From Limnohabitans radicicola (lineage in GTDB: Bacteria > Pseudomonadota > Gammaproteobacteria > Burkholderiales > Burkholderiaceae_C): a stretch of 64,000 nucleotides of DNA. The stretch lies in contig NZ_JACYFT010000001.1 of NCBI RefSeq assembly GCF_014837235.1, forward strand, positions 372,001-436,000, in the 5' to 3' direction. Under the pieces are notes generated by a model. The model was not told where the DNA came from. It ran no database searches and saw only the letters and a list, made by a program, of their open reading frames with translations. A program made the position numbers and the translations under genes. Shown here in pieces: positions 1 to 64,000 of the stretch; position 1 is the first letter of the stretch; each line of letters starts with the position of its first letter.

Positions 1-762
1 CTGCAGCTCGATGCCCTCCTCAACGCGCAACAACCGCGCTCGCCAGACCACAACGAGATGCTGTTCATCGTGCAACACCAGACGAGTGAGCTCTGGATGA
101 AGCTGATGCTGCACGAACTTCGCGCCGCCGTGGACAACATAGCAAGCGACCAGTTGCCCGATGCCTTCAAGAAGCTCGCCCGTGTGAGCCGGGTCATGGA
201 GCAGCTGGTGCACGCCTGGGACGTGCTGGCCACCATGACACCGCCCGAGTACAGCGCCATTCGCCCCTACCTGGCCCAATCGAGCGGCTTTCAGAGCTGG
301 CAGTACCGCTGCATCGAATTTGCCATGGGCAACAAGAACGCGGCCATGCTGCAACCTCATGCGCACCGCTCCGACTTGTCCGCCACCGTGCAGGCCGCCT
401 ACGAAGCGCCTTCGCTGTACGACGAATGCCTGCGCCTGCTGGCACGGCGCGGGCTGGCGGTACCCGCCTCGCACACCGAACGCGACTGGCGTCTGCCCTA
501 CGCCGCCGACCCGGGTGTGGAGCAAGCCTGGCTCACCGTCTACCGTGACCCCACCCACCACTGGGACCTGTATCAGCTGGGTGAAGAACTGACCGATCTG
601 GAAGACGCGTTTCGCCTGTGGCGCTTCCGCCACCTCACCACGGTGGAGCGTGTGATCGGCTTCAAGCGCGGCACAGGCGGCACCGGCGGCGTGAGTTACC
701 TGCGCAAGATGCTCGACACCGTGCTGTTCCCCGAGATCTGGTCGCTGCGCACCGAACTTTGA
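1..762 (+). CDS. kynA: Tryptophan 2,3-dioxygenase (5' truncated by window edge)
   Basis: Heme dioxygenase that opens the indole ring of L-tryptophan to N-formylkynurenine, the first step of the kynurenine pathway. The reading frame is open from the first base: 19 codons ([10 protein letters not shown]...) precede the first ATG at 58 and match the conserved region ahead of the heme-pocket motif, so the gene starts upstream of the window and the ATG at 58 is internal. Seen: [14 protein letters not shown], whose His-Gln-Thr belongs to the substrate/heme pocket, and near the C-terminus the [16 protein letters not shown] segment followed by LFPEIW, both typical of the family. About 253 residues are present of roughly 270-290 expected. 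It converges on mutY with a 30-nt gap. Identification is firm; only the N-terminus is missing. Confidence 0.95.
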
Positions 763-792
763 CAGCAGATCACCCGGGCCTCAGCCCTGACC

Positions 793-1848
793 TCAGCCTT
801 TTTGCCCATCCAACAGCAAGCGGATGGGTGCAGGCAAACCCAGTTGAGGCCAGTCCTGCGCGTCCACCCACTGGCCCTCGCAGCCAGGTGCCTGATGGAT
901 CTGCACATGCACCGGGTGCAGGTGCAGATCGCGGTGGGTCAGCACATGCTTCCAAGGCGCGATGTAGCGCGGCGACCGGACATCGGCACAACTGGCCAGC
1001 AAAGCAGCCTCGTCATCGAACACGGGCAGACTGAAGAGGCCTGCCCAGACGCCCCGGGCCGGGCGTTTGTGCAGCCAGACCTGCCCCTGCGCATTGACCG
1101 CCCAGAGCAGCCACAGCGTGGCGCTGCTGCGTTTGAGCTTGCGGGTCTTGACCGGGTAGGCCAAAGGCTTGGCCTCTTGCCGCGCTTGGCACAGGCTGGC
1201 CACAGGGCAGCCGTCGCACTGCACTTTGCGCGGCAGGCAGACGGTGGCACCCAGGTCCATCAGCGACTGGGTGTAGGCCGGCATATCGGCCGCATCGGGG
1301 GGCAGCAACTGCTCGGCCAGCGCCCACAGGCTGCGCTCGCTCGCAGACAGCGCCAGGTCTTCGCCGTAACCCAGCACACGGGTGAGCACACGTTTGACGT
1401 TGCCGTCCAGAATGGCGGAGCGTTCGTGAAAGCAAAACGCCGCGATGGCTGCTGCCGTCGAGCGCCCAATGCCCGGCAAGGTGACGAGCTGCTCGGCCGT
1501 GCTCGGGAAAGCGCCGCCAAACCGCGCCACCACCTCCTGCGCGCAGCGGTGCAGGTTGCGGGCACGGCTGTAGTAACCGAGGCCACTCCACAGGCCCAGC
1601 ACATCGTCCTGCGGCGCGGCGGCCAGCGCCGCCACATCGGCAAAGCGCTGCAAAAAGCGCGGGTAGTAATCGAGCACGGTGCTGACCTGGGTCTGCTGCA
1701 GCATGATCTCGGACAGCCAGACGCGGTAGGGGTCACGCGTGTTTTGCCAAGGCAGGCTTTGGCGACCGTGCTGGCGCTGCCAGTCCACCATGCGGCGGGC
1801 AAATCCGGTGGGCAGTTTCGGTGTTTCCGGCTTCAGTTTTTCTGACAT
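793..1848 (-). CDS. mutY: A/G-specific adenine DNA glycosylase MutY
   Basis: Removes adenine mispaired with 8-oxoguanine in base-excision repair. The 351-residue product has the helix-hairpin-helix glycosylase core ([12 protein letters not shown], then the catalytic-loop region with [10 protein letters not shown]), a [4Fe-4S] motif C-x6-C-x2-C-x5-C, and a C-terminal NUDIX-like domain that reads 8-oxoG. The start [10 protein letters not shown] is preferred over a longer frame from 1908, because the upstream codons lie wholly inside mutM. The chosen ATG overlaps the mutM stop by 16 nt, so the two genes are probably translated from one message, and both act on oxidised guanine. Confidence 0.95.
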
Positions 1849-2648
1849 TGGGGGCAAAAGAAAGTGGTGCGCTGGCCTTGCACGATGGATCGGATCGGGG
1901 TGGCACACACCCGACAGGCCTGGCCCGCGCGGCCGTACACAGCGGCTTCGAGCTGGAAGTAACCCGTCTTGCCTTCGGCACTGACAAAGTCCCGCAGGCT
2001 GCTGCCGCCCTGGCGCACGGCGCGGGCCAGCACCTCGATGATGGCCGCGTGCAGCCGGTCAGATCTGGGACGCGAGACCTTGTTGGCGCGCAGCGTGGGG
2101 CGAATGCCCGCCATGAACAAGGCTTCAGAGGCATAGATGTTGCCCACCCCCACCACCGTGTCGCCCGCCAGCAGCACCTGCTTGATGGGCGCCGAGCGCT
2201 TGCGCAGCGCGGCATGGAACGCCGCCGCATCAAAGCCCCCTTCGAGCGGCTCCACGCCCAGGTGGCCCAGCAGTTTTTGCGCTGTGGCAGACGCCTCAGA
2301 CGGTGCCCAGACCACCGCACCGAAGCGACGTGGATCGTGCAGGCGCAGCACCCCCTTGTCGGTCGCGAGGTCCATGTGGTCGTGGGGACCAGCAGGCGGC
2401 TGGGTCGGCGCGAAATTGAGGCTGCCCGACATGCCCAGGTGCAGCAGCAAGAGCCCCTCGTCCAGGTCCACCAAAAGGTACTTGCCACGGCGGCGCACAC
2501 CATGGATGCGTTGACCGTTCAAACTTTCCGGCGCACAGCCCAGGGGCCAGCGCAGTGGCTTGCCCATGCGCAATCCGTGGACGCGAGCGCCCGCAATGCG
2601 CTCGGCAAAACTCTGGCGGGTGACTTCGACTTCGGGCAACTCGGGCAT
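1833..2648 (-). CDS. mutM: Formamidopyrimidine-DNA glycosylase MutM (Fpg)
   Basis: Bifunctional glycosylase/AP-lyase that excises 8-oxoguanine and formamidopyrimidines. The mature N-terminus PELPEVEV carries the catalytic Pro2 and Glu3, which fixes the start at MPELPEVE rather than the ATG nine codons earlier. The C-terminal zinc finger is visible as C-x2-C-x16-C-x2-C (CRVC ... CPQC). 271 residues, the normal family length. It is the upstream gene of a mutM-mutY pair and is divergent from the TPR gene, with about 65 nt between them for both promoters. Confidence 0.97.
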
Positions 2649-2713
2649 GGGAAACTTCTGGATCGGCGAGGCCATGCCAAAGAGGCCAGCCGGAAGGTAG
2701 ACGCTCGATTATC

Positions 2714-4444
2714 ATGGGTCGCATGAAATTCTGGTTCCGTTTGGCCGTTTTGTCCTCTTGTGTGATGAGTTGTCTGGCTCAGGCCGCAGAGCCCGCCAAA
2801 GACAAGATCGTGCCCCAATCCGCGCTCGATGGCATGCTGTTTTACCAACTGCTGCTCGGGGAAATGAATGTGCGCGAAGGCTCACCCGGTACAGGCTTTT
2901 CCATGGTGCTGGACGCTGCACGCAAAACGCGCGACCCAGCGCTGTTTCAACGGGCCATCGACATTGCCTTGCAATCACGCTCTGGCGAAGCCGCCCTGCA
3001 AGCCGCGCAGACCTGGAAGCGTGAAATTCCGGGTGCGCAAGAACCCAACCGTTACATCCTTCAAATCCAGCTGGCGCTCAACCGCATCCCCGAAGCGGGC
3101 CAGGCCCTGGCCACTTCCTTGAACGAATTGCCCGTGGACGAACAAATCGGGGCCATCATCTCGATTCCCCGCGTCTTTGCACGGGTGCACGATAAGGTGC
3201 AGGCGGCGCAAGTGGTCGAAAAAGCGCTGAGCCAGTTCCTCAATCGCCCTGCGTTGGCGGCCACCGCATGGACCACGATTGGCCGCATGCACCGCGATGC
3301 AGACCAACTGGCGCAAGCCGTGGACGCCGCGCTCAAAGGCCACGCGGCAGACAAGAGCGCGCAAGGGCCGCTGATCCTTGCCTTGAGTTTGCTCAGCAAA
3401 GACACGCCGCCATTGAAAGCCATGCTCGACGAGGCCATGCAGAGCCCTGTGGCGGGTGAACTGCGTCTGGCTTATGCGCGGACGCTGATTGGCCAGCGCG
3501 CCTATGGCGACGCCCTGCGCCAGCTCCAAACGCTGACACAGCGGCACCCCGAGGTGGCGCAAGGCTGGCTGATGCTGGGCCTGATGCAGCAGGACATGGG
3601 GCAGGCACTGCAGGCCGAGCAACTCCTCATCCGCTTTCTGGATGTGAGCAAGAACACCCAGGAGCCCGAGCTGGAAGCGGGTCGCGCAGAAGCCCTGCTC
3701 GCCTTGTCGCAAATGGCTCAGCAAAAAGGGCAAATCGAACGGGCTAGTCAGTGGCTCAGCCAGATTCCGGCCAATGTGGACCCGATCCGACTGGGCAGCC
3801 GTCGAGCCGAATTGCTGGCGCAACAAGGGCGAATGGACGAAGCGCGCCTGGTGCTCAGCCAGATCAAGACCACCACGCCCGACCAGTCACGCCGCAAAGC
3901 CCTGGTGCTGGCGCAATGGTTGCGCGAGCACAAGCAACACGCTGCAGCCCATGAAGTGATTCAGCAAGCCCTGACTGAACAACCGGACAGTCAGGAACTG
4001 CTGACCGAGTTGTCCCTGATCGCCGAAAAGCTGCAACGCTACGACGAAATGGAGACCGTGCTGCGCGGCTTGATGAAGTCTTACCCCCAAGACCCCCATG
4101 CTTACAACGCCTTGGGTTACTCGTTGGCCGACCGCAAGTTGCGCCTGCAAGAAGCCCAGCAGCTGATTGCCAAGGCCGTGGAACTGGCTCCGGAAGACCC
4201 TTACATCCAGGACAGCCTCGGCTGGGTTGAATTCAGGTTGGGCCACACGCAGGAAGCGCTGCGGATTTTGCAGGCCGCCTACAAGGCCAAGCCCGACGCG
4301 GAAATCGCGGCCCACCTGGGTGAAGTGCTCTGGAGTCTGGGTCGGCAGCAAGAAGCGGGTACGCTCTGGCGCGAAGGCCTGCTGCTCAAACCCGACAACG
4401 AAACCTTGGTGGAAACCATCCGGCGCTTCCAGTTCAAGCCATGA
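2714..4444 (+). CDS. Exported tetratricopeptide-repeat protein
   Basis: A 576-residue TPR protein. The N-terminus (MKFWFRLAVLSSCVMSCLAQAAEP) is a signal peptide with likely signal peptidase I cleavage after AQA. The remainder is all-helical with TPR-type spacing, clearest at 460-560 (DPHAYNALGYSLADRKLRLQ, then DPYIQDSLGWVEFRLG). Such proteins act as protein-interaction scaffolds, usually in the periplasm or at the outer membrane. The stop codon overlaps the lolB start (ATGA), so it is probably co-transcribed and translationally coupled with the outer-membrane lipoprotein insertase. The precise function is not known. A second ATG at 2723 (MKFWF) is an equally possible start. Confidence 0.85.
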   Translation: MGRMKFWFRLAVLSSCVMSCLAQAAEPAKDKIVPQSALDGMLFYQLLLGEMNVREGSPGTGFSMVLDAARKTRDPALFQRAIDIALQSRSGEAALQAAQTWKREIPGAQEPNRYILQIQLALNRIPEAGQALATSLNELPVDEQIGAIISIPRVFARVHDKVQAAQVVEKALSQFLNRPALAATAWTTIGRMHRDADQLAQAVDAALKGHAADKSAQGPLILALSLLSKDTPPLKAMLDEAMQSPVAGELRLAYARTLIGQRAYGDALRQLQTLTQRHPEVAQGWLMLGLMQQDMGQALQAEQLLIRFLDVSKNTQEPELEAGRAEALLALSQMAQQKGQIERASQWLSQIPANVDPIRLGSRRAELLAQQGRMDEARLVLSQIKTTTPDQSRRKALVLAQWLREHKQHAAAHEVIQQALTEQPDSQELLTELSLIAEKLQRYDEMETVLRGLMKSYPQDPHAYNALGYSLADRKLRLQEAQQLIAKAVELAPEDPYIQDSLGWVEFRLGHTQEALRILQAAYKAKPDAEIAAHLGEVLWSLGRQQEAGTLWREGLLLKPDNETLVETIRRFQFKP

Positions 4445-4932
4445 ACAGCTCGCGACGCACCCAACTTGGGGCCCTGCTCGCGGCGGCCCTCTGGCTGAGC
4501 GGCTGCGCCACCCCCGCCCGACAGCTGCCGCCCGAAGCCGCCTTCTGGGCCGGGCGCATCGCTGTGCAAATCCAGTCACAGCCGGCCCAGAGCCTGAGCG
4601 CAGCCTTCGAGCTGCAAGGCTCGGCAACGCAAGGCGAGTTGCAACTGCTCAGCCCCATCGGCAGCACATTGGCGCAACTGAACTGGACCCCCGAGAACGC
4701 CAAGCTGAGCCAGGGCGCACATCAATGGTCCGGCACCAGTCTGGACGAGCTGACGACCCGACTGACGGGCACACCTCTTCCGATGGCCGCCCTGTTTGAT
4801 TGGCTCGCCGGGCAAGCCACCGCACCCGCCGGCTGGCAGGTGGACCTGTCACAGTGGGCAAAAGGCCGCATCCAGGCCGAGCGCCAAAGCCCGGCCCCGG
4901 CCGTGCAACTCAAACTGGTTCTGGAGCGTTGA
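4441..4932 (+). CDS. lolB: Outer-membrane lipoprotein insertion protein LolB
   Basis: Outer-membrane-anchored receptor that takes lipoproteins from LolA and inserts them into the outer membrane. It has an N-terminal lipoprotein signal with lipobox LSGC (Cys22) and the LolB beta-barrel pattern (WAGRIAVQI... GSATQGELQLLSPIGSTLAQL). 163 residues, somewhat short for the family but complete. The start overlaps the TPR gene stop by 4 nt, and ispE follows after 30 nt, the standard lolB-ispE order of betaproteobacteria, which supports the call. Confidence 0.92.
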   Translation: MNSSRRTQLGALLAAALWLSGCATPARQLPPEAAFWAGRIAVQIQSQPAQSLSAAFELQGSATQGELQLLSPIGSTLAQLNWTPENAKLSQGAHQWSGTSLDELTTRLTGTPLPMAALFDWLAGQATAPAGWQVDLSQWAKGRIQAERQSPAPAVQLKLVLER

Positions 4933-4962
4933 GGCAGAGTCCAGCATGGCGATAATGCCCGC

Positions 4963-5811
4963 ATGAAAGCGCTGTACGACGTTCCTGCCCCCGCCAAGCT
5001 GAACCTGTTCCTGCATGTGACGGGCCTCCGGGCCGACGGCTACCACCTGCTGCAATCGGTGTTCATGCTGATCGACTGGTGCGACACCTTGCACTTTGAG
5101 CGCCGCAGCGACGGCCAGATCAGTCGCCAGGACCTGGCCGTGCCGCTGCCCGCCGACGACCTGATCGTCCGCGCCGCGCGGCTGTTGCAGCAACACACAA
5201 GCTGCAGTGATGGCGCAGACATTGCCATTGAAAAGCGCCTTCCTGCCCAGGCGGGCATGGGCGGCGGCTCGTCCGATGCCGCCAGTTGCCTGCTGGCGCT
5301 CAACCGCCTGTGGAACCTTCACCTGCCGCTGCGCACATTGGAGCAGCTGGGCCTGCAACTGGGCGCAGACGTCCCTTTCTTCCTTCGGGGCCGCAACGCC
5401 TGGGTCGAGGGCGTGGGCGAGCAGATCACCCCCATCACCTTACCAGCAAGCCGCTTTTGCATCATCAAGCCTCCCTCGGGTCTGGAAACCGCACAAATTT
5501 TTCGCGATCCAGGTCTGAACCGGTCCACAAACCCTGCTATACTTTCAGTCTTTGCTGCAGACCCCTATGACTTCGGTCACAACGATCTGCAACCCGTGGC
5601 AGAAGTTCTTTGTCCTGAAGTTTCTCAAGCACTGAAGTGCCTGTCCAACGCAGGAATGAACGGAAAAATGACGGGTTCCGGCAGTGCAGTTTTTGCGCCT
5701 TGCCCAGCAGGTCAGTCGAGACAAGTTCAGGTTCCTGAACATTGGCTGATACAGGAATGCAGCAATTTGGAGGTTCATCCTTTACAGGGTTGGGCATCCA
5801 GCGACAATTGA
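4963..5811 (+). CDS. ispE: 4-diphosphocytidyl-2-C-methyl-D-erythritol kinase IspE
   Basis: GHMP kinase that phosphorylates CDP-methylerythritol in the MEP isoprenoid pathway. The N-terminal PAPAKLNLFLHVTGLRADGYH motif and the glycine-rich ATP loop AGMGGGSSDAAS (about residues 97-108) are present, as is the C-terminal GKMTGSGSAVFA motif. 282 residues, normal length. It sits between lolB and tRNA-Gln. From about codon 180 onward the base composition is visibly less GC-rich than in neighbouring genes, although the protein still reads as intact. Confidence 0.96.
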   Translation: MKALYDVPAPAKLNLFLHVTGLRADGYHLLQSVFMLIDWCDTLHFERRSDGQISRQDLAVPLPADDLIVRAARLLQQHTSCSDGADIAIEKRLPAQAGMGGGSSDAASCLLALNRLWNLHLPLRTLEQLGLQLGADVPFFLRGRNAWVEGVGEQITPITLPASRFCIIKPPSGLETAQIFRDPGLNRSTNPAILSVFAADPYDFGHNDLQPVAEVLCPEVSQALKCLSNAGMNGKMTGSGSAVFAPCPAGQSRQVQVPEHWLIQECSNLEVHPLQGWASSDN

Positions 5812-5844
5812 TCGGTAGGCAGCTGCAAAGCTGTCCACCTGTGT

Positions 5845-5921
5845 AGGGGAGTCGCCAAGTTGGTTAAGGCACCGGATTTTGATTCCGGCATGCAAAGGTT
5901 CGAATCCTTTCTCCCCTGCCA
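5845..5921 (+). tRNA. tRNA-Gln (UUG)
   Basis: A cloverleaf can be drawn by hand: acceptor stem AGGGGAG/CTCCCCT, D stem GCC/GGC, anticodon stem CCGGA/TCCGG with loop TTTTGAT (anticodon TTG), T arm AAAGG-TTCGAAT-CCTTT, discriminator G and an encoded CCA. 77 nt including CCA. It lies between ispE and prs, the usual betaproteobacterial arrangement. Confidence 0.97.
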
Positions 5922-5966
5922 AACCATTCAACCGTTCAGTCCTGTTTTCTGATCGCTGGAACGCTC

Positions 5967-6935
5967 ATGCAGCCTGCTTCTACCCCCGATTTCATGATTT
6001 TCACTGGCAATGCCAATCCGGCATTGGCGTCCGAGATTGCCAGCAACCTTGGCACCTTGCTGGGTGCTGCCGATGTGGGCCGCTTCTCCGACGGTGAAGT
6101 CACCGTGGAGCTCAAGCAAAACGTGCGTGCCCGCGACGTGTTCGTGGTGCAGTCCACTTGCGCGCCCACCAACGAAAACCTGATGGAACTGCTGATCATG
6201 GTCGACGCGCTCAAACGCGCTTCGGCCGAGCGCATCACGGCCGTCATCCCCTATTTCGGTTATGCCCGCCAGGATCGCCGCCCACGCTCGACGCGTGTGC
6301 CGATTTCAGCCAAGGTCGTGGCCAACATGCTGCAAGCCGTGGGCGTGGACCGCGTCCTGACCATGGACCTGCACGCTGACCAGATCCAGGGTTTCTTCGA
6401 CATCCCGGTCGACAACATTTACGCCTCGCCCGTGTTGCTGGGTGACTTGCGGCAGAAAAACTACGACGACCTGATCGTCGTCTCGCCTGACGTGGGCGGT
6501 GTGGTGCGTGCACGCGCCCTGGCCAAACAGCTGGGCTGCGACCTGGCCATCATTGACAAGCGCCGCCCCAAGGCGAACGTGAGCGAAGTGATGCACGTCA
6601 TCGGCGAAATCGAAGGCCGCAACTGCGTGATCATGGACGACATGATCGACACCGCAGGCACTTTGGTCAAAGCCGCTGAAGTCCTCAAGGAACGCGGTGC
6701 CAAAAAGGTCTACGCCTACTGCACACACCCCATTTTTTCGGGTCCCGCCATCGACCGCATCGCCAAGGGCGACGCCCTGGATGAAGTCGTGGTCACCAAC
6801 ACCATTCCGCTGTCGGCCAATGCGTCGGCATGCACCAAGATTCGCCAGCTCTCCGTCGGCCCGCTGATCGCAGAAACGATCCAGCGCATTGCCAAGGGTG
6901 AGTCGGTGATGAGCCTGTTCGCGGATCAGAACTGA
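5967..6935 (+). CDS. prs: Ribose-phosphate pyrophosphokinase
   Basis: Makes phosphoribosyl pyrophosphate from ribose 5-phosphate and ATP for nucleotide, histidine and tryptophan synthesis. Family signatures seen: [12 protein letters not shown] near the N-terminus, the ATP-binding YFGYARQDR, the catalytic/metal segment [16 protein letters not shown], and the PRPP-binding loop [13 protein letters not shown]. 322 residues, as expected. It is followed by a rho-independent terminator at 6956-6989 and then rplY. Confidence 0.98.
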
Positions 6936-6955
6936 TCTGTACAGGCTCCCAAGTG

Positions 6956-6989
6956 GCCTGCCACCTGTTCAAGGGTTGGCAGGCTTTTT
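6956..6989 (+). terminator. Rho-independent terminator after prs
   Basis: An 8-bp perfect stem GCCTGCCA/TGGCAGGC separated by a 13-nt loop and followed by TTTTT. It lies 20 nt after the prs stop and ahead of rplY, so rplY probably has its own promoter or depends on read-through. Confidence 0.85.
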
Positions 6990-7036
6990 AAAGTCAGGAC
7001 GACACTGGTCGCGGTGGGTCCTAGAAGGAGAAGAGT

Positions 7037-7663
7037 ATGAAATTCGTCGCTTTTGAGCGCGCCAAGCAGGGTACGGGTGCGAGCCGCCGTCTGCGCAATT
7101 CGGGCAAAACACCTGGCATCGTTTACGGTGGCACAGGTGAGGCCAAGCTGATCGAGCTGGACCACAACGCACTGTGGCATGCCCTGAAAAAAGAAGCTTT
7201 CCACGCCAGCATCCTGGACATGGAACTCAACGGTCAAACCAGCAAAGTGTTGCTGCGTGACTACCAGATGCACCCTTACAAGCAACTGGTGCTGCACATC
7301 GACTTCCAGCGCGTGGAAGCCAACACCACATTGCACATGAAAGTGCCACTGCACTACAGCGGTGAGCAGGACTCTGAAGCCGTCAAGACCGACAAGTGCC
7401 TGGTCAACCACGTGGTCACAGAAATCGAAGTGGCTTGCATTCCTGCCAACCTGCCCGAGTTCATCAACGTGGACCTGTCCGGTCTGAAAAAGGGCGTGTC
7501 CCTGCACGTGAACGACATCACTCTGCCCAACGGCGTGAAAGTCATCACCCACGGCAAGCCCAACCCGGTCCTCGTGTCTGTGACGGCACCTGCTGAAGAA
7601 GTGGAAGCAGCACCCGCAGCTCCTGCTGCTGAAGCCCCCGCCAAAGGCAAAGGCAAGAAGTAA
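7037..7663 (+). CDS. rplY: 50S ribosomal protein L25/general stress protein Ctc
   Basis: Binds 5S rRNA in the large ribosomal subunit. The 208-residue product is the long (CTC/TL5-type) form: an N-terminal L25 domain ([27 protein letters not shown]) plus a C-terminal beta domain, ending in an Ala/Glu/Pro/Lys tail (residues about 187-208). A strong Shine-Dalgarno AGAAGGAG precedes the ATG by about 8 nt. The order prs-rplY-pth is conserved in proteobacteria. A terminator follows at 7684-7708. Confidence 0.97.
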
Positions 7664-7683
7664 TCTTCTGCCCGAGCTGATCC

Positions 7684-7708
7684 AGGCCCGCCTTGTGCGG
7701 GCCTTTTT
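7684..7708 (+). terminator. Rho-independent terminator after rplY
   Basis: An 8-bp stem AGGCCCGC/GCGGGCCT with a 5-nt loop, running into a T tract. It lies 20 nt past the rplY stop and ends 26 nt before pth. Confidence 0.9.
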
Positions 7709-7734
7709 CATGGCCCCCACACGATAATCGCCTG

Positions 7735-8373
7735 ATGATCAAACTGCTTGTCGGCCTGGGTAACCCCGGCCCCGAATACGAAGACACCCGGCACAACGCC
7801 GGTTTCTGGTTCATCGATGCCGTGGCCCGCGAACTGAAAGTCACGCTCGTGCCCGAGCGCAGCTACCACGGCCTGGTGGCTCGCACCAGTGTGAATGGCC
7901 AGAATGTCTGGTTGCTGGAGCCGCAGACATTCATGAATCTGTCAGGTAAATCGATCGCGGCCTTGGCACGCTTTTTCAAAATCCAGCCGCAGGAAATCCT
8001 GGTCGCGCACGACGAGATGGACATCGCCCCGGGCGAGGCCAAACTCAAGCTCGGCGGCTCACATGCGGGCCACAACGGCCTGCGCGACACCCATGCCCAG
8101 TTGGGCACCGCCGATTACTGGCGCTTGCGCATCGGCGTGGGCCACCCGGGTGTGAAGTCCGAAGTGGTGAGCTGGGTGCTCAAAAAACCCATGGCCGAAC
8201 ACCGCGAGGCGATCCACGCCAGCATCGACCGGGCCGTGCTGGCTCTGCCCCTGCTGCTGGCAGGCGAGATGGACAAAGCGATGGTGAAAATCCACACCAG
8301 CAAACCGCCGCGGCCTAAACCCCCCAAGCCACCCAAACAACCACCCCTGCCCGAAACGCCAGCAGCAGCATGA
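7735..8373 (+). CDS. pth: Peptidyl-tRNA hydrolase
   Basis: Recycles peptidyl-tRNA released by abortive translation. Family motifs: [22 protein letters not shown] (Asn and catalytic His), [11 protein letters not shown], the catalytic-Asp region [29 protein letters not shown]. The start [11 protein letters not shown] is preferred over an ATG 14 codons upstream, because the upstream codons run through the rplY terminator and resemble nothing. 212 residues; the last 25 or so form a basic proline-rich tail ([13 protein letters not shown]) beyond the usual enzyme core. Confidence 0.97.
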
Positions 8374-8390
8374 CAGCCTGGTCCTGCGCC

Positions 8391-8714
<324 letters not shown>

Positions 8715-9374
8715 TCAGGCTTTTGGGGCTGCCAGCGGGTACACCGCCGAGGGCGGTAAGCCCTCCAGATGGTTGGCCTGGGCCCAAGACACGATCTCGA
8801 AGCGCCGCCCGTCTGTGCGCACATGGTTGAGCCCCGCGTTCGGGATCACGCACTGGCGCGGTCCGCCCAATGGCTGCCCCGTGGCCGAGCGGTAAATCAT
8901 GTCCAGCACACCCCCGTGTGAGACCACCACAGGCGATGTCCAGGCCTCTTGGGCGCAACGCTCCAGCAGAGACTGCACCGCCCGCATGACCCGCGCATGA
9001 AATTGCCGCTGCGACTCTCCGCCCGGTGGCGCAAAGTCCGGGTCGTGCGAGCGCCAGCCCTGCACGATCTCGGGGTGTTGCTCGTGTACCTGCGCCAGCG
9101 TCAGGCCTTCGATGATGCCAAACGACTGCTCGCGCCACAGGGTGTCGGGCAACGCCGCGCGCTGCCAATGCTCGCCCAGCGGCTGGGCCGTCTGGCGTGT
9201 GCGCAGCAAATCACTGGCCACCAGCGCCCGGGGCGCTTGCGCCGCCAGGTGTTGCCCCAGCCGCTGCGCCTGCTGCAAACCCAGGGCGTTCAGCGGCGCG
9301 TCCAGATGCCCCTGAAACCGCAGCTCGCGGTTCCAGTCGGTCTCGCCATGCCTGACCAAGCAGATGTCCATCAT
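8715..9374 (-). CDS. Histidine phosphatase family protein (phosphoglycerate mutase-like)
   Basis: Branch-1 histidine phosphatase. The RHGETDWN motif at about residues 9-16 carries the phosphorylated His, SDLLRTRQTA carries the second catalytic Arg, and VVSHGGVLD the second catalytic His. 219 residues. It resembles GpmB/CobC-type phosphatases rather than the glycolytic mutase, which is separately encoded at 62644. The substrate is unknown. The start MMDICLVRHG is chosen because the motif must lie close to the N-terminus; the extra 22 codons upstream are not credible. Confidence 0.88.
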   Translation of the reverse strand: MMDICLVRHGETDWNRELRFQGHLDAPLNALGLQQAQRLGQHLAAQAPRALVASDLLRTRQTAQPLGEHWQRAALPDTLWREQSFGIIEGLTLAQVHEQHPEIVQGWRSHDPDFAPPGGESQRQFHARVMRAVQSLLERCAQEAWTSPVVVSHGGVLDMIYRSATGQPLGGPRQCVIPNAGLNHVRTDGRRFEIVSWAQANHLEGLPPSAVYPLAAPKA

Positions 9375-9427
9375 CTGACCATTATGCGGGCGAGCACACC
9401 CGCCTGGGCAAACGGTCATAAAATGAA

Positions 9428-10285
9428 ATGGTGAACGCACTGACCAACGCCGACCTGCACTGCCACTCTGTCGTCTCCGACGGCACCCTCACCCCCGAAG
9501 CCCTGGCCGAACGTGCCAAAGCCAACGGCGTGGAACTGTGGGCGCTGACCGACCACGATGAAATCGATGGCCAGGCCCGCGCCCTGGCCGCAGCCCGTGC
9601 CCAGGGTATGGGCTACCTGACAGGTACCGAAATCTCCGTCACCTTTGCCCAACAAACCGTGCACATCGTGGGCCTGGGTTTCGATGCAGACAACACCGCC
9701 CTGGCCGAGGGCCTGCGCCGCACCCGTGGAGGTCGCAGGGAACGCGCCATGGAAATGTCGGATGACCTGGCCAAGGTCGGCATTCAAGGAGCCTATGAAG
9801 GTGCACTCAAATACGTGGGCAACCCCGAGCTGATTTCGCGCACCCACTTTGCCCGCTATCTGGTCGAAAGCGGCGTCTGCCAGGAGACCGCCGAGGTGTT
9901 CCGCAAATACCTCACCGAGGGCAAACCGGGCTATGTGCCCCACCGTTGGGCCCGGCTGCAGGACGCAGTCCAATGGATCACGGATGCAGGCGGCATGGCG
10001 GTGATCGCCCACCCGGCGCGCTACGGTTTCACACCCAACGAAGAGTACGCCCTGTTCACCGAATTCAAGGCCCATGGCGGCCGTGGCGTCGAAGTCGTCA
10101 CCGGCAGCCACTCCAGCCAGGAAGCCGTGCGCTACGCCGAAACTGCGCTGGAATTCGGCCTGGCCGCGTCCCGTGGCAGTGATTTCCACAGCCCCACCGA
10201 AAGCCGCATCGACCTGGGCACCTTGCCCCTGCTTCCGGGTCAGCTGACTCCTGTCTGGGAACTGCTGGCCGATCGCATCCAGTGA
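9428..10285 (+). CDS. PHP-domain 3',5'-nucleotide phosphatase / 5'-3' exoribonuclease (YciV/RNase AM family)
   Basis: Polymerase-and-histidinol-phosphatase domain metalloenzyme. The metal-binding motifs DLHCHSVVSDG (residues 9-19) and LTDHDEIDG, then VIAHPARY and the late SRGSDFHSP, are all present. E. coli YciV homologues hydrolyse 3',5'-bisphosphonucleotides and trim RNA 5' ends. 285 residues. It overlaps the next gene by 4 nt and heads a run with a DMT transporter, a YciO-type protein, a site-2 protease and trpS; the yciV-yciO pairing also occurs in enterobacteria. Confidence 0.9.
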   Translation: MVNALTNADLHCHSVVSDGTLTPEALAERAKANGVELWALTDHDEIDGQARALAAARAQGMGYLTGTEISVTFAQQTVHIVGLGFDADNTALAEGLRRTRGGRRERAMEMSDDLAKVGIQGAYEGALKYVGNPELISRTHFARYLVESGVCQETAEVFRKYLTEGKPGYVPHRWARLQDAVQWITDAGGMAVIAHPARYGFTPNEEYALFTEFKAHGGRGVEVVTGSHSSQEAVRYAETALEFGLAASRGSDFHSPTESRIDLGTLPLLPGQLTPVWELLADRIQ

Positions 10286-11181
10286 AACAGCCCGCACAGC
10301 AGGTGCTTGCAGGCATCGGGTTTGCCGTCCTGGCCGTCGCCTGCTTTGCCACCCTCGACACCATCACCAAACACATCAGCGCCAGCCTGCCCCTGTTGGT
10401 GGCCCTGTGGTTCCGCTACACCTTTCAGGCTGTGACCACCACGGCCATCGCCTGGAAAGGGCGTGGGCGACAGCTGCTGATGATGCGGCACCCTCGATTT
10501 CAAATCGCCCGCGGCATGCTGCTGTTTGGCAGCAGCCTGCTGGCGTTTTTCAGCCTCAAGTACATGCCCGTGGGTGAGTTCACGGCCATCGCGCTCATGG
10601 CTCCGCTGGTCATCACCCTGCTGGCCGCCTGGAAACTCCAGGAGCACGTCAGCCCGCAGCGCTGGGCGCTGGTCCTGGGCGGCTTTGCGGGCACGCTGGT
10701 CATCATCCGGCCCGACACCCAGCACTTTGACTGGCACTTGCTGCTGCCCCTGCTGCTGGTGCTGACCAATTCGAGCTTTCAGGTACTCACCAGCAAACTG
10801 GCCAGCGAGCAGGAAGACCCGATGACCACCCATGTCCTCACGGGCTGGACCGGTACCGTGCTGGCTTCGTGCATCCTGCCCTTTGTGTGGGAAACCCCAC
10901 AGGACGCGGTGGTCTGGCTGCAGCTGCTCATCATGGGGCTGATGGCCACCCTGGGACATTTCTTTTTGATCATGGCCTTTGGCCGCGCGCCTGCCGCCAC
11001 ACTCACGCCCTACATGTATGCGCAAATCGGATTTGCGGTGCTGGGCGGCTGGGTGGTCTTTGGCCACATACCCGACCAGTGGACACTGGTCGGTATGGGC
11101 ATGGTGGCCCTGTGCGGCGCTTTGGGGGCCTGGCTCACATTGCGTGAAAGCCGGGTGAAAGTGGAGCTGCCAGAATCCTGA
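10282..11181 (+). CDS. DMT-superfamily (EamA) membrane transporter
   Basis: 299-residue integral membrane protein with about ten hydrophobic segments arranged as two EamA repeats, typical of drug/metabolite exporters. Substrate unknown. The start is GTG, which overlaps the previous stop (GTGA), so it is probably translationally coupled to the PHP gene. The yciO-like gene begins 3 nt after its stop. Confidence 0.85.
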   Translation: MKQPAQQVLAGIGFAVLAVACFATLDTITKHISASLPLLVALWFRYTFQAVTTTAIAWKGRGRQLLMMRHPRFQIARGMLLFGSSLLAFFSLKYMPVGEFTAIALMAPLVITLLAAWKLQEHVSPQRWALVLGGFAGTLVIIRPDTQHFDWHLLLPLLLVLTNSSFQVLTSKLASEQEDPMTTHVLTGWTGTVLASCILPFVWETPQDAVVWLQLLIMGLMATLGHFFLIMAFGRAPAATLTPYMYAQIGFAVLGGWVVFGHIPDQWTLVGMGMVALCGALGAWLTLRESRVKVELPES

Positions 11182-11184
11182 GCC

Positions 11185-11808
11185 ATGGCCCAATTCTTTT
11201 CTGTTCATCCCGACAATCCGCAAGCCCGTTTGCTCAAGCAAGCCGTGCAGTTGCTGAACCAAGGCCAGGTGCTGGCCGTGCCCACCGACTCCAGCTACGC
11301 CCTGGTCTGCCATGTGGACGACAAGAGTGCCGCCGATCAGCTGCGGCGCATCCGGGGTGTGGATGACAAACACCACCTGACCCTGCTGTGCCGCGACCTG
11401 AGCGAGCTGGCCAACTACGCCCGGGTGGACAACCGGCAGTTTCGCCTCATCAAACAGGCCACGCCAGGCCCATTCACCTTCATTCTGGAGGCGACCAAGG
11501 AAGTGCCCCGGCGCCTGAGCCACCCGCAGCGCAAGACCATCGGCCTGCGCGTGCCCGAGCACACAGTGCTGCAAGAGTTGCTGAGCCTGCACGGCGCCCC
11601 ACTGATCGCGGCCACCTTGATCCTGCCGGGCGACGAAGACCCCCTCAATGACCCGGAAACCATCCGCGAGCGCCTGGAGCACCGGGTGGGCGCCGTGATC
11701 GATGCCGGGGCCTGCGCGCTCGAACCCACCACCGTGGTGGACATGAGCGGCGACGAGCTCACCATCGTGCGCCAGGGCCAAGGCGACCCCGCCAGACTGG
11801 GACTTTGA
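11185..11808 (+). CDS. L-threonylcarbamoyladenylate synthase-family protein (YciO/YrdC/Sua5)
   Basis: 207-residue Sua5/YciO/YrdC fold protein. Seen: the nucleotide-binding N-terminus (GQVLAVPTDSSYAL), RRIRGVDDKHHLTLLCRDLSELANYA, PGPFTFILEATKEVPRR and KTIGLRVPEH. YrdC/TsaC members make threonylcarbamoyl-AMP for tRNA t6A; this sequence resembles the YciO branch, whose activity is weaker or uncertain, so the reaction is given with reserve. It lies in a tight run with the EamA transporter and the site-2 protease. Confidence 0.87.
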   Translation: MAQFFSVHPDNPQARLLKQAVQLLNQGQVLAVPTDSSYALVCHVDDKSAADQLRRIRGVDDKHHLTLLCRDLSELANYARVDNRQFRLIKQATPGPFTFILEATKEVPRRLSHPQRKTIGLRVPEHTVLQELLSLHGAPLIAATLILPGDEDPLNDPETIRERLEHRVGAVIDAGACALEPTTVVDMSGDELTIVRQGQGDPARLGL

Positions 11809-11849
11809 GCCCACCGTCAGTCGCCCCTGCGGTCTGAGACAATCGCAGG

Positions 11850-12518
11850 GTGGAAACCACTCAACTCATTCAGACCGTCCTGATCTATGCCCTGCCGGTG
11901 ATCTTTGCCATCACCTTGCACGAGGCCGCGCACGGCTATGCGGCCCAACGCCTTGGCGACCCCACGGCGGCCATGATGGGGCGCGTCACGCTCAACCCTT
12001 TTCCGCACATCGACCCCATCGGCACCATCCTGATGCCTTTGCTGCTGTACTTCAGCACCTCCGGCGCATTCCTGTTCGGCTACGCCAAGCCGGTCCCTGT
12101 GCGGTTTGACCGCTTGCGCCACCCCAAACGCGACATGGTCTGGGTGGCCCTGGCGGGTCCGGCGTCCAACCTGCTGCAGGCCCTGTTGTGGGGTGCGCTG
12201 CTCTACCTGCTCGCTGGCAGCGGCGTCACCGAGCGTTTTTTCCTCGAGATGTGCAAGGCTGGCCTGCTGACCAATGTGGTCATGTTCGCCTTCAACCTGT
12301 TTCCGCTGCCGCCGCTCGACGGTGGGCGCATCGTGGTGGGCCTACTGCCCTGGCGGCAAGCCCTGCTGTTCTCACGCATCGAGCCCTGGGGGTTTTTCAT
12401 CGTGATGGCGCTGGTGATCACCGGGGTGGTCAGCGCGATGTGGATGCAACCGCTGATGGACCTGACCTTTACCTTCATCAAGCTGGCCTTGAGCCCGCTG
12501 TCTATTCTGATCCGTTGA
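11850..12518 (+). CDS. Site-2 protease (M50 family) membrane metalloprotease
   Basis: 222-residue membrane protein with the zinc motif HEAAH (about residues 25-29), and a later NLFPLPPLDGGRI segment that supplies the third metal ligand (Asp). This is the short, PDZ-less SpoIVFB/Rv-type M50 branch, not RseP. The start is GTG at 11850; no ATG fits. Substrate unknown. It sits 7 nt before trpS. Confidence 0.88.
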   Translation: METTQLIQTVLIYALPVIFAITLHEAAHGYAAQRLGDPTAAMMGRVTLNPFPHIDPIGTILMPLLLYFSTSGAFLFGYAKPVPVRFDRLRHPKRDMVWVALAGPASNLLQALLWGALLYLLAGSGVTERFFLEMCKAGLLTNVVMFAFNLFPLPPLDGGRIVVGLLPWRQALLFSRIEPWGFFIVMALVITGVVSAMWMQPLMDLTFTFIKLALSPLSILIR

Positions 12519-12525
12519 CCGACTT

Positions 12526-13845
12526 ATGACTTCTGCTGACCGTACCCGCGTTCTCACCGGCATCACCACCACAGGCACCCCGCACCTGGGCAATTACGTG
12601 GGTGCCATCCGCCCCACGGTGCAGGCCAGCCGCGATGCCAGCACCGATGGTTTCTACTTTCTGGCCGACTACCATGCGCTCATCAAATGCGACGAACCCG
12701 CCCGCATCCAGCGCTCGACCATGGAAATCGCTGCCAGCTGGATCGCCTCAGGGCTTGATCCGGACAAAGTCACCTTCTACCGCCAGTCCGACATCCCCGA
12801 AATCCCCGAACTGACCTGGCTGCTCACCTGCGTGACCGGCAAGGGTTTGCTCAACCGTGCCCACGCCTACAAGGCGGCCATGGACAAGAACCACGAAGCC
12901 GGCAAGGACACCGATGCCGATGTGACTGCGGGCCTGTTCATGTACCCGGTGCTGATGGGTGCCGACATTTTGATGTTCAAGGCGCACAAGGTGCCCGTGG
13001 GCCGCGACCAGATCCAGCACATCGAGATGGCGCGCGACATGGCTTCGAGCTTCAACCACTTGTACGGCGAACACTTCGTGCTGCCCGAAGCCGTGGTCGA
13101 AGAATCCGTGGCCCTGCTGCCGGGCCTCGATGGCCGCAAGATGAGCAAGAGCTACGACAACACCATCCCGCTGTTTGCGCCTGCGGCACAGATGCGCAAG
13201 CAGATCGCGGCCATCGTGACCGATTCCAAGGCCCCGGGCGAGCCCAAGGCCACCGAAGGCTCGGCCCTGTTCCAGATTTACCAGGCTTTTGCCAGCGCCG
13301 AAGAAACCACTGCTTTTGCCCAGGCCTTCGCCGACGGCATTGGCTGGGGTGACGCCAAGCAGGTGCTGTTCGAGCGCATCGACCGTGAAGTGGCGCCCAT
13401 GCGCGAGCAGTACCAGGCCCTGATCAACAACCCGGCCGAACTGGACCGGCTGCTGCGCATTGGCGCCGAAAAAGCCCGCAGCCTGGCCACCCCCTTCATC
13501 CGCGAATTGCGCCATGCTGTCGGCCTGCGCGCCCTCGCCTCTGGCTCTGTCACGCCAGCGCCCAAACAAGACAAAGTGGTGTTGTCGAGCTTCAAACAGT
13601 ACCGTGAGAAAGACGGCCAGTTTTACTTCAAGCTGGTGTCTCCCCAAGGCCAGACACTGCTGCAAAGCCTGGGCTTTGCCTCACCCAAGGACGCGGGTCA
13701 GGCCATCTCTCGCCTGCAAAGTGAAGGCGCAACGGCTTTGCCGGAATTGATGGCTCAGCTGCAAGCGATGCCCGCCGAATCGACGGCATTGGCCTTGACG
13801 GAAATCAATAAAATTTATAATTTCGCCAATAAAGAGAAAAAATAA
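12526..13845 (+). CDS. trpS: Tryptophanyl-tRNA synthetase with C-terminal YegP/DUF1508-like extension
   Basis: Class I aminoacyl-tRNA synthetase charging tRNA-Trp. The HIGH-equivalent TPHLGNYVG (residues 18-26) and KMSKS (residues 205-209) are clear. At 439 residues it is about 100 longer than the usual bacterial enzyme. The extra C-terminus (residues about 350-395, KQYREKDGQFYFKLVSPQGQ...) looks like a DUF1508/YegP domain, a small fold usually found alone or in tandem. The last codons are distinctly AT-rich compared with the rest. Catalytic identity is certain; the extension assignment is from pattern recognition. Confidence 0.95.
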   Translation: MTSADRTRVLTGITTTGTPHLGNYVGAIRPTVQASRDASTDGFYFLADYHALIKCDEPARIQRSTMEIAASWIASGLDPDKVTFYRQSDIPEIPELTWLLTCVTGKGLLNRAHAYKAAMDKNHEAGKDTDADVTAGLFMYPVLMGADILMFKAHKVPVGRDQIQHIEMARDMASSFNHLYGEHFVLPEAVVEESVALLPGLDGRKMSKSYDNTIPLFAPAAQMRKQIAAIVTDSKAPGEPKATEGSALFQIYQAFASAEETTAFAQAFADGIGWGDAKQVLFERIDREVAPMREQYQALINNPAELDRLLRIGAEKARSLATPFIRELRHAVGLRALASGSVTPAPKQDKVVLSSFKQYREKDGQFYFKLVSPQGQTLLQSLGFASPKDAGQAISRLQSEGATALPELMAQLQAMPAESTALALTEINKIYNFANKEKK

Positions 13846-13868
13846 ATACAACCCATAAATAGATAGTA

Positions 13869-13897
13869 TTGACAAATTCGCCCCTATGGGGTATTCT
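13869..13897 (+). promoter_or_regulatory. Sigma-70-type promoter ahead of the LuxR-type regulator
   Basis: A perfect -35 TTGACA at 13869-13874 and -10 TATTCT at 13892-13897, spaced 17 nt, 33 nt before the start codon at 13930. The spacer contains the palindrome CCCCTATGGGG (13881-13891), a possible operator. This is the best promoter match noticed in the housekeeping part of the window. Confidence 0.7.
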
Positions 13898-13929
13898 TGA
13901 ACTTTTAGTCTAACAACACAATTCAAATC

Positions 13930-14538
13930 ATGACTGTATACGTCATCGACGATCACCCCCTCATGCGGGACGCTCTCACCATGCTGATCCACCGTGTGCG
14001 TCCGGGTCTCAAAGTGGTGTCCGTGCCCAAAATGAACCTGCTCGAAACAGCGGTGGAAAAAAACGGCCCTGCCGAGTTGTTTTGCCTGGACTTGCAATTG
14101 CCAGACACTCTGGGCTTGTCAGGTGTACACACCATCAAGGCCAAGTACCCCGATGTCGCACTCGCTGTGGTCACGAGTTCAGACGCCAGCGAATTCGAAG
14201 AGCGCTGCATGCAAGCCGGCGCCGATGTGTTCATTGAAAAGTCCAACAACCCGACCCAAATCATCGCGGGTCTGCGTGAACTGCTGGTGACTCCCGAAAT
14301 GACGGCCGAAGAAGAAGGTGCCTCTGGCACCCCCGCGCCGACCAAACTGTCCAAACGTCAGAAACAATTGATCCTGATGCTGGACCAAGGCCTGTCCAAC
14401 CGCGACATTGCCGAGAAACTCGACATCAGCGAACACACCGTGAAGGTGCACTTCTGGCGTCTGTTCCGCCGTCTGGGCGTCAACAGCCGCACCCAGGCGC
14501 TGCACTTTGCACGCACCAACGGCTGGCTGGGCATCTGA
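13930..14538 (+). CDS. LuxR/FixJ-family response regulator (orphan)
   Basis: 202-residue two-domain regulator. The receiver domain (residues 1-115) has the acidic pocket VIDDHP, the phospho-acceptor in LFCLDLQLPD, the Thr/Ser of VVTSSD and the Lys of FIEKS. The C-terminal LuxR-type helix-turn-helix (about 137-195) reads LSKRQKQLILMLDQGLSNRDIAEKLDISEHTVKVH. No histidine kinase lies next to it. It has its own strong promoter and terminator, so it is monocistronic. Targets unknown. Confidence 0.92.
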   Translation: MTVYVIDDHPLMRDALTMLIHRVRPGLKVVSVPKMNLLETAVEKNGPAELFCLDLQLPDTLGLSGVHTIKAKYPDVALAVVTSSDASEFEERCMQAGADVFIEKSNNPTQIIAGLRELLVTPEMTAEEEGASGTPAPTKLSKRQKQLILMLDQGLSNRDIAEKLDISEHTVKVHFWRLFRRLGVNSRTQALHFARTNGWLGI

Positions 14539-14556
14539 TTTCAGCCACACCATGAC

Positions 14557-14583
14557 AAAGGGGCCTTCAAGGCCCCTTTTTTT
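14557..14583 (+). terminator. Rho-independent terminator after the LuxR-type regulator
   Basis: A 9-bp stem AAAGGGGCC/GGCCCCTTT with a 5-nt loop and a run of T residues. It begins 18 nt after the stop codon. Confidence 0.92.
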
Positions 14584-14602
14584 GTTGCGCGCTGTCAGCG
14601 CA

Positions 14603-14767
14603 TCACTTGTCTTTTTTCTTGTTGACAATGTCCGGTGTCACCGCGTCGATCACGTTCACCGTCGTCTTGACCGCATAGACCGCAGCGGAGCCTGCGGCAT
14701 CGGCGATGGCCAGCAAGGTGCAGCCTTGCAGCAAAGCAGCAGTGATCAAAAGCGCGAGGTATTTCAT
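14603..14767 (-). CDS. Small lipoprotein of unknown function
   Basis: 54-residue predicted lipoprotein: MKYLALLITAALLQGC, lipobox LQGC with Cys16, then a short Ala/Val-rich stretch and a lysine-rich end (VNKKKDK). The start at MKYLAL is chosen because the longer upstream frame runs through the tRNA-Ser gene and its terminator. Small lipoproteins of this type are common in beta- and gammaproteobacteria but have no assigned role. The gene converges on the LuxR-type regulator. Confidence 0.75.
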   Translation of the reverse strand: MKYLALLITAALLQGCTLLAIADAAGSAAVYAVKTTVNVIDAVTPDIVNKKKDK

Positions 14768-14795
14768 GGTCTGTCCTGGCAAGGCACTGTGGATA

Positions 14796-14821
14796 CAAAA
14801 AAGCCCCAACAAATGGGGCTT
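14796..14821 (-). terminator. Rho-independent terminator of tRNA-Ser
   Basis: On the minus strand, stem AAGCCCCA/TGGGGCTT with a 5-nt loop, followed by a T run. It starts 3 nt after the CCA end of the tRNA-Ser gene and separates it from the small lipoprotein gene. Confidence 0.9.
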
Positions 14822-14824
14822 TCG

Positions 14825-14914
<90 letters not shown>

Positions 14915-14947
14915 TGAATCGGTGCGTGCATCGAAGCCGTGATTCTA

Positions 14948-16261
<1,314 letters not shown>

Positions 16262-16274
16262 TCAATTGTAGGTG

Positions 16275-17222
16275 TCAGCCTGCCTCGGCCTGGCCGTCGT
16301 TCTTGAGGCCTTTGGGCAGCGGGAATTTGATGGTTTCCTGGATGCCGTCGAGCGTGCGCACCGACAGCGCGCCCAGCTCGCGCAAGCGGGCAATGACCGC
16401 CTGCACCAGCACATCGGGGGCCGAAGCACCCGCCGTCAGGCCGATCCGCTGTTTGCCCTCGATCCAGGCCGAGTCCAGATCGGCCACCGAGTCCACCATG
16501 TGGCCCGGCGTGCCCATGCGGTCGGCCAGTTCGCGCAGGCGGTTGCTGTTGGAACTGGTGGGGCTGCCCACCACGATCACCACATCCACCTGCGGACTGA
16601 GCATCTTGACCGCATCCTGGCGGTTCTGGGTGGCATAGCAAATGTCCTGCTGCTTGGGCTCGCGCACCAGCGGAAAGCGGGCTTTGACAGCCGCCAGAAT
16701 CTCGGCCGCATCGTCCACACTCAGCGTGGTTTGCGTCACCACGGCGAGCTTGTCGGTCTGCGCAGGCTGCACACGGGCCACATCGGCCGCGTCTTCCACC
16801 AGATGGATGCCGCTGTCGAGCTGCCCCATCGTGCCTTCCACTTCAGGATGGCCCTTGTGGCCGATCATGATGAACTCGTAGCCCTCTTTGTGCAGCTTGG
16901 CCACTTCGACATGCACCTTGCTCACGAGCGGGCAGGTGGCGTCAAAAATACGGAACCCCCGACGCTCGGCCTCTTGCTGCACGGCCAAGCTCACGCCATG
17001 GGCACTGAAGATCAGTGTGGCCCCAGGCGGCACATCGGACAATTCCTCGATGAAGATCGCGCCCTTTTCCTTGAGGTCATTGACGACGTAAGTGTTGTGC
17101 ACGATCTCATGACGCACATAGATTGGGCGACCGAACTTGGCCAAGGCGTGCTCGACGATGTCAATCGCGCGGTCCACCCCGGCGCAAAAGCCGCGCGGCT
17201 CGGCCAACAGGATTTCGGTCAT
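16275..17222 (-). CDS. ispH: 4-hydroxy-3-methylbut-2-enyl diphosphate reductase IspH
   Basis: Last enzyme of the MEP pathway, an iron-sulfur enzyme producing IPP and DMAPP. The three cluster cysteines lie in [24 protein letters not shown] and [13 protein letters not shown], and the family SNSNRL motif is present. 315 residues. Its ATG overlaps the stop of the FKBP-type isomerase gene by 1 nt, the classical slpA-ispH (fkpB-lytB) pair. Confidence 0.98.
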
Positions 17223-17665
17223 CAGAGCACCCCGATCACATGGACTTCGAAGGTCACGGGCTGCCCTGCCAGCGGGTGGTTGAAATCGAACAGCACCGCG
17301 CCTTCGGGGCCCACTTCCAGCACGGTTCCGGCGTAAGCGCCCAAGCCATCGGGTGTGGGGAACTGCACCACATCGCCTGCGGTGTACTTCTCCATCGGGT
17401 CACCCAACTCATTGAGCAGCTTGCGCGCCACCCATTGCTGCATGTCGGGGTTGCGCTCGCCAAAGGCTTCGCCTGCCGGGATCTCGATCACCGTGTGGGT
17501 GCCTTCTTCCAGGCCCAGCAGACGCTGTTCCATGGCGGGCGACAGCTCACCCGAGCCCAGTGACAGGGTAGCGGGCTTGTCATTGAACGTGTTGATCACA
17601 TCGCCCTGAGGCCCCGCCAGGCGGTAATGCAGCGTCAAAAAGGAACCGGGTTGGACTGTAGGCAT
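17222..17665 (-). CDS. FKBP-type peptidyl-prolyl isomerase, SlpA family
   Basis: 147-residue FKBP/SlyD-type prolyl isomerase. The N-terminal [21 protein letters not shown], the central [21 protein letters not shown] (flap-region insert) and the C-terminal [20 protein letters not shown] match the SlpA branch. The start MPTVQPGS is preferred to an ATG eight codons earlier because it matches the family N-terminus. Directly coupled to ispH. Confidence 0.93.
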
Positions 17666-17783
17666 AAGGGTTTCTTGGAATGCCGCCAAAGCGGCAGCAG
17701 GGGCATAAACAGGTCTCTATTGTAAAAAGCCGGGCCACCCGATCGGAAATCAGGGGTCAAGGCGGTTCCAGGGAGGAACATTC

Positions 17784-18455
17784 ATGGACATCAAGGACCT
17801 GCCCGCCGAGGCACGCCCCCGCGAAAAACTGCTGCAACGCGGGGCTCAGGCCCTGAGCGATGTGGAACTGCTGGCCATCTTGTTGCGCACAGGCATGGCG
17901 GGCAAGAACGTGTTCCAACTGTCGCAGGAGCTTTTGCAGTTGGGGGGCATCTCGGGCCTCCTCAGCGCCAGCCCGGCCACCTTCAAAACCATCAAGGGCC
18001 TGGGCCCGGCCAAAAAGGCCGAGCTGCTGGCGGTGTTCGAGTTGGCACGCCGTGCATTGGCTGAGCGACTGCAAAAGCGCGAGGCCTTTCAGACACCAGG
18101 CGCGGTCAAGCAATACCTGCAGCTGCAGCTGGCGCACAAAAGCCATGAGGTGTTTGCCGTGCTTTTCATGGACAGCCAGAACCGCCTGCTGGCCATGGAG
18201 GAGCTTTTTCGTGGCACCCTGACCCAGACCAGCGTCTACCCACGCGAGGTGGTGCTGCGTGCACTGCACCACCAGTGCGCCGCGGTGGTGCTGGCGCACA
18301 ACCACCCCAGCGGCTCGGTCCAGCCCAGCCGGGCCGACGAGGCACTGACGCACAACCTCAAGGCTTCACTGGCCCTGGTGGATGTGCGGGTGTTGGACCA
18401 CATCATCGTGGGCCAGGGCCAATCGCTGTCGATGGCCGAGCAAGGTCTGCTGTAG
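17784..18455 (+). CDS. radC: RadC-family JAB/MPN-domain protein
   Basis: 223 residues with an N-terminal helix-hairpin-helix part ([10 protein letters not shown]... [15 protein letters not shown]) and a C-terminal JAMM-type metal site [31 protein letters not shown]. RadC was once called a DNA-repair protein; its real activity is not settled. A good Shine-Dalgarno (GGGAGGA) lies about 9 nt before the ATG. It converges on the Smr gene with only 5 nt between stops and no room for a terminator. Confidence 0.95.
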
Positions 18456-18460
18456 GCGCG

Positions 18461-19099
18461 TCAGCCCGCAGGTTTGAGCAGCACCACCAGCGCGCCCGCG
18501 CCGCCCTCGGCGGGTTTGGCTTGCACAAAGGCCATGACCTGGTTTTTTTGCACCAGCCAGCTGTGCACCTTGGACTTGAGCACGGGTGTTTTTCCCGGTG
18601 AACCCAGCCCCTTGCCGTGCACCACGCGCACGCAACGCAAACCATTGCGGTGCGACAGACGGATGAATTCGGCCAGAGCCACCCTCGCCTCGTCGCTGCG
18701 CAGACCGTGCAGGTCGATCTCGCGCTGGATGGCCCAGTCGCCCTTGCGCAGTTTGTGGGTCACATCCGGCCCGATGCCCGGGCGGCGAAAGCTCAGGGCT
18801 TCGTCGGTGTCGAGCAAGGTGCTCACATCGAACTCGTCGCTCAGGGCATCGCGCAACACCGCTTCTTCGTCCTTTTGGCGCTGCAGAGCCACAGGGGCTG
18901 CCGCCACCTGCGGCAAACGGGCCTGCTTGCGGTCAGGCAAAGGCTGCACCACCCCCACCGCCCGGGCAAACAGGTTGCGTGCCGCTTCGGCCTGGCGCGC
19001 CCGGGCTTGCCTGGCCGCCTGCTCGGCCTGGGCGCGCTCATGGGCGGCCTGGAGTTCTTTCTGGACTTTTTTCAGGTCCTGCAGCGAGTTGAGTTTCAC
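18461..19099 (-). CDS. Smr-domain (MutS2 C-terminal-like) protein
   Basis: 212 residues. A charged, Ala/Arg/Gln-rich probable coiled coil at residues 1-45 precedes a C-terminal Smr domain (about 118-205) with the DLHGLRSDEA motif, VRVVHGKGLGS and the closing PAEGGAGALVVLLK. Smr domains are nucleases or DNA/RNA-nicking modules. The start is GTG at 19099, overlapping the globin stop as GTGA; the long upstream extension in this frame is the shadow of the globin gene and is rejected. Confidence 0.9.
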   Translation of the reverse strand: MKLNSLQDLKKVQKELQAAHERAQAEQAARQARARQAEAARNLFARAVGVVQPLPDRKQARLPQVAAAPVALQRQKDEEAVLRDALSDEFDVSTLLDTDEALSFRRPGIGPDVTHKLRKGDWAIQREIDLHGLRSDEARVALAEFIRLSHRNGLRCVRVVHGKGLGSPGKTPVLKSKVHSWLVQKNQVMAFVQAKPAEGGAGALVVLLKPAG

Positions 19100-19503
19100 A
19101 CGCCACCCCGGTTGCGCATCCAGTCGGCGGTCTGGAAGAAGCTCTGCTGCAGGCGCTCGCGCAGCACCGGGTCCACATCCGTCTCGGTCATCGCCTGGGC
19201 CATGCAGGCCAGCCACTGGTCGCGCTCTTCGATGCCGATCGAAAACGGCATGTGGCGCATGCGCAGACGTGGGTGGCCAAAACGCGCCTGGTAGTGGTCC
19301 GGGCCACCCAACCAGCCGCACAAAAACCAGAACAACTTGTCGCGCGCAGCCTCGAGCGTGCTGCCATGGCTGGCACGCAGCACGCGGTAGCCCGGCTCGA
19401 TGTCCATCAGGTCGTAAAAGCGGTCTACCAGTGCACGCACACGGGACTCGCCACCGATCCATTCAAACGGTGTCTCGAACGGTGGTTTTTCTTGAATTTG
19501 CAT
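19096..19503 (-). CDS. Group II truncated hemoglobin
   Basis: 135-residue globin of the GlbO/YjbI type. Seen: an early GGESRVRALVDRFYDLM segment, a WLGGPDHYQARFGHPRLRMRH stretch holding the proximal His at the F helix, and a C-terminal QQSFFQTADWMRNR with the conserved Trp. Proposed roles in the family are oxygen/NO handling; none is proven here. Overlaps the Smr gene by 4 nt, so the two are translationally coupled. Confidence 0.92.
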   Translation of the reverse strand: MQIQEKPPFETPFEWIGGESRVRALVDRFYDLMDIEPGYRVLRASHGSTLEAARDKLFWFLCGWLGGPDHYQARFGHPRLRMRHMPFSIGIEERDQWLACMAQAMTETDVDPVLRERLQQSFFQTADWMRNRGGV

Positions 19504-19545
19504 GAGGGGATTGTGCCTTCACTCCGACTTGCAGCCACAGGTGCA

Positions 19546-22065
19546 TCACTGCTCAGCCTGGCGCAAGGTCTGCACCACGGGCTGTCGCAACACCCCAGCC
19601 AGACTCAGGCTGCCTGCCGCCCAGGCCAGCGCCGCCCCCAGTGCGCCCCCGGCCAGCGGCGCCCACAAGGGCGGCTGCCAGGCGAACTCGAACACAAAGC
19701 GGGTCAGGCCCCAACCCACCACCAGCGCCATAGAAGAGGCCATGAAACCGGCCAGCCAGCCCAGGCCCAGCAGTTCGGTGCGCTGCACCTGTGCCAACAG
19801 CTGGCGACTTGCGCCCAACGCCCGCATGATGGCGTACTCGCGCTCACGCGCCTGACGGCTCGCGCCCACTGCAGCCAGCAACACCATCAGGCCTGCTGCC
19901 AGGGTGAAGCCGAACAAAAACTCCACCGCCCGCACCACCTGGTCGAGCACTTTCTGAACCTGGTTCAGGGTGCTGCGCATGTCCACACTGGTGATGTTCG
20001 GGAATTTCTGCACCATCGCGTTCTCAAAGTTGAGCGCCTCCACAGGCGTGCGAAAAGCCGCCATGTAAGTGATGGGCAAATCCGGCATCTGCGCCAGCGG
20101 GAACAGCATGAAGAAGTTGGCCCGCATCGACGCCCAGTCCACCTTGCGCACGGACGTGATGCGCGCCTCGTGCTGCACGCCGCCCATGTCAAAGCGCAGG
20201 CGGTCGCCCATCTTCAGGCCCAGCGTCTCTGCAATGCCCTGCTCCACGCTCACGCCGTCGGCCTCGCCGGGCACCCAGCGCCCGGCCACCAGCGGGTTGT
20301 GCGCGGGCAAGGTCTCGGTGTGCGACAGGTTGAACTCGCGGTCCACCAGGCGGCGCGCCCGCTCGGTGGCGAAGTCACTGGACTGGACCTCGCGGCCATT
20401 GATGGCCACCAGCCGCCCCCGGATCATCGGGAACCAGTCGGGCGAACGCACCCCGCTGGCCGTCAGATGCGCCAGAAAATCCTGCGCCTGCTCGGGCTGC
20501 ACATTGATGACGAAACGGTCGGGCGCGTTGGCGGGCGTGGCCTGCCGCCAGCTCGCCACCAAATCGGTGCGCAGCAGCACCAAGAGGGCCAGCGCCAGCA
20601 AGCCCACCGACAAGGCACTCACCTGCACCACCGCAAACACGGGGCGCGCCGCCACCTGGCGCGTGGCCAGGCGCAGCCAGCGCGGCGCTTGCTCGCCCGG
20701 CACAAAGCGGCGCAAGGCCCACAGCGCCGCTGCGGCCAGCCCGGCGAACAGCAGCAATGCCACGCCAAAACCACCCACCGTGATGAGCCCCAGCGTCCAG
20801 CTGCGGCTGACCATCAAGAGCGTGAGCGCAAAGCCCACCAAGCCCATGCCCAGCACCAGGCCCGAGCCCAATTGCAAACCACCGAGGTCTCGCCGAATCA
20901 CGCGCAGCGGCGGCACCTGCGCCAGCTGCAAGACAGGCGGCAGGCCAAACGCCACCAAGAGCGTCAGCCCCATCGCCAGACCCATCAGCGCGGGTTGCAG
21001 GCTGGCCGCAGGCAACTGCGTCTCCACCAGGCCTGCCAGCAACTGCACAAAGCCCAGGTGAACACCATAGCCCACCCCCAGCCCCAGCAGGCTGGCCGCC
21101 AGCCCTGCACCCAAAAACTCCACGCTGTAGCTCAGTGTCAAGGTGCGTTGGCTCTGACCCAGCACCCGCAAGAGCGCGCAGGCATCGAGCTGGCGCTCGG
21201 CAAAGCTGCGGGCTGCCAATGCCACGGCCACGGCACACAGCATGGCCGCCAGCAAGGCCACCAGGTTCAAAAACTGCGAGGCCCGCTCCAGCGTCTGGCG
21301 CATTTCAGGGCGGCCGCTGTCGAGCGACTCGACCTGCACACCACGCCAATGACCTTGCTGCGCCTGATCGCGTGCCCAGGCAGCGAACTGGTTGGCCACC
21401 TTGTCGGGGCCAGCCACGGCCATGCGCCAGGTCACGCGGCTGGCCGGCTGCACCAGTGCAGTCGAGGCGAGATCGGCCGCATTGAGCATCACCCGGGGCG
21501 CGAAATTCATGAAACCGGCGCCACGGTCGGGCTCACGCTCAATGAGCGCACTGACACGGAAAGTCCGCTCGCCCAACGCCAGCGCCTGGCCCGGCTGCAA
21601 ACGCAGGGCTTCGAGCAAGGCGGCATCGACCCACACCTCGCCAGGCGGCGGAATGGCGCTGGCGTGACCCGCGCCTTGCAATTCCAAGCGCCCACGCAAG
21701 GGGTAGCCCGGCGCCACCGCCTTGAGCGCCACCAATCGGCTGGCACCGCCCTGCTCAGGCAGGGCGCGAGCCATGGTCGGAAAGCTCACACTGGTGTTGA
21801 TCTGCAGACCCAGGCGCTGCGCCTCTTGGAGCACCTGCGGCGGTGTGGCCTGGTCACTCACCACCACCGCGTCGCCGCCCAAAAGCTGCCGCGCATCGCG
21901 CCACAAACCCGCCTGCATGCGATCGGCCAGAAAGCCCACTGCGGTGAGTGCGGCCACAGCCAGTGCCACCGACAGCATCAACAGCCGCAGCTCGCCCGCA
22001 CGCACATCGCGCCAGAGGCTGCGTGCGCCCAATCGCAGGCCGTGGGTCCATCCTTGTTGCTTCAT
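19546..22065 (-). CDS. Large ABC-transporter permease, FtsX/YbbP-like
   Basis: 839-residue membrane protein with an N-terminal helix and a large extracytoplasmic domain, a central bundle of hydrophobic segments (about 250-480), a second soluble domain, and three C-terminal segments, giving two FtsX-type modules as in YbbP or LolC-like permeases. These usually work with a YbbA-type ATPase next door, in lipoprotein or lipid handling. No ATPase gene is adjacent here, so the partner must be elsewhere. A 1013-codon open frame on the opposite strand is a composition artefact. Confidence 0.88.
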   Translation of the reverse strand: MKQQGWTHGLRLGARSLWRDVRAGELRLLMLSVALAVAALTAVGFLADRMQAGLWRDARQLLGGDAVVVSDQATPPQVLQEAQRLGLQINTSVSFPTMARALPEQGGASRLVALKAVAPGYPLRGRLELQGAGHASAIPPPGEVWVDAALLEALRLQPGQALALGERTFRVSALIEREPDRGAGFMNFAPRVMLNAADLASTALVQPASRVTWRMAVAGPDKVANQFAAWARDQAQQGHWRGVQVESLDSGRPEMRQTLERASQFLNLVALLAAMLCAVAVALAARSFAERQLDACALLRVLGQSQRTLTLSYSVEFLGAGLAASLLGLGVGYGVHLGFVQLLAGLVETQLPAASLQPALMGLAMGLTLLVAFGLPPVLQLAQVPPLRVIRRDLGGLQLGSGLVLGMGLVGFALTLLMVSRSWTLGLITVGGFGVALLLFAGLAAAALWALRRFVPGEQAPRWLRLATRQVAARPVFAVVQVSALSVGLLALALLVLLRTDLVASWRQATPANAPDRFVINVQPEQAQDFLAHLTASGVRSPDWFPMIRGRLVAINGREVQSSDFATERARRLVDREFNLSHTETLPAHNPLVAGRWVPGEADGVSVEQGIAETLGLKMGDRLRFDMGGVQHEARITSVRKVDWASMRANFFMLFPLAQMPDLPITYMAAFRTPVEALNFENAMVQKFPNITSVDMRSTLNQVQKVLDQVVRAVEFLFGFTLAAGLMVLLAAVGASRQAREREYAIMRALGASRQLLAQVQRTELLGLGWLAGFMASSMALVVGWGLTRFVFEFAWQPPLWAPLAGGALGAALAWAAGSLSLAGVLRQPVVQTLRQAEQ

Positions 22066-22171
22066 GCCGCTACCTTACCGCAGAGCCGATGGCCCGTCCT
22101 GCAACGGGACAAGGCGCCTGCAAACGATCGCATCACACAAACAGTAAGATGGTTGCATCGGAATCCACACC

Positions 22172-22570
22172 ATGAACCTCTTTCACTCCCCTCTTCGCCT
22201 GCTGCTGAGCAGCAGCCTGTGCCTGTCCGCCATGGCTGCACCAGCCCATTGGGACGCTGTGCTCCTCACAGAACTGGGCCTTTATCACTTTGACCCACAA
22301 ACAGTCAGTGACAAAGGCGCGATCAAAACCATCCAGACCCTGCTGGACTACAAAACCGCGCAAGAGACGTCCGAGGGTCAAAAATACCGTTCCAGCCAAA
22401 CGGAAATTCAACTCAATTGCAAAAGCCGCTCAGCGCGCATCATGCACACCACTTATTACCTGGGTGCCATGGGCTCAGGCAAAGAAGTGTTCAAGGAAGG
22501 TTCGGTTCGCGAATGGCTGGATGTGGTCAAGGGCACCCCCATCGATCGCATCGCCCACCGCGTCTGTTGA
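22172..22570 (+). CDS. Exported protein, surface-adhesin E-like fold (tentative)
   Basis: 132 residues with a signal peptide (MNLFHSPLRLLLSSSLCLSAMAAP). The rest has the pattern of the small Adhesin_E-type domain: a Trp at the mature start, a YHFDPQTVSDKG strand pair, TEIQLNCKSRSARIMHTTYY with a conserved Cys, and a C-terminal Cys that could pair with it. These are generic secreted domains with no known activity. The gene is isolated between the divergent ABC permease and the convergent fdhD. The family match is from memory and uncertain. Confidence 0.65.
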   Translation: MNLFHSPLRLLLSSSLCLSAMAAPAHWDAVLLTELGLYHFDPQTVSDKGAIKTIQTLLDYKTAQETSEGQKYRSSQTEIQLNCKSRSARIMHTTYYLGAMGSGKEVFKEGSVREWLDVVKGTPIDRIAHRVC

Positions 22571-22581
22571 TGCAAGTTGGA

Positions 22582-23460
22582 TCAAGCGCTGGCGGTTTGA
22601 AGCAGCTCGGGCTGCCACACCAGCCGCTCAGGTGCGCTGAAGCACAGAAAACGCTTGTTGGTGGCCCGGCCAATCGCGCACAGGCCCACGCGCTGCGCGA
22701 CGCCCAAGCCCATCTGAGTGATGCCGCTGCGCGAGACCACCACCGGGATCCCCATCTGGGCTGATTTGATGACCATCTCGCTGGTCAAACGGCCCGTGGT
22801 GTAGAACACCTTGTCATGGCCAGGGATGTCGTTCATCCACATCCAGCCCGCGATGGTGTCGACCGCGTTGTGGCGACCCACGTCTTCGACGAACATCAGC
22901 ATCCGCTCGCCCTGAAAGAGCGCACAGCCATGCACCGAGCCCGATGATTTGTAGGTGCTCTCCTGCAGCCGAATGGTGTTCACCAACCCGTAAAGCTGAC
23001 TCTGGGTCAATTTCGCAGGTGGCAACTGAATTTCGTCGATGCTTTGCATCAAATCACCAAACACGCTGCCTTGGCCGCACCCTGTGGTGACCACGCGCTC
23101 GGCACTGCGCTGCACAGTCACATCCGCGCCGAGGCGGGTGTTGACGGCGGCCACACCGGGCTCGCCCACTTCACCCTCACCCACCGACCAGTCCACGGTG
23201 ATGGATTCGATCTGGTCCACCGACCCGATCAGGCGCTGGTTGCGCAAAAAGCCCAGCACCAGCAACTCGGGCTGCCCACCCAGCGTCATCAGCGTGACGA
23301 GTTCACGTTTGTCCAGGTACACCGTCAAAGCACGCTCAGCCGGAATCTCTGCATCCGAACACGCGCCCGATTCATTCCAGACGCGCACAGTGCGGGTCAA
23401 TGCCGCCTGCGCCTGGGTCAGGCGAGGCTTGAGTGGGGGTGCGGGCATGGCAACAAGCAT
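22582..23460 (-). CDS. fdhD: Formate dehydrogenase accessory sulfurtransferase FdhD
   Basis: Passes sulfur from IscS to the bis-MGD cofactor, needed for active formate dehydrogenases. 292 residues with the family pattern: LVLGFLRNQRLI, the cysteine loop VVTTGCGQGSVFGD, RLQESTYKSSGSVHGCALF, VEDVGRHNAVDTIAG and the final TGRLTSEMVIKSAQMGIPVVVSRSG. Only one Cys is visible in the loop where E. coli has C-x2-C. It is the last gene of the formate dehydrogenase region but is separated from it by a strong terminator, so it may be expressed independently to serve both dehydrogenases in the window. A second ATG four codons in is possible. Confidence 0.96.
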   Translation of the reverse strand: MLVAMPAPPLKPRLTQAQAALTRTVRVWNESGACSDAEIPAERALTVYLDKRELVTLMTLGGQPELLVLGFLRNQRLIGSVDQIESITVDWSVGEGEVGEPGVAAVNTRLGADVTVQRSAERVVTTGCGQGSVFGDLMQSIDEIQLPPAKLTQSQLYGLVNTIRLQESTYKSSGSVHGCALFQGERMLMFVEDVGRHNAVDTIAGWMWMNDIPGHDKVFYTTGRLTSEMVIKSAQMGIPVVVSRSGITQMGLGVAQRVGLCAIGRATNKRFLCFSAPERLVWQPELLQTASA

Positions 23461-23478
23461 GGGGCAAGCCTAACGTAA

Positions 23479-23508
23479 AAATCCCCCGCCGGATTCGGCG
23501 GGGGATTT
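23479..23508 (-). terminator. Strong terminator between the fdh operon and fdhD
   Basis: A 13-bp perfect stem (AAATCCCCCGCCG with its complement) around a 4-nt loop, followed on the minus strand by a T run. It ends the fdhA-B-C transcript about 20 nt after the last small gene and lies 18 nt before the fdhD ATG. Confidence 0.93.
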
Positions 23509-23530
23509 GGAGAGGAGGGCTGAAAAACCG

Positions 23531-23857
23531 TCAGCCTTTTTTGGCTGGCGCAGCAGCAGGCTTGCCCGGTACAGCGGCAGCTGTGGCTGCAGCATCAGCG
23601 GGCTTGTAAACGCCAGGGTCCACACAAGCAGGCGTGGCCGTGGGCGCGGGCTTGCCTTTGCCGTTGGTCTTGTAATAGTGGGCGGCGACCTTCTCGCGTG
23701 ACTTGCACAATTGATAATCAGCCACCTTGTTGGCGTGCGCGGTTTTGGCTGCGGCTTCAGCCGCCTTGGCCTTGGCTTCATCGCTGGGTGCAGGCAATTT
23801 GGCCCAGACGCCAGAAGAGAGTAGCAAGGCCAGCGCCAGTGTGATGTTCTTTGTCAT
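23531..23857 (-). CDS. Small exported Ala/Lys-rich protein at the end of the fdh operon
   Basis: 108 residues. A signal peptide (MTKNITLALALLLSSGVWA), then a helical Ala/Lys/Glu stretch (DEAKAKAAEAAAKTAHANK), a middle with two Cys (YQLCKSREKV ... ATPACVDPG) and a low-complexity Ala/Pro tail. It begins 15 nt after the fdhC-type gene stop and precedes the operon terminator, so it is co-transcribed with the periplasmic formate dehydrogenase. No family recognised. It may be a periplasmic accessory; that is inference from position only. Confidence 0.75.
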   Translation of the reverse strand: MTKNITLALALLLSSGVWAKLPAPSDEAKAKAAEAAAKTAHANKVADYQLCKSREKVAAHYYKTNGKGKPAPTATPACVDPGVYKPADAAATAAAVPGKPAAAPAKKG

Positions 23858-23872
23858 GACAGATCTCCAGAT

Positions 23873-25054
23873 TCAGACCGAGGCCGTAGAAGCCGGGGTA
23901 TTGGACACAGCCGATGCGGCGGCAGTGCGCTCGGCAGGGATCTTGCCTGCCTTGATGTCGTCGTACCAAAGCTCATGGTGCTCTTTGGCCCAGGTTTCAT
24001 CCACATAGCCCTCGCGCATGGCGCTGTAGGCGCCGCGCATGCCAATCGTTCCCATGTAGATGTGCCCGATGAACATGGCCATCATCAAACAGGTGGCGAC
24101 TCCATGCACCATGTTGGCAATCTGCATGGTGCTGCGCTCGTAAATCAGCCCCGGCACCAGTTTGTCAAGCACCAAGCCTGACGCCACCACCACCAAACCG
24201 AGGAAGAACACACCGCCCCAGAACAGGAGTTTCTCACCGGCATTGAAACGGTGCGAAGGCACCTCGGTACCAGAGAACAAGCCCCCCCCCTTGAGCAACC
24301 AGGCGATGTCCTCCTTGCGCGGCAAGTTGTCGCGTACAAAGGTCACGATCACCACCACCAGCGAGACCGCAAACAGGGGACCTGCAAAGTTGTGGATGTT
24401 TTTGAGCGCGTAGGTCAGCCAGCCAAACAGGGCGTTGCCGATGATGGGCTGGATGAAAAACTTGCCAAAGGCCATGACGATGCCTGACACGGCCAAAGCG
24501 ACAAAAGCGATCGCATTGGCCCAGTGGGCCGAGCGCTCAAACGGTGTGAAGCGCTCGATCTTGCGTCCGGTTTCCTGACCGTGCAGATCGATCGTTCCTT
24601 TGCGCCAGTAAAACAGCGCGACAGCCCCCAGAGCAATCAGCAACAAAGACCCACCGTAGGGAATGATCCATTGGTTGCGCACCTGACGCCAGGCTTCACC
24701 GGCATTGGTCAGGCGCGAGCCTGGGTACTGCACGAACTTCTGGATCAAGTTACCCGCTTCGGGCGCTTGGCTCGCTGGCAGGCTGCTGTAGCCGGTCACG
24801 CCCTGACCCACCTGCCGCCACATGGGCGCGTTGTTGCCGGGCTGGACCTGGCCGCGCTCGGCATTGGTCTGATCCTTGTATTTCGGGTCCGTGTCGGCAC
24901 CGGGTGCGACCTGGAAGATGTTGGCGCTCTTAACGCCCGCAGCGGCATCGGCAGGCGCTGCCGTCCGAGCCACGGCATCGGCAGGCGCTGCCGACTGGGC
25001 CATCGCGCCTATGGCCATGCAGCTCAAGGCCAACGTGAAGATCAAGCGACGCAT
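23873..25054 (-). CDS. fdhC: Formate dehydrogenase gamma subunit (cytochrome b556)
   Basis: Membrane subunit that passes electrons from the periplasmic FdhAB to quinone. 393 residues from MRRLIFTLALSCMAIGAMAQ (signal peptide), preceded by a GAGGAG Shine-Dalgarno; the longer frame from 25087 adds 11 unlikely codons. A periplasmic N-terminal extension (to about 125), one membrane segment, then the four-helix cytochrome b module (FTPFERSAHWANAIAFVALAVSG ... IHNFAGPLFA ... HGVATCLMMAMFIGHIYMG) with His heme ligands. The extension holds a tandem 10-residue repeat (AAPADAVART/AAPADAAAGV). Sits at the end of FdhA-B-lipoprotein-C. Confidence 0.93.
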   Translation of the reverse strand: MRRLIFTLALSCMAIGAMAQSAAPADAVARTAAPADAAAGVKSANIFQVAPGADTDPKYKDQTNAERGQVQPGNNAPMWRQVGQGVTGYSSLPASQAPEAGNLIQKFVQYPGSRLTNAGEAWRQVRNQWIIPYGGSLLLIALGAVALFYWRKGTIDLHGQETGRKIERFTPFERSAHWANAIAFVALAVSGIVMAFGKFFIQPIIGNALFGWLTYALKNIHNFAGPLFAVSLVVVIVTFVRDNLPRKEDIAWLLKGGGLFSGTEVPSHRFNAGEKLLFWGGVFFLGLVVVASGLVLDKLVPGLIYERSTMQIANMVHGVATCLMMAMFIGHIYMGTIGMRGAYSAMREGYVDETWAKEHHELWYDDIKAGKIPAERTAAASAVSNTPASTASV

Positions 25055-25073
25055 GATCGGCTCCTCAATGTGC

Positions 25074-25307
25074 TCACTTGGGCGCACGCAGGTGATCGTT
25101 CATGCCGTAATTGGCACGGGCCTTGAGTTGATTGGACCAGCTGGCGTGGTCGCCAGCTTTCCAGCCTTCTGCGGTGAAAGCCGCGACGCCCGTCCCCGCT
25201 TGGGCGGGCTGGTCGCTGCGGATGCCCGCACGGTCTTGTGCTTTTTCGCCACAGGCGCTCAGACCCAGGGAGGCGATCACGGCGGATGTCAACAGAATGC
25301 TGCGCAT
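25074..25307 (-). CDS. Small lipoprotein inside the fdh operon
   Basis: 77 residues with a lipoprotein signal, MRSILLTSAVIASLGLSACGEK (lipobox LSAC, Cys19). The mature part is short and polar (AAFTAEGWKAGDHASWSNQLKARANYGMNDHLR) with no further Cys and no heme motif. It lies 2 nt after the beta-subunit stop and 19 nt before the gamma-subunit start, so it belongs to the enzyme's operon. No family recognised; a role in assembly or anchoring of the periplasmic complex is only a guess. Confidence 0.8.
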   Translation of the reverse strand: MRSILLTSAVIASLGLSACGEKAQDRAGIRSDQPAQAGTGVAAFTAEGWKAGDHASWSNQLKARANYGMNDHLRAPK

Positions 25308-25309
25308 GT

Positions 25310-25912
25310 TCAGGCTCCTTGCTTGGTGGCGGTGCCATAGGCAGTCCCCCAGCCCCAGACTTCGGCACCCTTGCCGCGCTGAACCACGCGCTGGCGGAAG
25401 ATGTCGGACACCACATCGCCGTCACCGGCGAGCAGGGCCTTGGTCGAGCACATTTCAGCACAGGCGGGCAGCTTGCCTTCGGCCAGGCGGTTACGGCCGT
25501 ATTTGTCGAACTCGGCCTGGCTGCCATGCTCTTCAGGACCACCCGCACAGAAAGTGCACTTGTCCATCTTGCCGCGCACACCGAAAGTGCCCTGGCTTGG
25601 AAACTGTGGCGCACCGAAGGGGCAGGCATACGAGCAATAACCACAGCCGATGCACACATCCTTGTCGTGCAACACCACACCTTCGTCGGTCTTGTAGAAG
25701 CAGTTGACCGGGCACACCGCCATGCAGGGCGCGTCCGAGCAGTGCATGCAAGCCACCGAAATGGATTTCTCGCCCGGCACCCCATCGTTGAGTGTGACCA
25801 CACGGCGGCGGTTCACACCCCAAGGAACCTCGTGTTCGTTCTTGCAAGCGGTGACGCAACCATTGCACTCGATGCAGCGCTCGGCGTCACAGATGAATTT
25901 CATTCGTGCCAT
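25310..25912 (-). CDS. fdhB: Formate dehydrogenase beta subunit (FDH3-type, four [4Fe-4S])
   Basis: 200-residue electron-transfer subunit. Four ferredoxin motifs are visible: CIECNGCVTACKNE, CMHCSDAPCMAVCP, CIGCGYCSYACPFGAP and the split set CTFC ... CAEMC, as in DMSO-reductase-family beta subunits. It lacks the C-terminal membrane anchor of E. coli FdnH, so it must be held by the gamma subunit. It lies 10 nt downstream of fdhA and is exported as a complex with it. Confidence 0.95.
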   Translation of the reverse strand: MARMKFICDAERCIECNGCVTACKNEHEVPWGVNRRRVVTLNDGVPGEKSISVACMHCSDAPCMAVCPVNCFYKTDEGVVLHDKDVCIGCGYCSYACPFGAPQFPSQGTFGVRGKMDKCTFCAGGPEEHGSQAEFDKYGRNRLAEGKLPACAEMCSTKALLAGDGDVVSDIFRQRVVQRGKGAEVWGWGTAYGTATKQGA

Positions 25913-25922
25913 CGTGTTCTCC

Positions 25923-28883
25923 TCAAGCCTTCTCGATGTTGCAAACGGTGGTCTTGGTCTCTTGCATCATGGTGACGCTGTCATAGCCGTAAGTGGTCGC
26001 CGTGTTGACGGCTTCGCCGCGCACCACAGGGGCAGCGCCCTTGGGGTAGTAGGCCAGCATGTCAGCGCCCTGCCAGCGGCCCGAGAAGTGGAAAGGCATC
26101 CAGACGGTGCCGGTGTCCACACGCTCGGTGACCAGTGCCTGCACGTTCAGGCGGGCCCCCGTGGCACCCAGCAGCCAGACACGGTCACCGTTGCGGATGC
26201 CTCGGTCGGCCGCGGTCTTGGGGTTGATCTCCACATAGGCTTCCTGCTGCAACTCGGCCAGCCAGGGGTTGGAGCGGGTTTCCTCGCCGCCGCCTTCGTA
26301 CTCGACCAAGCGACCAGACGTCAGGATCAGTGGAAACTTCTCGTGCACCTTGTCGGCGATGTTCTTGTCCTGCACGGTTTTGTACAGGGTCGGCAAGCGC
26401 CAGAAAGCCTTCTTGTCGTCGTGCGTCGGGTACTTGGCCATCAGGTCCGGACGCGTACCGTACAAAGGTTCGCGGTGTTGCGGAATGGGATCCGGGAAGT
26501 TCCAGACCACAGCGCGGGCCTTGGCATTGCCGAAAGGATGGCAGCCGTGGTTTTTCATGAACACGCGGATCATGCCGCCAGACGCATCGGTCTTCCAGTT
26601 CTTGCCTTCGGCCTTGGCTTTTTCGGCCTCGGTCAACTCGTCCCACCAGCCCAGCTTCTTGAGCAGGATGTGGTCAAGTTCAGGGTAACCGGTCGTGATG
26701 TCGGCACCCAGCGAATGCGAACCATCTTCGGCGAGCAGGCTTTTGCCTTCACGCTCCACCCCAAAGTTGGCGCGGAAATTACCACCGCCGTCCATGACAT
26801 GCTTGGAGGTATCGTAGAGGTTGGGCGAGCCAGGGTGCTTGAGCTCGGGTGTGCCGTAGCACGGCCAGGGCAAACCGAAATAGTCACCCGTGAAGTCGTA
26901 GCCCGTGTCCTTGTCCTTGCCGCCTTTGGCCTTCAAGGTCTTCACATCGAACACGTGCATGTTCTTCATGTGGGCCTTCAGGCGCTCCGGGCTCTGGCCG
27001 GTGTAACCGATGGTCCAGACGCACTTGTTGATCTCGCGCAAGATGTCTTCGGGCACGGGCTCATCCATGCCCTTGACCTTCTGCATCTTGTAATTTTTGA
27101 CGAGTTCTTTGTCGAAGCCCAGCTTTTGCGCCAGCTGGTACATGATCATGTGATCGGAGCGGCTTTCCCACAGCGGATCGATGACCTTCTCGCGCCACTG
27201 GATGGAGCGGTTGGACGCGGTGCATGAACCGCTGGTTTCGAACTGGGTTGCAGCGGGCAGCAGGTAAACGGCACGGTTGGGATTGAGGTCTTCGGCCTTG
27301 CCCGGCATCGCTGCCATGGCAGCGGTGGCCGATGGGTAAGGATCCACGACCACCAGCAGATCCAGCTTGTCCATGGCGCGCTTCATCTCCAGACCCCGGG
27401 TCTGCGAGTTGGGCGCATGGCCCCAATAGAAGACACCACGCAGGTTGCTGTCCTGGTCGATGAGGTCGTTCTTTTCGAGCACCCCATCGATCCAGCGCGA
27501 GACCGTGATGCCGTTCTTGCCCATCATGGCCGGGCTGGCGAACTGTTTTTTGATCCACTCGAAGTCGACACCCCAGGCATTGGCAAAGTGCTTCCAGGAG
27601 CCCTCGGCCAAACCATAGTAGCCAGGCAGTGAATCGGGGTTGGGGCCCACATCGGTCGCGCCTTGCACGTTGTCGTGGCCACGGAAGATGTTGGTGCCAC
27701 CGCCTGTTTTGCCCACATTGCCCAAAGCCAGTTGCAGGATGCACGATGCACGCACGATGGCATTGCCGATGGTGTGCTGCGTCTGTCCCATGCACCACAC
27801 GATGGTGCCTGGGTTGTTCTCATGCAACATCTTGGCAATCTTGAAGACCTGTTCTTCTTTGACGCCGCAGGCCTCTTCCACTTTGTCGGGAGTCCACTTG
27901 GCCAGGACTTCGGTCTTGACCGCATCCATGCCGTACACACGGTCGTTGAGGTACTTCTTGTCTTCCCAGCCGTTCTTGAAGATGTGGTAGAGCACGCCAA
28001 ACAGGAACGGGATGTCGGCGCCCGAGCGGATGCGCACGTACTCATCGGCTTTGGCGGCGGTGCGGGTGAACCGTGGATCAACCACGATCATCTTGCAGCC
28101 GTTTTCCTTGGCGTGCAGCATGTGCAGCATCGAGACAGGGTGGGCTTCTGCGGCGTTGGAGCCGATGTACAAAGCGACCTTGCTGTTTTGCATGTCGTTG
28201 TACGAGTTGGTCATCGCCCCGTAACCCCAGGTGTTGGCCACGCCAGCCACGGTGGTGGAGTGGCAAATGCGGGCCTGGTGGTCACAGTTGTTGGTCCCCC
28301 AGAAGCTCACGAACTTGCGCAGCAAGTAGGCTTGTTCGTTGTTGTGCTTGGAAGAACCAATGAAATAAACGCTGTCAGGCCCGCTGGCTTTGCGCAGCTC
28401 CAACATCTTGGCACTGATCTCGTTCAGGGCCGTGTCCCAGCTGATGCGCTCGTACTTGCCATTCACCAGCTTCATGGGATAGCGCAAACGGTATTCGCCA
28501 TGGCCATGTTCACGCAGGGCCGCACCTTTGGCGCAATGGGCACCCAGGTTGATGGGGGAATCGAAGACGGCTTCCTGGCGGACCCAAACCCCATTTTCAA
28601 CCACCGCATCGACCGCGCAACCCACCGAGCAATGGGTACAAATCGTGCGTTTGACTTCGACCTTGCCTTTGCCAATGTTGTCCACACCGGCTGCGGCATG
28701 GGCTTTTTGCACCAGGCTCAGCTGGGAAGCGGCCAAGCCCACACCCACGCCCAACCCGGAACGGCGCAAAAAGCTGCGGCGGTCAAGCGTGGGCAAGGCC
28801 TGGGACAAACCGCGGCGCAGGCTGTGAACGAAAGAGGACGATGCACTGCCACTGGCAGCCGTCTGTTTTTTGGTCAGCAACAT
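25923..28883 (-). CDS. fdhA: Periplasmic molybdenum/tungsten formate dehydrogenase alpha subunit
   Basis: Catalytic subunit, 986 residues, oxidising formate to CO2. A twin-arginine signal is seen at residues 34-55 (DRRSFLRRSGLGVGVG). A proximal [4Fe-4S] site is formed by C82, C85, C89 and C117 (CTHCSVGC...HC). The Mo/W ligand position is Cys207 in NCDHQARICHSTTVAG, where E. coli FdnG has selenocysteine, so this is the Cys form. bis-MGD-binding segments (YIGSNAAEAHP, GMGQTQHTIGN-like VWCMGQTQHTIGNA, and the C-terminal NGDRVWLLGATG) are present. It follows the small TAT protein by 35 nt and leads fdhB, a lipoprotein, fdhC. Confidence 0.96.
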   Translation of the reverse strand: MLLTKKQTAASGSASSSFVHSLRRGLSQALPTLDRRSFLRRSGLGVGVGLAASQLSLVQKAHAAAGVDNIGKGKVEVKRTICTHCSVGCAVDAVVENGVWVRQEAVFDSPINLGAHCAKGAALREHGHGEYRLRYPMKLVNGKYERISWDTALNEISAKMLELRKASGPDSVYFIGSSKHNNEQAYLLRKFVSFWGTNNCDHQARICHSTTVAGVANTWGYGAMTNSYNDMQNSKVALYIGSNAAEAHPVSMLHMLHAKENGCKMIVVDPRFTRTAAKADEYVRIRSGADIPFLFGVLYHIFKNGWEDKKYLNDRVYGMDAVKTEVLAKWTPDKVEEACGVKEEQVFKIAKMLHENNPGTIVWCMGQTQHTIGNAIVRASCILQLALGNVGKTGGGTNIFRGHDNVQGATDVGPNPDSLPGYYGLAEGSWKHFANAWGVDFEWIKKQFASPAMMGKNGITVSRWIDGVLEKNDLIDQDSNLRGVFYWGHAPNSQTRGLEMKRAMDKLDLLVVVDPYPSATAAMAAMPGKAEDLNPNRAVYLLPAATQFETSGSCTASNRSIQWREKVIDPLWESRSDHMIMYQLAQKLGFDKELVKNYKMQKVKGMDEPVPEDILREINKCVWTIGYTGQSPERLKAHMKNMHVFDVKTLKAKGGKDKDTGYDFTGDYFGLPWPCYGTPELKHPGSPNLYDTSKHVMDGGGNFRANFGVEREGKSLLAEDGSHSLGADITTGYPELDHILLKKLGWWDELTEAEKAKAEGKNWKTDASGGMIRVFMKNHGCHPFGNAKARAVVWNFPDPIPQHREPLYGTRPDLMAKYPTHDDKKAFWRLPTLYKTVQDKNIADKVHEKFPLILTSGRLVEYEGGGEETRSNPWLAELQQEAYVEINPKTAADRGIRNGDRVWLLGATGARLNVQALVTERVDTGTVWMPFHFSGRWQGADMLAYYPKGAAPVVRGEAVNTATTYGYDSVTMMQETKTTVCNIEKA

Positions 28884-28918
28884 GGAAGACTCCAGTTGGG
28901 AAAAATGAAAAAGAAAAC

Positions 28919-29128
28919 TCAGATGCGGGTGGTTTTGTAGTACCGCTGAACGTGTTCGCTCAGGCTGTAGCCACCACCACGCTCAGGTTTGGGCAGCGCA
29001 GGCGCGGCAGCTGGCAAATTGTTTTTGACCACCGTGGGCAGCACGCTGGTGGCTGCAGCCACAGCGCCGACGGTGGCCACACCGCCAAACAGACTGCGGC
29101 GCGAGAGGGAGGAGTTTTTAGATGACAT
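28919..29128 (-). CDS. Small TAT-signal protein of formate dehydrogenase regions (FdhX-like)
   Basis: 69 residues: MSSKNSSLSRRSLFGGVATVGAVAAATSVLP is a complete twin-arginine signal, followed by only about 35 residues ending in the YSLSEHVQRYYKTTRI motif typical of the 'formate dehydrogenase region TAT target' family, which always precedes fdhA. Its function is unknown. The start at MSSKNS is supported by GGAGTC 7 nt upstream. First gene of the periplasmic dehydrogenase operon. Confidence 0.9.
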   Translation of the reverse strand: MSSKNSSLSRRSLFGGVATVGAVAAATSVLPTVVKNNLPAAAPALPKPERGGGYSLSEHVQRYYKTTRI

Positions 29129-29295
29129 CAGAGACTCCAAAATGGATTGAACCAAAGACCTATTGACCTATGCATTTTTGTTCATTGGCGATGTTAACTT
29201 CACCCCGGTTTTGCCTCAAGGGAAAAACCCTTATACCCATGGATAAAGGTCAGGTTTGAGCCCGCACAGACACGCAGCATCGCCGCCCATGCACA

Positions 29296-29329
29296 TGAAA
29301 AAAGCCGCTCAGCATGCATGCCGAGCGGC
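29296..29329 (-). terminator. Terminator after the TRAP transporter operon
   Basis: On the minus strand a GCCGCTC/GAGCGGC stem with an inner GCATGC palindrome, then TTTTTT. It lies about 20 nt after the stop of the large TRAP permease. The 29130-29295 segment upstream of the small TAT gene must hold the fdh promoter; an imperfect palindrome around CCATGG at about 29235-29250 was seen but no clear -35/-10. Confidence 0.85.
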
Positions 29330-29348
29330 CTGGCATCAGCCCACCCGT

Positions 29349-31208
29349 TCACTTGGGTCCATAAAGGTATTCGGGCAACCAAAGCGTGAGCCCTGGCCAG
29401 ATGTACATCAAAACCATGCAGATGATCACGATCAACATGTAGGGCATCATGCCGGCAAAAATCTGATTGATGGTCACATGGGGGGGTGACACCCCTTTCA
29501 GATAGAAGGCCGACATGGCGACGGGCGGCGACAGGAAAGCCGCTTGCAAATTGACGAACACCAGCACACCCCACAGGATCGGGTCGATCTGGAAATGTGC
29601 GAGCAGGGGCAGGAAGATGGGCACAAAAATCACAATGATCTCTGTCCACTCCAAAGGCCAGCCCAGCACAAAGATGATCGCCTGCGACAGCAACATGAAC
29701 TGAAGTGGTGTGAGGTTCATGGCCATGACCCATTCCTCGACGAGGCGTTGACCACCCAGGACAGCAAACACCGCCGAGAACAGCGCAGAGCCAACAAACA
29801 ACCAGCACACCATGGACGTGGTTTTGGCCGTCAAGAACACGGCTTGTTTGGTCTTTTCAAAGTTCAGCGAACCTGACCACCAGGCCATGATGAAGGCACC
29901 CGTAGCCCCCACAGCCGCCGATTCGGTGGCTGTGGCCAGGCCCAGCAAGATCACACCCAAAACGACTGCAGTCAGGATGCCCAAGGGCATGACCGACTTG
30001 ACCAGCATGTTCAGGATTTCATACTGCTCCGCGTCAAAGCCCTTGTAATACCAGACCAGCAAGCCCAGCAACACCAAGGCAGTTCCCCAGAATCCGGTGT
30101 AGAAGCTCTCAGGCACCTCGACCACTTTGTTGGCCTCCACCACCTCGTCGCCCAAAGACACAGGGTTGTCATTGTTTTCAGGGGCGGCTTCCACTTTGTC
30201 ACCCCCCATCTCCTGCAAGCCTTCCGGCTCTGCAGGGACGCTGGTTTTCTCGGCCACGATGTCGCTGCTCATCTGGACGATCTCAGTACCCGCTTGCGCA
30301 TTGGCGGTGGCCTGTGAATACACCACAACGTACCACCAGGATGTGGCGAGCATCGCCACCACCATGAACACAGGCGCCAAGGCCATGCTCAAGCTGCGGA
30401 CCAGGAGGCCCCAAGTCACGCGCATGTCAGCCACGCTGATTTGCAGTGCACGTCCAGGCATCACGACCGCCTTGACCAATGCAGGCAACATGCGACGGGA
30501 ATACTGCTGACCCAGTTGGTCCAGCCAAGGTGCCACGGGTGCTTTGGTTTGGTCTTCCGGAAGTTTGGGAGCAATTTTCGGATCGATCAAGACCCAGCCA
30601 ATCACATAGACCAAATAGAGAAAAGCGAGGAAAAAGCCCGGGAACATGGCCGCGGCATACAGCTTGACCACCGACTGCCCTGCCACAGCGGCGTAAACAA
30701 TGATCATCACCGAAGGGGGAATCAGAATCCCCAAAGTACCACCAGCAGTGATCACGCCTGCGGCCAGGCGCGTGTCATACCCAGCGTTCAGCATGGGGCG
30801 CATGGCAATCACCCCCATCAGGACCACCACGGCACCCACCAAACCACTGGCAATGCCCCAGAAGGTGCAAATCACCAAGGTGGCCACCGCCAACGAGCCA
30901 GGCAAGCGACGGAAAGCCAGCTGCACACTGTGGAACATTTTGTCCACCAGCGCACCGCGCTCCATCACATAGCCCATCAGCACAAAGAGCGGGATCGACA
31001 ACAAGGTGTCGTTGGTCATCGCACCGTAGGTGCGTTGCACCATGAGGTTGAAAATGCGGTTGTCCAACCAGGGTTGACCTGGCTCATAAAAAGCCGTGAA
31101 TCCAAAGGCCATGCCCAAACCCATCAGGGTGAAGGCCGTGGGAAAGCCCATCATGATCACCACGATGATCAGACAGAGCATCAAGAGGCCGAGTGCTGGA
31201 TCGCTCAT
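29349..31208 (-). CDS. TRAP transporter large permease (DctM family) with acidic insert
   Basis: 619-residue membrane protein of the TRAP-T family (mannitol/chloroaromatic-type branch), the ion-coupled translocating subunit. The N-terminal half (LMLCLIIVVIMMGFPTAFTLMG, SIPLFVLMGYVMERG, GTLGILIPPSVMIIVYAAV) and the C-terminal half (LGWPLEWTEIIVIFVPIFLPLL) are typical. The usual length is about 430; the excess is a central stretch (about 205-390) containing an extra hydrophobic pair and an acidic, low-complexity loop at about 300-368. It overlaps the small permease by 4 nt. Substrate not determined. Confidence 0.92.
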   Translation of the reverse strand: MSDPALGLLMLCLIIVVIMMGFPTAFTLMGLGMAFGFTAFYEPGQPWLDNRIFNLMVQRTYGAMTNDTLLSIPLFVLMGYVMERGALVDKMFHSVQLAFRRLPGSLAVATLVICTFWGIASGLVGAVVVLMGVIAMRPMLNAGYDTRLAAGVITAGGTLGILIPPSVMIIVYAAVAGQSVVKLYAAAMFPGFFLAFLYLVYVIGWVLIDPKIAPKLPEDQTKAPVAPWLDQLGQQYSRRMLPALVKAVVMPGRALQISVADMRVTWGLLVRSLSMALAPVFMVVAMLATSWWYVVVYSQATANAQAGTEIVQMSSDIVAEKTSVPAEPEGLQEMGGDKVEAAPENNDNPVSLGDEVVEANKVVEVPESFYTGFWGTALVLLGLLVWYYKGFDAEQYEILNMLVKSVMPLGILTAVVLGVILLGLATATESAAVGATGAFIMAWWSGSLNFEKTKQAVFLTAKTTSMVCWLFVGSALFSAVFAVLGGQRLVEEWVMAMNLTPLQFMLLSQAIIFVLGWPLEWTEIIVIFVPIFLPLLAHFQIDPILWGVLVFVNLQAAFLSPPVAMSAFYLKGVSPPHVTINQIFAGMMPYMLIVIICMVLMYIWPGLTLWLPEYLYGPK

Positions 31209-31870
31209 TTCTTTTCTCCCGTCGAGCTGCCACGCTGGTGGGCCTCTTCGTCAATGTGTTTAGCGCGTTCAATCGCCTCGCGTTTGGCGTCTTCGTCAAC
31301 ATAGGTGCTGGCCGAGAGCTGTTGTTCGACCACATCAATTTCGTTGGCATCTTTCAGGCGTGCGGGCCACTCGCCGGTTTTCAGGCACACCACACAGCGG
31401 ATGATCTCCGCCAAGCCCTGCATCAGCACAATGAATCCCGTGATCGGGATGATGGCTTTGAATGGGTAGAGGGGAATCGCGTCGGCGCTGTTGGTCATTT
31501 CACGAATCGATATCGCATCGCCCGCGTATGTCCAACCAGCCCATGTCAAAGCGATCACGCCAGGAATGAAAAACAGGATGTACAAGACGAAGTCAAGTGT
31601 GGCTTGCGTTCGTGGCTTGGCGCTGCCATAAAAAAAGTCGCCACGCACATGGCCATCCTGACTCAATGTGTATGCACCGCACATCATGAAAGCGGTGCCA
31701 TAGAGCATGTTGCTGGCTTCAAAAATCCAGGCGGTAGGTGCGTTCAAGGCGTAGCGCTTGAATACTTCACCCATCACCATCACCATCAGCACAACAATCA
31801 GCCAGGCGAAGGTTTTGCCCACCCAGGTGCTGATGTTGTCTGCCGCGTGCAGCAATTTCAGTGTGTTCAT
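31205..31870 (-). CDS. TRAP transporter small permease (DctQ family)
   Basis: 221 residues with four hydrophobic segments (WLIVVLMVMVMGEVFKRY, MLYGTAFMMCGAYTL, LYILFFIPGVIALTWAG, IPITGFIVLMQGLAEIIRC) and the DctQ pattern, followed by a charged cytoplasmic tail. It pairs with the large permease (ATGA overlap) and the binding protein upstream. It is longer than classic DctQ, as usual in the mannitol/chloroaromatic branch. Confidence 0.9.
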   Translation of the reverse strand: MNTLKLLHAADNISTWVGKTFAWLIVVLMVMVMGEVFKRYALNAPTAWIFEASNMLYGTAFMMCGAYTLSQDGHVRGDFFYGSAKPRTQATLDFVLYILFFIPGVIALTWAGWTYAGDAISIREMTNSADAIPLYPFKAIIPITGFIVLMQGLAEIIRCVVCLKTGEWPARLKDANEIDVVEQQLSASTYVDEDAKREAIERAKHIDEEAHQRGSSTGEKK

Positions 31871-31951
31871 ATTGTTTTTCTCGAATGCAAAAGGACTGAA
31901 TCCTGCTGAACGCAGAATTCAGTCCCATGGAAAGCGCGATTCAGAACCGCA

Positions 31952-33070
31952 TCAGGCTTTTTTAGCGCCGAAGAAATGGTTCACCGCCATGCGACGGCTG
32001 ATCATGGTGTCTTGCTCCCACTTGACCGCACGCTGTGCAAATGCCTTTTGCGACGCCACGATTTCTTTGAACAAGGGGTTTTCTGCCGACTTTTTCTCCA
32101 GGATTTCGGACCAGATTTTCAATTGGTCCTGCAAGATCGAATCCGGGGTTTTGTAGAACTTGACCTTGTCCTTGGTCTGCAACTCTGCATAGTCCTTGGA
32201 GTAGCGGTCCACCGACTTCCAGGACATGTCGGCAGATGCGGCTTCTGTGGCGCCTGCAATCACCGCCTTCATCTTGGCTGGCAGTGCGTCGTACTTGGTC
32301 TTGTTGAACATGACCTCAAACGTCTCGGCGCTCTGGTGGTAGCTCTGCAGCATGCAGACTTTGGACACATCGGGAAAGCCCAAAACGCGATCCGATGTGG
32401 CGTTGTTGAACTCAGCGCCATCGAGCAGACCACGGTCCATGGCTGGCACGATTTCGCCACCTGGCAATGCATTCACGGCAGCGCCCATGGCCGTGAACAG
32501 GTCAATGGCCAAACCGTTGGTACGGAACTTCAGACCCTTGAAATCAGACGTCTTGGTGATCGGCTTCTTGAACCAGCCCAGGGGCTGGGTGGACATGGGG
32601 CCATACAGGAAAGATTGCACGTTGCCACCGATTGAGGCATACAACTTGGCCAACAGCTCGGCGCCACCGCCGTACTTGTGCCAGGCCAGAACCATGTTGG
32701 CGTCCATGCCGAACGCAGGGCCCGAATTCCACAAAGCCAAAGCGTTTTGCTTGCCATAGTGGTAGCCCAACACCCCGTGGCCACCGTCGAGTGTGCCCTT
32801 GGAGACCGCTTCGAGCAGGCCGAATGCGGGCACCACGGAGCCGGCGGGCAAGACTTCGATCTTCAGCTCACCGCCGGTCATGTCATTGACTTTTTTCGCG
32901 TAGTCGAGCGCGTACTCGTGGAAGATGTCCTTGGCAGGCCAGGTGCTCTGCCAACGCATGTTGATGGGCCCGGTTTGGGCCGTGGCGATCATGGGGGCAG
33001 AAAGGGCACCTGCAGCGACAGCTGCACCTTTGAGAAGGTTGCGACGGCGGGGAGTGGTTGTATCGGTCAA
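31952..33070 (-). CDS. TRAP transporter substrate-binding protein (TakP-like DctP)
   Basis: 372-residue periplasmic receptor. The start is TTG at 33070, giving MTDTTTPRRRNLLKGAAVAAG, a twin-arginine-like signal; GGAGA lies about 8 nt upstream, whereas the longer ATG frame from 33175 has no signal at its N-terminus. Mature features match the TakP branch: MRWQSTWPAKDIFHEYALDYAKKVN, LDGGHGVLGYHYGK and FRTNGLAIDLFTAMGAAVNALPGGEIVPAMDRG. TakP binds 2-oxo acids as dimers; here, beside benzoate and formate genes, an aromatic acid or related carboxylate is also possible. Confidence 0.9.
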   Translation of the reverse strand: MTDTTTPRRRNLLKGAAVAAGALSAPMIATAQTGPINMRWQSTWPAKDIFHEYALDYAKKVNDMTGGELKIEVLPAGSVVPAFGLLEAVSKGTLDGGHGVLGYHYGKQNALALWNSGPAFGMDANMVLAWHKYGGGAELLAKLYASIGGNVQSFLYGPMSTQPLGWFKKPITKTSDFKGLKFRTNGLAIDLFTAMGAAVNALPGGEIVPAMDRGLLDGAEFNNATSDRVLGFPDVSKVCMLQSYHQSAETFEVMFNKTKYDALPAKMKAVIAGATEAASADMSWKSVDRYSKDYAELQTKDKVKFYKTPDSILQDQLKIWSEILEKKSAENPLFKEIVASQKAFAQRAVKWEQDTMISRRMAVNHFFGAKKA

Positions 33071-33216
33071 GGCGTGTCTCCAATCGTTGTTGAACTTGCA
33101 AGCGTAAAAAATTACCGCTTGGTCATCCATTATGGGAGCGCACCTTTTTTTGGTTCTAAGTGAAAACCCGAGCAAAAAATGACATTATTTTCAAAACCAT
33201 CCGGAAATAATTTCAA

Positions 33217-33840
33217 TCACCCCAAAAGATCAAAGCCCTGCGACTCCACACTGATGAAGGTTTCGGTGAAGGCGGCCAGGCGTGCATAAAAAACGGCCCG
33301 GGGATGGTTTTGCAGTGCCTGACACAGGGCAGGCAACCACGGTTGCACATGCTGATTGAAAAAAGCTTGCTGACGGGCCAGGTTGGACACTGCGGCATCG
33401 TCGCCAGCGATCAGAAACCGCATGACCTCGAAAACACAGGCGACATGGTCTTCCGTTTCGGGCATGGACTCGCTGCGGGCCAGGCCCAATTCAGCCAGAT
33501 CGTCACGCAATCGCACCAAGGGTTTTTCATTGAGAAAACCGCTCAGGTAATGGGAGCCGAACAGGTACACCTCAGGCTTGCCCACCCCCCCAAAAAGGCT
33601 GCTGTATTCCGCTGCCAGTTGCTCAACGCTTTGGCTGCGCGCACAAGCCACCAATTCACGCCAAGGCTCTTCCAAAAAGCCCCCGGCATCGGGCGCTTCG
33701 GTCACGGCCACCTGCAGCTGCCCCAATAGCTCGGCGTCGGGGGCTGCGTAGTACAGCTGCGAAAGCAGTCCGTACAACTCGGCACGTGCGGTTTCTTCGT
33801 CGAGGGCGTGGCTGCTGGACAAGTTCAGGTCTTGGCTCAT
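33217..33840 (-). CDS. TorD/DmsD-type molybdoenzyme chaperone
   Basis: 207-residue all-helical cytoplasmic chaperone of the TorD family. Seen: EYSSLFGGVGKPEVYLFGSHYLSGF, the EDHVACVFEVMRFLI motif and the FFNQHVQPWLPALCQAL segment. These bind the TAT signal of a molybdoenzyme until cofactor insertion is done; the obvious client is FdhA at 25923. It is 2 nt from the polyferredoxin gene and last in the run that starts at boxC or fds. It is separated from FdhA by the TRAP genes. Confidence 0.92.
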   Translation of the reverse strand: MSQDLNLSSSHALDEETARAELYGLLSQLYYAAPDAELLGQLQVAVTEAPDAGGFLEEPWRELVACARSQSVEQLAAEYSSLFGGVGKPEVYLFGSHYLSGFLNEKPLVRLRDDLAELGLARSESMPETEDHVACVFEVMRFLIAGDDAAVSNLARQQAFFNQHVQPWLPALCQALQNHPRAVFYARLAAFTETFISVESQGFDLLG

Positions 33841-33842
33841 GG

Positions 33843-35975
33843 TTATTGCGGTTTGGATGGGTGGTCACCCGCCATGCGCACCTGGTTTTCATCGGTGAAC
33901 ATGTCGATCACGCGGCAGTCGCCGCACATTTTCAGGCGCTCCAGCGCCGCGCCCTGGAACATGCTGTGCCCGGACAGGCGGCCGAGCATGGTTTCGATGG
34001 CCTTGAGTGTGCCAAAAGGCTTTTGGCAACGGATGCAGGCATACGGCGGGCTGTGGTGCAGGCGACGCGGCTGGCTGCGCTCGGGCGTGAGCAACAAACG
34101 GGGTTGCAGCGTGATGGCCTGCTCGGGACAAGTCTTGGCACACAGGCCGCACTGCACGCAGTTTTTCTCAATGAACTTGAGCTCAGGCTGCTGCGGGTTG
34201 TCCTGCAAAGCGGCCGAAGGGCATGCCCCCACGCAGCTCATGCACAAAGTGCAGCGCGAAGCGTCGACCGCGAGGGTGCCCAGCGGAGCGCCCGCTGCAG
34301 GCAAGGCCAGCGCCTCGGGCTTGACTGTGCTTTGCAGGGCCGGGGCATGCGCCATCAGGTGGTCCAGCGCCAGCTCCAGGGTGCTGCGCTTGTCGGACTG
34401 CACGGCATGGCGCGCTGCCACGCCCGGCCCCACAGGCACTTTGGCACTGCGGCCAGACAAGCGTTGCAATTCGCTGTCGAGCACCTGCGGATGTGCGGCC
34501 TCGATCAACTGCAAATGCACGCCGTCGTAGCCCAGGCCGTTGAGCACGGCTTGCGCCACGGCCATCTGCTCCACCAGCGCTGTTTTGTATTGCGGCGCTT
34601 CTTCGTCGGTCAGCAGCACCATGATCTGGCGCGCGCCATAAGCCACGGCCGACAGCCACACCTCCAGCCCCAGGCTGACCGTGTGCCACAGTGCCATAGG
34701 CATCACGCGAGCAGGCACACCCTGCATGACCTTGAGCTGTGCACCCCGGCCCAACTCATCGATCAGGGCCTGGCCTTGGTTCTGGCTGTGCAGCAACAAG
34801 GCCGCATCGCGCCCGCCAGCCGCCTGGTAGGTGCTGAGCAAGGTGCGGATCTTGTCGCCCTGCTCCGAGGCTCGGGGGTAGGCATAGGTCAAAGCGCCAG
34901 TCGGGCACACGGTGGTGCAAGCACCACAGCCCACACACAGGTGGGGGTTGACCTGGATTTGCTGGCGCGACTTGTCCGAAGCAATCGCTTCGGCCGAGCA
35001 GATGTCCACGCAGGCATTGCAACCGGTTTGGTCATTGCGGCTGTGGGCGCACAGTTTTTGTTTGTAGGCGAAGAAGCGAGGCTTTTCAAATTCGCCCACC
35101 ATGTCGCGCAACTTGAGCAAGGTCTGAAGATCCTTGCCATCCCAGCGGAAATAGCCTTGGGGCAAAGCGTGCTGGCGGAAAGTCACCGCTGCCTGCGGGC
35201 CACGCAGGTCCAGCACCAGATCAAAGCGTTCGCTTTGCGAACGGGGCTCGCGCGAAAAATCGATGGCACCCGCCGCATGGCAAACCTTGACGCAATCGCG
35301 GTGCGCGCTGCAACGCGACAGGTCAACCTGGTAGTCCAGGCCAATGGCCTGTTCTGGACAGGCGACCACGCAGGCGTTGCAGCGGGTGCACAGGTCCAGA
35401 TCGATCGGGTTGTTGGCCAGCCAAGCCACCTGGAAGGCCCCCAGCCAACCGTTCAGACTTTGCAGCTTTCCGGCCATGACCGGAAAACGCCGCACCTGGC
35501 TGCCTCCGGCCTCGCCCGCGCCATCGGCCCAGAGGGTGATGTCCAGCACATCCGACAACAAGGCCGCTGCGCGCTCGGCCTGGTCGAGCGGCCCCAGGAT
35601 CAACAACCGCCCCTGGCTTTTGAAGGTCACCGTGGGCACGGGCTCAGGCTCGGGCAAGCGGGCGGCGGCCAGCAAAGCCGCCATCTTGGGGGTGGCCTGC
35701 CCACCTTCGGCAGACCAGCCTGCGCTTTCCCGGATGTTCACAAAACGGATGGAGGCCGCTGCGCCCTCGGTCTGTTCGGCCAGCTCGGTCAACAGCCGCT
35801 GCTCCTGGGTGCAGGCCACCACCACGGTCTCGCGGCCCTGGATGGCCTGCTGGAAAGCGCCCGCCTCTCGGCGGCACAGCGTGGTGTGTTCTTTCAGGTC
35901 CTCACCGAGCGCTTGACCCAGCTTGGGGGTCTGCAGCGGCAGGGTCTGGTTGCAGTTGCAAATCAGTGTCGTCAT
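33843..35975 (-). CDS. Multi-[4Fe-4S] ferredoxin-like protein of formate dehydrogenase clusters
   Basis: 710-residue polyferredoxin. The N-terminus has CNCNQTLPL. At least six ferredoxin-type motifs follow: CTRCNACVVACPEQAI, CSAHRDCVKVCHAAGAI, CNACVDICSAEAIA, CVGCGACTTVCPTGAL, CTLCMSCVGACPSAAL and CVQCGLCAKTCPEQAI. Near the C-terminus CIRCQKPFG...CGDC looks like a metal knuckle. The start MTTLICNCNQ is chosen because the family begins there; it lies 74 nt inside the DUF3306 gene. Such proteins occur with DUF3305, DUF3306 and TorD in formate dehydrogenase clusters (for example in Shewanella) and are thought to help assembly or electron delivery; no activity is proven. Confidence 0.87.
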   Translation of the reverse strand: MTTLICNCNQTLPLQTPKLGQALGEDLKEHTTLCRREAGAFQQAIQGRETVVVACTQEQRLLTELAEQTEGAAASIRFVNIRESAGWSAEGGQATPKMAALLAAARLPEPEPVPTVTFKSQGRLLILGPLDQAERAAALLSDVLDITLWADGAGEAGGSQVRRFPVMAGKLQSLNGWLGAFQVAWLANNPIDLDLCTRCNACVVACPEQAIGLDYQVDLSRCSAHRDCVKVCHAAGAIDFSREPRSQSERFDLVLDLRGPQAAVTFRQHALPQGYFRWDGKDLQTLLKLRDMVGEFEKPRFFAYKQKLCAHSRNDQTGCNACVDICSAEAIASDKSRQQIQVNPHLCVGCGACTTVCPTGALTYAYPRASEQGDKIRTLLSTYQAAGGRDAALLLHSQNQGQALIDELGRGAQLKVMQGVPARVMPMALWHTVSLGLEVWLSAVAYGARQIMVLLTDEEAPQYKTALVEQMAVAQAVLNGLGYDGVHLQLIEAAHPQVLDSELQRLSGRSAKVPVGPGVAARHAVQSDKRSTLELALDHLMAHAPALQSTVKPEALALPAAGAPLGTLAVDASRCTLCMSCVGACPSAALQDNPQQPELKFIEKNCVQCGLCAKTCPEQAITLQPRLLLTPERSQPRRLHHSPPYACIRCQKPFGTLKAIETMLGRLSGHSMFQGAALERLKMCGDCRVIDMFTDENQVRMAGDHPSKPQ

Positions 35976-36540
35976 GGTCAGTGCTTGTCGCGGCCATTGG
36001 GGCTGCATGATCCGGCGACTGTGCCACAACTGCGGCGCCTTGTTGCGACTGAGGGTTCTGACCGGGGTTTTGCTCTGCGCCGCCGCGGGTACGTCCTCCC
36101 TCGGGCCCAGGTGCTTGTGGCGGCACCAGGTTCAGGAACTGCGCCCCCGCCATTTGCGCCAACATGCCAGCAGGCAAAGGGTCAGGCTGGGTGTAGTCAC
36201 CGATGTAAATGTCCAGACCGTCCATCACATTGAAGTGCGGGTCGGCAAAGAGTTTCTTCATCGCTGCATTGCGCACATCCGGGGTCACGCCCTGGCGCAT
36301 GAAAGGCTGAAAGTCCGACGAGGGGCTCAGCGCTTGAGCGTCTTGCAGCGAGGGCAATGGTGCATCGGCCTCCTCTTGTGCAAGGCGTGCCTCTGGCACA
36401 ACCGCACTGGCGGGGCCTGACAAGTCCTGCGGTGGCGGCACGACCGAAGTGGCCACCGACGGCAGCGGTTCGTCCAGCGCACGGCCGAGCGCCGCATCTT
36501 GCTTGCGACGCGACCAGCGGCTGAAAAAGTTGTCGCTCAT
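35902..36540 (-). CDS. DUF3306 protein (formate dehydrogenase accessory)
   Basis: 212 residues starting MSDNFFSRWSRRKQDA, the defining DUF3306 N-terminus. A middle part (SDFQPFMRQGVTPDVRNAAMKKLFADPHFNVMDGLDIYIGDYTQPDPLPAGML) is conserved in the family; the C-terminal third is low-complexity (Gln/Pro/Asp). Function unknown; it always travels with DUF3305 and formate dehydrogenase genes. It overlaps DUF3305 by 4 nt and runs 74 nt into the polyferredoxin gene. Confidence 0.9.
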   Translation of the reverse strand: MSDNFFSRWSRRKQDAALGRALDEPLPSVATSVVPPPQDLSGPASAVVPEARLAQEEADAPLPSLQDAQALSPSSDFQPFMRQGVTPDVRNAAMKKLFADPHFNVMDGLDIYIGDYTQPDPLPAGMLAQMAGAQFLNLVPPQAPGPEGGRTRGGAEQNPGQNPQSQQGAAVVAQSPDHAAPMAATSTDHDDTDLQLQPDPAAADPQAGSSAR

Positions 36541-37121
36541 GGTGCACGCCCTCCCCCCTTGCGCTTGGACTCGGTACTGACCGAGGCAGGCTGTCCGAAA
36601 CGGTCGGTGAGGCGCTGAAAACTTTGGGGCCGCTGGCGTTTTTTGACTTCCGGGACGAAATGCTCGGCTGCAAAACCATGCAACCACTGAACCACATCAG
36701 CAGGTGCTGCCACGTTTTCGACCATTTCCTGGGCATCCAGCCAGCGGCCTGCATCGTGGTAACTCAGACTGACCGCCTGAGGCACCGCCACCGGGTCGCC
36801 GCCATCATCGGCATCGATGTGTCGCCACATCACAAAATAGCACGGTGTTGGGGAGCTTGCATTCAGCCAGTAACCCTGTGCATCGTCCGGAAAAAGCTCT
36901 ACAGTCCAGTTGGGGTACAGCCACAGGGCCTCGTGGTCACTTTGACGCAAGCAACGCGGCTCGGAGCCGAAACCGGCTTCGTGAGGCACCACATCGGCCA
37001 GCACCCAACGCCAAGGCTGCCAACGCGCCATGGCCCCTTGCACCGGCTCACGGCGCATGAGGACAGCCACACGGACTTGGGGGCGTACAGAAGAGACGGG
37101 CTGTTCGGTCATGCGCCGCAT
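36537..37121 (-). CDS. DUF3305 protein (formate dehydrogenase accessory)
   Basis: About 194 residues. The family core RVAVLMRREPVQGAMARWQPWRWVLADVVP is followed by LYPNWTVELFPDDAQGYWLNASSPTPCYFVMWR. Two starts are possible: ATG at 37121, which overlaps the fdsA stop as TAATG, or ATG at 37112 (MTEQPVSSVRP), closer to the family start; neither has a good Shine-Dalgarno, which points to coupling with fdsA. Role unknown. Confidence 0.88.
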   Translation of the reverse strand: MRRMTEQPVSSVRPQVRVAVLMRREPVQGAMARWQPWRWVLADVVPHEAGFGSEPRCLRQSDHEALWLYPNWTVELFPDDAQGYWLNASSPTPCYFVMWRHIDADDGGDPVAVPQAVSLSYHDAGRWLDAQEMVENVAAPADVVQWLHGFAAEHFVPEVKKRQRPQSFQRLTDRFGQPASVSTESKRKGGGRAP

Positions 37122-39907
37122 TATGCGGCGGTCGCAGATTCCACTCGCACCGCACAGTATTTGAACTCCGGGATCTTGCCAAAAGGATCCAGTGCCGCAT
37201 GGGTCAGTTCGTTGGCCGCCGCCTCCACATAGGCAAACGGGATGAACACCGCCCCCAGGGGCGTGCCATTGTCCTGACGCAAGGCGAGTTCCACATGCCC
37301 GCGTCGCGAAGCCACACGGATGCGTTGCCCCGGCTGCAAACCCAGACGCCCCATCTCCGCCCCATGCATGCAAGCGGTAGCGGCAGGCTCCAAAGCATCA
37401 AGCACGGTGGCACGGCGCGTCATGCTGCCCGTGTGCCAGTGCTCCAGTTGCCGACCGGTGATGAGCACCAGGGGGTAATCGGCATCGGTTTGTTCTGCCG
37501 CCGCAATCAAGCTTGCAGGGACCAGGCGAACGCGACCGTCTTGCGTTGGAAAGTGGTCGTGGAAGACGATGGGCTGGCCCGGGTCATCGGCGCTCACGCA
37601 GGGGTAGGTGACCGAGCCTGCATTCAAACGCGCCCAGTCGATGCCGCCCATGGTCAGGGCCATGGCCTGACGCATTTCTTCATACACCTGGGCCACACCT
37701 TCGTGTGCACCCACGTAGTGCCAATTAAGGCCCATGCGCTGCGCGATCTGCTGGATGATCCACAAATCGGGTTTCGCATCGCCCGGGGGCAACACGGCCT
37801 GGCGGCCCATCTGCACCGTGCGGTCGGTGTTGCTGACGGTGCCGGTTTTTTCGGGCCAGGCGCTGGCGGGCAGCACCACATCGGCCAGCCAGGCGGTCTC
37901 GGTCAGGAAGATGTCCTGCACCACCAGGTGCTGCAAACTGGCCAAGGCATGGCGGGCATGGTGCAGGTCCGGGTCGCTCATGGCCGGGTTCTCACCCAAG
38001 ATGTACATGCCGCGCACCTTGTGCGGGTCGCTCTCGGGCGCGAGCGCCTTGTGCATGATCTCGACCACGGTGTAGCCGGGCTGGTCGTCGAGTTTCGTGT
38101 CCCAAAATTTCTCAAACCAGTCCTGCGCAGATTTGTCGCTCACACGCTGGTAGTTGGGGTACATCATCGGGATCAGGCCCGCGTCGCTCGCGCCCTGCAC
38201 ATTGTTCTGGCCGCGCAGCGGATGCAGGCCGGTGCCGGGGCGACCGATCTGGCCCGTGATGCTGGCCAACGCGATCAGGCAGCGCACATTGTCGGTGCCA
38301 TGCACATGCTGGCTCACACCCATGCCCCACAAAATCATGGCCGCCTTGGCCGTGGCATAAGCCCGCGCCACCTCGCGGATGGTGTCTGCCGGAATGCCGC
38401 AAACCACGCTCATGGCCTCGGGTGTGTAGTCCCGCACATGGGCTTTGAGCTCGGCCACATGGTCGGCACGCTCGCGCAGGAAGGTCTCGTCGCACAGGTT
38501 TTCGGTCACGATCACGTGCAGCATGGCGTTGAGCAGCGCCACATCGGTGTCAGCCTTGAACTGCAAGGTGCGCCAAGCGTGGCGACCGATGTCGGTGATG
38601 CGCGGGTCCATCAGCACGATGCGTGTGCCGCGCCGGGCAGCGTTCTTCATCCAACTGGCGGCCACCGGGTGGTTGGCCGTGGGGTTGGAGCCGATCACGA
38701 TGATGAGGTCGGCATGCGCCACATCGCGCACCGGGTTGCTCACCGCGCCGGAGCCCACGCCTTCGAGCAGTGCAGCGACACTGGACGCGTGGCACAGGCG
38801 CGTGCAGTGGTCCACGTTGTTGCTGCCAAAACCGGTGCGCACCAGTTTCTGGAAAAGGTAGGCCTCTTCGTTGCTGCCTTTGGCCGAGCCGAAACCGGCA
38901 AGCGATTTGGGGCCGTGCAGTTGACGCAGCCTGTTGAGCGGCAGGGTGGCCAGATCCAGTGCTTCTTCCCAAGTGGCTTCGCGGAAGACATCGCGCCAGT
39001 CGGTGTGGCCCTCCAGCAGCGCCACGTCCTTGGCCACGCCCGCCTTGCGGATCAGTGGCCGGGTGATGCGGTCCGGGCTGTGGATGTAGTCCATGCCAAA
39101 GCGGCCTTTGACGCACAGGCGCCCTTCGTTGGCCGGGCCTTCGCGGCCCTTCACGCTGATGATCTTTTCATCGCGCACCTGGAAAGTGACCAGGCAACCG
39201 ACACCACAAAACGGGCAGACGGAGTCGACTTCGCGGTCCACGCTTTGTGGGCCCATGTGGCTCTTGGGCATGAGCGCGCCTGTGGGACAGGCCTGCACGC
39301 ATTCGCCACAACCCACACAAGAACTGCCACCCATCGTGTCGGCCAGGTCAAACACCACCTGGGTGTGCGCCCCCCGGAAGGCCAGGCCGATCACATCATT
39401 GACCTGCAGGTCGCGGCAAGCGCGTTCGCAGCGGTTGCACTGGATGCAAGTGTCCAGATTCACCGCCATGGCCGGGTGTGACAGATCGGCGGGCACGGCC
39501 TCGCGACGCAAGTCGGCCAACGCCGGACGCACCTGTACGCCGTGGTGTTCGGCCCACTGGCTCAGCTCGCCGTGCGGGGCCTCGAGGCGGTCGTCCAACC
39601 ACTTGTGGCCCTGCTCGGGCAGGTCGGCCAGCAGCATCTCCAGCACCATCTTCTGGCTTTTGACCGCACGTTCACTGTTCGTTTGCACCTGCATGCCGGG
39701 CGTAGCGCTGCGGCAGCAGCTGGGCGCGAGCGTGCGTTCACCGGCCACCTCGACCACGCAAGCGCGGCAGTTGCCGTCGGGCGCGAGGCCTTCCTTGTGG
39801 CACAGGTGCGGGATGGCAATACCCAGGTCTTTGGCAATGTTGAAGATGCTTTTGCCAGCGGGCGCTTCAACGCTTTGGCCGTTGAGGGTGAATTGGACGG
39901 TGCTCAT
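37121..39907 (-). CDS. fdsA: NAD-dependent formate dehydrogenase alpha subunit FdsA
   Basis: 928-residue cytoplasmic catalytic subunit. Domains in order: a [2Fe-2S] ferredoxin (C36, C47, C50, C64), two ferredoxin clusters (CIQCNRCERAC at 154-164 and CVGCGECVQAC at 197-207), a proximal [4Fe-4S] (C231, C234, C238, C265), then the bis-MGD domain with catalytic Cys372 in CTRLCHASSV. No signal peptide. Between the [2Fe-2S] and dicluster parts (about 90-125) no cysteine is seen, so a NuoG-type His/Cys3 cluster is not evident. It overlaps fdsGB by 4 nt. With FdsGB it would oxidise formate and reduce NAD+. Confidence 0.95.
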   Translation of the reverse strand: MSTVQFTLNGQSVEAPAGKSIFNIAKDLGIAIPHLCHKEGLAPDGNCRACVVEVAGERTLAPSCCRSATPGMQVQTNSERAVKSQKMVLEMLLADLPEQGHKWLDDRLEAPHGELSQWAEHHGVQVRPALADLRREAVPADLSHPAMAVNLDTCIQCNRCERACRDLQVNDVIGLAFRGAHTQVVFDLADTMGGSSCVGCGECVQACPTGALMPKSHMGPQSVDREVDSVCPFCGVGCLVTFQVRDEKIISVKGREGPANEGRLCVKGRFGMDYIHSPDRITRPLIRKAGVAKDVALLEGHTDWRDVFREATWEEALDLATLPLNRLRQLHGPKSLAGFGSAKGSNEEAYLFQKLVRTGFGSNNVDHCTRLCHASSVAALLEGVGSGAVSNPVRDVAHADLIIVIGSNPTANHPVAASWMKNAARRGTRIVLMDPRITDIGRHAWRTLQFKADTDVALLNAMLHVIVTENLCDETFLRERADHVAELKAHVRDYTPEAMSVVCGIPADTIREVARAYATAKAAMILWGMGVSQHVHGTDNVRCLIALASITGQIGRPGTGLHPLRGQNNVQGASDAGLIPMMYPNYQRVSDKSAQDWFEKFWDTKLDDQPGYTVVEIMHKALAPESDPHKVRGMYILGENPAMSDPDLHHARHALASLQHLVVQDIFLTETAWLADVVLPASAWPEKTGTVSNTDRTVQMGRQAVLPPGDAKPDLWIIQQIAQRMGLNWHYVGAHEGVAQVYEEMRQAMALTMGGIDWARLNAGSVTYPCVSADDPGQPIVFHDHFPTQDGRVRLVPASLIAAAEQTDADYPLVLITGRQLEHWHTGSMTRRATVLDALEPAATACMHGAEMGRLGLQPGQRIRVASRRGHVELALRQDNGTPLGAVFIPFAYVEAAANELTHAALDPFGKIPEFKYCAVRVESATAA

Positions 39908-41613
39908 GCCGCCCCCACTTCGTGCGGGAAATACTGCAACACGCAGCGGATCGGGTTCGGCGCGGCCTGGCCCAGACCACAGATGGACGCATCGCCCATG
40001 ACCTGCGCCAGGTCTTCGAGTGTTTCGCGGTCCCAGACCTCACGGGCCATCAGCTGCGCCGCCTTGTCGGTGCCCACGCGGCAAGGCGTGCACTGGCCGC
40101 AGCTCTCGTGCGCAAAAAAACGCATCACGTTCAGGGCCGCTTCACGGGCGCTGTCGTGTTGGCTGAGCACCACCACGGCGGCCGAGCCGATGAAGCAGCC
40201 ATGCGGCTGCAAGGTGTCAAAGTCCAGCGGCACATCGGCCAAACGGGCAGGCAAAATGCCGCCGCTGGCACCGCCGGGCAAATAGGCGTACAGCGTGTGC
40301 CCCTCGGCCATGCCGCCGCAGTGTTCATCCACCAGTTCGCGCAGCGTGATGCCCGCAGGCGCGAGCTTCACGCCCGGCTGCTTCACACGCCCGCTCACGC
40401 TGAAGCGGCGCAGGCCCTGGCGACCGTGGCGGCCCTGCGATGCAAAGCTGTCCGCCCCGTTTTCCAGCAGCTTGCGAATCCAATAGAGGGTCTCGAAGTT
40501 GTGCTCCAGCGTGGGTCGACCAAACAGGCCCACCTCGGCGATGTAAGGGGGGCGCAGGCGCGGCTCGCCACGTTGGCCTTCGATGCTTTCGATCATGGCG
40601 GATTCTTCACCGCAGATGTAGGCCCCTGCGCCGCGTCGCAGCTCGATGCGCGGCAAGGCGCAAGGCGGATTCGCCTGCAGATCGGCCAGCGCTTGCATGA
40701 GCAGCACACGCGCTTCGTGGTATTCGTCACGCAGGTAGATGTACACCGCTTCGCAACCCACCACACTGGCGGCGATCAGCACACCCTCCAGAAAACGGTG
40801 CGGGTCCGACTCCAGGCCCGTGCGGTCCTTGAAGGTGCCGGGTTCGCCCTCGTCGATGTTCACCGCCATCAGGCGCGGGGCTGGCTGCTGGCGCACGATA
40901 CGCCATTTGCGACCCGCCGGAAAACCTGCGCCACCCAGACCACGCAAGCCCGAGGACTCCAGCACCTGGATCACCGATTCGGCCTCGCGCTCACCCGAGG
41001 CCACTTGTTGTGCCAGGCGGTAGCCCCCGGCTTGCACATAAGCGTCCATGTGGACCGCATCGGGCAAAGCATTCGGCTGCGTCTGATGGTGAGTGACACG
41101 TTGCACCACCGCATCAACGCTCGCGTACGCCACGGCCTGCTGACCCACCTGTGCCGCCGGGGCCTGCTCGCAGCGGCCCAGACAGGGCACAGGCACCACC
41201 TTCACATCCAGCAAATCGTTTTGCAATTGGCGAAGCAAGCTGTGGCTGCCCGCGAGGCTGCAGCTCAGGCTGTCGCACACCCGCACCTTGATGCGCGCAG
41301 CGGCTTCATCGTCTTTCAGGATCTCGAAGTGGTGGTAGAACGAAGCGACCTCGAACACCTCGACCACGGACAAGCGCATCTCGGCCGCCAGCGCCACGAT
41401 GTGGCGCTCGAACAAACCATGAAAATGGTCATTCAGCACATGCAGATGCTCGATCAGCAGGTCACGGCGGTGGCCGTTTTCGGGCGGGTCACCGATCAGG
41501 GCCCGCACCTCGGCACGGGCTTCATCGCTGGCCTGACGGCCTTTGAGCTGTGAGCGCGGCTGGCGCAGTTGCTGGCGAAGCTGGTCCAGACCGATGTGGG
41601 TGGCGTTCGCCAT
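39904..41613 (-). CDS. Fused FdsG-FdsB: NAD-dependent formate dehydrogenase diaphorase subunit
   Basis: 569 residues joining two subunits that are usually separate. Residues 1-165 are NuoE/FdsG-like, with the [2Fe-2S] ligands C113, C118, C144 and C148 (VCDSLSC, CLGRC). Residues about 185-569 are NuoF/FdsB-like: the FMN/NAD site GLGGAGFPAGRKW and YICGEESAMIESIEGQRG, and near the end a [4Fe-4S] site ESCGQCTPCRVGTD. It passes electrons from FdsA to NAD+. The frame is continuous, so this is a real fusion. The start lies 6 nt after the boxA stop, on the same strand. Confidence 0.94.
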   Translation of the reverse strand: MANATHIGLDQLRQQLRQPRSQLKGRQASDEARAEVRALIGDPPENGHRRDLLIEHLHVLNDHFHGLFERHIVALAAEMRLSVVEVFEVASFYHHFEILKDDEAAARIKVRVCDSLSCSLAGSHSLLRQLQNDLLDVKVVPVPCLGRCEQAPAAQVGQQAVAYASVDAVVQRVTHHQTQPNALPDAVHMDAYVQAGGYRLAQQVASGEREAESVIQVLESSGLRGLGGAGFPAGRKWRIVRQQPAPRLMAVNIDEGEPGTFKDRTGLESDPHRFLEGVLIAASVVGCEAVYIYLRDEYHEARVLLMQALADLQANPPCALPRIELRRGAGAYICGEESAMIESIEGQRGEPRLRPPYIAEVGLFGRPTLEHNFETLYWIRKLLENGADSFASQGRHGRQGLRRFSVSGRVKQPGVKLAPAGITLRELVDEHCGGMAEGHTLYAYLPGGASGGILPARLADVPLDFDTLQPHGCFIGSAAVVVLSQHDSAREAALNVMRFFAHESCGQCTPCRVGTDKAAQLMAREVWDRETLEDLAQVMGDASICGLGQAAPNPIRCVLQYFPHEVGAA

Positions 41614-41619
41614 ACTGGC

Positions 41620-42930
41620 TCAATAGGTTTCGAGGTGCAGGCGGCCTTCTTTCTTGAGCGCGCCACCGATGGCTTCCCAGTCCAGACCGGCGTTCTGAGC
41701 GATGTCGCGCAGCGCCATGACCACGCCCTCTTCCATGCTCTTCAAACCGCACACATAGAAGCAGGTGTTGGGGTCTTTGAGCTGCAGTGCGATGTCGGCA
41801 GCGCGGTCACGCAGCGCATCCTGCACATAGCGCTTGGGCTTGCCCACTTCACGCGAAAAAGCGAACTCGATGTCGATGAAGTCTTTGGGCAGGTTGTTGA
41901 GCGGCCCAAAGTACGGCAGCTCGGCCGGGGTGCGGGCACCAAAGAAAAGCATCAGCTTGCCCCCCTCGAATTTGCCGCTCGCCCGCAAGCGGCGACGCCA
42001 TTCGGTCATGGCGCGCATCGGGGCCGAACCCGTCCCCGTGCAGATCATGACGATGTTGCTCTTGGGGTGGTTGGGCATCAAGAAGCTCGCGCCAAACGGC
42101 CCGATCACCTGCACTTTGTCGCCGACCTGGAGGTCGCACATGTAGTTGGAGCCGACGCCACGCACAGGTTGGCCGTCGTGGTCTTCGAGCACGCGCTTGA
42201 TGGTGAGCGACAGGTTGTTGTGGCCCGGACGCTCGCCGTTGCGGGGGCTGGCAATGGAGTATTGGCGGGCGTGGTGCGGTTTGCCTTTGGCGTCCACACC
42301 GGGCGGGATGATGCCGATCGACTGGCCTTCGAGCACCGGGAAAGGCATGCTGCCAAAGTCGAGCACGATGTGGTGGGTGTCGTAGTCTTGCTGGCCGTCT
42401 TGTTTGCCGACTTCGGTCACGCGCAGGTTGCCGGTGACGGTGGCAGTGATGGTTTTTTCGGCCGCCTTGGGGCCATACAGGTTGGTGTAGGCATGGGCCG
42501 CTGACCAAGGGGGAATGGTCGCGCCGTAGGCGGCCGAGTTGAAGCCGGACGCGCTGGCGGTGCTGGCGGCCGATGCGGAGGAAGCCGCGGCTTGTGCAGC
42601 GGCTTGGGCTTCTTCCTGAGCGGCGCCGACCTCGGCACCGGCTGCGGCAAGTTCTTCGGCGCTCAGTTCAGCAGGCAGCACGTCCCATTTGAGCTGTTCT
42701 TCAATGCTGTAGGCCTTGGCCTTGGGCATCATGCGCCAGTTGTCGATGGAGCCCGTGGGGCATGGCGAGATGCAGTCCATGCAGAGGTTGCAGACATCGG
42801 CCTTGACCACGTAGTTGAGGGAGTCGTGGGTGATGGCCCCGACCGGGCAGATCGCTTCGCAGGTGTTGCAGCGGATGCAGATCTCCGGGTCAATGACGTG
42901 CTGTTTGATCAAGGTCGTTTCGGTGCTCAT
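41620..42930 (-). CDS. boxA: Benzoyl-CoA 2,3-epoxidase reductase component BoxA
   Basis: NADPH-dependent flavoprotein reductase that feeds electrons to the epoxidase BoxB. 436 residues: an N-terminal two-cluster ferredoxin ([32 protein letters not shown]), a linker rich in Ala/Ser (about 90-135), then an FNR-like module with the FAD motif RQYSIASP and the nucleotide site [14 protein letters not shown], ending ...HLETY, a typical FNR C-terminus. The start [12 protein letters not shown] is preferred over an upstream ATG at 43047, which would read through the hairpin-rich spacer. Confidence 0.96.
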
Positions 42931-43030
42931 GTCTTGGCTTTCTTGTTGTCGCTTCGGCTTTGGTCTTTGGCTTACGGGGTCCGCAACGATATGGCTTGGA
43001 GCCGGGCAAGCAATGCAGTCTACCGGCATT

Positions 43031-43154
43031 GTGTGTGCTTGGCGCACACCATGCAGTCGTCAAAGGCAGGGGCGGGTGACGATTTTTGGTACCCCAGTAT
43101 GAGGAACCCGCCCCTGCCTTTGACGACTGCTGCCCCACAAATGAGGCAGCAGTC
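43031..43154 (-). repeat. Three nested hairpins in the boxB-boxA spacer
   Basis: The 243-nt spacer contains a 25-bp perfect inverted repeat (arms 43053-43077 and 43106-43130, loop 28 nt), a 10-bp inverted repeat GACTGCTGCC/GGCAGCAGTC (43125-43134 and 43145-43154), and an 8-bp hairpin with one wobble (43031-43038/43042-43049). The first two share 43125-43130, so in the RNA they compete. No long T run follows on the minus strand. Likely roles are transcript stabilisation, RNA processing or partial termination between boxB and boxA; it could also be a dispersed repeat element. Confidence 0.85.
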
Positions 43155-43173
43155 AATTCAAAAGCTCAACGCA

Positions 43174-44601
43174 TCAGTTGAAGCGGACGTAATCAAAGTC
43201 CACAGGCTGACGGTTGATGCCCATGACGGGAGGCGCGATCCAGTTGGCGAACTTGCCTGGCTCGACGACACGGCCCATCAGGCTGGCCACATAAGCGCGG
43301 TCTTCGTTGGTCGGCAGCCACTCGCCCACTTTGGCGTTCCACTCGGCCTCAGACACCACACGGCCTTCGGGCGTGATCTTGGCGCCGGACAAAGAACCGA
43401 TGTTGCGGTGGAAAGCCTTGTGTGGCGCAGTCAGCTTGAAGGGGATGCCGGCTTTTTCGATCACACGGTTCCAGCGCTCGATACCGCCTTTGGAATCGGT
43501 GATGTAGTCATCGCGCAGCACTTCGTTCAAGGCGTTGAGCATCGGCACTTCTTTTTCGACCAGCTTGCCGTCTTCGACCGACAGGATCTTGTAGCTGTTG
43601 CCCTTGAGGACATGGTCATCGGTGCGCTTGCCTTCTTCGTAACGGCCCTTCAAGCCGGAGCTGTAGAAGGTGGCGGCGTTGGACGACTGATCGGCACCGA
43701 ACAGGTCGATGGTCACCGAGAAGTGGAAGTTGATGTAACGCTGGATGGTGGGCAGGTCGATCACGCCAGCCGCGCGCAGCTTGGCCACGTCGTCGGTTTT
43801 CAGCTGGTTCATCACATCCACGGTGCGCTGGATGGTGCGGCTCACGCCGGACTCGCCCACGAACATGTGGTGGGCTTCTTCGGTCAGCATGAACTTGGTC
43901 GTGCGGGCCAGCGGATCGAACGCCGACTCGGCCAAAGCGCACAACTGGAACTTGCCGTCGCGGTCGGTGAAATAGGTGAACATGAAGAAGGACAGCCAGT
44001 CGGGCGTCTTCTCGTTGAAGGCTTGCAGAATGCGGGGGTTGTCGGCGTTGCCGCTGTTGCGCTCGAGCAGGCCCTCGGCTTCTTCACGGCCGTCCTTGCC
44101 AAAGTACTTGTGCAGCAGATAGACCATGGCCCACAGATGACGGCCTTCTTCCACGTTCACCTGGAACAGGTTGCGCAGGTCGTACTGGCTGGGCGCAGTC
44201 AGGCCCAGGTGGCGTTGCTGCTCGACGGATGCGGGTTCGGTGTCGCCTTGGGTCACGATGATGCGGCGCAGGTTGGCGCGGTGTTCGCCAGGCACGTCTT
44301 GCCAGGCGGCTTCGCCGATGTGGTCACCGAAGTGGATCTTGCGGTCTTGCTCGCCGGGATTGAGGAAAATGCCCCAACGGTAGTCGGGCATCTTCACGTG
44401 GCCAAACTGGGCCCAGCCTTGGGGGTCCACGCTCACGGCGGTGCGCAGGTAAACGTCGAAGTTTTGCGAGCCATCAGGACCCATGTCATTCCACCACTGC
44501 AGGTAGTTGGGCTGCCAGTGCTCCAGCGCGCGTTGCAGCGTGCGGTCTTCCGACAGGTTGACGTTGTTGGGGATTTTTTCGCTGTAGTTGATACCGGACA
44601 T
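43174..44601 (-). CDS. boxB: Benzoyl-CoA 2,3-epoxidase oxygenase component BoxB
   Basis: Class I di-iron oxygenase that converts benzoyl-CoA to 2,3-epoxybenzoyl-CoA. 475 residues. Carboxylate/His iron motifs are visible at EEGRHLW (151-157) and EEAHHMF (241-247), both E-x2-H type. Family landmarks include WNDMGPDGSQ near the N-terminus and GMNRQPVDFDYVRFN-like GINRQPVDFDYVRF at the C-terminus. It lies between boxC and boxA; BoxA is its reductase. Confidence 0.97.
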   Translation of the reverse strand: MSGINYSEKIPNNVNLSEDRTLQRALEHWQPNYLQWWNDMGPDGSQNFDVYLRTAVSVDPQGWAQFGHVKMPDYRWGIFLNPGEQDRKIHFGDHIGEAAWQDVPGEHRANLRRIIVTQGDTEPASVEQQRHLGLTAPSQYDLRNLFQVNVEEGRHLWAMVYLLHKYFGKDGREEAEGLLERNSGNADNPRILQAFNEKTPDWLSFFMFTYFTDRDGKFQLCALAESAFDPLARTTKFMLTEEAHHMFVGESGVSRTIQRTVDVMNQLKTDDVAKLRAAGVIDLPTIQRYINFHFSVTIDLFGADQSSNAATFYSSGLKGRYEEGKRTDDHVLKGNSYKILSVEDGKLVEKEVPMLNALNEVLRDDYITDSKGGIERWNRVIEKAGIPFKLTAPHKAFHRNIGSLSGAKITPEGRVVSEAEWNAKVGEWLPTNEDRAYVASLMGRVVEPGKFANWIAPPVMGINRQPVDFDYVRFN

Positions 44602-44689
44602 GAGAGTCTCCAGAAATTAAAGCAACGGTGGGGTCAAATTTCGGTTGCAGCGCGGACCACCGGGAACCACGCCGCACAACGTCAAAACA

Positions 44690-46348
44690 TCAAACGCGGT
44701 TCAGGTCGAACTGGACTTTTTCGCCCTTGCCGTAGACCTTCAGAGCGCCCTTTTCGCCGACGGCGTTGGGGCGCTGGAAAATCCAGTTCTGCCAGGCGGT
44801 CAGGCGGCCGAAGATGCGGGTCAGCATGTTCTCTTGGCTAGCAAAACGCAGATTGGCTTCCAAACCGGTCAGGGCGTCGGGCGACATGGCAGAACGCTCT
44901 TCCAGGGCCAGGCGGATCTCGTCGGCCCAGTCGATGTCATCAGGGGCTGCCGTGACCAAGCCCAAAGCCAGGGCCGCGTCAGCGTCCAAAGCCTTGCCGA
45001 TGGCGCCGCGTGCGGCTTCCATGGCAGGCACTTCTTCGTAGAAGCGGCGCTGCAGGCGGGTCTGGTCGTTGACCATGGGGAAGAAACCGAAGTTCATTTC
45101 GTTCAGCTGGATCTTGGGGGCATTGGCCTCGTCGTCAGGCAGCGCCAGCATGTAGGCGCGGTCGGCGCAGAAAGCCAGTTCGGCGAGTGTGCCGACAAAA
45201 CATGTCCCCTCTTCAATCAGGGCGAACAGGCTGCGCGAAGTCACGTCCATGCGGGCCAGTGTGCGGCGCAGGTGGCCGATGGTTTCACGCACAAACCAGT
45301 GGTCTTTGTTCGCCAGCATGGTGGCGTCGGAGGCCAGCACGGCAGCGGCGTCGCCCGAAGTCTTGAGCACCCAGGTGCCGATGTCGAGTTCGTTGGTGCG
45401 CATGTGCAAGATGGCGTCGTCCAGTTCACGCACCATCTGCAAGGGCCACCAGTTCATGCCCGCGGCTTCAATGCCCGCGATATCAGTGGGCTGCGCGGTG
45501 GCCGGGGCCTTGACGGTGAAGGTGGCGATGCGCTTGGCGCGGTCGATCTCCACGGTGACGTTGGTATAAGTCAGCGCGTCGGCCGCGATGGTGCGGTTCA
45601 GGGGCGTGAGCGCCACACCCTTGGCACCTGCAGGACGGATGCTGCCAGCAGCCAGCTTGGTGGCGCGTTCTTTGACCACATCCTTGAACACGGCGGGCTT
45701 GGCGATCGCATCCACCAAACGCCAGTCCACGGCTTTTTGACCACGCACACCCTCAACACTGGTGCAGAAGATGTCGGCCAGATCGTGGCGCACATGGCGC
45801 TTGTCGGTCACACGCGTCAGGCCGCCCGTACCGGGCAACACGCCGAGCAAAGGCACTTCAGGCAGCGACACGGCTGAAGAGCGGTCATCAACCAGCACGA
45901 TGTCATCACAAGCCAGCGCCAGCTCATAACCACCACCAGCGCAAGCGCCATTCAGGGCGGCGACGAATTTCAAGCCGTCGTGCTTGCTGGAGTCTTCGAT
46001 GCCGTTACGGGTTTCGTTGGTGAACTTGCAGAAGTTCACTTTCCAGCCGTGCGTAGACACACCCAGCATGAAGATGTTGGCACCGGAGCAGAACACGCGG
46101 TCCTTCAAGCTGGTCACCACCACCGAGCGCACTTCGGGGTGCTCAAAGCGGATGCGCTGCAGCGCGTCATGCAACTCGATGTCCACCCCCAGGTCGTAGC
46201 TGTTGAGCTTGAGTTTGTAGCCAGGGCGGATACCGGCATCTTCGTTGATGTTGATGGCCAGCGTGGCAATCTCACCGTCAAAAGACAGGTTGATGTGTTT
46301 GTATTGCGAAGGGTTGGTCTGGTAATCAACCTGAGGTGCTGCGGTCAT
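44690..46348 (-). CDS. boxC: 2,3-epoxybenzoyl-CoA dihydrolase BoxC
   Basis: Enoyl-CoA hydratase-like enzyme that hydrolytically opens 2,3-epoxybenzoyl-CoA to 3,4-didehydroadipyl-CoA semialdehyde and formate. 552 residues with two crotonase-like halves; the first contains FCSGANIFMLG and NGACAGGGYELALACDDIVLVDDRSSAVSLPEVPLLGVLPGTGGL. The start MTAAPQVDYQ is chosen for its GGAGA Shine-Dalgarno; the longer frame starts with TTG within the promoter/operator region. First gene after the BoxR-type promoter. Release of formate here explains the neighbouring formate dehydrogenases. Confidence 0.97.
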   Translation of the reverse strand: MTAAPQVDYQTNPSQYKHINLSFDGEIATLAININEDAGIRPGYKLKLNSYDLGVDIELHDALQRIRFEHPEVRSVVVTSLKDRVFCSGANIFMLGVSTHGWKVNFCKFTNETRNGIEDSSKHDGLKFVAALNGACAGGGYELALACDDIVLVDDRSSAVSLPEVPLLGVLPGTGGLTRVTDKRHVRHDLADIFCTSVEGVRGQKAVDWRLVDAIAKPAVFKDVVKERATKLAAGSIRPAGAKGVALTPLNRTIAADALTYTNVTVEIDRAKRIATFTVKAPATAQPTDIAGIEAAGMNWWPLQMVRELDDAILHMRTNELDIGTWVLKTSGDAAAVLASDATMLANKDHWFVRETIGHLRRTLARMDVTSRSLFALIEEGTCFVGTLAELAFCADRAYMLALPDDEANAPKIQLNEMNFGFFPMVNDQTRLQRRFYEEVPAMEAARGAIGKALDADAALALGLVTAAPDDIDWADEIRLALEERSAMSPDALTGLEANLRFASQENMLTRIFGRLTAWQNWIFQRPNAVGEKGALKVYGKGEKVQFDLNRV

Positions 46349-46393
46349 GGGTGTCTCCGTCAATGAAGGGGTGGATTTGATTTCGGTCAAAGA

Positions 46394-46407
46394 TGCATTT
46401 CACTGCA
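46394..46407. promoter_or_regulatory. BoxR operator, proximal site (TGCA-N6-TGCA)
   Basis: The palindrome TGCATTTCACTGCA fits the TGCA-N6-TGCA pattern known for BzdR/BoxR regulators. It lies just downstream of the predicted start of boxC transcription (about +5 to +18), where a bound repressor would block polymerase. Confidence 0.7.
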
Positions 46408-46418
46408 TGTTGAGCTGA

Positions 46419-46447
46419 AGTTTAGTGCAGATGACACCGGGCAGCAA
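46419..46447 (-). promoter_or_regulatory. Predicted box promoter upstream of boxC
   Basis: On the minus strand, -35 TTGCTG (46442-46447) and -10 TAAACT (46419-46424) separated by 17 nt, flanked on both sides by TGCA-N6-TGCA operators. It would drive boxC-boxB-boxA and, by position, fdsGB-fdsA and the genes after them. Confidence 0.6.
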
Positions 46448-46449
46448 TA

Positions 46450-46463
46450 TGCACTTTATTGCA
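46450..46463. promoter_or_regulatory. BoxR operator, distal site (TGCA-N6-TGCA)
   Basis: TGCACTTTATTGCA, immediately upstream of the predicted -35. The same 14 bases, within an identical 16-base stretch, recur at 47480-47493 in the boxR-boxD intergenic region. Confidence 0.72.
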
Positions 46464-46507
46464 TTTTATAAGTATTTACCCTAGGAAGCAAGCTTCAGGG
46501 CCTTGTA

Positions 46508-47422
46508 TCAAGCGGGCAAGGCCAGATGTTGGCGAACCGAAGTACGCAAGGCGTCGAAGGCCTGGTCTTCGCTGCGGCCACTGGTGTTGATGGTCAAGTC
46601 GGCTTTGGAATAGAAGGCCGAGCGCCCTTCGAGAATGCGCTTGAGGTCTTCCATGGCCTCGCGGCTCGCGGCCATCGGGCGCATGTCGCCTTGCGCAGCC
46701 ACACGGCCCATGTGGTCGGCCGCGTCAGCCTGCAGCCACACGGTGGTGCAGTGCGAGAGCAGCACATTGAAGTTGGCGGAATCAGACACCAAGCCTCCCG
46801 GTGTGGCGATCACCACCTCGGGGTAAATTTGAATCGCTTCCTCGAGCGCACGGCGCTCGTAACGGCGGTAGGCGTTGGCCCCGTACAGGTTGTGGATTTC
46901 ACTGATCTGGCAGCCGGCAAACTGCTCGATCTCGCGGCTCAGTTCAATGAAGGGAAAGCCCATGTCATCGGCCAGGCGCTGCCCCAACGCGGTTTTGCCG
47001 GCCCCACGCAAACCAATCAGGGCGATGCGATTCTTGCGTTCCTGTGCATTGCCGCCTTCACCAAACATCTCGCCCAGCTGGACGCGGGCACGGCGCAAAT
47101 CGGCCTCGCTGCGCGTCGAGAGCAACTCACGGATCAACAGCCACTCGGGCGAACTGGTGGTGACGTCACCCAGCAATTCGGCCAGCGAGCACTGCAAGGC
47201 ATGGGACACCTGCAACAGCACCAACACCGAGACATTGCCGGTGCCGTATTCCAGATTGGCGAGGTGCCGTTCGGACACATCGGCGGCCACCGCCACAGCA
47301 CGTCGCGTCATGCCCTGGCGCGAGCGCAAGGTGCGCACGCGCTCGCCCAGCGCCTCCAGAAACGGGCTGCGTTTTGTCTCCGACTCGGACACTTCCATCA
47401 ACGTGGACTCTTGACTTGTCAT
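46508..47422 (-). CDS. boxR: BoxR/BzdR-type benzoyl-CoA-responsive regulator
   Basis: 304-residue repressor made of an N-terminal XRE-type helix-turn-helix (about 25-80, LRSRQGMTRRAVAVAADVSERHLANLEYGTGN) and a C-terminal shikimate-kinase-like domain (about 135-300) with Walker A GLRGAGKTALG. In BzdR/BoxR the second domain binds benzoyl-CoA and relieves repression. It sits upstream of boxC, and the sites it should bind lie on both sides of it (46394-46463 and 47480-47519). Confidence 0.96.
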   Translation of the reverse strand: MTSQESTLMEVSESETKRSPFLEALGERVRTLRSRQGMTRRAVAVAADVSERHLANLEYGTGNVSVLVLLQVSHALQCSLAELLGDVTTSSPEWLLIRELLSTRSEADLRRARVQLGEMFGEGGNAQERKNRIALIGLRGAGKTALGQRLADDMGFPFIELSREIEQFAGCQISEIHNLYGANAYRRYERRALEEAIQIYPEVVIATPGGLVSDSANFNVLLSHCTTVWLQADAADHMGRVAAQGDMRPMAASREAMEDLKRILEGRSAFYSKADLTINTSGRSEDQAFDALRTSVRQHLALPA

Positions 47423-47479
47423 GTTGGACCTTGGATCTAAGACAAGGGAAAACCCTTAAATTTCAACAACCCCAAAACA

Positions 47480-47519
47480 TGCACTTTATTGCATACTTGC
47501 AGGCACGCACAATAGTGCA
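47480..47519. promoter_or_regulatory. BoxR operator cluster between boxR and boxD
   Basis: TGCACTTTATTGCA at 47480-47493, then further TGCA boxes at 47498-47501 and 47516-47519. This lies 57 nt from the boxR start and about 110 nt from boxD, in position to control both divergent genes. More TGCA boxes occur at 47568 and 47582. No confident -35/-10 pair was picked out. Confidence 0.68.
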
Positions 47520-47630
47520 TCAACTGCTGTTTATACCGCCAACTGGACCACTCGAACAGTTTTTTGTTGCATGCCCCCGCCTGCAACACACCTGACTACC
47601 CTCATTTCGAGACGACTGAAAGCCATTCAC

Positions 47631-49199
47631 ATGACCGCATTGCTCCCCAACTTCTTCGCCGGCCGCTGGCAGACCGGCACCGACGCAGGTACGCCTCTGT
47701 TTGACCCGGTGCTGGGCACCGAACTGGCCCGCGTGTCCAGCAGCGGCATCGACCTGGCCGAAGGCTTTGCCTTTGCCCGCGAGCAAGGTGGCGCGGCCTT
47801 GCGCGCCATGCGCTACGGCCAGCGCGCCGCCATGCTCAGCCAAATTGTGGAAGTGCTGCAAGCCAACCGCGATGCCTACTACGAAATTGCCACCGCCAAC
47901 AGCGGCACCGTGGCCAAAGACTCGGGCGTGGACATTGATGGCGCCATTTTCACCCTGGGCTACTACGCCAAGCAGGGCGCGGCCCTGGGCGATGCCACGC
48001 TGCTGCTGGACGGTGAACGCATCCGCATGGCCAAAGACCCGGCCTTCCAAACCCAGCACATCCAGGTGCCCACACACGGCGTGGCGCTGTTCATCAACGC
48101 CTTCAACTTCCCCAGCTGGGGCCTTTGGGAAAAAGCCGCCCCCGCCCTGCTCTCGGGTGTGCCGGTCATCATCAAGCCCGCCACAGCCACCGCCTGGCTG
48201 ACCCAGCGCATGGTCAAGGATGTGGTGGACGCAGGCGTGCTGCCCGTGGGCGCGCTCTCGGTGATCTGCGGCTCGTCAGCAGGCCTGATGGACCAACTGC
48301 AGGCCTTTGACGTGGTCAGCTTCACCGGCTCGGCCGAGACGGGCCGGATCATCCGCAGCCACCGCGCCGTGACCGAGCTGTCGGTGCGCTGCAACATCGA
48401 AGCCGACAGCCTCAACAGCGCCTTGCTTTCGCCCGATGCCACAGCTGACAGCGAAGCTTTCAAGCTGCTGGTGGCCGAAGTTGCGCGCGAGATGACCGTC
48501 AAATCCGGCCAGAAATGCACCGCCATTCGCCGCATTTTTGTGCCGCGTGCCTTGTACCAAGCCACTGCACAGGCCATTGGCGCGCGCTTGGCCAAAACCA
48601 GCGTGGGCAACCCAAGGAACGAGTCCGTGCGCATGGGGGCCCTGGTGAGTCAAGAACAAAAAGCCAGTGTGCTGGCGGGCCTGGCCCAGCTCAAGACCGA
48701 AGCCACGGTTTTGTACGATGGCAACGCAGCACCGCTGGTGGATGCCGACGCATCGAGCGCCTGCGTGGCCCCCGTGCTGCTGGGCACCGAATCGCCCATG
48801 AGCGCCCAGGTGCTGCACGCGGTCGAGGTGTTTGGCCCCGTGTCCACCCTCATGCCTTACGACAGCATCAACGAGGCCTACACCATGATCCGCCGGGGTG
48901 AAGGCTCGCTGGTGTGCTCGGTCTACAGCGAAGACCCGACTTTCACCGCCCAGGCCTCGGTGGCGCTGGCCAGCAGCCACGGGCGTGTGCACGCGGTCTC
49001 GCCCGATGTGGCGACCCTGCACAGCGGCCACGGCAACGTGATGCCCATGAGCCTGCACGGTGGCCCTGGCCGCGCTGGCGGCGGTGAAGAGCTCGGCGGC
49101 TTGCGCGCCCTGAACTTCTACCACCGCCGCAGCGCCGTGCAAGGCAGCGCGCTGGCCCTGGACCAGCTGGCCGCACAGGGCGCCAAGCTGCCCCTGTAA
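47631..49199 (+). CDS. boxD: 3,4-dehydroadipyl-CoA semialdehyde dehydrogenase BoxD
   Basis: NADP-dependent aldehyde dehydrogenase that oxidises the BoxC product to 3,4-dehydroadipyl-CoA. 522 residues. Catalytic Cys in GQKCTAIRR; ALDH landmarks NAFNFPSWGLWEKAAPALLSG and SFTGSAETGRIIRS are intact, as is the late EVFGPVSTLMPY. The start MTALLPNFFAG is preferred over 20 upstream codons that overlap the regulatory region. Divergent from boxR and followed after 64 nt by benzoate-CoA ligase. Confidence 0.95.
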   Translation: MTALLPNFFAGRWQTGTDAGTPLFDPVLGTELARVSSSGIDLAEGFAFAREQGGAALRAMRYGQRAAMLSQIVEVLQANRDAYYEIATANSGTVAKDSGVDIDGAIFTLGYYAKQGAALGDATLLLDGERIRMAKDPAFQTQHIQVPTHGVALFINAFNFPSWGLWEKAAPALLSGVPVIIKPATATAWLTQRMVKDVVDAGVLPVGALSVICGSSAGLMDQLQAFDVVSFTGSAETGRIIRSHRAVTELSVRCNIEADSLNSALLSPDATADSEAFKLLVAEVAREMTVKSGQKCTAIRRIFVPRALYQATAQAIGARLAKTSVGNPRNESVRMGALVSQEQKASVLAGLAQLKTEATVLYDGNAAPLVDADASSACVAPVLLGTESPMSAQVLHAVEVFGPVSTLMPYDSINEAYTMIRRGEGSLVCSVYSEDPTFTAQASVALASSHGRVHAVSPDVATLHSGHGNVMPMSLHGGPGRAGGGEELGGLRALNFYHRRSAVQGSALALDQLAAQGAKLPL

Positions 49200-49263
49200 G
49201 GACAAGTCCCCATTTTCCGAACCGACCCGACCACAGACACTGAGAACCCGCAGGAGACAAGAC

Positions 49264-50826
49264 ATGAGCCATGTGAGTGCCCCGCCCACCGAATTCAACT
49301 TCGCCCAGCACCTGATCGCCACCAATGCTGGCCGCGCCGACAAAACCGCCCTGATCGATGACATCGGCCAGCTCAGCTATGGCCAGCTGGCCGACCAGGT
49401 GCGCCGCTTTGCGGGCGGCCTCAAGGCCCTGGGCCTCAAGCGCGAAGAACGCGTTCTGCTGCTGATGCAAGACAGCAGCGACTGGGTGGTGGCTTTTCTG
49501 GGTTCGCTCTACGCGGGCGTGGTGCCTGTGGCCGTGAACACCCTGCTCACAGCCGAAGACTACGCCTTCATGCTGGCCAACAGCCGCGCCCAGGCCGCAC
49601 TGGTCTCGGGCGCCCTGCTGCCCACGCTGCAAAGCGCCCTGACCCAGGTCAAGACCGAAGTGCAGCACGTGGTGGTGTCCCGCCCTGCGGACGCCTTGCC
49701 CGCCGGAGCACACGACATGGCCACGTTGGTGGCGCAAGGCCAGCCGGGCGTGCCTGCGGCCACCCTGGCCGATGAACCGGCTTTCTGGCTGTACTCGTCG
49801 GGTTCTACCGGCAAGCCCAAGGGCACGGTGCACAGCCAGGGCAATCTGTACTGGACCGCCGAGCTGTACGGCAAAGGCGTGCTGCAACTGCGCGAGAGCG
49901 ATACCGTCTTCTCGGCCGCCAAGCTGTTCTTTGCCTACGGCCTGGGCAACGCGCTCACCTTCCCCTTGAGCGTGGGCGCGAGCGTGGTGCTGATGGCCGA
50001 GCGCCCCACCCCGCAAGCGACCTTCAAGCGCCTGGTCGACCACCAGCCCACCGTGTTTTATGGCGCGCCCACCGGCTACGGCGGCATGCTGGCCAGCCCC
50101 GAGTTGCCCGCCAAAAGCCAGGTCGCGCTGCGCCTGTGTTCATCGGCCGGTGAAGCCTTGCCACGCGACATCGGCGAGCGCTGGACGCAGCATTTCGGCT
50201 GCGAAATCATCGACGGCATCGGCTCCACCGAAATGCTGCACGTCTTTTTGTCCAACCGCCCCGGCGATGTGCGCTACGGCACCACGGGCAAACCGGTCGA
50301 GGGCTATTTGGTCGAGCTGCGCAACGAGGATGGCAGCGTGGTCACCGGCCACAACGAGATCGGCGACCTCTACATCCAGGGCCCCAGCAGCGCCCTGATG
50401 TACTGGAACAACCGCGAAAAATCGCGCGACACCTTCCAAGGCGTGTGGACCAAGAGCGGCGACAAGTACACCCGTGACCCCGACGGCTACTACACCTACG
50501 CGGGCCGCAATGACGACATGCTCAAAGTCAGCGGCATCTACGTTTCGCCCTTCGAGGTCGAGGCCACCTTGGTGCAGCACCCTGCCATCCTTGAAGCGGC
50601 TGTGATCGGCAAGGAAGACACCGATGGTCTGACCAAAACCAAGGCCTTCATCGTGCTCAAAGCGGGACAAAGCCTGACGCAGGAAGAGGTCAAGGCTTTT
50701 GTGAAAGAGCGCCTGGCTCCGTACAAATACCCGCGCTTCATCGAGTTTGTGGCCGAGTTGCCCAAAACCGCCACGGGCAAGATCCAGCGCTTCCGTCTGC
50801 GCGATCTTGAAAAACAGCAAGGCTGA
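49264..50826 (+). CDS. bclA: Benzoate-CoA ligase
   Basis: Activates benzoate with ATP and CoA, the entry step of the box pathway. 520-residue ANL-superfamily enzyme with the P-loop YSSGSTGKPKGTVHSQGN, the A5-type GSTEMLHVFLSN found in benzoate-CoA ligases, the hinge YAGRNDDMLKVSGIYVSPFEVE, and the catalytic Lys in PKTATGKIQRF. The Shine-Dalgarno is AGGAGA. Substrate assignment is supported by the box genes next to it. A terminator follows at 50848. Confidence 0.96.
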   Translation: MSHVSAPPTEFNFAQHLIATNAGRADKTALIDDIGQLSYGQLADQVRRFAGGLKALGLKREERVLLLMQDSSDWVVAFLGSLYAGVVPVAVNTLLTAEDYAFMLANSRAQAALVSGALLPTLQSALTQVKTEVQHVVVSRPADALPAGAHDMATLVAQGQPGVPAATLADEPAFWLYSSGSTGKPKGTVHSQGNLYWTAELYGKGVLQLRESDTVFSAAKLFFAYGLGNALTFPLSVGASVVLMAERPTPQATFKRLVDHQPTVFYGAPTGYGGMLASPELPAKSQVALRLCSSAGEALPRDIGERWTQHFGCEIIDGIGSTEMLHVFLSNRPGDVRYGTTGKPVEGYLVELRNEDGSVVTGHNEIGDLYIQGPSSALMYWNNREKSRDTFQGVWTKSGDKYTRDPDGYYTYAGRNDDMLKVSGIYVSPFEVEATLVQHPAILEAAVIGKEDTDGLTKTKAFIVLKAGQSLTQEEVKAFVKERLAPYKYPRFIEFVAELPKTATGKIQRFRLRDLEKQQG

Positions 50827-50847
50827 CGCCCGGCACCCCAAATCAAC

Positions 50848-50875
50848 AAAGGCCCGCAAGCGGGCCTTTGTTTTG
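50848..50875 (+). terminator. Terminator after benzoate-CoA ligase
   Basis: A 10-bp stem AAAGGCCCGC/GCGGGCCTTT with a tight loop, followed by GTTTTG. It closes the boxD-bclA transcript and faces the apbC stop at 50894; on the minus strand it could also end apbC. Confidence 0.88.
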
Positions 50876-50893
50876 AGCGCTGCCTGAGCAGGA

Positions 50894-51982
50894 TCAGGTG
50901 TCCTTGCTGATCTTGATGCTGGGGAACTTGCTCGAAAAATCCTTGGCCTTGGCGGCGATCTTGACCGCCACCTGGCGGGCCACGGCCTTGTAGATCTGGG
51001 CAACCTCGCCGTCGGGGTCGGACACCACCGTGGGCTTGCCGTTGTCGGCCTGCAGGCGGATCTGCATGTTCAGGGGCAAGGCCCCCAGATAGTCGATGCC
51101 TTTTTCGGCTGCATAGCGCTTGCCGCCGTCTTCACCAAAAATGTGCTCCACATGGCCGCAGTTCGTGCACACGTGCACCGCCATGTTTTCCACCACGCCC
51201 AGAATCGGCACCCCCACCTTCTCGAACATGGCCACGCCCTTGCGGGCGTCCAGCAGGGCGATGTCTTGCGGGGTGGTGACGATCACCGCACCCGTCATGG
51301 GCACGCGTTGGCTCAGGGTAAGCTGAATGTCACCCGTGCCTGGCGGCATGTCCACGATCAAATAATCGAGGTCCTTCCAGTTCGTCTGGCGCAACAACTG
51401 CTCCAGCGCCTGGGTGGCCATGGGGCCGCGCCAAATCATGGCTTCGTCCTGGTCCACCAGGAACCCGATCGACATGACCTGCACACCATAGTTCTCCATG
51501 GGCTCCATGTTCTGGCCGTCCAGGCTCTCGGGACGTCCTTCGATGCCCATCATCATGGGCTGGCTGGGGCCGTAAATGTCAGCGTCCAGCAGACCCACCT
51601 TGGCCCCCTCGGCGGCCAGGGCCAGGGCCAGGTTGACGGCCGTGGTGCTCTTGCCCACGCCGCCCTTACCCGAGGCCACCGCCACAATGTTCTTGACCTG
51701 CGGCAGCAGGGCCACACCGCGCTGCGCGGCATGGGCGACGATCTTGACGCTCACATTGGCCGACACATTGCTCACGCCGGCCACGCCTTTGGCCGCGGCA
51801 ATCAGGGCCTGGCGCAGTGCCGAGATCTGGCTCTTGGCCGGGTAACCCAGTTCCACGTCAAAAGCGACGTCGCCGCCGTCGATCGTCAAATTCTTCAACT
51901 GCTTGGAAGACACGAAGTCCTTGCCCGTGTTGGGATCAATGACGGTTTGCAGGGCTTGAAGCAATTGTTCTGAGGTGGCCAT
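50894..51982 (-). CDS. apbC: Iron-sulfur cluster carrier ATPase ApbC/Mrp
   Basis: P-loop ATPase that binds and delivers [4Fe-4S] clusters. 362 residues: an N-terminal MIP18/DUF59 domain (residues 1-85), the deviant Walker A GKGGVGKST, Walker-B-type DADIYGPSQPMM, LIVDMPPGTGD, and the cluster-binding CTNCGHVE with its C-x2-C. The start MATSEQLLQAL is the family start. Divergent from the patatin gene. Confidence 0.95.
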   Translation of the reverse strand: MATSEQLLQALQTVIDPNTGKDFVSSKQLKNLTIDGGDVAFDVELGYPAKSQISALRQALIAAAKGVAGVSNVSANVSVKIVAHAAQRGVALLPQVKNIVAVASGKGGVGKSTTAVNLALALAAEGAKVGLLDADIYGPSQPMMMGIEGRPESLDGQNMEPMENYGVQVMSIGFLVDQDEAMIWRGPMATQALEQLLRQTNWKDLDYLIVDMPPGTGDIQLTLSQRVPMTGAVIVTTPQDIALLDARKGVAMFEKVGVPILGVVENMAVHVCTNCGHVEHIFGEDGGKRYAAEKGIDYLGALPLNMQIRLQADNGKPTVVSDPDGEVAQIYKAVARQVAVKIAAKAKDFSSKFPSIKISKDT

Positions 51983-52073
51983 GGGCAAGAATCCACAAAA
52001 AAGATGCCTGAGTCTAACCAAGCACGGGTGTCCCCTGATTCCGCGAGGTTGAAACCCCTCTAGCATCACAAAA

Positions 52074-53255
52074 ATGATGAATTCAACAGGTTTGATACTT
52101 TCCGGGGGCGGCGCACGCGCGGCCTACCAGGTGGGTGTGCTGGCGACCATCGCCCGCATGCGGCGCGAAGCCGGCGCTGCACAGGGCAATCCTTTCCCCG
52201 TGATCTCGGGCACATCGGCCGGGGCCATCAATGCCGCTTTTTTGGCATGCCATGCAGACCATTTTGATGACGCCATCGAGGAACTGGTCGCGGTTTGGCG
52301 GGATTTCGAGGTCGAACAAGTCTACCGCTCCGATGTCTTGGGCATGATCCGTTCAGGGGCGCGGTGGGTTTCTCTGCTCTCTCTGGGCTGGCTGATCACA
52401 CAGAAACGGTTTCGACCCAAGTCCTTGCTGGACAACACCCCATTGAGCACGCTGCTGCAAGAGCGTCTGGACCTGAAACGGTTGCCCACCCTGCTGGAGC
52501 AGGGCCACCTTCAGGCCTTGGCCATCACGGCTTCCAGCTACAGCACAGGCGAGCATGTGACTTTTTACGACAGCTGCCATGCCGTGACGCCCTGGGTCAG
52601 GAACCAGCGGCTGTCCCAGCATGGGCGCCTGACACACGCGCACTTGCTGGCCAGTTCAGCGATTCCCTTCATCTTTCCAGCGATGCGGCTGGACGGCCCT
52701 CAGGGCAGTGCTTTTTTTGGGGATGGCTCCATGCGGCAAACCGCACCCATTTCGCCTGCGATCCACCTGGGGGCCAGCAAAATTTTGGTGGTGGGTGCTG
52801 GTCGCATGCTGGAGCCCAAGCAAAGGATCGATGAAGAGCCCGCTTACCCGTCCCTGGCCCACATCGCGGGCCATGCCCTGTCCAGCATTTTTCTGGACTC
52901 GCTGGCGGTCGATGTCGAGCGCATGCAGCGCATCAACCAAACCTTGCAACTCATCCCGGAAGAAAAACGCCAGAGTACGCATTTGCGGCCCGTGGATTTG
53001 CTGCTGATCGCACCATCGCAGCGGCTCGATGCCATCGCGGCCAAACACGCCGAAGCCTTGCCTCAGACAGTCAAAAGTCTGCTGCGCACCTTGGGCGCCA
53101 GCCCCGCCTCGTTTCAAGGTCAGGGCAGTGCCCTGGTCAGTTACCTGCTGTTTGAAGCCGCCTACACCCGTGAACTGATGGCGCTGGGCGAAGCCGATGC
53201 ACTGGCCCAACGTGAGGACATCCACCGGTTTTTCGGCTGGACCACCCCACCCTGA
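52074..53255 (+). CDS. Patatin-like phospholipase
   Basis: Serine lipid acyl hydrolase, 393 residues. The oxyanion loop [18 protein letters not shown] at the start, the nucleophile elbow GTSAGA (Ser of GxSxG, about residue 49) and the catalytic Asp in [11 protein letters not shown] (a DG dyad) are all present. No signal peptide. A DUF3336-like or C-terminal helical region follows ([21 protein letters not shown]). Substrate unknown. Two ATGs in tandem, at 52074 and 52077, could start it. Confidence 0.92.
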
Positions 53256-53346
53256 AGGCCATGGAACAGTGCAGGGCCTTTCTGAGCCAAAGAGCCTAGC
53301 GTCTAAAATCGCCAGCTTGCTTTCTGGGCTTTCAGCCACTTCCGAC

Positions 53347-55413
53347 ATGTCCAAGCGCCAACTCTTCGTCACCACCGCCCTGCCCTACGCCAACGGCAAC
53401 TTCCACATCGGCCACATCATGGAGTACATCCAGGCCGACATCTGGGTGCGGTTCCAGCGCATGCAAGGCAGCCAGGTCAACTTTGTGGGCGCGGACGACA
53501 CGCACGGCGCGCCAATCATGATCGCCGCCGAAAAAGCGGGTAAGACACCCCAGCAGTTCGTGGCCGACATCGCCGCCGGGCGCAAGCCCTACCTGGACGG
53601 CTTTCACATCCAGTTCGACAACTGGCACAGCACCGACGCCTCCGAAAACCACGCCCTGGCCCGCCAGATCTACCTGGACCTGAAAAAAACCGGGCTCATC
53701 GAGTCACGCACCATCGAGCAGTTCTTCGACCCCGAAAAGAACATGTTCCTGCCCGACCGCTTCATCAAGGGCGAGTGCCCCAAGTGCCATGCGCAGGACC
53801 AGTACGGCGACAACTGCGAGGTGTGCGGCGCAGTCTACGCCCCCACCGACCTGATCAACCCGTTTTCAGCCCTCTCAGGCGCAAAACCCGAACTCAAGAG
53901 CTCGGAGCACTTTTTCTTCAAGCTGTCCGACCCGCGCTGCGTGGAATTCCTGACCCAATGGACCCAGGACGGCAAGCTGCAGCCCGAAGTGGCCAACAAG
54001 GTCAAAGAATGGTTCAGCGTGCGCACCAACCCCGATGGCAGCACCAGCGATGGCCTGGGCGACTGGGACATCTCGCGTGATGCGCCCTACTTCGGCATCG
54101 AGATCCCCGATGCCCCGGGCAAGTACTTTTACGTCTGGCTGGACGCCCCTGTGGGCTACCTGGCCTCGCTCAAAAACCTGCTGGACCAGCGTGGCGAAGA
54201 CTACGAGGCCTACATGGCCAACCCGGACCTGGAGCAGATCCACTTCATCGGCAAGGACATTGTCACCTTCCACACCCTGTTCTGGCCCGCCATGCTGCAT
54301 TTCAGTGGCCGCAAGACACCCAACAAGGTGAACGTGCACGGCTTTTTGACGGTGAACAACGGCGAAAAAATGAGCAAGAGCCGGGGCACGGGCCTGGACC
54401 CGCTCAAGTACCTGAGCCTGGGCATGAACCCCGAATGGCTGCGTTACTACCTGGCCGCCAAGCTGTCGGGCCGCAACGAGGACATCGACTTCAACGCCGA
54501 AGACTTCATGGCGCGTGTCAACAGCGACCTGATCGGCAAGTTCGTGAACATCGCTTCGCGTTCGGCGGGCTTCATCGCCAAGCGCTTTGAGGGCCAGCTG
54601 GGCGCCATCACGGCCGACGGCCAGGCCCTGCTGGCTGCGCTGCAGGCGGCCACGCCCGGCATCACGGCCAGCTACGAGGAACGCGAATACGGCAAGGCCC
54701 TGCGCGACATCATGCTGTTGGCCGACAAGGTCAACGCCTATGTGGACCAGAACAAGCCCTGGGAACTGGCCAAGCAAGAGGGCCAGGACGCCCGCCTGCA
54801 CGACGTGTGCACGGTGTGCATCGAAGCCTTCCGTCTGCTGAGCCTGCAGCTCAAGCCCGTGCTGCCCGCCCTGGCGGCCCAGGTCGAGGCCTTCCTGAAC
54901 GTGGCCCCCTTCACCTTTGCCCAGGCGCAAAGCCTGCTGGGGGCGGGCCACGCCATCAACGCTTACCAGCACCTCATGCAGCGCGTGGACGTCAAGCAGC
55001 TCGACGCCCTGTTCGAGCCGCCTGCCGCGCCCGAGCCCGAGAAAGTCCTGCCCGGTGGCGAAGAGATCGCCCCGGTCATCGCCATCGACGACTTTGCCAA
55101 GATCGATCTGCGCATCGCCCAGATCGTCAACTGCGAGGCCGTGGAAGGCTCGACCAAGCTCTTGCGCCTGACGCTGGACGTGGGCGAGGGCCGCACCCGC
55201 AATGTCTTCAGTGGCATCGCCAGCATGTACAAGCCCGAAGACCTGGTGGGCCAGCTGACGGTGATGGTGGCCAACCTGGCCCCGCGCAAGATGAAGTTCG
55301 GCGTCTCCGAAGGCATGGTGCTGGCCGCCAGCCACGCTGACGAAAAAGCCGAGCCGGGCATCTACGTGCTGCACCCCTGGCCGGGTGCCAAGCCGGGCAT
55401 GCGCATCCACTGA
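53347..55413 (+). CDS. metG: Methionyl-tRNA synthetase
   Basis: Class I synthetase, 688 residues. Seen: HIGH-equivalent FHIGH after LPYANGN, a zinc knuckle [23 protein letters not shown] in [12 protein letters not shown], and a C-terminal EMAP/Trbp111-type tRNA-binding domain (about 583-688, [29 protein letters not shown]). The start [17 protein letters not shown] is the family N-terminus; the 50 codons upstream in this frame are rejected. Confidence 0.98.
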
Positions 55414-55428
55414 CACCCCCAACGAGCG

Positions 55429-55459
55429 AAATCAATGGGGATCTGACCCCAATTGATTT
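55429..55459. repeat. REP-like palindrome between metG and sulP
   Basis: An imperfect palindrome: AAATCAATGGGG, six bases, then CCCCAATTGATTT, with one unpaired base. Read on the minus strand it contains GGGGTCAGATCCCC, a core that resembles REP elements mobilised by TnpA-REP transposases in beta- and gammaproteobacteria. As RNA it would also fold into a hairpin that could end metG transcription. Only one copy was noticed in the window. Confidence 0.65.
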
Positions 55460-55527
55460 GCCCCTGATTCATTGGCGCAGGGGTCGTTCAGTTGGCTGTA
55501 GGGTGGCTGCGGCATACTGTTCGGGTC

Positions 55528-57201
55528 ATGAAGTTCGACCTGAACCTGTTTCGCCCCAAACTGCTGGACGCCCTGCCTGGTTACAGCCGCCAGCAATTGG
55601 CCAAGGACATCGGCGCGGGCATCACCGTGGGCATCGTCGCTCTGCCGCTGGCCATGGCCTTTGCCATCGCCTCCGGGCTCAAGCCCGAATCCGGCCTGTT
55701 CACCGCCATCATCGCGGGCTTTCTGATCTCAGCGCTGGGTGGCAGCCGGGTGCAGATTGGTGGCCCCGCCGGGGCGTTCATCGTGATCGTCTACGGCATC
55801 CTGGAACACTATGGCCTGGCCAACCTGATCCTGGCCACGGCCATGTCGGGCGTGCTGCTGTTCCTGATGGGCCTGTTCCGGCTGGGCACGCTGGTGCGCT
55901 TCATCCCGGTGTCGGTGGTGATTGGTTTCACCAACGGCATCGCGGTGCTGATCATGCTCTCGCAGATCAAGGATTTTCTGGGACTCAAAGTCCCGTCCAT
56001 GCCTGCCGACTTTTTCGGCATCCTGAACACCTTGGGGCAACACCTGCACACGGCCGATCTGCCCTCGGTGCTGGTGGCGCTGGGCTCGCTGTCGCTGTTG
56101 ATCGGCTGGATGCGTCTGGGCCGACGCCTCGAAAACACCCGCTACAAGGGCATCAGCGCCGTGCCCGGCTCCATCATCGCACTGCTGTTTGCCACGCTGG
56201 CCTGCGTCAGCCTCTCGCTGCCCGTGGAGACGATTGGCAGCAAGTTCGGCGGCATCCCCGCGCACCTGCCCACCTTGCAGTGGCCCGAGTTCAGCTGGAG
56301 CAGCGCCCGCTTCCTGTTCATGCCCACCCTGACGCTGACGTTGCTGGGCGCCATCGAGTCTCTGCTGTGCGCCCGCATTGCCGACGGCCTGATCGACGAC
56401 CGGCACAACCCCAACCAGGAACTGATGGCGCAGGGCGTGGCCAACTTCATCACACCGTTTTTTGGCGGCATGCCCGCCACAGGCACCATCGCCCGCACCA
56501 TGACCAACATCAAAAGCGGCGGCAGCAGCCCGATCGCGGGCATGGTGCACGCGCTCACGCTGCTGTTCATCGTGCTGGTGGCTGCGCCACTGGCGTCCTA
56601 TGTGCCGTTGTCTGCGCTGGCCGCCATCTTGCTGTTTGTGGCCTGGAACATGGGCGAGTGGCGCGAATTCATGCACCTGCGGCAGTACCGCCTGCCCTAC
56701 CGGCTGACGCTGCTGGCGGTGTTTTTCCTCACCGTGGTGTTCGACCTCACGGTGGCGGTGCAGGTCGGCCTGGTGGCCGCGTGCCTGACCTTCATCTACC
56801 GCATCTCCAGCCTGAGCCGCAGTGAAGCCGTCAATCGGCTGGATCACCCCGGTCTGGCGGGGCAAGAAGACACGGTGCAAGCCTGGCGCCTGTATGGGGC
56901 CCTGTTTTTTGGTGCGGTCAAGCTGATCGAAGAAATCGAAGACAAGCTCAGCACCCCCGTGCTGGTCATCGACCTCAAAAACGTCATCTATGTCGACTCG
57001 TCGGGCGCAGACGCCTTGATGAACCTGATCCACACTTGCCACAAACGGCAGATTCAACTGATCGTGTGCGGGCTGATGCACCAGCCCATGGACATCGCCC
57101 TGCGCACTGGCTTGCTGGATCACCTCGAAGGCAAGCTCGAACCCGATCTGAGCGCAGGCATCGCCCGCGCCAACAGCCTGGGGGCCAGCCTGGCCCGGTA
57201 A
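55528..57201 (+). CDS. SulP-family inorganic anion transporter
   Basis: 557-residue membrane transporter, SLC26/SulP type: about 10-14 hydrophobic segments with the signature GITVGIVALPLAMAFAIASGLKPESGLFTAIIAGF, then a cytoplasmic STAS domain (about 445-550) with VLVIDLKNVIYVDSSGADAL holding the conserved Ser. Family substrates include sulfate, bicarbonate and dicarboxylates; which applies here cannot be told. The start MKFDLNLF is chosen over an ATG 12 codons earlier. Confidence 0.92.
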   Translation: MKFDLNLFRPKLLDALPGYSRQQLAKDIGAGITVGIVALPLAMAFAIASGLKPESGLFTAIIAGFLISALGGSRVQIGGPAGAFIVIVYGILEHYGLANLILATAMSGVLLFLMGLFRLGTLVRFIPVSVVIGFTNGIAVLIMLSQIKDFLGLKVPSMPADFFGILNTLGQHLHTADLPSVLVALGSLSLLIGWMRLGRRLENTRYKGISAVPGSIIALLFATLACVSLSLPVETIGSKFGGIPAHLPTLQWPEFSWSSARFLFMPTLTLTLLGAIESLLCARIADGLIDDRHNPNQELMAQGVANFITPFFGGMPATGTIARTMTNIKSGGSSPIAGMVHALTLLFIVLVAAPLASYVPLSALAAILLFVAWNMGEWREFMHLRQYRLPYRLTLLAVFFLTVVFDLTVAVQVGLVAACLTFIYRISSLSRSEAVNRLDHPGLAGQEDTVQAWRLYGALFFGAVKLIEEIEDKLSTPVLVIDLKNVIYVDSSGADALMNLIHTCHKRQIQLIVCGLMHQPMDIALRTGLLDHLEGKLEPDLSAGIARANSLGASLAR

Positions 57202-57263
57202 AATACCCATACTGCGTGTCCAAACTTCTTGCGGACACGGTTTTTCAAAGATTCGAGCCGACC

Positions 57264-57470
57264 ATGTTGTCCATCTTCCGCCGCCCCGACTACCGCTCTG
57301 ACGCCACCGAATTCATCGACGCGCTCAAGGGCCAGCGCCCCGAACTTGAAGCCCAGCAACGCGAAGGCCGCGCCCTGCTGTGGGACAAGCAAGTCAATCG
57401 CAACGACCAACAGGAATTCAAGGCCGCCCGCGTGGCCCAAAAACCCTACGTTTACCAGACCCAGGCCTGA
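57264..57470 (+). CDS. DUF3460 family protein
   Basis: 68-residue soluble protein MLSIFRRPDYRSDATEFIDALKGQRPELEAQQREGRALLWDK..., a short conserved betaproteobacterial family of unknown role, often found next to scpA and panBC as here. The ATG at 57264 gives the family start; a longer frame from 57036 runs through sulP and is rejected. 40 nt separate it from scpA. Confidence 0.88.
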   Translation: MLSIFRRPDYRSDATEFIDALKGQRPELEAQQREGRALLWDKQVNRNDQQEFKAARVAQKPYVYQTQA

Positions 57471-57510
57471 GTTTTTCAGCATCTGAGCCCCGTTTGAACG
57501 GCCCCCACCC

Positions 57511-58368
57511 ATGAGCACATCGGCCGAACCGACCGAGCTGCCCCAGCCGCTGGACAGCGCACCCGCATCCATGCCCCAGGTGGTGGACCAGGTCGCGCTG
57601 GCGCGCCTGTACGGCGAGCCGCTGTTCTCGATGCCCTCCGACCTGTACATCCCGCCGGATGCACTGGAGGTGTTTCTGGAGGCCTTCGAAGGCCCGCTCG
57701 ACTTGCTGCTCTACCTGATCCGCAAGCAGAACTTCAACATCCTCGACATCCCGATGGCCGGGGTGACCCGCCAGTACCTGAGCTACGTGGACGAAATCCG
57801 CGAGCACAACCTGGAGCTGGCGGCCGAATACCTGCTCATGGCCGCGATGCTGATCGAGATCAAGTCGCGCATGCTGCTGCCACCCAAGAAAGTGGCCGAG
57901 GGCGAAGAGGCCGAAGACCCGCGTGCCGAACTGGTACGCCGTCTGCTCGAGTACGAGCAGATGAAGCTGGCCTCGATGCAACTGGCTGAAATCCCGCAGT
58001 TTGGTCGTGACTTCCTCAAGGCCCAGGTCTACATCGAGCAAAGCCTGCAGCCGCGCTTTCCCGACGTCAGCCTGGACGAGCTGCAAGCGGCCTGGCGCGA
58101 CATCCTCAAGCGGGCGCAGCTGGTGCAGCACCACAAGATCAGCCGGGAAGAGCTCAGCGTGCGCGAGCACATGAGCATCGTGTTGCGCACTCTGCAGGGC
58201 CGCAAGTTCGTCGAGTTCGAGCACCTGTTCGACCCCAGCCGCGGCACGCCCGTGCTGGTGGTGACCTTCATCGCCCTGCTGGAGCTGGCCAAGGAAACCC
58301 TGATCGAGATCACACAGGCCGAGGCCTTTGCCCCTATCTATGTCCGGTTGGCTTTCACGCCCAACTGA
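57511..58368 (+). CDS. scpA: Segregation and condensation protein A (kleisin)
   Basis: Bridges SMC heads in the bacterial condensin. 285 residues: an N-terminal extension (about 1-50), then the kleisin N-domain [42 protein letters not shown], the [19 protein letters not shown] helix, and a C-terminal winged-helix part ([30 protein letters not shown]). No scpB beside it. Leads the DUF3460-scpA-panB-panC run. Confidence 0.94.
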
Positions 58369-58421
58369 AACCCTTCCGATCTGCTGACAGAATCGGGCTC
58401 CCCGAGGCCCATCCGCTTGTC

Positions 58422-59291
58422 ATGAACACTTCCAACGCCACGCCCTACGGCACCCTGCCCCCTGCATCGCCTGTGGCAGCCCGCAAACCCATCAGCCTGC
58501 CGCGCCTGCAGGACATGCGCGAGCGCGGCGAAAAAATCTCCATGCTCACCGCTTACGACGCCACCTTTGCCGCCGTGGCCGACGCCGCAGGTGTCGACTG
58601 CATCCTGGTGGGCGACTCCCTGGGCATGGTCTGTCAGGGCCTGCCCAGCACCGTGGGCGTGAGTCTGGAGACCATGCGCTACCACGTCGAAAGCGTGGTG
58701 CGCGGCGTGCAGCGCGTGCAAGGCACCACCTGGATCATTGGCGACCTGCCCTTTGGCAGCTACCACGAGTCGCGCGAGCAGGCCCTGCGCAGCGCCACCG
58801 TGTTGATGCAGGCTGGCGCGCACATGGTCAAGCTCGAAGGCGGCGGCTGGACCACCGAGACCGTGCGCTTTCTGGTCGAGCGCGGCATCCCCGTCTGCGC
58901 CCACCTGGGCCTGACCCCACAAACCGTGCATGCCCTGGGCGGCTACCGGGTGCAAGGCCGTGGCGACTCGGCCGCCAAGCTGCGCCAGGACGCGCTGGCC
59001 CTGCAGGACGCAGGTGCCGCCATGCTGGTGCTGGAGATGGTGCCCGCTGCCCTGTCGGCGGAGCTGACCGAAGCCCTGCCGCGCTGCCACACCATCGGCA
59101 TTGGCGCGGGCAAGGGCACCGCAGGCCAGGTGCTGGTGATGCACGACATGCTGGGCATCAACCTGGGCAAGAACCCCAAATTCGTACGCAACTTCATGAC
59201 GGGCCAAAGCAGTGTGCTGGACGCCATGGGCGCTTATGTCCGCGCCGTCAAGGACGGCAGCTTCCCCGACAACACCTTGCACGCCTGGTGA
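58422..59291 (+). CDS. panB: 3-methyl-2-oxobutanoate hydroxymethyltransferase
   Basis: First committed step of pantothenate synthesis: adds a hydroxymethyl group from methylene-THF to ketoisovalerate. 289 residues with [61 protein letters not shown] and the late [21 protein letters not shown]. panC follows after 25 nt. Confidence 0.97.
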
Positions 59292-59316
59292 GGCGTGCAT
59301 CCACTCCAAATTTCCC

Positions 59317-60165
59317 ATGATCATTGCCCGCTCCATCGACGAACTCCGCCAGGCCCTGAGCGCATCGCAGCGCCCCGCCTTTGTGCCCACCATGGGCAAC
59401 CTGCACGCAGGCCACATCAAGCTGGTCGAACTGGCCAAGCCCCAGGGCGACTGCACTGTGGTCAGCATCTTTGTGAACCGCCTGCAGTTCCTGCCCCATG
59501 AGGACTTTGACAGCTACCCCCGCACCTGGGAGGTTGACTGTGCCAAACTCGAAGCCGCAGGCTGCGACGTGGTCTTTGCCCCGCGCGAGACCGACCTCTA
59601 CCCCGAAGCCCAGACCGTCAAGGTGCATGCCGACCCGGCGCTGGGCAACATCCTGGAAGGCGAATTTCGACCCGGCTTTTTCACGGGCGTGTCCACCGTG
59701 GTCATGAAGCTGTTCATGAGCGTGTTCGCGGGCAAGGCCCAGGGCGTGGCCGTGTTTGGCAAAAAGGACTACCAGCAACTCATGGTGATCCGCCAGATGG
59801 TGCGCCAGTTCGCGCTGCCCATCACCGTGGTGGGGGTGGACACCTGCCGTGCCGAAGACGGCTTGGCACTGAGCTCACGCAACGGCTACCTGAGCGAAAA
59901 CGAACGCGCCGAAGCACTGCAACTGTCACTGGCACTGCGTGCGTTGGGCCGCGACGCCCTGGCCGCTGCCGACGCGCTGGCCACCCACCTGCCCGCCCTT
60001 GAAGCCAAAGCCATGGACCACCTGCGCCAGCGCGGCTGGCAACCCGACTACCTCACGGTGCGCCGCCGCCACGACCTGCAAGCCCCGCAAGCGGGTGATG
60101 CCCTGGTGGTGTTGGGCGCAGCCAAGCTGGGCTCTACCCGCTTGATCGACAACTTCGAAATCTGA
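59317..60165 (+). CDS. panC: Pantothenate synthetase
   Basis: Condenses pantoate with beta-alanine using ATP. 282 residues. HIGH-like [31 protein letters not shown], the [13 protein letters not shown] segment and the KMSKS-like [13 protein letters not shown] are present. The start [11 protein letters not shown] is the family start, well after the panB stop. Operon with panB. Confidence 0.96.
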
Positions 60166-60213
60166 GTCCACCACCTGGGCGGAGCCAGGCCAAGCCGGGC
60201 AGACAAAGCAGGT

Positions 60214-61215
60214 TTAAACTGCCTCGCCCCGGGGCCCGCGCCCCATCAGCACCTGCACGGCATCAAACGCCTTGAGACGACCGTCGAGCAGGGCCACCAC
60301 CGCTTCGGTGATGGGCATGTCCACGCCCAATTGGCTTGCGCGCTGGTGCACGGTGCGGGCGCTGTACACGCCTTCGGCCACATGGCCGAGCGAGGTCACA
60401 GCTTGCTCCAGGCTCAGGCCTTTGGCCAGCAGCAGGCCCACTTGGCGGTTGCGGCTCAAGTCGCCGGTGGCCGTGAGCACCAGATCGCCCAGACCCGACA
60501 AACCCATGAAGGTCTCGGCCTTGGCGCCCAGCGCCACACCCAGGCGGGTCATTTCGGCCAGACCCCGGGTGATCAGGGCGGCGCGGGCGTTCAGGCCCAA
60601 GTCGAGGCCATCGCACAGGCCTGTGGCAATGGCCAACACGTTCTTGACGGCGCCGCCCACTTCCACGCCCACGATGTCGTCGTTGGCATAAACGCGTAGG
60701 GCCGAGCCATGGAATGCCTGGACGAGTGCCTCGCGCACCGAGGCGTGCGGGCTGGCCGCCACCAGCGCGGTGGGTTGGGTGCGGGCCACTTCCTGGGCGA
60801 AGCTCGGGCCATTCAAGGCGCCCGCGTGCAGCTGCGGGGCCACCTGGGCCTGGACTTCGTGCGGCATCAGGCCTGTACCGGCTTCAAAACCTTTGCACAG
60901 CCAGGCCACCGACGCGGGCACACCCTGCAGCGCCTGCAAAGTGCTGCGCAGGCCCGCCATGGGGGTGGCGATGATGAACAGGTCTTCGGCCCGGGCGGAG
61001 GGCAGCAATGCGTCCAGCGGGCCTGACGTGATGGTCAGAGCCGCAGGCAGATCGATGCCGGGCAGGTAGCGCTCGTTGCGGCGCATCTGCTGCATGGCCT
61101 GGGCCTGAGCCGCGTCACGCGCATGCAAAACCACCCGGTGAGCATGAGGCTGGCGGCTGGCGGCAATGGCCAGCGCCGTGCCCCAGGCCCCTGCACCTAT
61201 GACGGTGATCTGCAT
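60214..61215 (-). CDS. gpsA: NAD(P)-dependent glycerol-3-phosphate dehydrogenase
   Basis: Makes sn-glycerol 3-phosphate from DHAP for phospholipids. 333 residues. Rossmann [10 protein letters not shown] at residues 7-16, the catalytic Lys region [17 protein letters not shown], and [23 protein letters not shown], all conserved. Follows secB by 18 nt, the usual secB-gpsA order. Confidence 0.97.
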
Positions 61216-61233
61216 GCCGGGCGCGAGCGGTGT

Positions 61234-61710
61234 TTACTGCTGGGTGGCGGCAGCCTGGGCTTGCTGCTGCTCGAACATGGCCTGGAAGTTGATTTCGGCC
61301 AAGTGCACGGGCGGGAAGCCACCACGGGTGATCAGGTCGGCCACGTTGCCACGCAGGTAGGGGTAAATGATCTGCGGGCAAGCGATGCCAATCAGAGCGC
61401 CCATCTGGTCTTCGGGGATGTTGCGCACTTCAAAAATGCCGCCTTGCTTGCACTCGGCCAGGAACACGGTCTTGTCACCGATCTTGGTGTGCACGGTGGC
61501 GGTCACGCTCACTTCGAACACGCCTTCGGCCACAGGCAGGCTTTCCACGCCCAGTTGGATGTCCACACTGGGCTGCTGTTGTTCGAGCAGGATGGCGGGG
61601 GAATTGGGTTGCTCCAGAGACGCCTCCTTGAGGTAGACGCGCTGGATCTGGAATACGGGGGCCAGGGCTTCGGTGGCGTTGATTTCTGGCGTGTTGGGGG
61701 TATCGGACAT
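61234..61710 (-). CDS. secB: Protein-export chaperone SecB
   Basis: Cytosolic tetrameric chaperone that keeps preproteins unfolded and hands them to SecA. 158 residues: [19 protein letters not shown] at the start, [31 protein letters not shown] in the core, and [32 protein letters not shown], a SecB signature. A strong hairpin lies 13 nt before its ATG. Confidence 0.97.
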
Positions 61711-61722
61711 GGTGATTTCTTG

Positions 61723-61756
61723 AAAAAACGCGGGCAGTCCGGGATGGACTGCCCGC
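61723..61756 (-). terminator. Hairpin/terminator between grxC and secB
   Basis: An 11-bp perfect stem GCGGGCAGTCC/GGACTGCCCGC with a 5-nt loop, followed on the minus strand by TTTTTT. It would end transcripts from the rhodanese-grxC pair, yet stops only 12 nt before the secB start, leaving little room for a separate secB promoter downstream of it. Confidence 0.85.
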
Positions 61757-61852
61757 AGGTGTCAACGGGGGAATTATCGGCGATGTTTCAGGGGTTTCCG
61801 AGGCAACGGTCGCGCGCCCGCCCCTGAGGAAACCCGAAGGCCGAGGCGCGCT

Positions 61853-62113
61853 TCACTGGGCTTGCAGCAGCGGCACCAGGCCGCCTTTGGCGTCCAGCGC
61901 CATCAGGTCGTCACAGCCGCCCACATGGGTGTCGCCAATGAAGATCTGCGGCACGGTGCGGCGTCCGGTGATCTGCATCATGTGGTCACGCTGCTCGGGC
62001 GAGGTGTCGATGCGGATTTCTTCGATCTGATCAACGCCCTTGGCTTTGAGGATCTGCTTGGCACGCACACAGTAGGGGCAAACAGCGGTGGTGTACATCT
62101 TGACGGGTGTCAT
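61853..62113 (-). CDS. grxC: Glutaredoxin 3
   Basis: 86-residue dithiol glutaredoxin. Active site CPYC (residues 11-14) after KMYTTAV, the cis-Pro segment GRRTVPQIFIGDTHVGGCDDL. The start MTPVKMYTT is the family start; the 49 codons upstream overlap the rhodanese gene and are rejected. Reduces disulfides with glutathione. 17 nt after the rhodanese gene; the rhodanese-grxC-secB-gpsA order is common in proteobacteria. Confidence 0.96.
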   Translation of the reverse strand: MTPVKMYTTAVCPYCVRAKQILKAKGVDQIEEIRIDTSPEQRDHMMQITGRRTVPQIFIGDTHVGGCDDLMALDAKGGLVPLLQAQ

Positions 62114-62130
62114 GGGTTTCCTTGCAGCGG

Positions 62131-62541
62131 TCAGGCGGTGAGGACGGGCAGGCTGGCGGCTTGCCAGGCTTTCATGCCGCCCGACAGGCTTTGGGCGTTT
62201 TCGTAGCCGAGTTTGCGGGCCACGGCAGTGGCACGGGCCGAGCGCACGCCGCTCTGGCACACCAGAATCAGCGGGGCCGACTTGTTTTTAGCCACCTGGG
62301 GCAGCTGAGCCTCCAACTGGGCCAGCGGCACGTTTTTGGCCCCCAGAACGTAACCACGGGCAAATTCATCGGGCTCGCTCACGTCCACCACCACAGCCTT
62401 GTCGCGGTTCATCAGCATCACGGCCTGCGCCAGGCTCAGGCCATTGCCCTGCGTCAGCACGGGCCACAGCAAAGCCAGGCCAGAGGCCAGAGCCACGGAC
62501 ACCAACATCCAGTTGTCGAGCAAGAAATTCACGGAACCCAC
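62131..62541 (-). CDS. Membrane-anchored rhodanese-like protein
   Basis: 136 residues. An N-terminal membrane segment (NWMLVSVALASGLALLWPVL) precedes a single rhodanese domain with the active-site loop VCQSGVRSARA, whose Cys would carry the persulfide. YibN-like. Donor and acceptor are unknown; association with grxC and secB is conserved in many proteobacteria. Confidence 0.9.
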   Translation of the reverse strand: MGSVNFLLDNWMLVSVALASGLALLWPVLTQGNGLSLAQAVMLMNRDKAVVVDVSEPDEFARGYVLGAKNVPLAQLEAQLPQVAKNKSAPLILVCQSGVRSARATAVARKLGYENAQSLSGGMKAWQAASLPVLTA

Positions 62542-62643
62542 CTTTATTTCAATAAAAAAACCGATCCGTCAGCGGACCGCCATGCCTCAATTCTAAAATG
62601 CGGGCCTTGATCCCGTATTGACCCGCTCTCAGAAGACCTTGCC

Positions 62644-63387
62644 ATGTACAAACTTGTCCTGATCCGCCACGGCGAATCCACCTGGAACCTCGAAAACCGC
62701 TTCACCGGCTGGACCGACGTCGACCTGACCCCCACTGGTGTGAGCCAGGCCATGTCGGCCGGCAAGCTGCTCAAGGCCGAGGGCTGGGACTTTGACCTGT
62801 GCTACACCTCCGTGCTCAAGCGCGCCATCCGCACCTTGTGGCTGACGCTGGACGAAATGGACCGCACCTGGCTGCCCGTGGTCAAGGACTACCGCCTCAA
62901 CGAACGCCACTACGGCGGCCTGCAAGGCCTGAACAAAGCCGATATGGCCAAGCAATACGGCGATGAGCAGGTGCTGGTCTGGCGCCGCAGCTACGACACC
63001 CCACCACCCGCCCTGGAAGCGACCGACCCCCGCTGCGAGCGGCAAGATCGCCGCTACGCCCATGTGGACCCCAGCGCCGTGCCTTTAACCGAATGCCTCA
63101 AGGACACCGTGGCCCGCGTGCTGCCCGCCTGGAACGACAGCATTGCCCCCAGCATCAAGGCGGGCAAGCGCGTGCTGATCGCGGCACACGGCAACTCCAT
63201 CCGCGCCCTGATCAAGTACCTGGACAACATCTCCGACCAGGACATCGTCGGCCTGAACATCCCCAACGGGATCCCGCTGGTGTACGAGCTGGACGACAAC
63301 CTCAAGCCGATCCGCCACTATTACCTGGGCGATGCTGCGGCAGCCGCTGCTGCTGCTGCCGCGGTGGCCAGCCAGGGCAAGGCCTGA
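62644..63387 (+). CDS. gpmA: 2,3-bisphosphoglycerate-dependent phosphoglycerate mutase
   Basis: Interconverts 3- and 2-phosphoglycerate in glycolysis. 247 residues. [24 protein letters not shown] with the catalytic His, [35 protein letters not shown], and the second His in [11 protein letters not shown]. The C-terminus ends in an alanine run (about 12 residues) followed by SQGKA, beyond the catalytic core. Divergent from the rhodanese gene. Confidence 0.97.
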
Positions 63388-63402
63388 CAGGAACACAACC
63401 AC

Positions 63403-63435
63403 ACGCCGCCAAGGGTTTGCCCGAGGCGGCGTTTT
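63403..63435 (+). terminator. Terminator after gpmA
   Basis: Stem ACGCCGCC/GGCGGCGT, with an inner GGG/CCC pairing in the 14-nt loop, then TTTT. 16 nt past the gpmA stop. Confidence 0.82.
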
Positions 63436-63492
63436 CACAATGACGCTCGGTGTATATTGGGTCGCCTTGGCAAAAAGAGAATTTCTGACTAC

Positions 63493-64000
63493 ATGAGACA
63501 ACAAATGAAGATCATCGGCTGGGTTGGCGCAGGGGCCCTGGCGGGCGCACTGACCACCGTTTCGCTGCAAACCGTGGCGCGCGGCAACATGGCCCCACTG
63601 CCGCTCGAAGAGCTGCAGCAACTGGCTGCGGTCTTCAGCATGGTCAAGAGCGACTATGTCGAGCCCGTGGACGAGAAAAAGCTGATCACCGAAGCCATCT
63701 CCGGCATGGTCTCCAGTCTGGATCCGCACTCACAGTACTTTGACAAAAAGAGCTTCAAGGAATTTTCCGAAGGCACATCCGGCAAGTTCGTCGGTGTCGG
63801 CATCGAGATCAGCCAGGAAGATGGACTGATCAAGATCGTCTCGCCCATCGAGGGCTCGCCCGCTGACCGCGCAGGGCTCAAGACCAACGACCTGATCACC
63901 AAGATCGATGACACCGCCGTCAAGGGCCTGAGCCTGAACGAAGCGGTCAAGCGCATGCGCGGCGAACCCAAGACCAAAGTGGTGCTGACCGTTTTCCGCA
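63493..64000 (+). CDS. C-terminal processing peptidase CtpA, S41 family (3' truncated by window edge)
   Basis: The first 169 codons of a periplasmic S41 peptidase. From ATG at 63493: MRQQMKIIGWVGAGALAGALTTVSLQ is a signal/anchor; ELQQLAAVFSMVKSDYVEPVDEKKLITEAISGMVSSLDPHSQYF is the family's N-terminal helical part, and EGTSGKFVGVGIEI...SPADRAGLKTNDLITKID is the PDZ domain. The Ser/Lys catalytic dyad lies beyond the window. A second ATG four codons in (MKIIGW) is possible. Confidence 0.93.
   Translation, partial: MRQQMKIIGWVGAGALAGALTTVSLQTVARGNMAPLPLEELQQLAAVFSMVKSDYVEPVDEKKLITEAISGMVSSLDPHSQYFDKKSFKEFSEGTSGKFVGVGIEISQEDGLIKIVSPIEGSPADRAGLKTNDLITKIDDTAVKGLSLNEAVKRMRGEPKTKVVLTVFR

Follow-up and report, generated by a model that had tools for sequence, protein, structure and literature searches.

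Formate dehydrogenase genes directly downstream of boxA in a Limnohabitans-type bacterium and their recurrent linkage to box genes in related genomes

Introduction

The box route of benzoate degradation gives one formate per opened ring, and the fate of this formate has seldom been considered. Formation of formate by the boxABC products has been described (PMC8402940), and the closest known system is that of Azoarcus (Aromatoleum) EbN1, in which FdhBA was suggested as a possible member of the BoxR regulon that oxidizes the formate released by BoxC (Suvorova and Gelfand, 2019; PMC6449761). In the published account of EbN1, as in the locus described here, the formate dehydrogenase genes lie beside the box genes in a divergent cluster controlled by BoxR, but they follow a lactonase gene, whereas fdwB of our locus starts 6 nt after boxA and a second, FDH3-type enzyme is encoded further downstream (PMC6449761). 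BoxR is described in the literature as a repressor of the box genes, and BoxR and BzdR bind TGCA repeats (PMC6449761). Our search of the open-access literature found no report of a formate dehydrogenase linked to box genes in either Limnohabitans or Hydrogenophaga, and the text of PMC10803450 that mentions box genes for both genera does not use the word formate. The original prediction for this locus, made from the DNA letters, knew of no formate dehydrogenase described in a box operon, a statement overtaken by the earlier proposal for EbN1 (PMC6449761). The function is thus not a new idea, and the link, which is real and recurrent, is a variant of the published prediction.

Among formate dehydrogenases, FDH1 of Methylorubrum extorquens and FdwAB of Cupriavidus are known for C1 growth or general formate use, unlike the benzoate setting considered here. 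FdsGBA(CD) of Rhodobacter capsulatus and Cupriavidus is a soluble, NAD-linked enzyme with a separate gamma subunit.

Gene Content and Order of the Locus

The window, that is, the whole stretch of 64,000 nt analyzed here, belongs to a Limnohabitans-type freshwater bacterium and carries boxC, boxB, boxA, fdwB and fdwA on the minus strand in that order. These five genes had been named in the original prediction, and NCBIfam and Pfam scores place all of them where it did. The features are as follows.

boxC, 44690..46348 (longest ORF to 46390), minus strand: 2,3-epoxybenzoyl-CoA dihydrolase; TIGR03222, 960 bits (cut-off 712)
boxB, 43174..44601, minus strand: benzoyl-CoA 2,3-epoxidase oxygenase subunit; TIGR03225, 900 bits (cut-off 499)
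boxA, 41620..42930 (longest ORF to 43047), minus strand: reductase subunit; TIGR03224, 735 bits (cut-off 459)
fdwB (fdsGB in the original prediction), 39904..41613, minus strand: fused NuoE-NuoF-like diaphorase subunit; Pfam domains
fdwA (fdsA in the original prediction), 37121..39907, minus strand: formate dehydrogenase catalytic subunit; TIGR01591, 701 bits (cut-off 666)
DUF3305 protein, 36537..37121 (start uncertain), minus strand; PF11749, 151.5 bits
DUF3306 protein, 35902..36687, minus strand; PF11748, 118.5 bits
poly-4Fe-4S protein of the FDH3 accessory set, 33843..36029, minus strand; Pfam Fer4 families
TorD-like chaperone, 33217..33840, minus strand; PF02613, 100 bits
TRAP transporter dctP, dctQ and dctM, 29349..33175, minus strand; PF03480, PF04290, PF06808
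small Tat-target protein of formate dehydrogenase regions, 28919..29155, minus strand; TIGR02811, 39.2 bits (below cut-off 48.45)
FDH3 alpha with twin-arginine leader RRSFLRRSG, 25923..28883, minus strand; best match TIGR01591, 476 bits (below cut-off 666)
FDH3 beta, 25310..25912, minus strand; NF038355, 344 bits (cut-off 240)
FDH3 gamma, cytochrome b, 23873..25087, minus strand; TIGR01583, 177.5 bits (cut-off 115.85)
fdhD, sulfurtransferase for formate dehydrogenase, 22582..23460, minus strand; PF02634, 250 bits (NCBIfam FdhD models below cut-off)
boxR, XRE-shikimate-kinase-type regulator, 46508..47422, minus strand; NF006015, 438 bits (cut-off 204)
boxD, 47571..49199, plus strand; NF008868, 864 bits (cut-off 444)
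bclA, benzoate-CoA ligase, 49264..50826, plus strand; TIGR02262, 790 bits (cut-off 375)
apbC, Fe-S cluster carrier, 50894..52069, minus strand (that of fdwB), beyond the box block as seen from fdwB; NF008669, 420 bits (cut-off 348)

The gap between the boxA stop codon (41620-41622) and the fdwB ATG (41613) is 6 nt and the overlap of fdwB and fdwA is 4 nt, both exactly as originally claimed. The box pathway set is complete, with boxA, boxB, boxC, boxD and the benzoate-CoA ligase all above the curated cut-offs. The run of genes on this strand extends past fdwA as far as 22582, and among them are those of a second formate dehydrogenase, FDH3, whose beta and gamma subunits score above cut-off next to an alpha subunit of the Tat-exported type; this alpha subunit was assigned by its best match, which lies below the TIGR01591 cut-off, together with its twin-arginine leader. 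A formate dehydrogenase does lie beside boxA, as had been proposed, but the locus holds two, of which the earlier coordinates covered one.

The TRAP genes (29349-33175) separate torD from the Tat-target gene, and these two adjoin without TRAP genes in the related loci L014 and L087; the transported substrate could be an aromatic acid. Between apbC and metG, a gene for a patatin-like phospholipase occupies 52074-53255, and its product resembles CBASS and anti-phage phospholipases weakly, at scores far short of the cut-offs. In three related loci (L008:17807-19315, L010:18327-19808, L087:8304-9848), the gene after fdwA encodes a sensor histidine kinase; ORFs of similar size, compared by size alone, stand at this place in L009, L011, L013 and L088, and the window and L007 have no ORF of this type after fdwA.

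Formate Dehydrogenases Encoded in the Genome

The fdwB product (569 aa) unites NuoE-like, NuoF FMN-binding, SLBB and NuoF 4Fe-4S parts in a single chain, the NuoE-like and NuoF-like parts each falling below the NCBIfam cut-off and above the Pfam cut-off for the domains. The fdwA product (928 aa) is a full-length alpha subunit with a Cys within NNVDHCTRLCHASS. Compared with solved structures, FdwA reached 1177 bits with 7vw6_A and 7e5z_A over residues 2-928, the NNVDHCTRLCHASS motif being identical, and 551 bits with 6tg9, while FdwB reached 668 bits with 7e5z_B, the beta subunit of W-FDH1, over residues 20-564. We take 7vw6 and 7e5z to be the tungsten formate dehydrogenase FDH1 of Methylorubrum extorquens, and 6tg9 to be FdsA of R. 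capsulatus. Judged from these alignments, the enzyme is closest to the dimeric tungsten-type FDH1/FdwBA, with which it shares near full-length similarity in both subunits, the fused diaphorase subunit and the catalytic motif. It is less similar to classical FdsGBA, which has a related catalytic subunit but separate gamma (FdsG) and beta (FdsB) genes, where a single fused gene is found here. The label fdsGB/fdsA has therefore been replaced by fdwB and fdwA, because the nearest solved relatives are W-FDH1 and because FdwA and FdwB are the names given to such a dimer in the JMP134 genome paper (PMC2842291). The window enzyme is predicted to be cytoplasmic and NAD-linked, and its metal and acceptor would be tungsten and NAD+.

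The genome (3.34 Mb, 17 contigs) encodes three Molydop_binding proteins, namely FdwA, FDH3 alpha and a 712-aa molybdopterin oxidoreductase (G000:C1:735937-736266; L192:392-2530). The last of these has no NCBIfam family above cut-off among the matches listed, and was rejected as a further formate dehydrogenase at 256 bits on Fdh-alpha (cut-off 666). A second NuoF-like protein (G000:C10) adjoins a weak fdwA match and is probably part of complex I. Searches of the genome for RuBisCO and for formate-tetrahydrofolate ligase gave no match, and the use of formate for CO2 fixation and its assimilation through the ligase, the only enzyme searched for as a sink of the latter kind, were accordingly set aside.

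Regulation by BoxR

Two exact copies of the 14-mer TGCACTTTATTGCA are present in the window, one ahead of each box operon.

46450..46463, no strand assigned: BoxR-like site TGCACTTTATTGCA before boxC, exact copy
47480..47493, no strand assigned: BoxR-like site TGCACTTTATTGCA between boxR and boxD, exact copy

The presence of boxR, and of TGCA-repeat sites ahead of the box operons, gives the locus the features of a BoxR regulon, the binding sites being putative. The same 14-mer occurs once each in L009, L010, L014, L087 and L088 among 102 loci searched. There is no exact copy near fdwB in the window, and the nearest weak site (up to three mismatches) lies inside boxA at 42110; sites of this kind are at chance level (5 seen, 4.84 expected), and TGCA pairs are not enriched in the window (49 seen, 55.8 expected). 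A promoter scan of the region returned 0 sites and is uninformative, because it also missed the box promoters. Gene spacing suggests that fdwBA is co-transcribed with the box genes, and fdwBA would also be induced by benzoate.

The boxB-boxA Spacer

The TIGR03224 model starts at residue 46 of the long boxA ORF, and the ATGAGCAC start (ATG 42930) is common to most of the relatives shown. For these two reasons the boxA start is most likely ATG 42930, and GTG 43047, the start of the longest ORF assumed earlier, is not favored. The spacer would therefore be 243 nt long rather than 126 nt.

42931..43173, minus strand: boxB-boxA spacer with strong hairpins (main hairpin about 43053-43131), from the predicted fold and a conserved-core hairpin family

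The fold of 43040-43175 has a predicted energy of -75.2 kcal/mol (z -7.8). Hairpins are present in all 10 Limnohabitans-type spacers (window, L006-L011, L013, L087 and L088) and absent from L014, a locus without fdw whose spacer is about 31 nt. They belong to a family of long palindromes in which a 25-nt core is conserved while the arms vary between copies yet remain complementary, and further copies were found at L154:3889 and 4724 and in loci L155-L184. The core CCTCATACTGGGGTACCAGAAATCG (up to three mismatches) occurs in 20 of the 250 family genomes, often as close inverted pairs, with 3 copies in the window's genome and a maximum of 61 in one genome. Across 48 distinct copies, a mean of 19.8 positions of the 23-nt arms are paired (minimum 9), whereas a control with arms exchanged between copies gave 10.8; each arm position shows at least three pair types, and the position adjoining the core is paired in just 20 of the 48.

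REP elements have a role in transcript stability, and by analogy the spacer hairpins may act in the same way; they could also split the transcript in two. An Rfam search of the spacer stretch gave nine matches up to E 1 (seven microRNA families, sR52 and isrG), which were set aside as all lay far from the gathering score, and the papers listed by a literature search with part of the core (8 of 170) were unrelated, judged by title. The family may correspond to the Beta-proteobacterial repeat element (BRE), which is likewise GC-rich, 75-91 bp long, mostly intergenic and found with several copies per place in Comamonadaceae (PMC3110155); the published text on BRE gives no sequence, and the likeness is one of description (PMC3110155).

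Recurrence of the box-fdw Linkage

The boxA-fdwB gap was compared in the 10 Limnohabitans-type loci, that of the window among them, and measures 6 nt in seven, 5 nt in one (L006) and about 190-230 nt in two (L011 and L087). Across 250 family genomes, BoxB was found above cut-off in 130 (142 matches, leaving out eight listed pieces below cut-off and any unlisted ones), FdwA at E <= 1e-200 in 134, and DUF3305 in 117. BoxB and FdwA occur together in 95 genomes and are at most 25 kb apart in 14 of these, 13 of the 14 pairs being on the same strand with fdw downstream. How often a formate dehydrogenase follows boxA had been raised with the original prediction, and the arrangement is recurrent, with fdw on the same strand within 8 kb downstream of BoxB in 11 of the 95 genomes, that of the window among them. 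About 0.46 pairs at this distance are expected if positions are random in 4.2-Mb genomes, so that the observed number is about 24-fold higher (kinship uncorrected); chance neighborhood was set aside in view of this excess together with the shared strand and order of the 13 pairs. No pair within 8 kb exists in the other 84 genomes, in some owing to contig ends, and linkage is therefore unnecessary for the pathway. Pairs of BoxB and DUF3305 within 25 kb number 14, all with DUF3305 downstream on the same strand, and FdwA and DUF3305 lie within 1 kb of each other in 23 genomes. Co-occurrence of box and fdw (both, BoxB only, FdwA only and neither in 95/35/39/81 genomes; odds ratio 5.6) was not used as proof because it is confounded by kinship.

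In the best 80 of 591 BoxB loci from named genomes, fdw lies downstream in the flank covered in eight (L006-L011, L013 and L044). As many of the 80 are cut by contig ends, these counts and those of the survey are lower bounds. The BoxB of the window shares 82-93% identity with the BoxB proteins of L007, L043 and L073, whose records bear the titles Akkermansia muciniphila, Thiolinea disciformis and Mycobacteriaceae, and these loci represent contamination or transfer. In a wider sample of 240 genomes of the order, BoxB matched in 51 (49 above cut-off), and four genomes besides that of the window, all of family f39, have FdwA within 25 kb of BoxB, the two lists having been matched by eye. The fdw genes follow boxA in G287 and lie on the bclA side in G372 and G443, the latter arrangement fitting the published account of Azoarcus EbN1 and BH72 (PMC6449761); for G472 the closeness comes from coordinates only.

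Origin of the Gene Order

In the window, apbC and fdwB are separated by the box block. The loci compared were taken from both named genomes and survey genomes, and one species may be represented twice. Among 40 unlinked fdw loci, hand-chosen from the 134 genomes and including one cut just upstream of fdwA (L105), apbC lies upstream of fdwB in 13 and a CynR-like LysR gene in 13, and L111 and L118 have the order apbC-lysR-fdwB-fdwA-DUF3305. The order in L014 and L019 is apbC-box-DUF3305...FDH3, without fdw. Within genus g26, apbC stands about 140 nt from fdwB in G025, which has no BoxB match, and the box block lies between the two genes in G152. The fdwB of G152 (L096:9551-11396) is split over several frames behind the box block, which is an assembly error or decay. 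Among 20 linked loci, a LysR gene directly before fdwB is kept in L089 and L095 (the source of the LysR query), which suggests separate control there. Beta-oxidation genes lie between boxA and fdwB in L044 and L092, with a thiolase in both and also a hydroxyacyl-CoA dehydrogenase and a hydratase in L092. On an FdwA tree of 61 of the 62 loci (a quick tree with SH-aLRT support only; L006 has no fdwA, and L099 and L100 were scored as unlinked), 9 changes of the linked label are required, and starred branches force at least 8 of them.

The simplest reading of these gene orders, although the direction is not proven, is that apbC and the formate genes were parted by insertion of the box block, repeatedly or with later losses. 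The block (bclA-boxD and boxR-boxCBA) would have entered between apbC and an older formate island of the form (lysR-)fdwB-fdwA-DUF3305...FDH3-fdhD. This insertion would have put the formate genes behind boxA, the LysR gene having presumably been lost in this lineage.

Discussion

In this study, we consider that the fdwBA genes located 6 nt after boxA most likely share one BoxR-controlled transcript with it and oxidize the formate from BoxC to CO2 with formation of NADH, a reading to which we give roughly three chances in four. In the proposed scheme, benzoate would induce a single boxCBA-fdwBA transcript under BoxR control, and the cytoplasmic, NAD-linked FdwBA would oxidize the formate released by BoxC, with a gain of NADH. 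FDH3, further down the same strand, would have a parallel role and would feed quinone from the periplasmic side. Oxidation of BoxC formate to CO2 with NAD+, as originally proposed, remains the best fit to the anatomy of the locus, the recurrence of the linkage and the lack of RuBisCO and formate-tetrahydrofolate ligase matches. Lignin methyl groups are another source of formate. For that reason, the data on Pandoraea ISTKB, in which the listing of BoxA and BoxB was confined to kraft lignin and formate dehydrogenases increased on the same substrate, were not counted as support (PMC5987411).

The formate dehydrogenases may instead act on formate whatever its source, such as dissolved formate used as auxiliary energy, under their own expression, the box block having merely landed beside them. 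Formate genes are indeed common without box genes (FdwA in 134 of 250 genomes, with DUF3305 within 25 kb in 39), 13 of the 40 unlinked loci have the LysR gene upstream of fdwB, and strain JMP134 reportedly draws auxiliary energy from formate (PMC2842291). We nevertheless regard this explanation as unlikely, since the LysR gene is absent and 8 of the 10 Limnohabitans-type loci have a gap of 5-6 nt, and since the linkage appears in several genera with fdw downstream on the same strand in 13 of the 14 close pairs. It is very improbable that formate formed on benzoate is removed mainly by FDH3 rather than by FdwBA. DUF3305, which belongs to the FDH3 module, does follow BoxB within 3 kb in 8 of the 14 pairs within 25 kb, and follows boxA without fdw in the flank in 6 of the best 80 of 591 BoxB loci (L014, L017, L019, L024, L027 and L083), but BoxC formate arises in the cytoplasm and FDH3 alpha has a twin-arginine leader, so formate would first need to exit the cytoplasm.

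Returning to oxidation of BoxC formate by FdwBA, we tentatively suggest a broader account, itself rather doubtful as a whole, in which the box block repeatedly landed, or was kept, in the formate island behind apbC, and general formate dehydrogenases became a final step induced by benzoate. The LysR gene would be gone in Limnohabitans, where the 5-6 nt junction would join fdwB to the box transcript, with the palindrome array splitting boxCB from boxA-fdwBA and setting their ratio.

With two formate dehydrogenases encoded downstream of the genes for ring cleavage, freshwater bacteria of this type likely save the electrons of this formate as NADH and quinol. As the linkage occurs in several genera, this saving could be tested by simple gene removals. 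Furthermore, the apbC-box-formate order would be a clear illustration of how the landing place of an operon can add a downstream step to it.
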